From Ahrensia sp. (lineage in GTDB: Bacteria > Pseudomonadota > Alphaproteobacteria > Rhizobiales > Rhizobiaceae), in the NCBI GenBank assembly GCA_002698425.1, contig NZXU01000014.1:1-29060 (forward strand): a stretch of DNA of 29,060 nt, read 5' to 3'. The notes beneath the pieces were generated by a model that ran no database searches, was not told where the DNA came from, and saw only the letters and a program-made list of their open reading frames with translations. Positions 1 through 29,060 of this stretch are shown here, in pieces. The position numbers were made by a program, and so were the translations under genes. Positions within the stretch are counted from its first letter, which is position 1. Each line of letters starts with the position of its first letter.

Positions 1-761
1 GCCGACTGCGCGGCGTCGATGCGGTCGGTGACAGACCGCCACGCCGACGCCAGCAGTGTCAGCAACAGCGGCGAGGCCGCGGGAGCCGGTGGCTCATCAG
101 GGTCTGAGGCGGTTGCCGCCGGCGCAGCCAGCGACGTCGTGACGGTTGTGGGCTTGGACGTGTTCAGCGCAGGGCTGGCCGGGACGACGATCCCCGGATC
201 CGTCACCCCAGGCTCGACCGCCGAGTCTGGTTGCTCGGTGTCTGCGGTCCGCTGTGTCGGAGACGGTTTCGCCGTGTCATCGGTATCGAGGTCGTCCAGC
301 GAAGAGACTTCCACCTCCGCATAGTCTGTTCCATTCGCGTTGACCTCGCGGTAGCTCTGCTCGTCAGTGGCCGTGGTCGGTCTGTCGCCGCTCTCCTCGT
401 GATCGGAATGCGAACGGACGTCTACCGATTCGTCGATGCTCTCCGATCCCGGATCGTCGATGGGAGCGTCGACCTCTGGGTCTTCGCTTGGCGAGTCCGC
501 CACGTCGGAGTCGCCCGCAGGTGAATCAAAGTCCGGCGTGGCCGAGGGGCTCGCTTCCCCGTCATCGGTCCCAGAACTGGTGGACTCCCCTGCGCCGTCG
601 GTATCCGTGCCTGCATCACGTGCGTCGGATTTCGCTACGCCGGCTGAACTTGACTCTTCGGTCTGCCCCCATGAAACGGCTGGCATCGCCACGACGGCGG
701 AACCGATTCCCAACGCGACAGCCAACGCGCCCACCCGACCAATATGCTTTTCCCACTCCAT
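1..761 (-). CDS. Secreted acidic, Ser/Thr/Pro-rich mycobacterial protein, N-terminal part (runs off the left edge)
   Basis: The frame is open from an ATG at 761 to the window edge (253 codons). GGGGGAGGA lies just upstream as a strong ribosome binding site, which decides the start. Residues 1-32 form a signal sequence: charged start (MEWEKHIGR), hydrophobic core (VGALAVALGIGSAVVA) and a likely cleavage region around MPAVSWGQ. The next ~170 residues are low complexity, rich in Asp, Glu, Ser, Thr and Pro. Near the edge a hydrophobic LLLTLLASAWRSV segment appears. This layout is familiar from large exported mycobacterial proteins whose functional domain (lipase, Ig-like repeats and others) follows such a linker. 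That domain lies outside the window, so no activity can be assigned. The gene sits outside the island and belongs to the chromosomal flank. Confidence 0.75.
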   Translation of the reverse strand, partial: MEWEKHIGRVGALAVALGIGSAVVAMPAVSWGQTEESSSAGVAKSDARDAGTDTDGAGESTSSGTDDGEASPSATPDFDSPAGDSDVADSPSEDPEVDAPIDDPGSESIDESVDVRSHSDHEESGDRPTTATDEQSYREVNANGTDYAEVEVSSLDDLDTDDTAKPSPTQRTADTEQPDSAVEPGVTDPGIVVPASPALNTSKPTTVTTSLAAPAATASDPDEPPAPAASPLLLTLLASAWRSVTDRIDAAQS

Positions 762-976
762 GACAGTCCTCCCCCTTGAGCCGCCCCGCGAGCGTATGGG
801 GCGGGACTTCGGGAGGGAATCGGGGAATCCCCTAATTCGGCATGTCGGCGCAGGGATTGACCAGCGTGACGTCGCGCGAAGGGTCTGCTCGACGGTTGCG
901 CCGTGGAACACGGAGCCGGGTCCAGTCTCTAGTTGGCACAGCCTGCAAGGAGCGGGTCAGTTCCGTGTTGCTGCAG

Positions 977-1220
977 CTAGTTTCTTGGTGGTGGTTGGGG
1001 TCGGAAGGGGGTGTACCACCACCAGTCGGCGCGTTCGCCGGTCGGCCCCTTGCAGGGGGCGACGGCTGGTGGGGGTTGTGTGGGTGGTCGAGCCAGGGAG
1101 GCGTTGGTCAGGTGCTGGCCGTCGGCGTCGGTGACGACGAGCTGGTGCGCGGGCCCGGTCAGGGTGATCCCGCCGGCGTGGTGCAGCCGATGGTGGTAAG
1201 GGCAGACGAGGACGAGGTTG
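977..1220 (-). pseudogene. DUF222/HNH endonuclease, C-terminal half (left half of a split gene)
   Basis: On the complement the frame reads NLVLVCPYHHRLHHAGG, the second half of an HNH nuclease core with its zinc and metal ligands. It continues as GITLTGPAHQLVVTDADGQ and ends after a Trp/Pro-rich tail (ADWWWYTPFRPQPPPRN) at a TAG at 977-979. Upstream the frame stays open for only four codons (CGA CTT GTC ACC) beyond an in-frame TAA, so no complete HNH protein is encoded here. The missing first half of the motif is found on the same strand at 28973-29060. DUF222/HNH proteins are numerous in mycobacterial genomes, and the REP13E12 repeats belong to this family. The reading of one gene split by an insertion is inference, but it is supported at codon level. 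Confidence 0.85.
1218..1220. other. attL crossover (left island junction)
   Basis: The complement reads GTCAC-CAA-CCTCGTCC. From CAA onward it is HNH coding sequence; before it is island sequence. The same CAA occurs in the same codon register at 28970-28972. Recombining the two outer halves gives GAG CTG GAC AAC CTC GTC (E L D N L V), a normal HNH core. The exact 2-bp crossover of the serine integrase within or next to CAA cannot be fixed by eye. Confidence 0.65.
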
Positions 1221-1560
1221 GTGACAAGTCGTTAATACGTCCCAGTCCCGTGGGTTCGTTCGGACTGAAGGGGTTTCATCGGGAGCCCACGGTGTTTTGG
1301 TGTTGCGGGCCTGGCTATGGGGTGTGTTCGGGCAGTGTGAACCGTCTGTAAGTATTTGCATGGCTGGCCCTGTGCTGGCTGACAGGATCGCTGTCGCCCT
1401 CCTGATTGGGTGTGACTCGTGAATCGTCGGGCCCCCGTGAAGGGTGCTCTTCCGAGGATCTGTCCATCCGATCGGGGGCGGCAACGCCGGCCCGGTCCTG
1501 CTTCGGTGGCTTGATTGGAATCCTGCCCGACTCGTTGCCGCGGGTCGCACCCCTGTGTTA
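1221..1560. other. Left island arm without a supported gene
   Basis: This 340-bp stretch lies between attL and the SDR remnant. Frames on both strands are open for short stretches, but none has a ribosome binding site or a recognisable protein. A small hairpin (GACAG-gatcg-CTGTC) lies near 1381-1395. The segment could be the attP arm plus an old insertion-sequence end. Nothing firmer can be said. Confidence 0.4.
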
Positions 1561-2348
1561 CTAGTGAACGGCTGCTGGCCTCATCATCCGTTGTGTGACC
1601 TTCAGCATGACCCGTCTTGGCATAAAGCGGTAACAGCAGGCAAGTAAACTGTTCCGTGCACCCGATACAACGGTAGGGGTGGACTTAGAAACAGCACTAA
1701 GGGCAGCGTCTACAACTTGTTTTGGCGTCTGTCGCGCTTCCGACATGAACTGCTCACCCGAGCGTGCGAAAAACTCGGTCTCGGTTGGTCCCGGGCATAC
1801 GGTCAACACACGGACGCCGGCTTCGCGGGTTTCCTGCCATAGAGCCTCGGTGAAAGAGAGGACAAACGCCTTCGTTGCTCCATACACCGCCATGCTGGGA
1901 GTTGGTTGGAACGCGGCGGTCGAAGCGATGTTGATGACAAGGTCGTGGCCTGCCTTCACCATTCCCGGAAGGAACCGCGCAGTCAGGTCTACTACAGTTA
2001 TACTATTAAGTTGAATTTGCGCTAAATGCGTTTCAATATTCTGAGTCAAAAATCACCATGAATACCTGCGCCCGCGTTATTTATCAGAACATCGATATGC
2101 CGGTCGAGTAAGGCTACTTGCCGAGAAATCTCCGCTCCCGATTGAGGAGTCGACAAATCGGCTTCTATCAAATCAATACGGACGCGAGGTTTGCGCTTGT
2201 TGAGCACGTCGCGGACTTCAGCGAGCCTATCGGTATTACGTGCCACCAAGACGAGGTCGACCTCTCGATCAGCGAGCTGTGCTGCGAACTCTGCGCCTAT
2301 GCCGCCGCTTGCTCCCGTAATTAGTGCAGTAGTTCCGGGTCGTATCAT
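1561..2348 (-). pseudogene. Short-chain dehydrogenase/reductase (SDR), disrupted by a single-base frameshift
   Basis: The ATG at 2348 is preceded by AAGGAG. Codons 1-100 encode a Rossmann start with the SDR cofactor motif TGASGGIG and the NNAGAG motif. At 2046-2048 a TGA stops the frame directly after a run of five A (2048-2052, T on the coding strand). One extra base in that run would read GAT TTT TTG ACT CAG and continue in the other frame. That second frame carries the catalytic segment (NIAS, then YGATK for the Tyr-x-x-x-Lys pair), CPGPTETEF and a normal C-terminus at 1561. The two frames together give about 262 residues, a normal classical SDR length. A sequencing error or slippage in the homopolymer could mimic this, but the neighbouring genes are also broken. 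Substrate unknown. Confidence 0.8.
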
Positions 2349-2420
2349 TTGCGTCTCCTTATATAACTAATGGCTTGCTTCTATTCGCCCGTGTCAACTT
2401 GTTGATGGCGCTCAGGATGA

Positions 2421-2983
2421 TCAGCTCAGTGACTGCCACAACGAGCGGTAGGTCACGCGAGTCCCACCAGGCCAAGTTTCCTCAGGTCCGCTATCGTATT
2501 TCGCGACGAGGCCCGGAGTAATGTGCGGGATGGACGAGGTGCCATTACCCGATTCTCGGAGAGCTGTGGCAAATTTATCCGCCGGGACGGCTGAGCCGCT
2601 CAGCGCAGTTTGCGGTTGCCGGTAGCCGTCCATCAGTGTGTAGACGGAGTACTTCCGTAATGATTCTGGCAGTCCGCGGACAGCAGTATCGAACCGCATA
2701 AACCAATCACCATAGTGGTCGATGCGTCGGATCGGCTCGCCCGCTTCAATGAGCCAGTCGACGATGACATCCAACGATACGGCGTCTTCATGCGGGTTGA
2801 CGACGTTGTACGAATGAAACCCTTCTTCGAACTGTGAGCCAAGTGCTGCAACTGCCGCAGCGACGAAATCTGCCGGCAGGCCGTCAAAGTGAGCGGTAAT
2901 CCTGGATTCTGCGTTTTCGGCGGAATAGAAGGAGCGCGGTGCGATACCGGTCGCCAGGAGGCTCAAGATTAGCCGGGTAAAGG
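2421..2983 (-). pseudogene. Carboxylic acid reductase, 3' remnant (end of thioester-reductase domain)
   Basis: The translated complement matches the C-terminal end of mycobacterial/nocardial carboxylic acid reductase (CAR). Landmarks in order are PFTRLILSLLATGIAP, AHFDGLPADFVAAA, GFHSYNVVNPHEDAVSLDV, DWLIEAGEPIRRID and, near the end, SSIPHITPGLVAKY. A complete CAR has about 1170 residues (adenylation, phosphopantetheine and NADPH reductase domains), so only about the last 190 remain. Matching sequence stops abruptly at about 2983-2984, where GGCTCTTCGCA, an ISL3-family type end, begins on the plus strand. The gene was therefore probably cut by that insertion, and the rest was lost when the insertion itself was truncated. 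It cannot make a working reductase. The nearby SDR remnant has the same orientation. Confidence 0.8.
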
Positions 2984-3592
2984 GGCTCTTCGCAGTTGAG
3001 GGTGTAGAGGTGATCGGCGCGTCGCTGCCGGATAGGGGTCGAGGTCTCTCGAAGATGAAGGTTCCTACACGCCTCATCCGAAAGACCTCGACGTGCCCAA
3101 CGCTACCGGTCGAGCGGGCTTCGCCTGCGCTGACCTGACCACTTTCTGCCGCCTCGACGACCTCGGGTTGGAGGTGACCGGCCAGCAGGTCCACCCCGAT
3201 CACGCGGTACTGGCGTGCCGAGTCACCGACGAGGACCGCTGGTCCGCCGCTGCGGCGAGGAAGGCCGTGCCCGTGACAGCCTCACCCGAGAACTGGCTCA
3301 TGAGCCGTTCGGGCGCCCCACCACACTGCTGGTCACGATCCGTTGCTACCGCTGCGCCGGCTGTGCCCGTGTGTGGCGCCAAGACCTCAGCAACGCCGCC
3401 GAACCACGCGCCAAGCTATCCCGGAGCGCTCTGCAGTGGGCGCTCAAAGCCATTGTCTGCCAACACCTGACCGTCACCGGCGTCGCCGAAGCCTTGGCAG
3501 TATCGTGGAACACCGCCAACAACGCCGTCCTGGCCGAAGGCCAGCGAGTGCTGATCGCCGACCCGGCCCGCTTCGACGGCGTGCGCGTGATA
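2984..3592 (+). mobile_element. ISL3-family (IS1096-like) insertion sequence, left end and 5' part only
   Basis: The element begins with GGCTCTTCGCAGTTGAGGG at 2984, the terminal inverted repeat type of ISL3-family elements. It runs through a non-coding leader into a transposase start at 3093. Similarity stops near 3592, and no matching right terminal repeat is visible before the LysR gene. The 8-bp target duplication typical of the family cannot be checked because the right end is missing. Confidence 0.65.
3093..3592 (+). pseudogene. ISL3-family transposase, N-terminal fragment with frameshift
   Basis: A GTG at 3093 opens a frame beginning VPNATGRAGFACADLTTF, the start of IS1096-type TnpA. 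At about 3243 one base is missing: TGG T-CC GCC should be TGG TGC CGC. Similarity then continues in another frame with the zinc-binding region RRCGEEG...IRCYRCAGCARVWRQD and the segment up to FDGVRVI. The DDE catalytic domain that should follow is absent; from about 3592 the frame runs into unrelated sequence joined to the LysR gene. Only about 165 of roughly 415 residues remain, so the protein cannot transpose. Confidence 0.75.
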
Positions 3593-3691
3593 AGGCAGCG
3601 TGAGATTCATCGACTTCACGCCAGCGCCGGTTCGGGCGCTTCAAAGCGATTCAGGCTGGTCATGTCGCCCCGACTAGGGAACTATGACGTC

Positions 3692-4615
3692 ATGCCGACA
3701 CTGATGGATGTGTGGGATTCCACACGGATGAGGTTGCTGATCGAACTGGATCGGGCTTCGAGCCTCTCCGCAGCGGCTGCTGCCATCGGAATCAGCCAGC
3801 CTTCGGCCAGCGAGCATTTACGTCTGTTGAACTCGGCAGCCGGCGAGCCCGTAGCCGAACGTTCTGGTCGGTCACTGGTACTGACCCCCGCGGGCCAGAT
3901 CCTGGCACGCTGCGCTTCGCAGGCACTGGCCAGCCTCGCTGCAGGTGAATCAACGCTGGCCGCGCGCGCCGGATTGCGATCGGGAGTGTTATCCGTCGGC
4001 GCGTCGTCGGTGCCAGGTACTTACATCTTGCCCGCTGTCGTCGCGTCTTTCATCGCCCGCTGCCCAGACGTCGCCGTGAGGGTCTCCGTCGGTTCGACTG
4101 AAGCCGTGATGGAGTGGCTACACAAGGGGCGGATTACTCTTGCCATCATCTGCAGTGAGTCCAAGTTGCCCGGTCTTCGCTCCGAGAGCATCGGCGCTGA
4201 CGAGATCGTCGGCATCTGCAGTCCCGGCGCAGTCGACATCTCCTCCGATGGCTGCGTTTCCCTCGACCAGTTGAAGTCTCGAACACTGTTGGTTCAGGAA
4301 CATGGTTCGAGCACCCGTGCGCAAGCCCTGCGGCTGCACACGGCAGATCCGGGTTGGGGTGCGGTGTGGGAGATGGGCTCGATCGACGCGATCAAGCGCG
4401 TAGCTCGCCAGAGCACCGGAATCGGGTTCGTTTCCATTTATGCCATTACGGATGAGCGACGGCGCGGTGAGCTCGTCGACTTCACGGTCTCGGGGGTCGA
4501 TTGGGGCCAGCGGGATGTCCGTGCGGTGACATTGCGGAACGTAGTCCAGGCACCCGCTGATCGATACTTCCAGGCGCTGCTCACCGAAGCGATCGCCAAG
4601 GGATCTGGAACCTGA
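3692..4615 (+). CDS. LysR-family transcriptional regulator, probable regulator of the downstream operon
   Basis: The frame encodes 307 residues from the ATG at 3692, the usual LysR length. The open frame extends further upstream, but that part is transposase remnant. Alternative starts are at 3662 and 3704. Residues ~12-70 hold the winged helix-turn-helix: RMRLLIELDRASSLSAAAA, then ISQPSASEHLRLL, then RSLVLTPAG. The remainder is the LysR substrate-binding domain, opening with SVGASSVPGTYILP and VRVSVGSTEAVM. It lies 225 bp upstream of the catabolic operon on the same strand, not divergently as many LysR genes do. A perfect inverted repeat in that gap is a plausible binding site. The inducer is unknown; a substrate or intermediate of the operon would be expected. 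Loss of sequence just upstream by the truncated insertion may have changed its own promoter. Confidence 0.88.
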   Translation: MPTLMDVWDSTRMRLLIELDRASSLSAAAAAIGISQPSASEHLRLLNSAAGEPVAERSGRSLVLTPAGQILARCASQALASLAAGESTLAARAGLRSGVLSVGASSVPGTYILPAVVASFIARCPDVAVRVSVGSTEAVMEWLHKGRITLAIICSESKLPGLRSESIGADEIVGICSPGAVDISSDGCVSLDQLKSRTLLVQEHGSSTRAQALRLHTADPGWGAVWEMGSIDAIKRVARQSTGIGFVSIYAITDERRRGELVDFTVSGVDWGQRDVRAVTLRNVVQAPADRYFQALLTEAIAKGSGT

Positions 4616-4718
4616 GGCGTCGCCAGCCCGTAGCTGGCCACCGCTTCACCCTGCCCGCTGTGAATGTGCGCGTTGGCTACCGTCCACCTATTGGTAATTC
4701 CGAGGTCCGATCTCGGTC

Positions 4719-4735
4719 ATATGCCATTTGCATAT
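4719..4735. promoter_or_regulatory. Candidate LysR operator (inverted repeat)
   Basis: ATATGC-CATTT-GCATAT is a perfect 6-bp inverted repeat with a 5-bp spacer. It contains the T-N11-A arrangement common to LysR-family sites. It lies 17 bp upstream of the candidate -35 element of the catabolic operon. No binding data exist; the assignment rests on symmetry and position. Confidence 0.5.
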
Positions 4736-4751
4736 ATACGACGCCGTTTCC

Positions 4752-4781
4752 TTGGCCTTTGATATCGGCTAATCCTATTCT
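4752..4781 (+). promoter_or_regulatory. Candidate promoter of the catabolic operon
   Basis: TTGGCC (4752-4757) and TATTCT (4776-4781) are separated by 18 bp and lie about 60 bp upstream of the first operon gene, just after the inverted repeat. The match to the mycobacterial SigA consensus is moderate, especially at -35, which would fit an activator-dependent promoter. Confidence 0.35.
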
Positions 4782-4840
4782 TCGGTGGACGTCCAAATGG
4801 GCAGTGGGTGGACCAAGATTTAATCGAATGAGGTGCCAGA

Positions 4841-6280
4841 TTGTCGTTGCGAGACAACGCTGTTGACGTCTTGATCATCGGCGCAGGGGTGGTGGGAACA
4901 TCGATCGCGCGGGAGCTCTCGCTCCTCGACATCGACGTCGCCGTGGTTGAGCGATGGCACGACGTCGGAGAAGAGACGTCCAAAGCCAATAGTGGTGTGG
5001 CCAACTGCGGATGGTCGGCTGCCCCGGGCAGCCTGGAAGCGCAGCTGATCCTGGCTTCGGCGCCCCAGTGGGAGAAGATCGCGGAAGATCTCGGTGTCGC
5101 CTTCCGTCGTGTGGGAATCACGATGCTCGCATTGACCGAGGACGAGGTCAAAGAGTTGCCGAAGTGGGCCGAACGTGCCCAGAAAAACGGGGTCGACGCC
5201 CATCTCCTGACTGGGGACGAGGTGTCTCAGGAGGCACCGCACGCGTCCACCAAAACGCTCGCGGGCCTCCACATCCCCGACGAAGGCGTGGTCGACTCGG
5301 TGCGCCTATCGGTGGCCTATGCCGAGCAGGCTGCGCTCAACGGTGTCCGTTTCTACTTCTCGGAACCGGTCAAGAGCGCGAAGAACGACGACGGCCGGGT
5401 GTTGTCCGTCGAGACTTCACGACGAACCTTCCGGCCCAGGTTCGTGGTGAACGCCGCCGGGCTCGGTGCCGACCAGGTGTCGCGCGCACTCGGCGGCGAA
5501 GAGTTCACGGTCACGCCGCGACGCGGACAGTGGGCGTTGCTCGACCGCGAATTCGGCGCCCAGGTCCCGGGCATGCTGACCGGGGTCCCGGGGAAGCTTG
5601 GGCACGGCCCGATGGTGCTGCCCACCGCGCACGGCTCGGTGTTGTTGGGACCGACAGCCGAAGACCAAGACGACAAGCTCGACCGGTCAACGGATGAGGA
5701 CGGGCTCGACGCCGTCCTGCGTCGGTGCATGGACATGATGCCGTCTATCGACTTGAGCTATGTGACCAAACGTTTTGCCGGCGTGCGCGCCAATTCCGAT
5801 CCGACCTATCGCATCGGATGGTCGGAGTCTGCCGAGAATCTCTTGCAAGTCGCCGGAATTCGCTCCACTGGCGTCTCGGCTTCGCCGGGGATTGGCCCGT
5901 ACGTGACCACCCTGCTCTGGGAACGAGGCCTTAGCACCCATGCGGCGCCGAATCCTGTTCGCACCCTGAGTTACTCTAGCCCGCTCTGGCAGGACCTGGA
6001 TTGTGCACGCGCAGCCGCCGACCCGCTCGGGCGCACCGTCATCTGCGCGTGCGAGAAGGTCACTGCGGCTGATATTCACCAAGCGCTGTCATCGCCTTTG
6101 CCCGCGACGTCGATCGCCGGCGTCGCCCGCCGAACACACGCAACATGGGGCCGGTGCCAAGGTTCAGCGTGTCTGTCCGGTGTTTCGTTCATCACCTCGC
6201 TCTACACGGGCCATGAGCCCTGGCAGATCCCATATCACGAAGAAGGCTCCGACTTGGGGGTGGGAAACACCAATGACTGA
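4841..6280 (+). CDS. GlpA-like FAD-dependent dehydrogenase with C-terminal BFD-type [2Fe-2S] domain
   Basis: The 479-residue frame starts at a TTG with GAGGTG five bases upstream; no ATG or GTG fits better. Residues 10-35 form the FAD-binding beta-alpha-beta with GAGVVG at 14-19. The middle is a DAO-type oxidoreductase fold like the glycerol-3-phosphate dehydrogenase family (GlpA/GlpD). A BFD-like iron-sulfur domain follows, with cysteines at 402, 404, 439 and 444 (CxC...CxxxxC). That layout matches GlpA of the anaerobic glycerol-3-phosphate dehydrogenase rather than aerobic GlpD. The next gene overlaps by 8 bp and resembles a GlpB-like partner. The likely role is oxidation of a phosphorylated or free polyol or amino-alcohol, passing electrons to the respiratory chain. 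The substrate cannot be told from sequence. It is the first gene of an eight-gene operon. Confidence 0.85.
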   Translation: MSLRDNAVDVLIIGAGVVGTSIARELSLLDIDVAVVERWHDVGEETSKANSGVANCGWSAAPGSLEAQLILASAPQWEKIAEDLGVAFRRVGITMLALTEDEVKELPKWAERAQKNGVDAHLLTGDEVSQEAPHASTKTLAGLHIPDEGVVDSVRLSVAYAEQAALNGVRFYFSEPVKSAKNDDGRVLSVETSRRTFRPRFVVNAAGLGADQVSRALGGEEFTVTPRRGQWALLDREFGAQVPGMLTGVPGKLGHGPMVLPTAHGSVLLGPTAEDQDDKLDRSTDEDGLDAVLRRCMDMMPSIDLSYVTKRFAGVRANSDPTYRIGWSESAENLLQVAGIRSTGVSASPGIGPYVTTLLWERGLSTHAAPNPVRTLSYSSPLWQDLDCARAAADPLGRTVICACEKVTAADIHQALSSPLPATSIAGVARRTHATWGRCQGSACLSGVSFITSLYTGHEPWQIPYHEEGSDLGVGNTND

Positions 6281-7064
6281 CGTGATGGTGGCCGGCGGTG
6301 GCCGCTGTGGACTTCACGCGTCCCGGATGCTGGCCGAACGAGGGTTGACGGTGACTCTGGTGGAACGACTCCCACAGGCCGGGGGGCAGGAGCCTGAGCG
6401 CGATGCGGCGACACTGGTCAAAGCGGCACAAGCCGCGGGTGTCAAGCTGGTCTTGGGCACGCTGGCAGTCGAATACCGTAACGGAAGCCTGTCGACACTG
6501 GGTATCGACGGCGCCACCAGCACCGCTATCACAGCGCTCGTTCTCGCGACTGGAACGCGACCCCGAACCCGAGCTGAGCTCAACATCGGTGGTGAGCGAG
6601 GAAGTGGCGTGTTGCCGGGATCAGCAGCCCTTCACTTTCTGGACGCCGGCTTACTGCCTGGCCGTCGACCCGTCGTTATCGGTGCCGGCGAGTTGGCGCA
6701 TCACCTGAGCAGCAAGCTGCTGAGCAAGGGTGCTGAGCGAGTGACCGTGGTGACTGCCGGGCCGGGAACAGGTGTATGGCAAGCAGGCGTGCAGGTATAC
6801 GACCAGGCGACTCCCAAAGCCGTGCTTGGCTTTCCGCGCCTTCACACTCTCGTGATCGAGACTGCGGACGGTCCTGTAGAGCTTCACGCGGACTCGGTGA
6901 TCCTGGCCGCCGGGCGAATTCCTATGCGCAACATCGAGGGAGCCGTGTTCTCCGACGCTCCGACGGTCTACGAGTGCTTTTCAACGGCGGATCCAAAGAC
7001 AGATCACGAGTCGCTGGCTGTGGCGACCGAAACCGTCCGTCAAATAGACAGCCGCCTCCGCTGA
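6273..7064 (+). CDS. FAD/NAD-dependent oxidoreductase subunit, GlpB-like partner of the preceding flavoprotein
   Basis: The 263-residue frame starts at the ATG at 6273, inside the end of the GlpA-like gene. A longer upstream frame exists but overlaps that gene and is not needed. Residues 4-30 hold a dinucleotide motif, VAGGGRCGLHASRML followed by LTVTLVE. A second motif, PVVIGAGELAHHL, sits mid-protein, and LVLATGTRPR and ILAAGRIP are the strand-ATG motifs of pyridine-nucleotide/FAD oxidoreductases. It is short for a complete two-dinucleotide enzyme (about 400 residues). This suits an accessory flavoprotein subunit like GlpB or the alpha subunits of opine/proline oxidases. I infer a complex with the upstream protein from the overlap and the family pairing. 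Confidence 0.75.
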   Translation: MTDVMVAGGGRCGLHASRMLAERGLTVTLVERLPQAGGQEPERDAATLVKAAQAAGVKLVLGTLAVEYRNGSLSTLGIDGATSTAITALVLATGTRPRTRAELNIGGERGSGVLPGSAALHFLDAGLLPGRRPVVIGAGELAHHLSSKLLSKGAERVTVVTAGPGTGVWQAGVQVYDQATPKAVLGFPRLHTLVIETADGPVELHADSVILAAGRIPMRNIEGAVFSDAPTVYECFSTADPKTDHESLAVATETVRQIDSRLR

Positions 7065-7086
7065 GGCACGAACACTGGAGAAGATC

Positions 7087-7314
7087 ATGCAAGTCTTGTC
7101 GCCCGTAGGGAGATTCCCCGTAACCGTCGACGGTGTCCATATCCAAGACCGCCGTATTGTCGTGAAGGCCTCGCTGGGTGCGTGGCGATCCGAGGTCACG
7201 CTAGAGAGATCCGATCTACCACTGGTGTCCGTCGTTCTGGCAGTTCTGGGCGTTGTACCGCTGGCCGCCTTCGGTATCGGACGCTGGTCAACCTCCTCGA
7301 AACGGACGAAATAA
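7087..7314 (+). CDS. Small single-pass membrane protein of the operon
   Basis: This 75-residue frame starts at an ATG with GGAGAAG eight bases upstream. Residues ~1-45 are soluble and beta-rich. Residues ~46-65 (LVSVVLAVLGVVPLAAFGIG) form one hydrophobic helix, and a basic tail (STSSKRTK) follows, suggesting an N-out or membrane-anchored topology. The family is not recognised. Its place directly after the two flavoprotein genes suggests an anchor or electron-transfer accessory, much as GlpC anchors GlpAB. It lacks the GlpC iron-sulfur cysteines, so it is not GlpC itself. One base separates its stop from the aldolase start, implying coupled translation. Confidence 0.65.
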   Translation: MQVLSPVGRFPVTVDGVHIQDRRIVVKASLGAWRSEVTLERSDLPLVSVVLAVLGVVPLAAFGIGRWSTSSKRTK

Positions 7315-7315
7315 A

Positions 7316-8173
7316 TTGGCAAGCAACATTTTCAACGAGATCGTCAGTGCGGCGCTGGCCGGTCACTACGGCGTCCTGGGGCTCAATGTCTTTGATGAGT
7401 TGACATTGCGAACCGCCGTTGAGGCTGCAGAGGCAGAGAAAGCGCCGATCATCATCCAGACATCTGTGAAGACAGTGAAATCCATTGGCGCAAGGCGCCT
7501 ATCGGATCATTTCAAGCTGGTATCCTCAGCTTCCGGATCGCCGGTGTCACTGCACCTGGACCACTGCCCGGACCGGGGTGTCATCTCAGAATGCATCCGC
7601 GAGGGCTGGGATTCGGTGTTGTTCGATGCATCCCACTTGTCGTTGGGCGAGGCGACTGCCCAGACCAAAGAGGTGGTGGAGGAAGCTCACGCCCGCGGGG
7701 TGAACGTCGAAGGCGAGGTCGAGGGAATCCAAGGCGTCGAGGACGGCATCGGCAGCGACGACGCTCCTACTCTGTACCCGCTCGAGAAGGTCATCGAGTT
7801 CATCAATGTCACCGGGATCGACTGTTTCGCACCAGCCATCGGAAACGCACACGGCCTCTATAAGCAAGAGCCCCAGCTGGATATCCAGCGGGTCCGGGAT
7901 CTCGTCGCCGCCACAAACATCCCTATGGCCTTGCACGGCGGATCGGGACTCTCTGCAGAACAATTCGGCGAACTGATCGCCGCGGGGTGTGCAAAGGTCA
8001 ACATTTCGACCGCATTGAAGCGTGCCTTTATCGAGGGATACCGAAATTATCTCACTGCGCACCCCTCGGCCGCGGAACCGCTGACAGTAATCGCGCAAGT
8101 ACGGCAAGACCTTCAACAGATCGTGGTCCACTACATCCGACAGTTCGGCAGTGCCGGCTCGGTGTCGTCGTGA
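7316..8173 (+). CDS. Class II ketose-bisphosphate aldolase, GatY/KbaY type
   Basis: A TTG start at 7316 follows GGACGAA and gives 285 residues, the length of tagatose-bisphosphate aldolases GatY/KbaY. Key positions coincide with that subfamily: Asp82 and His83 in HLDHC, His179 in GNAHGLYK and His207 in ALHGGSG. These correspond to the catalytic Asp and three zinc ligands known for KbaY-type enzymes. LFDASHLS and KVNISTALKRAF supply the phosphate-binding elements. Family members split a ketose phosphate into dihydroxyacetone phosphate and an aldehyde. Substrate stereochemistry and chain length cannot be predicted; the neighbours suggest something other than ordinary fructose or tagatose bisphosphate. 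Its stop overlaps the next start (GTGA), indicating translational coupling. Confidence 0.9.
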   Translation: MASNIFNEIVSAALAGHYGVLGLNVFDELTLRTAVEAAEAEKAPIIIQTSVKTVKSIGARRLSDHFKLVSSASGSPVSLHLDHCPDRGVISECIREGWDSVLFDASHLSLGEATAQTKEVVEEAHARGVNVEGEVEGIQGVEDGIGSDDAPTLYPLEKVIEFINVTGIDCFAPAIGNAHGLYKQEPQLDIQRVRDLVAATNIPMALHGGSGLSAEQFGELIAAGCAKVNISTALKRAFIEGYRNYLTAHPSAAEPLTVIAQVRQDLQQIVVHYIRQFGSAGSVSS

Positions 8174-8982
8174 AAGCGCTTATTCTCGACTGCGATGGTG
8201 TTCTTGCCGACACCGAACGGGACGGCCATCGAGTCGCGTTCAATAGGGTTTTTGCGGAAAACAAAGTCGCATTCCAGTGGACCGACGAGACTTACCGGCA
8301 GGCTCTGCAGGTCGGCGGCGGCAAGGAGCGGCTACGCGCTCTCCTATCCCGAGAATTCCTCGAGCAACACGAACTCACCAATGGAATCGAACTCGAAACC
8401 CTGATCGCGACATGGCATCGGCGAAAGACCGAACTATATGTCGAATTGCTCGACTCTGGTGCAATTAAGGCTCGCTCCGGCGTTCGACGGTTGTCTCGCG
8501 AAGCGCTTCGACAAGGTTGGCTACTCGCAGTCGCGTCGACCTCTGCGCACGAATCAGTCCGTGCGGTCCTGAACAAGGTGATGGGAGCGGACCTGGCCGG
8601 CCACTTCACTGTGTGCGCGGGCGATGATGTTCAGCTGAAGAAGCCTGCACCGGACATTTATCTGCTTGCCCTCAATCGGTTGGGCGTCAAGGCCGGGGAC
8701 GCAGTTGTTGTCGAGGACTCCGCGATAGGTGTACAGGCGGCGCTCACAGCCGGCATCACTGCTGTAATCGCGACACCAAGCACTTACACGATCCATGAAG
8801 ATCTCAGCGCTGCAGCAGTGGTCGTCAGCGAGCTCGGAGACCCGGGCCAACCGATACAGAACGCTGGGAAAGGTTTGGACGAGAGCATGACTGACGGAGT
8901 AGTCGAATACAGACATCTATTAGAACTCCTGAACGTCAAGGCTCCGCATACAGAAGTGAGGGGTCATGCAAATAGTCAGTAA
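8170..8982 (+). CDS. HAD-superfamily hydrolase, CbbY/beta-phosphoglucomutase-like phosphatase
   Basis: A GTG start overlapping the aldolase stop gives 270 residues. Motif I is LDCDGVLADTE with nucleophile Asp7 and acid Asp9, motif II is the Ser/Thr of VASTSAH, the Lys motif is LKKPAPDIYL, and motif III is VVEDSAIGVQAA. A helical cap of about 65-130 residues lies between motifs I and II, as in the CbbY/PGMB subgroup. Such enzymes dephosphorylate small sugar phosphates or, less often, isomerise them. The tail after about residue 235 is longer than usual and unassigned. In the operon it may remove phosphate from a product or dead-end intermediate. The EutH-like gene begins within its last 17 bases. 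Confidence 0.85.
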   Translation: MKALILDCDGVLADTERDGHRVAFNRVFAENKVAFQWTDETYRQALQVGGGKERLRALLSREFLEQHELTNGIELETLIATWHRRKTELYVELLDSGAIKARSGVRRLSREALRQGWLLAVASTSAHESVRAVLNKVMGADLAGHFTVCAGDDVQLKKPAPDIYLLALNRLGVKAGDAVVVEDSAIGVQAALTAGITAVIATPSTYTIHEDLSAAAVVVSELGDPGQPIQNAGKGLDESMTDGVVEYRHLLELLNVKAPHTEVRGHANSQ

Positions 8983-10192
8983 CATAGTTCTCTACACCAT
9001 GATGGCGTTCGTCCTCATCGGTGCTGCATTTGCGATACGTAACAGTGATTCCGGAATTGGGAAGGAATTTCTTCAAGGTATTCATTCCATCGGCCACTTG
9101 TTCGTCCCGGTAGCGGGGATCATGGCGTCCATCCCATACCTGACCACCGCGGTCGAGAAGGGCGCCGGGCCGATCTGGCAAGCATTGGGGGCCGACCCTT
9201 CGATCGCGGCAACCACATTCATCGCTTCCGATATGGGCGGGTATCAACTTGCCTTCGCTACGGCGGGTGATAGCGGAGCGTGGATCACGGCAATGGTGAC
9301 AGGGTTCATGGCCGGTGCGACGATTGTGTTCACCGTCCCCGTTGGTCTCGCGATGCTACAGAAGACCGACCAGCGATACATGGCATTGGGCATCATGTCG
9401 GGCGTGCTCACAATCCCGATCGGGGTCTTGGTGACCATGGTGATCATAATGATCACGCGTCCGCTCATCCGTGGAGATGTGCGAACAACCGGGCCTTCGG
9501 AGACTGTGATTGACGGCCTCAACATTCAAGAGCTACTCGCCAATCTGCTCCCCCTGCTGCTGATCGTCGTAGCCATCGCCGCCGGACTGAAGTTCGCACC
9601 GGGATTTATGATCAAGGCGTTCATCATCTTTGGCCGCCTGATCGATGCGGCCGTGAAGATAATCCTCGCACTGTCGATCGTCGAGTACTTCACCGGTATC
9701 TTCACGAAGATGTTCGGAGCGTGGGGATTCGAGCCGATCATTGCCACGGCGGATGACCACTTCCGTGCCCTCGAGGTCGTCGGTGCGGTCGGAATCATGC
9801 TCGCAGGTGCGTTTCCCATGGTCTACGCGATCAACAAATTTCTCGCCGGGCCACTGAGCCGCCTGGGGAATCGGGTAGGAATCGGCGAAACCGGAGTCAC
9901 CGGAATGCTCGGCGGTGCTGCAAATGCGCTCGCGCTCTTCCACGTCGTCAAGAACATGTCGCCGCGGGATAAGGTGATATCGATCGCGTTCGTGGTATGT
10001 GGTGGCTTCTTGCTGGGCGATCACCTGTCATTCACGGCCAACTTCCAGCCAAACTTGATCGGCGCTGTGCTCGTAGGAAAGCTGACTGCGGCCATTCTCG
10101 CCATCGTCCTGGCACGCTACATCGCGGTACCCACCGCTGAGCGATTGGCTCAGAAGGACGAACCGTTCCTCGACTCCGGCACACACGCGTAG
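8966..10192 (+). CDS. eutH: EutH-family permease (ethanolamine or related amino-alcohol uptake)
   Basis: The 408-residue frame (ATG at 8966, GAGGGG upstream) has the same length as enterobacterial EutH. It shares several recognisable stretches, including ASDMGGYQLA, GATIVFTVPVGLAM, GVLTIPIGV, GAFPMVYAINK and GDHLSFTANFQ. About ten to eleven hydrophobic helices cover most of the chain. EutH transports ethanolamine across the cytoplasmic membrane in organisms with eut operons. Here no eutBC lyase, reactivase or shell-protein gene accompanies it, so the substrate may be ethanolamine feeding a different route, or a related amino-alcohol or polyol. The symbol marks family membership, not proven substrate. 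Between a phosphatase and a kinase, it would act as the entry step of the operon. Confidence 0.88.
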   Translation: MQIVSNIVLYTMMAFVLIGAAFAIRNSDSGIGKEFLQGIHSIGHLFVPVAGIMASIPYLTTAVEKGAGPIWQALGADPSIAATTFIASDMGGYQLAFATAGDSGAWITAMVTGFMAGATIVFTVPVGLAMLQKTDQRYMALGIMSGVLTIPIGVLVTMVIIMITRPLIRGDVRTTGPSETVIDGLNIQELLANLLPLLLIVVAIAAGLKFAPGFMIKAFIIFGRLIDAAVKIILALSIVEYFTGIFTKMFGAWGFEPIIATADDHFRALEVVGAVGIMLAGAFPMVYAINKFLAGPLSRLGNRVGIGETGVTGMLGGAANALALFHVVKNMSPRDKVISIAFVVCGGFLLGDHLSFTANFQPNLIGAVLVGKLTAAILAIVLARYIAVPTAERLAQKDEPFLDSGTHA

Positions 10193-10207
10193 CGGCCAGG
10201 GCGACCC

Positions 10208-11191
10208 ATGACTAACTCAGATTCCACCGCACAGCGTGACTTGGAAACCGTCGTTCGAGCGCAATGGCCGAGCCGACCCTGGAAGTCGGTCGCGCTAGAC
10301 GGCGGCATGACGAATCGTAATTGGCGGGTCACCGTCGAATCAGATTCCAGTGGCGCACAAGAGGATTTCGCCGTTCAACTGTTGCTCTCCAACGAGCTCG
10401 CAGCGCGTATCGGAATCAACCGCCACACTCAGAAGCAGGTAATGCCGATTGTCGAAGAACTGAAGCTGGGCCCGAAACTCGTGGCATGGCGACAAGGCGA
10501 TCCATGTGCTCTGATCACTGACTTCCTCGAGAACGCCGGCGCATCCGGACCCGAAGACCGCTCGCGGGTAATCACCCTGGCTGCCGCCGCATTGTCTCGA
10601 CTGCATAAGAACACCCGCGGGACTCGGTTGCGAAACTACATCTCGGACCCGTTCGATGGCGCTGAGTGGCTATTCCGGAGGGTCGAGGAATTGATCCCGC
10701 AGGCGTCCGCTCCCTTCACGTGGGCGATCGAATTGAGTAGGCGCTGCCAGCGGGCTCGAGGCACGTACGAACCCTGCTTGCTACACGCAGACCTTTCGGT
10801 TGGCAACGTGCTGGTCTCGCAGTCGGGCGTAAGCCTCATCGATTGGGAGTATGCGGGCGGCGGAGACAGGTTCTTCGATTGTGGTGATTTTGCCGAGAAG
10901 TGGGAGTTGAGTGCCGTCGAGGAACGCCAATTCGCCGACGAGTACAACTCGACGGGGGATTCACTCGAATATCTGCTCGCGGCTCTGCGAATGTATCGCT
11001 TCCACAGCCGCTTGCGCGAGGCGCTATGGGCGGCGGCGGCCAGCACCACGCACTTCACCGAGTTCGACCATTCCGCCTATAGCCGCGCCTGTATGACGCG
11101 CCTGGACGACATCGCCGCCAGCAAAGCGTTCCAAGACAGCCTAAGTCTGGTAAAAGCCACCACTGAGATAAAGGAAGTGCAGTGCTCGTAA
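10208..11191 (+). CDS. Choline/ethanolamine kinase-like phosphotransferase (APH fold)
   Basis: The 327-residue frame starts at ATG 10208, 15 bp after the permease. The glycine-rich loop GGMTNRNWRV (residues ~32-41) resembles the GGxTN loop of choline kinases. The Brenner motif is LLHADLSVGN with His193, Asp195 and Asn200. The metal-binding IDWEYAGGGDRFFD has Asp212 and is followed by DCGDFAE, as in choline/ethanolamine kinases and ThiK. The expected reaction is ATP-dependent phosphorylation of a hydroxyl group on a small alcohol. Next to a EutH permease, ethanolamine or a similar amino-alcohol is the natural candidate. The APH fold also includes methylthioribose kinase and aminoglycoside kinases, so a sugar substrate remains possible. 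The next gene starts within its last 10 bases. Confidence 0.85.
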   Translation: MTNSDSTAQRDLETVVRAQWPSRPWKSVALDGGMTNRNWRVTVESDSSGAQEDFAVQLLLSNELAARIGINRHTQKQVMPIVEELKLGPKLVAWRQGDPCALITDFLENAGASGPEDRSRVITLAAAALSRLHKNTRGTRLRNYISDPFDGAEWLFRRVEELIPQASAPFTWAIELSRRCQRARGTYEPCLLHADLSVGNVLVSQSGVSLIDWEYAGGGDRFFDCGDFAEKWELSAVEERQFADEYNSTGDSLEYLLAALRMYRFHSRLREALWAAAASTTHFTEFDHSAYSRACMTRLDDIAASKAFQDSLSLVKATTEIKEVQCS

Positions 11192-12504
11192 CATCCCTTC
11201 ACCCAAACCTCGACTCCGCCACAGTGATCAGGGAACGACAGTTGCGGGTCGAGTCGGGGGCCTCGGAATACGTTCACGCAGTTCACCCCTCGATCCTGGC
11301 GCAGGTCGAGACTGGTTCGGCGGTGAATGTCTCTGCTCGCTTCCGCGAGGTTGTTGATCTGTTCGAGCCGAAGCGAGAATCCACACCAGCCGGTTTCCGT
11401 GTGGAGACCACCGGGACACACTCTGTCACCCTGGATCTCGTTCGCGATATCGGCTATGCCCGGGATGGGCAACGTAGGCCGACGTCATTGCTGTTCTCGG
11501 CAGACTCTGCCAACCCGTACGAAATCGCCGAATGTCGCGATCTGATTGCCAATGTGACCTGCAATCCGGGGATCGTCTACGACCTTTTTCTCAACAACCC
11601 GGAGGCCAACGTTGGCGGCCAATTCTCTGATCTCAACGAAGTGTTACAGGCAATAGGAGACGAGGTCGGCCCCGGGTGTGACATCTCCGTCGAACTCCAC
11701 GATCCGTACGAACAGGACTTCGCCAAGATACTCGACGAGATTCAGATGTACGAGGATATCCTGTCGCGCTACCGCCTGGTGGTCAAAGTCCCTCATACAG
11801 GAGCGATCTCACCCTCAGCTTCGAGTCAGCTCCTGACTGGCGATGGTCTACTGAACAACCGATACTATGACGGATCTCCCGAGGATCTCCTACGCGGACA
11901 TTCCTTGGCGCACAAGCTGCATGAGTTGGGTCACCGCGTCAACTTCACGCTTATGTTCGAGCCGTATCAGACACCTCTCGCATTGCAGATCCGGCCATAT
12001 TTCATCAACGCTTTCATACGTAACCGGCTCAGTGCCACGCGTCGTATATCGGGGTTGCTGGCCGCATTCGAAGCCACTGAGGATTCCTGGTTCATCAGAG
12101 AACTTCGGCAGTACTTGATTGCGAACCACTACTTGGGTAAGGGCGACGCTGAACTCGACCTCCTTGAAACCCTGTCTCAGGCCAAGCGGATGGTGGCTTA
12201 TCGCCACAATGAAAGCAGCGATGGCTTGGACAGCGCTCGTGCCTCAGTGCGCTGGCTGCGCGCATCAAATCTGCCTGATTCACGATTGATCGTCTGTTCT
12301 CTCGACGGAGACACGCTGTTCCCGATGGTGATGTCGATGCTGGTCGAGCCAGAGTTCATCGATCTCCAGGATCGCGTGTTACTCACGACTGATCCACGCT
12401 ATTTGGCGCGCTGGGCGAGCAGCCCCCATGTCATCAGCTATCAACAGAGATTTTTGAAGGCGTGCGAAGGAAGTGTGTCACGAGTGCCTTCTTCCGCGAG
12501 TTGA
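11182..12504 (+). CDS. Divergent transaldolase-family protein
   Basis: A GTG at 11182, four bases after AAGGAAG, opens 440 residues, overlapping the kinase gene by 10 bp. The transaldolase core is visible: NVTCNPGIVYD (residues ~124-134; usual TTNPS), VELHDPYEQDF (~170), VVKVPHT with the probable Schiff-base Lys202, VNFTLMFEPYQTPLALQI and ISGLLAAF. It is longer than classical TalB (~317). It has an extra N-terminal ~100 residues and an extended C-terminus (RLIVCSLDGDTLFPMVMSML). Transaldolases move or release a three-carbon dihydroxyacetone unit. Some divergent members cleave rather than transfer, as in sulfoquinovose catabolism. With a class II aldolase in the same operon, two aldol steps on related phosphorylated intermediates are possible. 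The family call is sound; the substrate is unknown. Confidence 0.75.
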   Translation: MLVTSLHPNLDSATVIRERQLRVESGASEYVHAVHPSILAQVETGSAVNVSARFREVVDLFEPKRESTPAGFRVETTGTHSVTLDLVRDIGYARDGQRRPTSLLFSADSANPYEIAECRDLIANVTCNPGIVYDLFLNNPEANVGGQFSDLNEVLQAIGDEVGPGCDISVELHDPYEQDFAKILDEIQMYEDILSRYRLVVKVPHTGAISPSASSQLLTGDGLLNNRYYDGSPEDLLRGHSLAHKLHELGHRVNFTLMFEPYQTPLALQIRPYFINAFIRNRLSATRRISGLLAAFEATEDSWFIRELRQYLIANHYLGKGDAELDLLETLSQAKRMVAYRHNESSDGLDSARASVRWLRASNLPDSRLIVCSLDGDTLFPMVMSMLVEPEFIDLQDRVLLTTDPRYLARWASSPHVISYQQRFLKACEGSVSRVPSSAS

Positions 12505-12517
12505 GTGGCGAGAAGGG

Positions 12518-12532
12518 CGGGGTTTGACCCCG
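12518..12532 (+). terminator. Candidate terminator after the catabolic operon
   Basis: CGGGGT-TTG-ACCCCG forms a 6-bp GC-rich hairpin 14 bp after the transaldolase stop. There is no T-tract, as is common for mycobacterial terminators. A second weaker stem (GTGGAG/CTCCAC) lies at 12547-12570. Nothing else is recognised between 12505 and 12777. Confidence 0.4.
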
Positions 12533-12777
12533 GGCACCGGATAGGTGTGGAGTCGTAAACAACTCTCCACGTGTTCCGCCGCGCTGCACTTTTCTGGGGA
12601 ACCCCAGTTGGCTACGGGGCAGAACACCTGCCCGTCCGCTTGCGGCGTGCCCGGTGCCACTGGTCTTCGACACCTGACCTCACCGAATGTTTCATAGCCG
12701 GATCGTAAGCTGCCGTGCGTGGTCGCTGCGTAGCAGAGGGATTCAGCGTCCATATATCGCGTGGTGAATAGCGGTGG

Positions 12778-12895
12778 GACGAGTTGGCCTGTAAGCCGGA
12801 TTCTGTACCTCGCCGGGATCTTCCGGCGAGGTGGCGACCATCCATCTGGACACACCGTCGCCGGGTGCCTCAAGCGGCCTACCCGCAAACTCGGG
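12778..12895 (-). ncRNA. rnpB: RNase P RNA (rnpB) copy, 3' segment
   Basis: The complement ends ACAGAATCCGGCTTACAGG followed by CCAACTCGTC, the conserved 3' end of actinobacterial RNase P RNA. Upstream are GCGGGTAGGCCGCTTGAGG and a P-stem with arms CCTCGCCGG/CCGGCGAGG. This is the last of three pieces of one gene. The first two lie at 14703-14779 and 15908-16065, separated by two insertion sequences. Joined, they give about 353 nt. The 5' strand partner of the terminal stem (GACGAGTTGGCC) was sought upstream and not found, so helices P1-P3 are missing. RNase P RNA is essential, so a functional copy must exist elsewhere; this one is decayed. Confidence 0.85.
12854..12895. repeat. 42-bp direct repeat, left copy, flanking the IS1549-like element
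   Basis: This segment of rnpB is repeated without mismatch at 14661-14702, immediately outside the two inverted ends of the element. Long, variable target duplications are a known trait of IS1549/IS1634-family elements, so the repeat is read as the target duplication. Confidence 0.85.
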
Positions 12896-14660
12896 CCTGA
12901 GTTTGGACACCTCGAGGGTTTCTCTCGATTGGTAAGGGTTTGACCTGCAGATATTCGGCAGCGGGTAGGTGTTTTGGGGTACTAAACCGGTAGGTTCGGG
13001 CGGTGGCGTACGTGCGGAAAGTGCGCACTGCTTCGGGTGCGGTGGCGGTGCAGGTCGCCCGTAAGGATGGGGGCCGGGTGGTGATCCTGGCGCACCTTGG
13101 TTCGGCGCATACCGACGCTGAGCTGGGCATTCTGCTCGAACAGGCCCGCCAGGTCGTAGTCGGCGGGCAGGCGGCGCTGGATTTCGAGGTCTCGGTTCGG
13201 GCCCAATCAATGACCGACGTCGCTGATTTCCGTGAGCGGTCGTTGATCGGCGAGCTCTCTGGGCCCTCGGTTGCGGCCCCGGTGGTACCGCCAGGGCGCA
13301 CGGTCGGGGCCAGCTCGCGTCTGCTTTACGACACCCTTGGCCACGTCTATGACTGGCTGGGCTTCGATGCCGTCGGCGATGCGGTATTTCGCGATTTGGT
13401 GATCGCCCGGATCGTGGAGCCGACCAGCAAGCTCGATGCTTCGCGGGTGCTGGCTGATCTCGGCGCCGCGGGGGTGTCGTATAAGACCATCGACCGCCAC
13501 GTCCGCAAGATCGACGCTGGCGGTCACCGCGACGTGATCGCCGAAAAATGCTTCGCCTACGCCACCGATTGCGGCGGGCTGTCGCTGATCTTGTACGACG
13601 TGACGACCCTGTATTTCGAAGCCGAATCTGAGGATGCGCTGCGCAAGGTCGGCTACTCGAAGGAGCGTCGTGTCGACCCACAGATCGTGGTCGGGCTGTT
13701 GGTGGACCGCACCGGATTCCCTTTGGAGATCGGCTGTTTCGAAGGCAACACCGCCGAGACCAGCACCATCGTGCCGATCATCACCAGCTTCCTGGCCCGC
13801 CACAACCTCGACGACACGCCCCTGGTGGTCGCTGCTGATGCCGGCATGCTGTCTCAAACCAACCTCGCAGCCCTCGATGCGGCCAAGCTGTCGTTCATCG
13901 TCGGATCCCGCGTTACCAAGGCGCCCGGGGACCTGGAATCGCATTTCCACTGGAACGGTGATGTGTTCACCGACGGGCAGATTATCGACACTGTGACCCC
14001 GCGGCACGGCAACATCAAGGTCAACACCACCAAGCTGCGCGCCGAGCCGGTCTGGGATCCCAAATCACATCCAGGCGCGTGGCGGGCGATCTGGGCGTAC
14101 TCGGCCAAACGGGCCCGCCGCGACCACAAGACCCTCGCTGCTCAGGAAGCCCGGGCCCGAGCGATCGTGGCCGGCGAGAAGAGCGCCAAGACAGCACGAT
14201 TCGTCAAGACCAGAGGCGCCGACCGCGCGATCGACGAGGCCGGTCTGACCCGTGCCCAATCTCTAGTCGGCCTCAAGGGCTACGTGACCAACGTGCCGGT
14301 ATCGCTGATGCCGGCCGCCGAAGTCATCGCGAAGTACCACGATCTCTGGCACGTCGAGAAATCGTTTCGGATGTCCAAGTCCGACCTCGACGCGCGCCCC
14401 ATGTTCAACCGCATGCGCGACGCCATCGAAGCCCACCTGACCATCGTGTTCACCGCACTGGCGGTCTCCCACGCCATCCAATCGCGCACCGGACTGTCGA
14501 TCGCCAAGGTCGTCAAGCTCCTACGACCGCTGCGCTCGGCGACCATCACCATCAACGGCGCCACCCAGACCTTCCCACCAGAAATCCCCGACAACGAACG
14601 CAAGATCCTCACCGATCTGGGCCTCAATCCTGGGTACTAAGCGAAATGTCCAAACTCAGG
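12896..14660 (+). mobile_element. IS1634-family (IS1549-like) insertion sequence, complete
   Basis: The 1765-bp element has inverted ends CCTGAGTTTGGACA at 12896-12909 and its complement at 14647-14660. It contains one full transposase gene. It sits inside the rnpB copy between identical 42-bp direct repeats. Everything needed for activity appears intact. Confidence 0.88.
13003..14640 (+). CDS. IS1634-family transposase
   Basis: The 545-residue frame starts at GTG 13003 (VAYVRKVRTASGAVAVQV). It spans nearly the whole element and ends 20 bp before the right terminus. The opening segment, with QVARKDGGRVVILAHLGSAH, is typical of IS1549/IS1634 transposases. Candidate DDE residues are the Asp in LILYDVTTLYFEAE, the Asp in VVAADAGMLSQTN and the Glu in DLWHVEKSFRMSKSDL, with the usual large beta-strand insertion between the second Asp and Glu. 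No frameshift or stop is present, so the protein is probably functional. It catalyses cut-and-paste movement of its element. Confidence 0.9.
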   Translation: MAYVRKVRTASGAVAVQVARKDGGRVVILAHLGSAHTDAELGILLEQARQVVVGGQAALDFEVSVRAQSMTDVADFRERSLIGELSGPSVAAPVVPPGRTVGASSRLLYDTLGHVYDWLGFDAVGDAVFRDLVIARIVEPTSKLDASRVLADLGAAGVSYKTIDRHVRKIDAGGHRDVIAEKCFAYATDCGGLSLILYDVTTLYFEAESEDALRKVGYSKERRVDPQIVVGLLVDRTGFPLEIGCFEGNTAETSTIVPIITSFLARHNLDDTPLVVAADAGMLSQTNLAALDAAKLSFIVGSRVTKAPGDLESHFHWNGDVFTDGQIIDTVTPRHGNIKVNTTKLRAEPVWDPKSHPGAWRAIWAYSAKRARRDHKTLAAQEARARAIVAGEKSAKTARFVKTRGADRAIDEAGLTRAQSLVGLKGYVTNVPVSLMPAAEVIAKYHDLWHVEKSFRMSKSDLDARPMFNRMRDAIEAHLTIVFTALAVSHAIQSRTGLSIAKVVKLLRPLRSATITINGATQTFPPEIPDNERKILTDLGLNPGY

Positions 14661-14702
14661 ACCGTCGCCGGGTGCCTCAAGCGGCCTACCCGCAAACTCG
14701 GG
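14661..14702. repeat. 42-bp direct repeat, right copy, flanking the IS1549-like element
   Basis: Identical over 42 bp to 12854-12895. The rnpB sequence continues directly beyond it at 14703, showing that the repeat is duplicated target rather than part of the element. Confidence 0.85.
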
Positions 14703-14779
14703 CGAGCAGCCCTTGAACGCTTGCGCAGCCACAACCAGGTTGCGGCCTTCTTGGCCTTGCTTCGGGTGGGGTTTACCTA
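14703..14779 (-). ncRNA. rnpB: RNase P RNA (rnpB) copy, middle segment
   Basis: The complement reads TAGGTAAACCCCACCCGAAG and continues through AGGCCGCAACCTGGTTGTGG to GGGCTGCTCGCC. This is the central specificity region of RNase P RNA, between the IS630 insertion at its 5' side and the IS1549-like insertion at its 3' side. It joins smoothly to the 3' segment once one 42-bp repeat is removed. Confidence 0.8.
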
Positions 14780-15862
14780 GTGTCCTGAGTCATTAATTCG
14801 GGTGCAGTAGTTGGCGATGTTGGCCAGGATTTGGTCGGCGGTCTTGGTCCAGACGTAGGGCCGGGGGTTGTTGTTCCAGTGCTGGATCCAGGCGCGGATG
14901 TCGGCGTTGAGTTGGCGTACCGAGGTGTGGGTTCCGCGGCGCAGTTTCTTGGTAGTCAGTTCCGCGATCCAGCGTTCGACGAGGTTGAGCCAGCTGGAGC
15001 TTGTCGGTGTGAAGTGCAGGACGAACCGGGGATGGTTTGTCAGCCAACGCTTTACCGCCGGCGTCTTGTGGGTGGAGGCGTTGTCGAGGACGACGTGGCA
15101 GTCCAGATCGGCGGGGACTTCGGCGTCGATCTTTTTGAGGAAGGCCAGGAATTCCTGGCTACGGTGCCGGGCGTGAAGCGAGCCGATGACCTGGCCGGTG
15201 GCCAGATCCAACGCCGCGTACAGGCTCGACGTACCGTGACGGACGTAGTCGTGGCTGGCACGCGCCGGGGTGCCTGGCAGCATCGGGAACACCGGCGCGG
15301 TGCGATTGAGTGCCTGGATCTGGGTTTTCTCATCCACACACAGCACCACCGCGCGTTCGGGCGGGTCGAGGTAGAGCCCGACGACGTCACGGACCTTCTC
15401 CACGAACAAGGGATCTTTCGACAGCTTCCACGAGTCCTGTTTGTGCGGCGCCAATCCGAACGCCCGCCAGACACGGGAGACCATCGATTGACTCAACCCG
15501 AGATGCTCGGCCATCGACCGCGTCGACCAGTGCGTAGCGTCCTTGGGAGCAGACTCCAGCGTCTGGGTGATCAACGCCTTGATCTGCTCGTCACCCACGA
15601 CCCGCGGCCGGCCTGGACGCGGTTCGTCGAGCAGGCCGTCACAGCGCAACTCCACGAACCGATTGCGCCACCGTTTCACCGTTGACCGCGAGACCCCCAG
15701 GTTGGCCGCCAACTCTGTGTTGGACCCGCCGTCGGCAGCCGCCAACACAATTCGCGACCGCAGTGCCAACCCCGCCGCACTGCTCCGACGCCGCGCCCAC
15801 CCCTCCAACTCGGCACGTTCAGTATCGGTCAACACGATCGCAGCAGCCTGAGGAGTGGGCAT
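14777..15862 (-). CDS. IS630-family transposase
   Basis: The 361-residue frame starts at ATG 15862 (MPTPQAAAIVLTDTERAEL); a TTG five codons upstream is an alternative. The N-terminal half holds two helix-turn-helix segments (TELAANLGVSRSTVKRWRNR and AEHLGLSQSMVSRVWRAFG). The DDE residues are Asp in VLCVDEKTQI, Asp in CHVVLDNASTHK and Glu in WLNLVERWIAEL, all present. The coding frame reads through the terminal repeat (CTRINDSGH), and its TAG stop is completed by the target TA plus one flanking base. Apparently intact and functional. Confidence 0.92.
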   Translation of the reverse strand: MPTPQAAAIVLTDTERAELEGWARRRSSAAGLALRSRIVLAAADGGSNTELAANLGVSRSTVKRWRNRFVELRCDGLLDEPRPGRPRVVGDEQIKALITQTLESAPKDATHWSTRSMAEHLGLSQSMVSRVWRAFGLAPHKQDSWKLSKDPLFVEKVRDVVGLYLDPPERAVVLCVDEKTQIQALNRTAPVFPMLPGTPARASHDYVRHGTSSLYAALDLATGQVIGSLHARHRSQEFLAFLKKIDAEVPADLDCHVVLDNASTHKTPAVKRWLTNHPRFVLHFTPTSSSWLNLVERWIAELTTKKLRRGTHTSVRQLNADIRAWIQHWNNNPRPYVWTKTADQILANIANYCTRINDSGH

Positions 15863-15905
15863 GACCCAGTCTAACAACTGAGCCGTAATTAATGACTCAG
15901 GACAC
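14780..15905 (-). mobile_element. IS630-family insertion sequence, complete
   Basis: The 1126-bp element is bounded by perfect 19-bp inverted repeats: GTGTCCTGAGTCATTAATT at 14780-14798 and its complement at 15887-15905. TA dinucleotides (14778-14779 and 15906-15907) flank both ends, the expected IS630/Tc1-type target duplication. It interrupts the rnpB copy. Confidence 0.93.
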
Positions 15906-15907
15906 TA

Positions 15908-16065
<158 letters not shown>

Positions 16066-16574
16066 ATACCAGTAAAGAAAGTTCTCACATTGCAGGTCAG
16101 AGACGTTCTTTTATCCGCGACTTGATGGTTGGCGTCGGCTCGTGTTGCCACTGCCGGGCGGGCTGTCGACTGGGTTGCCGGTGGCGGTTGTCGTGCTGGC
16201 GGACGCGATGAGGCTGTGGATCGTCGCGGTGGCTGTTGATCTGCGGGCGTCGGATGATTGTCCTGGCTGCTTGGTCGTACGGGCGGCGGACGGAGGGTGA
16301 AGCGTAGCGACCGGCGCGGACGGGAGCGCCAGCGGACGGGAGCACAGGGAGCGAAGCGAAGCCCGCAGGGAGCCGCCAAAGTGACGGAACCGTGGTCAGA
16401 GATGAGGTGATGGCGTGCGTGGGCGACGACGTGCCAGTGCGGTGGTGGACACGACTGCCGAGAGCGTTCGGTGATTCGGCCCGGTGTCGGTGGCTGTGAG
16501 GTCGTCGGCACAGGTCCGTGCGCTGGCTGCGGTGTGTTGACGGCGCTGCCGTGGTGTGGGGATGCTGGTGGGTG
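16066..16574. other. Non-coding AICE left region with short purine-rich repeats
   Basis: No protein frame here is convincing on either strand. Three copies of GCGGACGG(G/A)G lie at 16286, 16316 and 16332; the last two extend to GCGGACGGGAGC. They sit within a purine-rich stretch continuing through CAGGGAGCGAAGCGAAGCCC. Imperfect inverted arms (TAAAGAAAGT/ACGTTCTTTTA) lie at about 16073-16113 next to the truncated rnpB. The region could hold a replication origin, transfer locus or old element end. Confidence 0.4.
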
Positions 16575-16787
16575 ATGAGTGCGGTGGCCGAGCAGACGCT
16601 ACTGATGGAGATCACGGGCACGCTGGTGCAGGATTTTCCTGGCACTACCCGCGTGGACATTGATGCTGCGGTGCGGCGGGCGTATGCGCGGTTCGATGCG
16701 AGTCGGATCCGGGATTTCGTTCCGCTGTTTGTCGAGAAACGCGCGCGCCGCGATCCTCGGGAGCGGTGTTCGGCCGCTTTAGTCTGA
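16575..16787 (+). CDS. Three-helix-bundle dimerization-domain protein (small actinobacterial family)
   Basis: The 70-residue frame starts at ATG 16575 behind GGTGGG. The sequence LVQDFPGTTRVDIDAAVRRA followed by YARFDASRIRDFVPLFVEK and a basic tail RARRDPRER is characteristic of a small actinobacterial family annotated as a three-helix-bundle dimerization domain. Three amphipathic helices are easily seen. Members occur widely in mycobacteria, often near mobile elements. No activity is established, and a dimeric nucleoid-associated or regulatory role is only a guess. A strong hairpin follows 12 bp after the stop, so the gene is probably monocistronic. Confidence 0.75.
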   Translation: MSAVAEQTLLMEITGTLVQDFPGTTRVDIDAAVRRAYARFDASRIRDFVPLFVEKRARRDPRERCSAALV

Positions 16788-16799
16788 GGCTTGTCTGAA

Positions 16800-16830
16800 G
16801 TCGCCCCCTGTCGTTAAGGCTGGGGGCGAC
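16800..16830 (+). terminator. Strong hairpin terminator
   Basis: GTCGCCCCC (16800-16808) pairs perfectly with GGGGGCGAC (16822-16830) across a 13-nt loop. It begins 12 bp after the stop of the preceding small gene. There is no T-tract, as in many mycobacterial terminators. It may work in both directions, facing the convergent creatininase gene. Confidence 0.7.
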
Positions 16831-16919
16831 GCCTCGTTTCGGGATACACCAGGGGCTGTTTCGGTTCGTGGCAGTGCTGTGTTCCGGCAGGTGGCGGGGG
16901 CCTTGCTGCGCTGCGGTGC

Positions 16920-17648
16920 CTAGGTTCGGCGCACCATGGTGAGGAGGTCGATGAGGGTGGCGGCGTGGCAGCCGAGGTGGTCGAGGGCGGCGTGCCCTTT
17001 GGCTTCGGTCGCCAGTGAGGGGTAGCCGATGACGCCGGTGGTGGTGTAGGCGCTGATGCCGAGGGTGGTCAGGTGGCGCCGGTCGGTGGCGGTGTGATCG
17101 GTCTGTGCCCAGCCGTCGCGCAGGTAGTCGGGGTGGCTGGCGAGGAGGATGGAGGTTTCGAGTTCGCCGGCGTGCATATCGTCGTGGTTGCTGCTGGTGA
17201 TGGCGGCGGCAGTGCGGGCCTCGGTCCAGTCTTCACGACTCGGATACAGGCCCACGTTCAGCGGGCCGGCGGGCTGGTTGGCTTGCTGCACGACATTGGT
17301 GAGCACGGCGTTGCCGCCGTGCGCGTTCACCACAATCAACCCACGCATGCCCTGGCCGGTCAGGGACTGGCCGATATCGGCGATGATCGCGGCCAGGGTG
17401 GTGGCGCTGATACTGATGGTGCCGGGGTAGGCAGCGTGTTCATGTGAGCAGCCGAACGTGATCGGCGGCAGCGCTAGAACCTGGTGGTGCTCGGTGATGG
17501 CTGCGGTGATCGCGCAGGCGATCAGGGTGTCGGTGCCCAACGGTAGGTGGGGGCCGTGCTGCTCGAAGGCCCCCACCGGCAGCACCGCGACCGCGCTGGT
17601 CGCGGCGGGGTCGGTGGTGGTGAGGTCGGGGATGATGTCGTGGCTCAC
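16920..17648 (-). CDS. Creatininase-family metal-dependent amidohydrolase
   Basis: The 242-residue frame starts at GTG 17648, with AAGGAG upstream and a 4-bp GTGA overlap with the regulator gene. Family motifs are complete: LPVGAFEQHGPHLPLGTDT near the N-terminus (metal-binding Glu, His and Asp), VNAHGGN in the middle and DMHAGELETSI for the second metal site. Creatininase relatives hydrolyse cyclic or linear amides; MftE of mycofactocin synthesis is another branch. No mycofactocin genes are nearby. The tight coupling to a large XRE regulator recurs in actinobacterial mobile elements, but its substrate is not known to me. I infer a role linked to the regulator, such as processing a small signal molecule. 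Confidence 0.85.
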   Translation of the reverse strand: MSHDIIPDLTTTDPAATSAVAVLPVGAFEQHGPHLPLGTDTLIACAITAAITEHHQVLALPPITFGCSHEHAAYPGTISISATTLAAIIADIGQSLTGQGMRGLIVVNAHGGNAVLTNVVQQANQPAGPLNVGLYPSREDWTEARTAAAITSSNHDDMHAGELETSILLASHPDYLRDGWAQTDHTATDRRHLTTLGISAYTTTGVIGYPSLATEAKGHAALDHLGCHAATLIDLLTMVRRT

Positions 17649-18847
17649 GACGGGTCTCCTTGGGTGGCGTTTCGGATGCGTGCACCGAGTGCTTGTAGCA
17701 GCGGGTCGGCGTCGTTGCGGCGGCGGTTACGCACGAGCGTGTGTGCCCGGGCAAGATGTCGGTGCGCGCGTTGTGAGGGTGCTGATTGGTAGGCGGGGAT
17801 CGCGGTGTCGGCCAACACCAGCGCGAGGCGGTATTCGCGCACAGCGATGTAGGCGTGCAGCAGCCGCATATCGGCCACGGCGCGGTCGCGATGCTGCTGG
17901 GAGGTCCACTGCGCGTGATGACCGGTGAGCAGTTCCAGCGCCTTGTCGTTGTTGCCGAGCCGTAGATGCCCGGCGGCGATGTCGCTGGCCACATAGGCGG
18001 CGTGGGCATAGGGGGCCCGATCACCAGGCACCGGGTCGATATCACCGAGATCGAGTGCGGCGGCAGCGTGCCGGTAGAAACTGCGTTCATCACCATTGTG
18101 CAGCGCGGCCAGGGCCTGCTGGCGGGCAATGCTGGCCTTCAAGCGCCCCGCTTCGCGGCCCTCGACGAGTTCGGCGGCGTCGGCGGCCAGATCGACGGCC
18201 AGACTCGCCTCACTGTGGGCCAGAATGTTGGATTGGCGCATCAAGATCATCGCCTGCACCTCGGGGCTGGCCATCCGCAGGTGCAGAAACGCCTTATGCG
18301 TCAAAGTTTGGGCGGCGGCGTGATCACCGAGGTCTTGGGCGATCCAGCCGGCCACCTCGGCGATCGTTCCGGCCGCCTCAGTCACCGCGCGTTTGAGCCG
18401 TCGCGGCGCCGTTTTGATGAGGGCTTCGACGGTATCGAGATCACGTTCCACCAACGGGCGGGCGTGCTGCGGGCCGAGAGCATGTTCGGCCTCAATATGC
18501 GCCGAGCGTTGCGCCGTGATCACCGCCAGGATGTCCTCGTCGACAGGCAGCCGCAACAACAACGGGTGCGGCAGCGGTGAGGCGATCGGCACGCTGAACA
18601 ATTCATCAGGCTCGCGGCCAAACACCGCGGCCAAATCGGCGCGCCACATGTCGCCGAACGCACCGCCACGCTCGATACTCAGAATCATCTGACGCAACGA
18701 TTCCCGCTGCGGGATCTCGGTATCGCCGCGTAGCCGGCGAACGTTCTGCACCTCCACAGCCAGCTCATTGAGGCTGAACCCGTACTCGGCGCGCGCATCG
18801 CGAAGCCGCTGCGCGTTGCGCGCACGGTTCGGATCGGCGGCGGCCAT
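17645..18847 (-). CDS. Large XRE-type regulator with helical repeat C-terminus
   Basis: The 400-residue frame starts at ATG 18847. Residues ~8-80 form a helix-turn-helix of Cro/CI type (NAQRLRDARAEYGFSLNELA, then RESLRQMILSIERGG, then DLAAVFGREPDELF). The remaining ~300 residues are alpha-helical, Ala/Leu-rich and TPR-like. Repeated hairpins include AAQTLTHKAFLHLRMA, LKASIARQQALAALHNGDE, AAGHLRLGNNDKALELL and IAVREYRLALVLADTAIPAY. Regulators of this build control transfer or secondary metabolism in actinomycetes, sensing peptides or small molecules through the helical part. It is divergent from the Pra/TraB/Rep operon and is the likely controller of AICE excision and transfer. Tandem 10-bp repeats in the divergent promoter region are a candidate operator. 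Confidence 0.8.
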   Translation of the reverse strand: MAAADPNRARNAQRLRDARAEYGFSLNELAVEVQNVRRLRGDTEIPQRESLRQMILSIERGGAFGDMWRADLAAVFGREPDELFSVPIASPLPHPLLLRLPVDEDILAVITAQRSAHIEAEHALGPQHARPLVERDLDTVEALIKTAPRRLKRAVTEAAGTIAEVAGWIAQDLGDHAAAQTLTHKAFLHLRMASPEVQAMILMRQSNILAHSEASLAVDLAADAAELVEGREAGRLKASIARQQALAALHNGDERSFYRHAAAALDLGDIDPVPGDRAPYAHAAYVASDIAAGHLRLGNNDKALELLTGHHAQWTSQQHRDRAVADMRLLHAYIAVREYRLALVLADTAIPAYQSAPSQRAHRHLARAHTLVRNRRRNDADPLLQALGARIRNATQGDPS

Positions 18848-18911
18848 CTTTCGATCATGCCTGACACATCAGCGCAGCTCAGCACTGCCGTGCGCGTGTC
18901 GGGGTGCTACC

Positions 18912-18931
18912 GGCTGTTACTGGCTGTCACT
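18912..18931. promoter_or_regulatory. Tandem 10-bp repeats in the divergent promoter region
   Basis: GGCTGTTACT and GGCTGTCACT are adjacent and differ at one base. They lie in the 167-bp gap between the divergent XRE regulator and Pra-like gene. Head-to-tail repeats on one DNA face (10-bp period) suit cooperative regulator binding. Function is inferred from position only. Confidence 0.35.
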
Positions 18932-19014
18932 TCCGGCGACCACCACCCGAGGGCTGTCCTGGGATCGCGGCACACACGACCGCACACCACAACCCAGTAA
19001 AGGACAGCAGAACA

Positions 19015-19347
19015 ATGCGTTTGAGAATCGATACCTCCGGGACACGGTTCATCGTCACCCGGGCGGCCGAGCCGCGACTCAACTTCGAGACGGGCAGCCC
19101 CAAAATCGACACCTCCACCGGCCTGCCCCAGCATTCGGTGCAGCTGCTGGCATTGGACGACACCGGCGGCGAAGTGTTGAACGTGACGGTAGCCGGAGAC
19201 CCGAACGTCACGGTCACCCAACCGGTGTCGGTGACCAGCCTGGTCGCCATCCCCTGGGCGCAAGGTGATCGCAGCGGCGTGGCCTTCCGCGCCGATGCCA
19301 TCACCGGCGCCACGACAGGTGAGCAGGGGTCGCGCACCCAGAAATAA
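19015..19347 (+). CDS. Pra-like AICE protein (plasmid replication/integration/excision activator family)
   Basis: The 110-residue frame starts at ATG 19015 with AAAGGA upstream; longer in-frame extensions lack a better site. The pattern ...RLNFETGSPKIDTSTGLPQH, then SVQLLALDDTGGEVLNVTVA and SVTSLVAIPWAQGDRSGVAF, is that of small beta-rich proteins found immediately before traB/ftsK genes in actinomycete integrative elements. In pSAM2 the Pra protein activates replication, excision and integration. Family membership here is by pattern and context, not proven. The gene heads the transfer/replication operon, 89 bp before the translocase gene. Confidence 0.65.
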   Translation: MRLRIDTSGTRFIVTRAAEPRLNFETGSPKIDTSTGLPQHSVQLLALDDTGGEVLNVTVAGDPNVTVTQPVSVTSLVAIPWAQGDRSGVAFRADAITGATTGEQGSRTQK

Positions 19348-19436
19348 CACCCCGCGGCCGAGGCGCGGCACCAAGAGCGTGTCACGCCCGGCCCCGGGTC
19401 TGTCGTCGACCACTTCGCTCACGAAGGGCACCTGCA

Positions 19437-20882
19437 ATGACTTCAAACAATAAGAACACCAACAACACTCAATCTGACAATGACGACTGGCTCGGGGATC
19501 TGGTCATGTCACTCTTCACCGCCGCGGGATACTTGCTGTGGTGGGCGGTGCTGTTCCCCGCCATCAGTCTCCCGATCATCGCCAGCCTGGCGCTCGGCAT
19601 CACCCACGGACCCCGCGGCGGGATCGTCTGTGCGATCGTGTTCTGCGCCGGGTATGCGGGGTGGGCGTGGCTGGACCCGCGGTCGTTTCGCTCGTGGGTG
19701 ACCGAACCGGTACGGCGCCGCTGGTTGACCTGGTCGCGCTACACCCGCGCCTGGGAATCGACATGCACCCTGCACGGACTGACCGCAAAACTCGGTGACC
19801 GCACCCTCACACCAACCCTGCGCACCGTAACGATCGGAAGAACCACCGATGTGCTGGCGGTGCGGATCGTCACCGGCCACTCCCCGACAGATTGGCACAA
19901 ACAATCCGAGGCGCTGGCCGCGGCCTGGCGCGCCGACCGGATCACCATCACCGCCACCGCGCCCGGCGAACTGCGGATCACGCTGATGCGCGGGGATGTG
20001 CTGGCCGACCCGATCGCCCTACCGATGCCCACCCCGGCCACACCGGTGGATCTGGAGTCAGTGCGGGTCGGGATCACCGAAACCCGCCACCCCTGGCACA
20101 TGCCGCTGTTGGGGCATCACCTCCTGGTCGCGGGCGCGACCGGCGCGGGTAAAGGCAGCGTGTTGTGGTCGCTGATCGCCGGGATCGCGCCCGGGATCAA
20201 GACCGGCCTGGTCCGGTTGTGTGTCATCGACCCCAAAGGCGGCATGGAACTGGGCGCCGGCGCACCCATGTTCACGGTATTCAGCCACGACGCCACCGAC
20301 ACCACCCTCGAACTCCTGCGCACGCTCGTCACGGTGATGCACGAGCGGGCCAATCGGCTGCGCGGCCACACCCGGCTGCACACCCCGACCCCATCTGAGC
20401 CGTTGTTTGTGGTGGTGATCGATGAGATCGCCGCACTCACCGCCTATGTGACCGACCGCAAGATCCGCACCGAAATCGAACAACTGCTCGGGCTACTGCT
20501 CTCCCAAGGCCGGGCGGTGGGGATTTCGGTGGTGGCCGCGGTGCAAGACCCCGCCAAAGACACTCTCCCGGTGCGGCAGCTGTTCACCGTCCGGATCGGG
20601 CTGCGGCTGACCGAAGCCACCCAAACCACCATGGTCCTCGGACAAGGCGCCCGCGATGCCGGGGCGGAATGCGACCGCATCTCCGACGCCACCCCGGGCG
20701 TGGGCTACATGCTCATCGACGGAACCACCCAACCCGTGCGGGTACGGGCCTTCCACGTCACCGACCACGACATCACCACCCTCGCCACACAGTTCCCGCG
20801 CCCCGCTCGGCGGCCGACACACAACCAGCGGCCACGCAGCACCGACAGCGGCCGGACGCCGAACGAGGGCACTGGTGAATAA
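19437..20882 (+). CDS. FtsK/SpoIIIE-type conjugative DNA translocase (TraB/TraSA-like)
   Basis: The 481-residue frame starts at ATG 19437. The N-terminus is hydrophilic and Asn/Asp-rich. Two hydrophobic helices follow (about 24-55 and 61-79), anchoring it in the membrane. Walker A GATGAGKGS lies at 233-241 with Lys239; Walker B FVVVIDEIA has Asp329-Glu330. VIDPKGGMEL and VAAVQDPAKDTLP are further FtsK-domain signatures. In actinomycete AICEs one such protein moves double-stranded DNA from cell to cell, without a relaxase or type IV secretion system. The last 8 bp overlap the replication gene, indicating coupled translation. The chain is intact, so transfer competence is plausible. Confidence 0.9.
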   Translation: MTSNNKNTNNTQSDNDDWLGDLVMSLFTAAGYLLWWAVLFPAISLPIIASLALGITHGPRGGIVCAIVFCAGYAGWAWLDPRSFRSWVTEPVRRRWLTWSRYTRAWESTCTLHGLTAKLGDRTLTPTLRTVTIGRTTDVLAVRIVTGHSPTDWHKQSEALAAAWRADRITITATAPGELRITLMRGDVLADPIALPMPTPATPVDLESVRVGITETRHPWHMPLLGHHLLVAGATGAGKGSVLWSLIAGIAPGIKTGLVRLCVIDPKGGMELGAGAPMFTVFSHDATDTTLELLRTLVTVMHERANRLRGHTRLHTPTPSEPLFVVVIDEIAALTAYVTDRKIRTEIEQLLGLLLSQGRAVGISVVAAVQDPAKDTLPVRQLFTVRIGLRLTEATQTTMVLGQGARDAGAECDRISDATPGVGYMLIDGTTQPVRVRAFHVTDHDITTLATQFPRPARRPTHNQRPRSTDSGRTPNEGTGE

Positions 20883-22356
20883 CCCCACACCACCACAACT
20901 CGCCCTGCCCGGCATTCCGGATACGGTCGACACCGCCACAGTGATCGATGAGATGGTGCGCCGCGCGGCCTCGATGGGGTACGAATCATGGTGGCGGCGT
21001 GCGGAATCGGTCGGCTTCTGCGCCCACCCCATCCAACTGGTCGGCGCCGATGAATACGGGCGGCAGCGGGTGGTATGGACGCGGTGCAACAACCGCCGCG
21101 CCCACATCTGCCCCTCCTGCTCGGACCTCTACGCCCGCGACACCTGGCAACTCGTGCACGCCGGTGCCGCCGGCGGCCACCACGACATGCCCATCACGGT
21201 GGCCGATCGCCCGCAAGTGTTCCTCACGCTGACCGCGCCCAGCTTCGGCCCCGTCCACACCACAGGCGATAGCGCGCACAAGCAGCGGGTGTGTCGGGAC
21301 CACCATCGCACCGGTGGCTATCAGCGCTGCCGCCACGGAAAACCGTTGTGGTGCAGCACTGTCCATGACGATGATGACGACCAGGTCGGTCAGCCATTGT
21401 GTGCCGAATGCTATGACTATGTCGGGCACGTGCTGTTCACCTGGCACCTGCCCGAACTGTGGCGACGATTCACCATCGCCCTGCGCCGCGCACTCCGCAA
21501 GAACCTAAAAGCCGTCGGGGTCGACCCCGACTGGATCCGGGTGAGCTTCCTCAAAGTCGTTGAACTGCAAGCCCGCGCCATCCCACACATCCACACCCTG
21601 ATCCGGCTGGACCCCCACGACGACAGTCAGCAGAGTGACTGGGAATCACCCGTGGGCGCAACCGAGCTCGCCGCGATCATCCAGCACGCCGCCCGCAGCG
21701 TCAGCCTGACCGTCAACGACCCCTGCGCGGACGATGGCGTGCGGGTGATCCTCTTCGGCGGCCAAATCGACACCCGCCCCATCACACCCACCGATCCGGT
21801 GAAGAAGGTGTCACCAGAGCAGGATTCGTCGACCGGTCGGTCACTGTCTGGCCGGCGGGTAGCGCGCTACCTCGCCAAATACGTCACCAAATCCCTAGCC
21901 GACCTCGGCATCAGCGCCCGCCGCCTGTCCACCGAAGCCATACCCGACCTGGACGTGTCCGAGCATGTGCGCGCAATCCTGACCACCATCAGCGATCTCG
22001 CCGACAGAGGACTCAGCGGCGTCAGGCGCTGGCTGCACACCCTCGGGTTCCGAGGTCACATCACCAGCAAATCCCGCCGCTACTCGACCACAATGACCGC
22101 ACTACGCCAACATCGCGCCACCTGGACCCGCGAACAGAACGCGAAAAATACTGCACACCAGCACAACCCGGTCACCCAAGACGGGGACGGCGATGAACTG
22201 GTGGCGTGGGAGTTCGACCGCGCCGGCCACACCAGCCTCGGTGAGCGCACCCTGACCATCACCGCCGCACTACACCGCATCCAGCAACGACGCACTGCGT
22301 GCGAAGCGCTACAGAACCAGCGTCGTGACATGCAGGGCGAGGTGCCCGATGGCTAA
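20875..22356 (+). CDS. RepSA-like replication initiator
   Basis: The 493-residue frame starts at GTG 20875 inside the end of the translocase gene. A Cys cluster (CNNRRAHICPSCSDLYARDT) near residues 63-85 resembles the zinc-binding part of RepSA. IPHIHTLIRLD provides an HxH motif of the rolling-circle (HUH-like) type, and RRVARYLAKYVTKSLADLG holds the conserved Tyr/Lys segment of AICE Rep proteins. LGFRGHITSKSRRYS is a further conserved block. It should start rolling-circle replication of the excised circular element. The double-strand origin is usually near the rep gene; a candidate palindrome lies downstream at 22637-22652. Confidence 0.88.
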   Translation: MNNPTPPQLALPGIPDTVDTATVIDEMVRRAASMGYESWWRRAESVGFCAHPIQLVGADEYGRQRVVWTRCNNRRAHICPSCSDLYARDTWQLVHAGAAGGHHDMPITVADRPQVFLTLTAPSFGPVHTTGDSAHKQRVCRDHHRTGGYQRCRHGKPLWCSTVHDDDDDQVGQPLCAECYDYVGHVLFTWHLPELWRRFTIALRRALRKNLKAVGVDPDWIRVSFLKVVELQARAIPHIHTLIRLDPHDDSQQSDWESPVGATELAAIIQHAARSVSLTVNDPCADDGVRVILFGGQIDTRPITPTDPVKKVSPEQDSSTGRSLSGRRVARYLAKYVTKSLADLGISARRLSTEAIPDLDVSEHVRAILTTISDLADRGLSGVRRWLHTLGFRGHITSKSRRYSTTMTALRQHRATWTREQNAKNTAHQHNPVTQDGDGDELVAWEFDRAGHTSLGERTLTITAALHRIQQRRTACEALQNQRRDMQGEVPDG

Positions 22357-22516
22357 CCCACAGGCGCACGTGAGCAACCACCAAAGTGAAAAGTCCTACA
22401 GTCGTGAAGAATTCACCGCCTGGCTTGTGCAGTCTTGTGAGCGGCAACAGCTCGCGGTCACCATCACCAACCCGGCTGTTCTCGCCGATATCGCCACCCT
22501 GCTGCGCAGCACCTGA
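22349..22516 (+). CDS. Small AICE protein of unknown function
   Basis: A 55-residue frame starts at ATG 22349, overlapping the rep stop by 8 bp, with AGGGCGAGG just upstream. The first ~20 residues are polar (ANPQAHVSNHQSEKSY). The rest is two helices: REEFTAWLVQSCERQQ and NPAVLADIATLLRS. It lacks the helix-turn-helix expected of an AICE excisionase, although its place after rep is where xis often sits. The overlap and ribosome binding site favour a real gene. No function is assigned. Confidence 0.6.
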   Translation: MANPQAHVSNHQSEKSYSREEFTAWLVQSCERQQLAVTITNPAVLADIATLLRST

Positions 22517-22871
22517 CCGAACGTGGGCGAGCACTACCGATAGGTTGCCCGGTCAAGCATTGTTTTCGGTCTCTGGGCGCATCACGACACTTTGCGGTGG
22601 GCGGGGGCTGATGTCCAGGCCACAGCTGCAACGCGGGCGAACCCCGGTTCGCGCCTTGACGCCAGCCCCTGGCCGCCGCGCACCATCAGTCGCGGCCAGA
22701 AAACCCCCCGGCCAACGGCCCGCCGGCGACCGCATTGGTGTGGCGGTCGCTGGTGGGATTCCCTGCTCACGGTGTCCGAAGATCGCCACAACATGACCAC
22801 GCGTCCCTTCGCTACGGCAGGACACGGCGCGTCGCACCCACGGTGGGCGCCGCACCGTCAGAATTGATCTC
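22517..22871. other. Intergenic region after the rep operon with two palindromes
   Basis: No supported gene. GCGAACC-CC-GGTTCGC at 22637-22652 is a perfect 16-bp palindrome, and CCCAC-G-GTGGG at 22837-22847 is a second short hairpin. One may be the terminator of the rep operon, and either could belong to a replication or transfer origin. The next gene has no strong ribosome binding site. Confidence 0.4.
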
Positions 22872-23687
22872 ATGACTGGTTGGCATCGCCACGCAGCAGC
22901 AACGCTGCGCAGATTGTGGCAGCGCCCCGGCCGCACGGCCGACATCCACATGTGGCATCTCGACGCTGTCGCCACTTCCCGCGTCCAGGCGTTCCGCGAC
23001 GAACGGGGACACGGCCTGGCACTGATCACCTTGCGCGACGGTGACCGCGGCGCCAGTCACGTTAACGCCGCCGAAGCCTACCGACGCACCATCTGGGCGG
23101 AGTTCTTCGGCAAGCACACAGCGCCGCCGACCCTCATCTTCAACCTGCTCAACCCGCGTCTTCGCTACAAGGGCTGGCCGAACGTCGTCGCGATCGACTA
23201 CGACACCCAGGGTAGGTTCGCGCATTGCCGGGAGGTCGACGCCGAGGAACTGGCAACACTGCACCGTCTGGGCGCCCAGTGGGATCATGGCGGGGGATAC
23301 GTCCCTTACACCCCGCCGCCTCCCACCCATGCCGTCGTGCTCCGGCGTATCCCGGTGCGTGAACTCCCCGGCAGCCAGCCGTTCCGAGACATGGGGCGTT
23401 ACCTGGCCGTCGACTGGGCCGCAGCCAGCATCGCTGCCCTGCAGGGCAGCAGCGAACACGATCTGCCCGCGGACCTGCCGGCAGATATCGCTGAGGCCGC
23501 GCGGTCGTTGTGGTGGGACCCGATCAGCCTCATCCGCGAACCGGGCGAGCCCTTGAGGTTCATGAACGGTCAGCACCGCGCGGAGGCGATGCGCCAACAA
23601 GGCGCAGTCGAGACGATCGTCGAAGAACTGCGGCCGGTCGACGCCCGACCACTGCCGGGGGAGCTTCAGACAATCAGTGAGTGCTGA
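22872..23687 (+). CDS. Unassigned protein with ParB/DGQHR-like NGQHR motif
   Basis: The 271-residue frame starts at ATG 22872 without a clear Shine-Dalgarno sequence. The first ~25 residues are basic and could bind nucleic acid. Residues 230-240 read FMNGQHRAEAM, with Asn232-Gly-Gln-His-Arg236. This resembles the DGQHR/GxHR motif of ParB-like nuclease folds and DndB-type proteins, where Arg and His sit in the nucleotide or catalytic pocket. Here the motif is C-terminal, and no helix-turn-helix DNA-binding domain follows, unlike in true ParB. NVVAIDYDTQGRFAHCREVD and TPPPPTHAVVLRRIPVREL show mixed alpha/beta structure. Its place in AICE cargo next to competition genes makes a nucleotidyl or nuclease role conceivable. 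I do not recognise a named family. Confidence 0.6.
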   Translation: MTGWHRHAAATLRRLWQRPGRTADIHMWHLDAVATSRVQAFRDERGHGLALITLRDGDRGASHVNAAEAYRRTIWAEFFGKHTAPPTLIFNLLNPRLRYKGWPNVVAIDYDTQGRFAHCREVDAEELATLHRLGAQWDHGGGYVPYTPPPPTHAVVLRRIPVRELPGSQPFRDMGRYLAVDWAAASIAALQGSSEHDLPADLPADIAEAARSLWWDPISLIREPGEPLRFMNGQHRAEAMRQQGAVETIVEELRPVDARPLPGELQTISEC

Positions 23688-23915
23688 AGCCGCTTGGCTG
23701 ATGCGGCATGGCGCCCTCTGGCCCAGCGAAGGCGTGCCGTTCACCTTCTTCACCCTGCCCCCACGAGCACGGCACCGTTTCCTCGGTCGGGATGGCTGTC
23801 CGACCCGGTCCTATGCGGGCCATATCGAGTGACAGCAAACCCGTCGACGCTGGCGAACAGTGTGGTGGTCAGGTGATACTGTGCTGGATAGCTATCTGTG
23901 GTCGAGGGGGATGTG

Positions 23916-24191
23916 GTGACAGATCGGCTGGCCGTTGACGCGGCGGGGCTCGATAAGGCTGCGGTCGGCAGTGCGGAGATCGCGCAAGGACTTGCCACCG
24001 ACTCCGGTGGTAACGCAGGAGGGAGCCAGCCAAGCCATGCTGGTGTGGCGGCGCTGGACCGCGCGCTGGCCGCGCTGCGGGTTGGCCAATCCCGACGGGT
24101 CGCGGGCCAGGGCAGTGATCTGCGGACCGCGGCGACGGTGTACACCCACAGCGACGAGGCCGCCGCCGAGAACGTGACGAGGACTATATGA
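23916..24191 (+). CDS. EspC-like type VII (ESX) secretion partner protein
   Basis: The 91-residue frame is taken from GTG 23916, five bases after GAGGGGG; GTGs at 23898 and 23913 are alternatives. The sequence LAVDAAGLDKAAVGSAEIAQ opens a helix-turn-helix hairpin like the EspC/DUF2580 family. A second helix (HAGVAALDRALAALRVGQ) and a C-terminal helix with VYTHSDEAAA follow. Tyr76-THS-Asp80 fits the YxxxD/E export signal of ESX substrates. Such small proteins pair with a larger WXG-like partner and deliver it to the ESX machine. The next gene overlaps by 4 bp (ATGA) and fits as that partner. No ESX machinery is encoded here, so host ESX systems would be used. Confidence 0.75.
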   Translation: MTDRLAVDAAGLDKAAVGSAEIAQGLATDSGGNAGGSQPSHAGVAALDRALAALRVGQSRRVAGQGSDLRTAATVYTHSDEAAAENVTRTI

Positions 24192-25465
24192 GCGCGGTGA
24201 CAACACCAGTAGGTGCGCTACTGACGCGCTCACAGATCGAAACCTGGGACAGGACCCACCTTGAGCACGCGGCAGCGCGATGGCGAATATCAGCCAGTGA
24301 ATCTGAGGAACTGTTCGAACAGCACCGCCGCAACATCGCCGCGCCCGGTGGCACCGACTGGGAAGGCACCGCCAAAGACGCCGCACTCGACCGGGTCACA
24401 CAGGACACCAACGTCGTACGCGCGGCCGGTGACACCGTGCGCGCCGCTGCCGACCTAGCGCAGGCCGGCGCCGACGATCTGCGGGCGGCCCAGCGGGCTG
24501 CGCTGGAAGCGATCGCCGAAGCCGAAGCCGACGGGTTTCGGGTCGGCGACGACTTGAGCGTGACCGATACTCGGCGCCTCGATTTGTCGACCATCGCCGC
24601 CCGCCACACTGCCGCCGCCGAGCACACCGAGAACATCCGGTGGAACACTGAACAACTCGTAGCCACCGACACCCTAATCGGCCGGCGGATCACCGCCAAA
24701 GCCACCGAACTCGACGGAATCACCTTCGTCGAGGAGAACGGTGGCCACGACGGCACCGTCCAGCTCGTCGACAGCGAAACCCGCGATCGGGACGCCCGCC
24801 ATCCCGACGGACGCGAACGCGATCCCGACGGCGAGTACGGGCGGCGGGTGCGCGACGATGGCTTGTTCCGGCGACCCGAAGGCGGAGACAGCGGCGGCGC
24901 TGACTGGCTCGACAGCGACTGGGCGGGACGGGCCATCCTCGATCGCTACCTGGTTGGCGGTGGCCGTGACTGGACCATCCAGGACAACCCCGAATGGTCG
25001 CAGTACATGATGGACCACAACGGGCTGGCCCGAGAACTCGACGGCCAGGTACGTGGCCAGGCGCAACAGTCACTCAACGAGTACTTGGCCGGCCACGGGG
25101 CGCAGCGTGACTACTCTGCGCAGTTCGCGGCGACAACGCAGAACGGCGAATCCATCACCGGATACCAGTACCTCAACGGCACCAACGATGACGCGGGCGG
25201 CTTCAGAATCAACGGGACAACCCACGTGGAACCGCTATCCGCCGGCACGTACAAGGTGACGGTCGACGGCGGCTATCAGTGGAACGACATCATCGATGCC
25301 AACGCTCAGTATGCGACGGACACGTTCAAAGACCGAATCGCCGAGATCATCACCCTCGGTCAGGCGCACCCTTACCAGATTCACATCGGCTGGCACAGTC
25401 AAACCGAGTTTGTCCTCGACCAAAGCGGAGCTTTGGTCACCGCGAAAGGCTACCCGTACCAATGA
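24188..25465 (+). CDS. Type VII-secreted polymorphic toxin candidate with unrecognised C-terminal domain
   Basis: The 425-residue frame starts at ATG 24188, coupled to the EspC-like gene. Residues 1-~160 are helical with Trp58-Glu-Gly60 (DWEGTAKDAALDRV), the WXG-type turn, followed by Ala-rich coiled helices (NVVRAAGDTVRAAADLAQAG, AQRAALEAIAEAEADG). Residues ~190-230 are an Asp/Arg/Gly linker (DARHPDGRERDPDGEYG). The last ~190 residues form a separate globular domain with landmarks NPEWSQYMMDHNGLARELD, GYQYLNGTNDDAGGF, GGYQWNDIIDANAQY and YQIHIGWHSQTEFVL. I recognise no known toxin fold. Modular structure, export partner upstream and a lipoprotein gene overlapping downstream together match toxin-immunity modules. 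A lipoprotein immunity would suggest the target lies outside the cytoplasm; this is inference. Confidence 0.7.
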   Translation: MSAVTTPVGALLTRSQIETWDRTHLEHAAARWRISASESEELFEQHRRNIAAPGGTDWEGTAKDAALDRVTQDTNVVRAAGDTVRAAADLAQAGADDLRAAQRAALEAIAEAEADGFRVGDDLSVTDTRRLDLSTIAARHTAAAEHTENIRWNTEQLVATDTLIGRRITAKATELDGITFVEENGGHDGTVQLVDSETRDRDARHPDGRERDPDGEYGRRVRDDGLFRRPEGGDSGGADWLDSDWAGRAILDRYLVGGGRDWTIQDNPEWSQYMMDHNGLARELDGQVRGQAQQSLNEYLAGHGAQRDYSAQFAATTQNGESITGYQYLNGTNDDAGGFRINGTTHVEPLSAGTYKVTVDGGYQWNDIIDANAQYATDTFKDRIAEIITLGQAHPYQIHIGWHSQTEFVLDQSGALVTAKGYPYQ

Positions 25466-25884
25466 CATTCCGAATCGTCACCACTGTGACGCTGGTACTC
25501 GCCGTAGCTGCGGCCGTTGTGGGCTGCGGCCTCTTCGGTCGCGACAGCGAGACCGATGAGCGCGCCGTGCGCCCCGGCGAACCGAAACCCTCGCCATCAG
25601 GGCTCTATACCGCCTACGCCGAGGACGGCGCTCCTCAGAACACCGTGAAAACGTTGGTCGATGTCATCCGCGACAAAGACGGCAACGAGGTCTACCGCGA
25701 CGATGCCGCCTACAGCACCCGCCACGGCGTGCTGTTCACCTGGCTATCGACAGAACCTAATCAGCTGTGGATCCTGTCCAGCGACGTAGGAACCTTCCAC
25801 GTCGCGCCCGACAACGACGGCACCTGGACAAAACAGCACGCAACCAACGTTCCCCCGGAGATCAAAGATCTACGTGGATACTGA
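25462..25884 (+). CDS. Lipoprotein, candidate immunity protein
   Basis: The 140-residue frame begins at ATG 25462, overlapping the toxin stop by 4 bp (ATGA). Residues 1-21 are a hydrophobic signal (TVTLVLAVAAAVVG) ending in the lipobox VVGC with Cys22, so the mature protein should be lipid-anchored on the outer face of the plasma membrane. The mature part starts with an acidic/Pro linker (DSETDERAVRPGEPKPSP). A small beta-rich domain follows (KTLVDVIRDKDGNEVYRDDA, LFTWLSTEPNQLWILSSDVG). Family not recognised. Position directly behind the toxin and coupled translation support an immunity role. An extracytoplasmic location would protect against a toxin arriving from a neighbour and acting on the envelope. 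Confidence 0.7.
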   Translation: MTFRIVTTVTLVLAVAAAVVGCGLFGRDSETDERAVRPGEPKPSPSGLYTAYAEDGAPQNTVKTLVDVIRDKDGNEVYRDDAAYSTRHGVLFTWLSTEPNQLWILSSDVGTFHVAPDNDGTWTKQHATNVPPEIKDLRGY

Positions 25885-26294
25885 TCCCGAACGGGGGCGC
25901 ACACCACCATCTCGCGCAGGCTGTCTATCGGCTAGGCACGCTGGCCGCCGCGTGCTTGCCTCGTGCGTCTGAGAACGGTCTCGGCGGATCACGTTCCGGC
26001 GTGAAGATGCCCAGCAACGCACCGTTCGCTGTGACCACGTCGCGACTGCTCGGGCAGACGGGGTCGTCCCCATTGCTAGTCCCGCCGCTGGCCGGGCAGA
26101 CCCCTCGGTCGGCACACGGTTACCCGAGCGATGACGTCGTATCTGCCCCCGACGTTCGTCGGCCCCGACGCTCAACTGGTGGGCATCGGAACACCGACCT
26201 CATCAGGCATTTCGATGCATACGAACGGTCAACAGCGGGTAACCTCCCCGACATACTGTGATCTACAGTGGTGAACATCGCGATGCACGGGCAG
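25885..26294. other. Intergenic region between the toxin module and the Abi locus
   Basis: No supported gene over 410 bp. Frames on both strands lack ribosome binding sites and recognisable protein sequence. ACTGT-gatct-ACAGT at about 26257-26271 is a short inverted repeat that could be a regulator site for the RNA promoter that follows. Nothing else recognised. Confidence 0.4.
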
Positions 26295-26323
26295 TTTTCA
26301 TTGTCGCCAAAGTCGTGTAGGTT
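26295..26323 (+). promoter_or_regulatory. Promoter of the abi-associated RNA
   Basis: TTTTCA (26295-26300) and TAGGTT (26318-26323) are spaced by exactly 17 bp. Transcription would start near 26330, just before the structured RNA. The match is moderate, and promoter calls by eye are uncertain. Confidence 0.45.
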
Positions 26324-26329
26324 GTAGTT

Positions 26330-26384
26330 AACAGACCCCGCCAGGGCTAGAGCGCAAGCTTCCCCAACCAGGCGGGGCTTTTTA
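26330..26384 (+). ncRNA. Short structured RNA upstream of abi (candidate abiF-type RNA antitoxin)
   Basis: CCCCGCC (26336-26342) pairs with GGCGGGG (26371-26377) and is followed by TTTTT, forming a Rho-independent terminator-like end. Inside the stem a second hairpin reads GGG-ctag-AGC-GCAA-GCT-t-CCC, with a GNRA tetraloop. A single-stranded CAACCA remains beside it. The structure ends 18 bp before the abi ATG. An RNA motif located just upstream of AbiF genes and ending in a terminator is known (abiF RNA). Recent work as I recall it describes such RNAs as antitoxins of AbiF-type HEPN proteins, ancestral to Cas13. Whether this sequence fits the published covariance model needs a search. Confidence 0.65.
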
Positions 26385-26389
26385 TTGGC

Positions 26390-26395
26390 TAGTAT
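26390..26395 (+). promoter_or_regulatory. Candidate -10 element for a leaderless abi transcript
   Basis: TAGTAT ends seven bases before the abi ATG at 26403, with no Shine-Dalgarno sequence between. Start of transcription at the A of ATG would give a leaderless mRNA, a common class in mycobacteria. No good -35 is visible because the RNA terminator occupies that region. Confidence 0.4.
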
Positions 26396-26402
26396 CCCCG
26401 GA

Positions 26403-27311
26403 ATGGCCAAACCCGCACTGCCGATTGACAAGCAGATCGAGCTGCTGGTCCAACGAGGACTGCCCATCCCGCTGCCACCGGACGACGATTACGAGCAGCG
26501 CAAGGCCGAGTACCACGCAGCGGTACGCCTGCTGATCGACAACAACTACTACCGACTCTCGGGTTACTGGAGATACTTCCAGGTCCGGCCCGGACACGGG
26601 GACAACCGGTTCACCGCCGGCGGCACCGTGGCACAGATCACTGCGACCTACACTTTCGACCACGAACTTCGCTGCATCCTGATGGAGGGACTGTCGATCC
26701 TGGAAGTGACCTTCCGTTCGCGCTTTGCCTACTACATCGCAATGCATATGCCGGTGGATAGCTATCTGGAACCGGCGTCCTACATCGACAGGCGAGACCG
26801 CTACGGCAACGTTCTTCGCGATTTGCTGATCGCCGACATCCACGACGAACTCACCCGCTCAAAAGAGAAATTCGTGGCGCATCACACCGCAAAGAACGAG
26901 ACGCCGCCGGTATGGGCAGCGGTGGAGGTGTTCAGCTTCGGAACACTGTCGAAGATGTATGGACTGCTCGATCAGCACACCGTGCGCACCGCCGTGTGCA
27001 AAACCTTCGGGTTTCCCCACTCCGGATTTACCGCATCACTCATGAGATCGATGGTCGTCCTGCGCAACATCTGCGCTCACCACTCACGTGTATGGCATCG
27101 CGTTCCCGACGTCCCGCCACCAGTACTCAACAAATTCAAGCACGTCGAGCCGCAGCTATATCAGACAGCCTCACCATGGGCATGGCTGGTGATGCTCGCC
27201 GACCTCGTCGACACCATCCGCAGGGACAAAACGTACTCGTCAAAGTTGTGGGCACACATCGACTCTCGGCCCGATCTCCGCGACGGGTACCAATATCCAC
27301 GACACACCTGA
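26403..27311 (+). CDS. Abi family (Abi_2; AbiD/AbiF-type) HEPN protein
   Basis: The 302-residue frame from ATG 26403 carries the family's hallmark N-terminal block NNYYRLSGYWRYF (about residue 48). It also has VTFRSRFAYYIA and the HEPN active site RNICAHHSRVWH, with Arg221-Asn222 and His226 (R-x4-H). HEPN domains with this motif are typically metal-independent RNases. Abi_2 proteins abort phage infection by harming the host cell, and the AbiF branch is reported to be controlled by a structured RNA and to be related to Cas13. A terminator-ended RNA lies directly upstream here. The protein is full length with all motifs intact. It probably protects the element's host from phages or stabilises the element as an addiction module. 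Confidence 0.88.
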   Translation: MAKPALPIDKQIELLVQRGLPIPLPPDDDYEQRKAEYHAAVRLLIDNNYYRLSGYWRYFQVRPGHGDNRFTAGGTVAQITATYTFDHELRCILMEGLSILEVTFRSRFAYYIAMHMPVDSYLEPASYIDRRDRYGNVLRDLLIADIHDELTRSKEKFVAHHTAKNETPPVWAAVEVFSFGTLSKMYGLLDQHTVRTAVCKTFGFPHSGFTASLMRSMVVLRNICAHHSRVWHRVPDVPPPVLNKFKHVEPQLYQTASPWAWLVMLADLVDTIRRDKTYSSKLWAHIDSRPDLRDGYQYPRHT

Positions 27312-27337
27312 AACGTTCGGCAAGCGGAGGGTTCCCA

Positions 27338-27508
27338 GTGGAGTGTTTCTGGGGCGCAAGCAAAGCCGCACGAGAAGCGCGTCGATACGTGTCAATCGTC
27401 GCCGACCTGGCCAGCCGCTCGCTCGGTGGGCGCGTCCCCGGGCGAACTGGCGATCGACCGACGCTGGCTCAAATCCGAGAAGCCAACGGCACGCCGAACG
27501 ACATCTAG
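27338..27508 (+). CDS. Small 56-residue protein between abi and integrase
   Basis: The frame opens at GTG 27338 with CGGAGGG ending six bases upstream, one of the best ribosome binding sites in the window. It begins VECFWGASKAAREARRYVS, followed by a helix (IVADLASRS), a Gly/Arg turn and a second helix (TLAQIREANG). It lies 26 bp after abi on the same strand and overlaps the convergent integrase gene by four bases at CTAG. Gene finders may miss it because the region is short and overlaps. It could be a third component of the Abi locus or a small excision factor (recombination directionality factor) placed near int. Neither can be shown from sequence. Confidence 0.55.
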   Translation: MECFWGASKAAREARRYVSIVADLASRSLGGRVPGRTGDRPTLAQIREANGTPNDI

Positions 27509-28944
27509 ATGCGCCACGCTGGCTGGACGCGATTGATGTCGAGGCTGCGCGAGCCGGGGTTGCCGGGTGCGATGACGGCGTGATCGAGCACTGATTTGAT
27601 GATGGCTTGTTGGCGGTCGATGTCGAGGTCGTCCCATTGGCCGCGCAGCACCTCGCCGCAGCCAGCCAGATCCACCACCGAGCTAGTGTCGGTAGCGTGC
27701 GCGATGTCGCGGCGAGCCTGGGCGATCCGCTCGGTGATGGGGTCGCGGGCGGCAATCCATTCCCGCGCAGACACCGCGCCGGCGGCATACAGTCCGGCAA
27801 GCTCATCCAAGCGGGCCTGGTCGGCTTCCAGCTGGGTCGCCAATGCGGCGACATCAGCATCCACACTGGACTTACCTGCCAATGCCTCCGCGAGCTGCGG
27901 GGAGTCCAACCGGGTCAACACAGCATCAGTGAGCAGTTCCTCGACCGGCGACGCCACCACCGTCAGACGGCCGCAGCCGCCGTGATCGGGGCCTTTCAAA
28001 CACACGTAGCGGCGGACCCGGTTGTCTGGATTGCTGTGGCGTGCTTGGGAAAACAATCGATTCCCGCAGCGCCCGCAGCGCAACATGCCCGACAGAAGGT
28101 AGGTGCGTGGGGCGCGGGTTTTGGTCAGTGCCCGGGTCGCCATGCGGGCCAAGATGCGGTCGCGTTCGGCCGGAGTGATGATCGCTGTCCAGGTCGCGGG
28201 GCCGATCACCTCGCCGTGGTGCTCGCGCAGGCCAGCGATACGCCCGGAGGTAAGGATTTGGCGTACCGCGGAGGTCTGCCACGACTTCGCGACGGCCGGG
28301 GCAATGCCGGCATCGTTGAGCCAGATGGTCAATGACCGGATCGAGGCGCCGGCCAGGTAGCGGTCGACCATCTCGCGAATGACCTTGGCCTCAGCGTCGC
28401 GCAGGGTGATCTTGTCGGACTCGTACCCGAATGGGCGTACCGAGCCGTGCGGCAGTCCTTGTTCGGCGTTCTGCAACAGCTTGCGACGCACGCGGGCGGA
28501 TTTGCGCCCGGATTCTTTGGCAGCAAACGCGGCAAAGATGCGGGCCATGAACAGCCCGTCATCATTACCCAGGTCAATGTCGGCGGTCACGGTAGCGACA
28601 TCGCGCACGCCCGACGATTCACACAGCGTCACGAATTCTTCCAGTTCGACTGGCCGGCGGTGCAGCCGATCGAGGTTGTACACGATCACCGCATCCCGGG
28701 CACCGGATGTCAGGTCGGCCAACATGCGGGCATACTCGCGGCGCGGCTTACCGGAGTAGGCCGAAACGTCGTTGTCGACATATTCATCGCCGATCGGCCA
28801 GCCCCGATCGGCGGCGAGCTTGCGGCAATCTTCCAACTGCCGCGCCACCCCGAGCCCGGTGCCCTCCACATCCGCCGAAATTCGGGCATAGATCGCCACT
28901 GACCGCACCCCGACGCGCTGACCTGGACTCTTTACCTTCGCCAT
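27505..28944 (-). CDS. Large serine recombinase (site-specific integrase)
   Basis: The 479-residue frame starts at ATG 28944. The catalytic domain contains YARISAD with nucleophile Ser23. It also has GVARQLEDCRKLA, YVDNDVSAYSGKPR, VYNLDRLHRRPVELE and, in the following helix, FAAFAAKESGRKSAR. The recombinase domain follows (PFGYESDKITLRDAEAKVI, LNDAGI). A zinc ribbon has Cys pairs in LRCGRCGN and YVCLKG...GGCGR, and the end is a coiled-coil-like segment. Length and motifs match phiRv1/Bxb1-type integrases. It lies 25 bp from the right junction in the HNH gene, as expected for int beside attP. It integrates the element and, with a directionality factor, excises it. No defect is seen. Confidence 0.95.
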   Translation of the reverse strand: MAKVKSPGQRVGVRSVAIYARISADVEGTGLGVARQLEDCRKLAADRGWPIGDEYVDNDVSAYSGKPRREYARMLADLTSGARDAVIVYNLDRLHRRPVELEEFVTLCESSGVRDVATVTADIDLGNDDGLFMARIFAAFAAKESGRKSARVRRKLLQNAEQGLPHGSVRPFGYESDKITLRDAEAKVIREMVDRYLAGASIRSLTIWLNDAGIAPAVAKSWQTSAVRQILTSGRIAGLREHHGEVIGPATWTAIITPAERDRILARMATRALTKTRAPRTYLLSGMLRCGRCGNRLFSQARHSNPDNRVRRYVCLKGPDHGGCGRLTVVASPVEELLTDAVLTRLDSPQLAEALAGKSSVDADVAALATQLEADQARLDELAGLYAAGAVSAREWIAARDPITERIAQARRDIAHATDTSSVVDLAGCGEVLRGQWDDLDIDRQQAIIKSVLDHAVIAPGNPGSRSLDINRVQPAWRI

Positions 28945-28956
28945 GAGGGTAGTTTA

Positions 28957-29060
28957 CTAGCACCTAAGCTTGTCCAGCTCGGTCAGGCCGCCGTTCTCCC
29001 AATGCCGTAGGTGGTGGGCGTGCAGGCCGCGGGTCGCGCCGCAGCCGGGCACCACACAGC
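28957..29060 (-). pseudogene. DUF222/HNH endonuclease, first part of the HNH core (right half of the split gene, runs off the edge)
   Basis: On the complement the frame reads CVVPGCGATRGLHAHHLRH then WENGGLTELDKL, the first half of an HNH core with zinc-binding Cys and the His-His pair. It then enters island sequence at AAG CTT AGG TGC and stops at TAG (28957-28959). The host part ends at the junction, about 28970. Its continuation, NLVLVCPYHHRLHH, lies at the left border on the same strand. The N-terminal DUF222 portion would be outside the window. The protein made here would lack the second half of its active site. Confidence 0.85.
28970..28972. other. attR crossover (right island junction)
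   Basis: The complement reads GAGCTGGA-CAA-GCTTAGG. Sequence before CAA is HNH coding sequence, and after it is island sequence leading to the integrase start at 28944. The codon register equals that at 1218-1220. The predicted attP joins GACTTGTCAC-CAA-GCTTAGGTG. Confidence 0.65.

Follow-up and report, generated by a model that had tools for sequence, protein, structure and literature searches.

How might bacteria consume an amino alcohol if they have an EutH-family permease with a kinase, a flavoprotein, and sugar-phosphate enzymes, instead of ethanolamine ammonia-lyase? Ethanolamine is a common membrane-derived nutrient, and the best-known route for its catabolism requires B12 and proceeds via acetaldehyde. 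Our window, which is the whole stretch of 29,060 nucleotides that we analyzed, includes a set of eight genes on the + strand (4841-12504), downstream of a LysR regulator. The set, which is mobile and belongs to a relative of the mycobacteria, looks like an undescribed means of catabolizing an ethanolamine-like compound. Our main reading, to which we give a probability of roughly 40%, is that the substrate is ethanolamine or a closely similar amino alcohol, and that its assimilation requires neither ethanolamine ammonia-lyase nor B12.

Gene content and recurrence of the operon

We assigned domains with Pfam and NCBIfam profile searches (Table 1), and every gene that was named in an initial annotation of this DNA is present. 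That annotation overlooked the gene for a 75-amino-acid protein, which is conserved in every relative whose neighborhood is complete (six in all). In L004-L008 and L012, this protein has the motif MQVLSPVG or VEVLSPVG, followed by LGAWRSE or MGAWRSE, and a similar small protein is encoded at locus L111 (see below). It has one hydrophobic segment, as assessed by eye, and is possibly a membrane anchor or an electron-transfer subunit.

Table 1. The eight genes of the operon and the regulator upstream.
Feature	Position	Strand	Evidence
LysR-family regulator	3692..4615	+	LysR_substrate 114 bits, HTH_1 49 bits
FAD oxidoreductase, glycerol-3-phosphate-oxidase/glycine-oxidase family, C-terminal [2Fe-2S] BFD domain	4841..6280	+	DAO 225 bits and Fer2_BFD (Pfam)
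Short Pyr_redox partner flavoprotein, 263 aa	6273..7064	+	Pyr_redox_2 55 bits
75-aa protein, one hydrophobic segment	7087..7314	+	Conserved motifs in relatives
Class II (zinc) ketose-bisphosphate aldolase	7316..8173	+	F_bP_aldolase PF01116 256 bits
CbbY-like HAD phosphatase, predicted ketose-1,5-bisphosphate 1-phosphatase	8170..8982	+	CbbY similarity
EutH-family permease, non-ammonia-lyase branch	8966..10192	+	PF04346 371.8 bits, NF011668 554 bits, tree
APH/choline-ethanolamine-kinase-like kinase	10208..11191	+	PF01636 59 bits, PF01633 32.5 bits
Long transaldolase, 440 aa	11182..12504	+	TAL_FSA PF00923 26.3 bits; predicted fold

The genes overlap or have at most 22 bases between them (the distances, in order, are -8, 22, 1, -4, -17, 15, and -10 bases), and the set is conserved in six relatives, which bears out the earlier view that it is one functional unit. 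The start of the LysR regulator (3692) is our choice, within an open reading frame (3215-4615) whose N-terminal part is a remnant of an ISL3 transposase (ISL3 60.9 bits, residues 10-126). A LysR homologue also lies upstream of the operon in L004-L008 and L012.

The six distinct relatives with the same genes belong to three families (three Mycobacteriaceae, two Nocardioides, and one Tetrasphaera). The Pyr_redox partner adjoins the flavoprotein in all six; EutH is in line in four and divergent in two. The close family of the kinase (cluster 14) is found in 9 of the 83 loci. Because this kinase always adjoins the long transaldolase, and because the whole set accompanies it in 6/6 loci with full neighborhoods, the co-occurrence of these genes exceeds chance. 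(The remaining three loci, L001, L002, and L003, each cover only a short stretch; L003 coincides with L012.) The content and order of the operon are real, and the chemistry that we describe below is a prediction.

Predicted uptake, phosphorylation, and oxidation

The permease passes the Pfam model for EutH (PF04346, cutoff 25 bits) and falls narrowly below the cutoff of the NCBIfam equivalog (NF011668, 554 vs. 575 bits). Its supposedly canonical length of 408 amino acids turned out to be a coincidence, as NF011668 has 413 positions, while the model with 408 positions gives just 212 bits. In a tree, this EutH lies outside the EutB-linked branch, with 100/100 support for the split between 3 EutB-linked rows and 13 others, a split at which long branches meet, as the program warns. 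The initial annotation had considered that a non-ethanolamine branch would count against its reading. This applies only by half: the ammonia-lyase-linked branch does not include the permease, yet genes for amines or amino alcohols still adjoin several of its relatives. For example, the relatives in L096, L097, and L098 adjoin fusions of winged-helix, nucleotidyltransferase, and choline-kinase domains. Also, in L095 and in Nitratireductor pOM-1, EutH is found together with a kinase and a DAO/FAO_M/GCV_T flavoprotein, which we take to have the domain order of dimethylglycine and sarcosine dehydrogenases.

EutB, EutC, and shell proteins have no match among the 20 window proteins that were scanned with Pfam, as the initial annotation had claimed. 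In the nearest genomes of the window's host, EutB is on another contig or is about 4.3 Mb away. EutB is also present in two of the six named carriers. These occurrences count against the main reading, whereas the lack of an EutB match in the assemblies of the two Nocardioides, the Tetrasphaera, and one mycobacterial MAG speaks for it. The operon resembles eut in having an EutH-family permease and in its predicted use of an amino alcohol, but it lacks the EutBC and shell genes, its EutH is from another branch, and its kinase/oxidase/aldolase chemistry would be different.

The kinase has the motifs HxDxxxxN and IDWEYAG, which are visible in the alignment. It was annotated as similar to choline/ethanolamine kinases, and this likeness holds up: the score for Choline_kinase (PF01633) exceeds the cutoff of 29 bits, and the sole match in the PDB at E 0.001 is choline kinase 4r77. 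The APH score (PF01636) is higher. NF041256, the model for a kinase of the guanitoxin pathway, also scores above PF01633 (99 bits, cutoff 357), which argues against the main reading. The kinase from L095 is homologous to both the operon kinase (26% identity, E = 7e-21) and the pOM-1 kinase (31%); the latter two both score in Choline_kinase and APH, with no match to each other at 1e-5.

The predicted model of the flavoprotein has the fold of glycerol-3-phosphate oxidase (the best PDB match is 4x9m), and Arg316 is kept in 120/120 homologues aligned. A passage in PMC10726252 suggests that His51 of Mp GlpO acts as the base that abstracts hydrogen from the C2 hydroxyl. The flavoprotein has Asn55 at this position, and none of the 120 closest homologues listed has histidine there. 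Among 17 loci that encode a GlpK-like kinase, 16 (L145-L160) have this histidine, and the exception is the EutH-linked L111. Because the histidine for alcohol oxidation is missing, amine oxidation is the better reading of the sequence, but the missing histidine does not prove amine chemistry. We propose that the flavoprotein is an amino-alcohol-phosphate dehydrogenase.

The flavoprotein and its partner had been described as a GlpA/GlpB-like pair. A DAO flavoprotein does have a Pyr_redox partner, but the base histidine is gone and "GlpB-like" is loose: the 25 top-scoring families listed for the partner do not include GlpB. The likeness to type 2 glycerol-3-phosphate oxidase (Mycoplasma GlpO) and GlpABC lies in the fold, the FAD-family match, Arg316, and the partner flavoprotein. 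The differences are the base histidine and the scores, which are far below the cutoffs for the type 2 oxidase model (NF033460, 217 vs. 460 bits) and for TIGR03377 (106 vs. 553 bits).

A somewhat unlikely alternative is that the operon consumes a polyol or an amino-polyol. The kinase would form a polyol phosphate, the flavoprotein would oxidize it to a ketose phosphate, the aldolase would cleave this to DHAP and an aldehyde, and the CbbY-like phosphatase and the transaldolase would process the fragments. EutH relatives in L111, L112, and Paracoccus yeei do adjoin genes that are suggestive of polyols. L111, which is from the same genus, encodes DeoR, an FGGY kinase that resembles glycerol kinase (TIGR01311, 386 bits, cutoff 590), the oxidoreductase without the histidine, the short partner, the small protein, and EutH, and has no aldolase, CbbY, or transaldolase. 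In P. yeei and L112, EutH adjoins an ALO-family (sugar-lactone-oxidase-like) flavoprotein, which hints at a polyol, and in L143 and L144, an oxidoreductase without the histidine is found with a XylB-like kinase and a FucA-like aldolase. Given the gene content of L111, and because the EutH of L005 and L012 clusters with the L111 permease (96/100), the cargo of EutH may be a polyol or an amine resembling glycerol. However, the operon kinase belongs with the choline/ethanolamine kinases, and where such kinases are linked to EutH, they accompany DAO/GCV_T flavoproteins. The alcohol-oxidation histidine is absent, and cleavage has no need of a CbbY-type bisphosphatase.

The fold and Arg316 of the flavoprotein without its histidine, and the pairing of the same modules with a glycerol-kinase-like enzyme in L111, would also fit a substrate like serinol. 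Through the kinase and the flavoprotein, the phosphate of 2-amino-1,3-propanediol, an analogue of glycerol-3-phosphate, would be converted straight to DHAP and ammonia, and the aldolase, phosphatase, and transaldolase would serve gluconeogenesis. We consider this improbable: DHAP is a central metabolite, so these three dedicated enzymes would be unnecessary, and the operon kinase is not glycerol-kinase-like.

The aldolase, the CbbY-like phosphatase, and the long transaldolase

The aldolase passes PF01116 (cutoff 25.5 bits), and its nearest solved relative is 8q57. The initial annotation called it a GatY/KbaY aldolase with all zinc ligands. The zinc-site motifs LHLDH, GNAHG, and LHGGSG, which presumably hold these ligands, are intact, but the model for class II fructose-bisphosphate aldolase (TIGR01859, 227 bits, cutoff 343) scores above the best tagatose-type model (211 bits), and all 20 models listed score under their curated cutoffs.

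The HAD phosphatase, which was previously assigned to its superfamily only, is CbbY-like. It scores 168 bits to Arabidopsis CbbY (4uav) and 124 bits to Rhodobacter CbbY (4uar), vs. 57 for the next family, and it keeps 66 of the 86 positions that are shared among CbbY proteins. Across the window and 17 long-transaldolase loci, the CbbY-like HADs keep 55-69 of these positions in complete rows (L003 partially duplicates L012, and about 8 kb separate the HAD and the transaldolase of L014). By contrast, just 27-33 of 81 positions are kept by four other HADs encoded at such loci. The predicted reaction is from xylulose-1,5-bisphosphate to xylulose-5-phosphate.

According to passages in PMC10212915, CbbY is highly selective for xylulose-1,5-bisphosphate, which was prepared by the enzymatic aldol addition of DHAP to glycolaldehyde phosphate. 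Because the substrate of CbbY arises by this addition, condensation is the better reading, and the aldolase probably builds instead of cleaving. The CbbY of Calvin-cycle organisms, from the same family and with the same predicted reaction, removes an inhibitor of Rubisco (same passages), whereas here it would be an enzyme of the main path, in an operon without Rubisco genes.

The transaldolase falls just short of the cutoff for PF00923 (27 bits), which most of its relatives listed in the protein database carry. Its predicted model (from a 32-row alignment; mean pLDDT 90.5) has a transaldolase fold, with 1vpx (Foldseek E = 1e-9) and 3r8r as the best PDB matches. Lys202, in VKVPHTG, is invariant in 32/32 rows and is presumably the Schiff-base lysine. 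The model and the lysine fit the original description as a divergent transaldolase.

Elsewhere, the long-transaldolase module occurs with DhaK/DhaL or an FGGY kinase, and part of those loci include the aldolase and the CbbY-like HAD. Because of these other kinases, the CbbY-like enzyme could act on fructose- or sedoheptulose-bisphosphate. In L013, the aldolase, a CbbY-like HAD, DhaL, DhaK, and the long transaldolase lie close to a P450, a ferredoxin protein whose match to DmmA is weak and falls below the cutoff, and a zinc alcohol dehydrogenase that adjoins a beta-lactamase-fold protein.

The L013 neighborhood, and the sets of EutH, kinase, and DAO/FAO_M/GCV_T flavoprotein in L095 and pOM-1, would fit a C1 route, in which the flavoprotein demethylates an N-methylated amino alcohol and the other enzymes take part in a dihydroxyacetone/xylulose-monophosphate formaldehyde cycle, but this is the least probable alternative, as the operon proteins, in the Pfam scan, include neither DhaK/DhaL nor a dihydroxyacetone synthase or formaldehyde dehydrogenase, and the flavoprotein has no GCV_T folate domain.

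Proposed pathway and known systems

If the substrate is ethanolamine or a close amino alcohol, then EutH would import it and the kinase would form phosphoethanolamine. Next, the C-N bond would be oxidized by the FAD/[2Fe-2S] oxidoreductase, acting together with the partner flavoprotein and the small membrane protein. This would yield ammonia and glycolaldehyde phosphate, and the electrons would move on, possibly into the respiratory chain. The aldolase would condense glycolaldehyde phosphate with DHAP to D-xylulose-1,5-bisphosphate, and the phosphatase would strip the 1-phosphate to give xylulose-5-phosphate, which would make the step irreversible. The transaldolase and a housekeeping transketolase would then regenerate the DHAP acceptor. 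Overall, three C2 units would give two triose phosphates. What the sequences show is the content, order, and conservation of the genes, the likeness of the phosphatase to CbbY, the missing histidine, the transaldolase fold, and the branch of EutH; we infer the substrate, all of the reactions, which way the aldolase works, and what accepts the electrons. The initial annotation had suggested uptake, phosphorylation, oxidation, and aldol cleavage of an amino alcohol or a polyol; we retain the first two, for an amino-alcohol type of substrate, but the missing base histidine argues against polyol oxidation, and the CbbY-like HAD favors condensation over cleavage.

We also tentatively suggest a broader claim: that this is a natural B12-free ethanolamine route via glycolaldehyde phosphate, DHAP, and xylulose-1,5-bisphosphate, in which a CbbY-type phosphatase catalyzes a main step of the catabolism, and that the aldolase, CbbY-like, and long-transaldolase genes form a wider recurring module that assimilates very short sugar phosphates. 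If so, condensing C2 units into pentose phosphate would parallel, in nature, the synthetic schemes for C2 assimilation. CbbY, so far described as a Rubisco repair enzyme, would gain a role outside photosynthesis. There would also be a context for the long-transaldolase family, for which 1,597 database proteins scored at E 0.001 (the best 120 are listed).

In agreement with the initial annotation, a limited literature search found no published description of this pathway. In Streptomyces, the GlnA4 route relies on a glutamine-synthetase-like enzyme. Pseudomonas can use a kinase and then phosphoethanolamine phospho-lyase for catabolism, and this PLP lyase yields acetaldehyde. Erythritol pathways have an FGGY kinase and a GlpD-type dehydrogenase, and are not known to include EutH or a CbbY-like enzyme. 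The gamma-glutamylethanolamide route of Streptomyces (PMC6529630) is, like the proposed pathway, an actinobacterial ethanolamine route other than EutBC, but this operon has no glutamine-synthetase-like enzyme. The phospho-lyase, which a passage in PMC8154272 mentions, would also act after ethanolamine is phosphorylated, while here the flavoprotein and the aldolase would follow. In erythritol pathways (kinase, dehydrogenase, aldolase, and transaldolase; PMC11508834), transaldolase and aldolase assimilate a short sugar phosphate, as we propose for this operon.

Gene content and distribution of the operon

The initial annotation had proposed a single catabolic operon, and family profile matches bear out its gene set; the operon has eight genes (see the table of features). 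Two flavoproteins come first, one of the DAO/BFD type and a short one of the Pyr_redox type, then a 75-amino-acid protein with a hydrophobic stretch (which was absent from the initial list). Next are a class II aldolase, a HAD phosphatase, and a EutH permease, and the last two genes encode an APH/choline-kinase-like kinase and a long transaldolase. The gaps between genes are -8, 22, 1, -4, -17, 15, and -10 bases. We are very sure of this gene set and of its conservation.

Features of the window and of compared loci
Feature	Locus	Position (strand)	Remark
ISL3 transposase remnant	window	3215-3600	in-frame fusion with the LysR gene
LysR gene	window	3692-4615	upstream of operon
Operon	window	4841-12504 (+)	eight genes
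DAO/BFD flavoprotein	window	4841-6280 (+)	
Partner flavoprotein	window	6273-7064 (+)	
IS1634 family transposase	window	13003-14640	directly downstream of operon; within the stretch that has no match in the compared stretches of G001 and G035
IS630 family transposase	window	14777-15877	downstream of operon, after IS1634 gene
Creatininase-family protein	window	16920-17648 (-)	adjoins mobile-element genes
FtsK/SpoIIIE-like translocase, pSAM2-type RepSA initiator, Abi_2-like protein, large serine recombinase	window	19437-22356, 26385-28899	
Glutamine-synthetase-like gene	L006	13424-14914	about 2 kb downstream of operon
EutH and winged-helix/nucleotidyltransferase/choline-kinase fusion	L096	9268-12407	
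EutH and winged-helix/nucleotidyltransferase/choline-kinase fusion	L098	7340-10536	

Searching with an alignment of 32 long transaldolases gave 189 loci. Our sample comprised 80 of the 189 confirmed loci and three loci from whole genomes (83 in total), and we read the gene maps of 33 of these. The whole gene set was present in six distinct loci with full neighbourhoods, from M. vanbaalenii BC8_1 (L004), Mycolicibacterium sp. J2 (L005), a mycobacterial MAG (L012), Nocardioides glacieisoli (L006), N. oceani (L007), and Tetrasphaera australiensis (L008); in L005 and L012, EutH is upstream and divergent. Kinase orthologues (cluster 14) were found in 9 of the 83 loci, three of them short stretches; one of these three, L003, coincides with L012. 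Among the 147 Nocardioides genomes that we drew, the only close kinase was in the query genome itself (G490; 43%, 260 bits). After that, the best match reached 51 bits at 27%, although 56 of the 147 genomes passed E = 0.001. So, the operon's spread in this genus is patchy. The window's nearest genome and its relatives, 100 in all, include 3 with the long transaldolase. Overall, the gene set is coherent, yet patchily distributed. The glutamine-synthetase-like gene near the operon of N. glacieisoli could be unrelated, or it could belong to a second route for handling amines.

Predicted chemistry of the flavoprotein and the phosphatase

The best structural match to a model of the DAO/BFD flavoprotein was Mycoplasma GlpO, with glycine oxidase and L-2-hydroxyglutarate dehydrogenase as the next matches. 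According to PMC10726252, His51 of GlpO is suggested to accept hydrogen from the C2 hydroxyl, and the hydroxyglutarate enzyme has an equivalent residue, His92. The window's flavoprotein has Asn55 at this position, and none of the best 120 homologues listed has histidine there (D in 44, A in 43, N in 15, E in 8, G in 4, S in 3, T in 1, and a gap in 2). Arg316 is retained in all 120.

For more distant relatives, we chose 18 loci from 48 places and read all of them by tblastn, along with L111, a locus from the window's genus with a glycerol-kinase-like gene, a flavoprotein, and EutH. Sixteen of the 18 (L145-L160) form a recurring actinobacterial cassette: a GlpK-like kinase, a GlpO-like flavoprotein with the histidine, and a long Pyr_redox partner. 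The other two (L143 and L144) have a short partner and lack the histidine, like L111 and the window. L111 lacks the histidine despite its GlpK-like kinase. In all, 16 of the 17 loci that have such a kinase also have the histidine, and the single exception is the locus that bears EutH. Because of this split, the flavoprotein's branch seems to have left ordinary alcohol chemistry. It likely oxidizes an amine rather than an alcohol, which would be a natural alternative within the fold family. (Across the class, 46 of 394 genomes have a match to the flavoprotein at E = 1e-60.) APC-type permeases matched in 11 of the 19 loci, but they are not proof of amine substrates, as 10 of the 11 are among the 16 histidine-containing, GlpK-linked loci. 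An opine or heterotrimeric amino-acid dehydrogenase is less likely, given GlpO as the best structural match and a kinase in the operon.

By its sequence, we are sure that the HAD protein is CbbY-like. It scored 168 bits against Arabidopsis CbbY (4uav) and 121-124 bits against Rhodobacter CbbY, with the next family at 57 bits, and it retains 66 of the 86 positions that are common to both CbbYs. Among the other long-transaldolase loci, 16 have HADs that retain 55-69 of the 86 positions, and the partial HAD of L003 (a copy of L012) retains 40 of 51, while four other HADs in such loci retain just 27-33 of 81. According to PMC10212915, CbbY strongly prefers xylulose-1,5-bisphosphate to ribulose-1,5-bisphosphate, and xylulose-1,5-bisphosphate is made by adding DHAP to glycolaldehyde phosphate in an enzymatic aldol reaction. 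Since the aldolase gene overlaps the CbbY-like gene, and the substrate of CbbY is an aldol product, the predicted aldolase may well join DHAP to a short aldehyde phosphate; condensation, rather than cleavage, is likely its direction. In other bacteria, the long transaldolase can be accompanied by DhaK/DhaL or FGGY kinases, so the same strategy may serve for other short phosphates, and other ketose bisphosphates may be substrates of the CbbY-like enzyme. Four loci from Firmicutes (L029, L048, L056, and L064) combine the long transaldolase with a split transketolase, an FGGY kinase, DeoC-like proteins, and a class II aldolase, and in some cases a PHP protein or RpiB; possibly, these encode another short-sugar-phosphate pathway.

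Proposed pathway and alternatives

Our best single guess for the substrate is ethanolamine. Uptake, phosphorylation, and loss of the amine would yield glycolaldehyde phosphate, a two-carbon phosphate for which we know of no standard route. The aldolase, the CbbY-like phosphatase, and the transaldolase would provide one: from three two-carbon units and three DHAP, three xylulose-5-phosphate would form, to be converted by transketolase and transaldolase into hexose and triose phosphates, with DHAP regenerated. We put the probability of the full scheme at roughly 40%. If these three enzymes are the outlet for the two-carbon phosphate, this would explain why the kinase, oxidoreductase, and EutH of L111 occur without them: L111 might act on another substrate, or its product might already be central. 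(In L111's genome, the closest match to the CbbY-like protein is only 33% identical and lies elsewhere.) Among the matches listed, whose titles and abstract openings we considered, there was no published description of such an operon, and three terms for phosphoethanolamine or phosphorylethanolamine oxidase or dehydrogenase had 0 uses among the literature matches listed.

There are two main rivals. The substrate might be a polyol of the kind that L111 hints at: the glycerol-kinase-like gene beside EutH in L111, and the ALO-family flavoprotein adjoining EutH in Paracoccus yeei and L112, count against an amino-alcohol, while the missing histidine points away from alcohol oxidation. Or, the substrate might be a serinol-like amine. 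The operon may also handle C1 or C4 compounds.

A plain eut operon can be rejected, as EutB was not found nearby, among the 20 proteins of the window that were scanned, and EutH lies outside the EutB-linked branch. In a midpoint-rooted tree of 16 EutH proteins, the three that adjoin EutB split from the 13 others, including the window's (100/100), although long branches meet at this split (a program warning). EutB had no match in any of four genomes with EutH at 53-59% (one of the four is 82% complete), and it was not detected in four of six named operon carriers, N. glacieisoli and T. australiensis among them; G744 and G085 have EutB elsewhere in the genome.

Other neighbours of EutH relatives are in keeping with an amino-alcohol. 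In L096, L097, and L098, winged-helix/nucleotidyltransferase/choline-kinase fusions adjoin EutH. In L096 and L098, EutH may import choline or ethanolamine for surface decoration and so take the role of LicB. L095 and Nitratireductor pOM-1 combine a choline-kinase/APH-family kinase and EutH with a DAO/FAO_M/GCV_T flavoprotein, which has the domain order seen in dimethylglycine and sarcosine dehydrogenases. The L095 kinase is homologous to both the pOM-1 kinase (31%) and the window's kinase (26%, 7e-21); the latter two do not match each other at 1e-5.

Two other readings seem less likely. In the transaldolase, Glu171 and Phe278 are presumably transaldolase-like, rather than as in fructose-6-phosphate aldolases. 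And while its fold is near that of sulfofructose transaldolases, and a solved relative of the aldolase (8q57) is a sulfofructose-phosphate aldolase, there is no sulfo-sugar gene among the scanned proteins of the window, which makes a sulfoquinovose-type pathway less likely.

Mobile-element surroundings

Blocks of up to 14.3 kb are 100% identical between the window and two other genomes of the genus (G001, contig C10, and G035, contig C1), which suggests very recent transfer. Insertions or unmatched stretches separate the blocks, and the window's first 1.2 kb and 12897-14660 had no match in the compared stretches of G001 or G035. The FtsK/SpoIIIE-like, RepSA, Abi-like, and serine recombinase genes seem to belong to an integrative and conjugative element of the actinomycete type, adjoining the operon. 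As for a plasmid origin, no plasmid matched 4600-12600 by megablast, and a more distant search, for which we used 8966-12504, found 8 records that match in the EutH part. The flavoprotein's closest database cluster (P0121) is 100% identical and represents 327 contigs.
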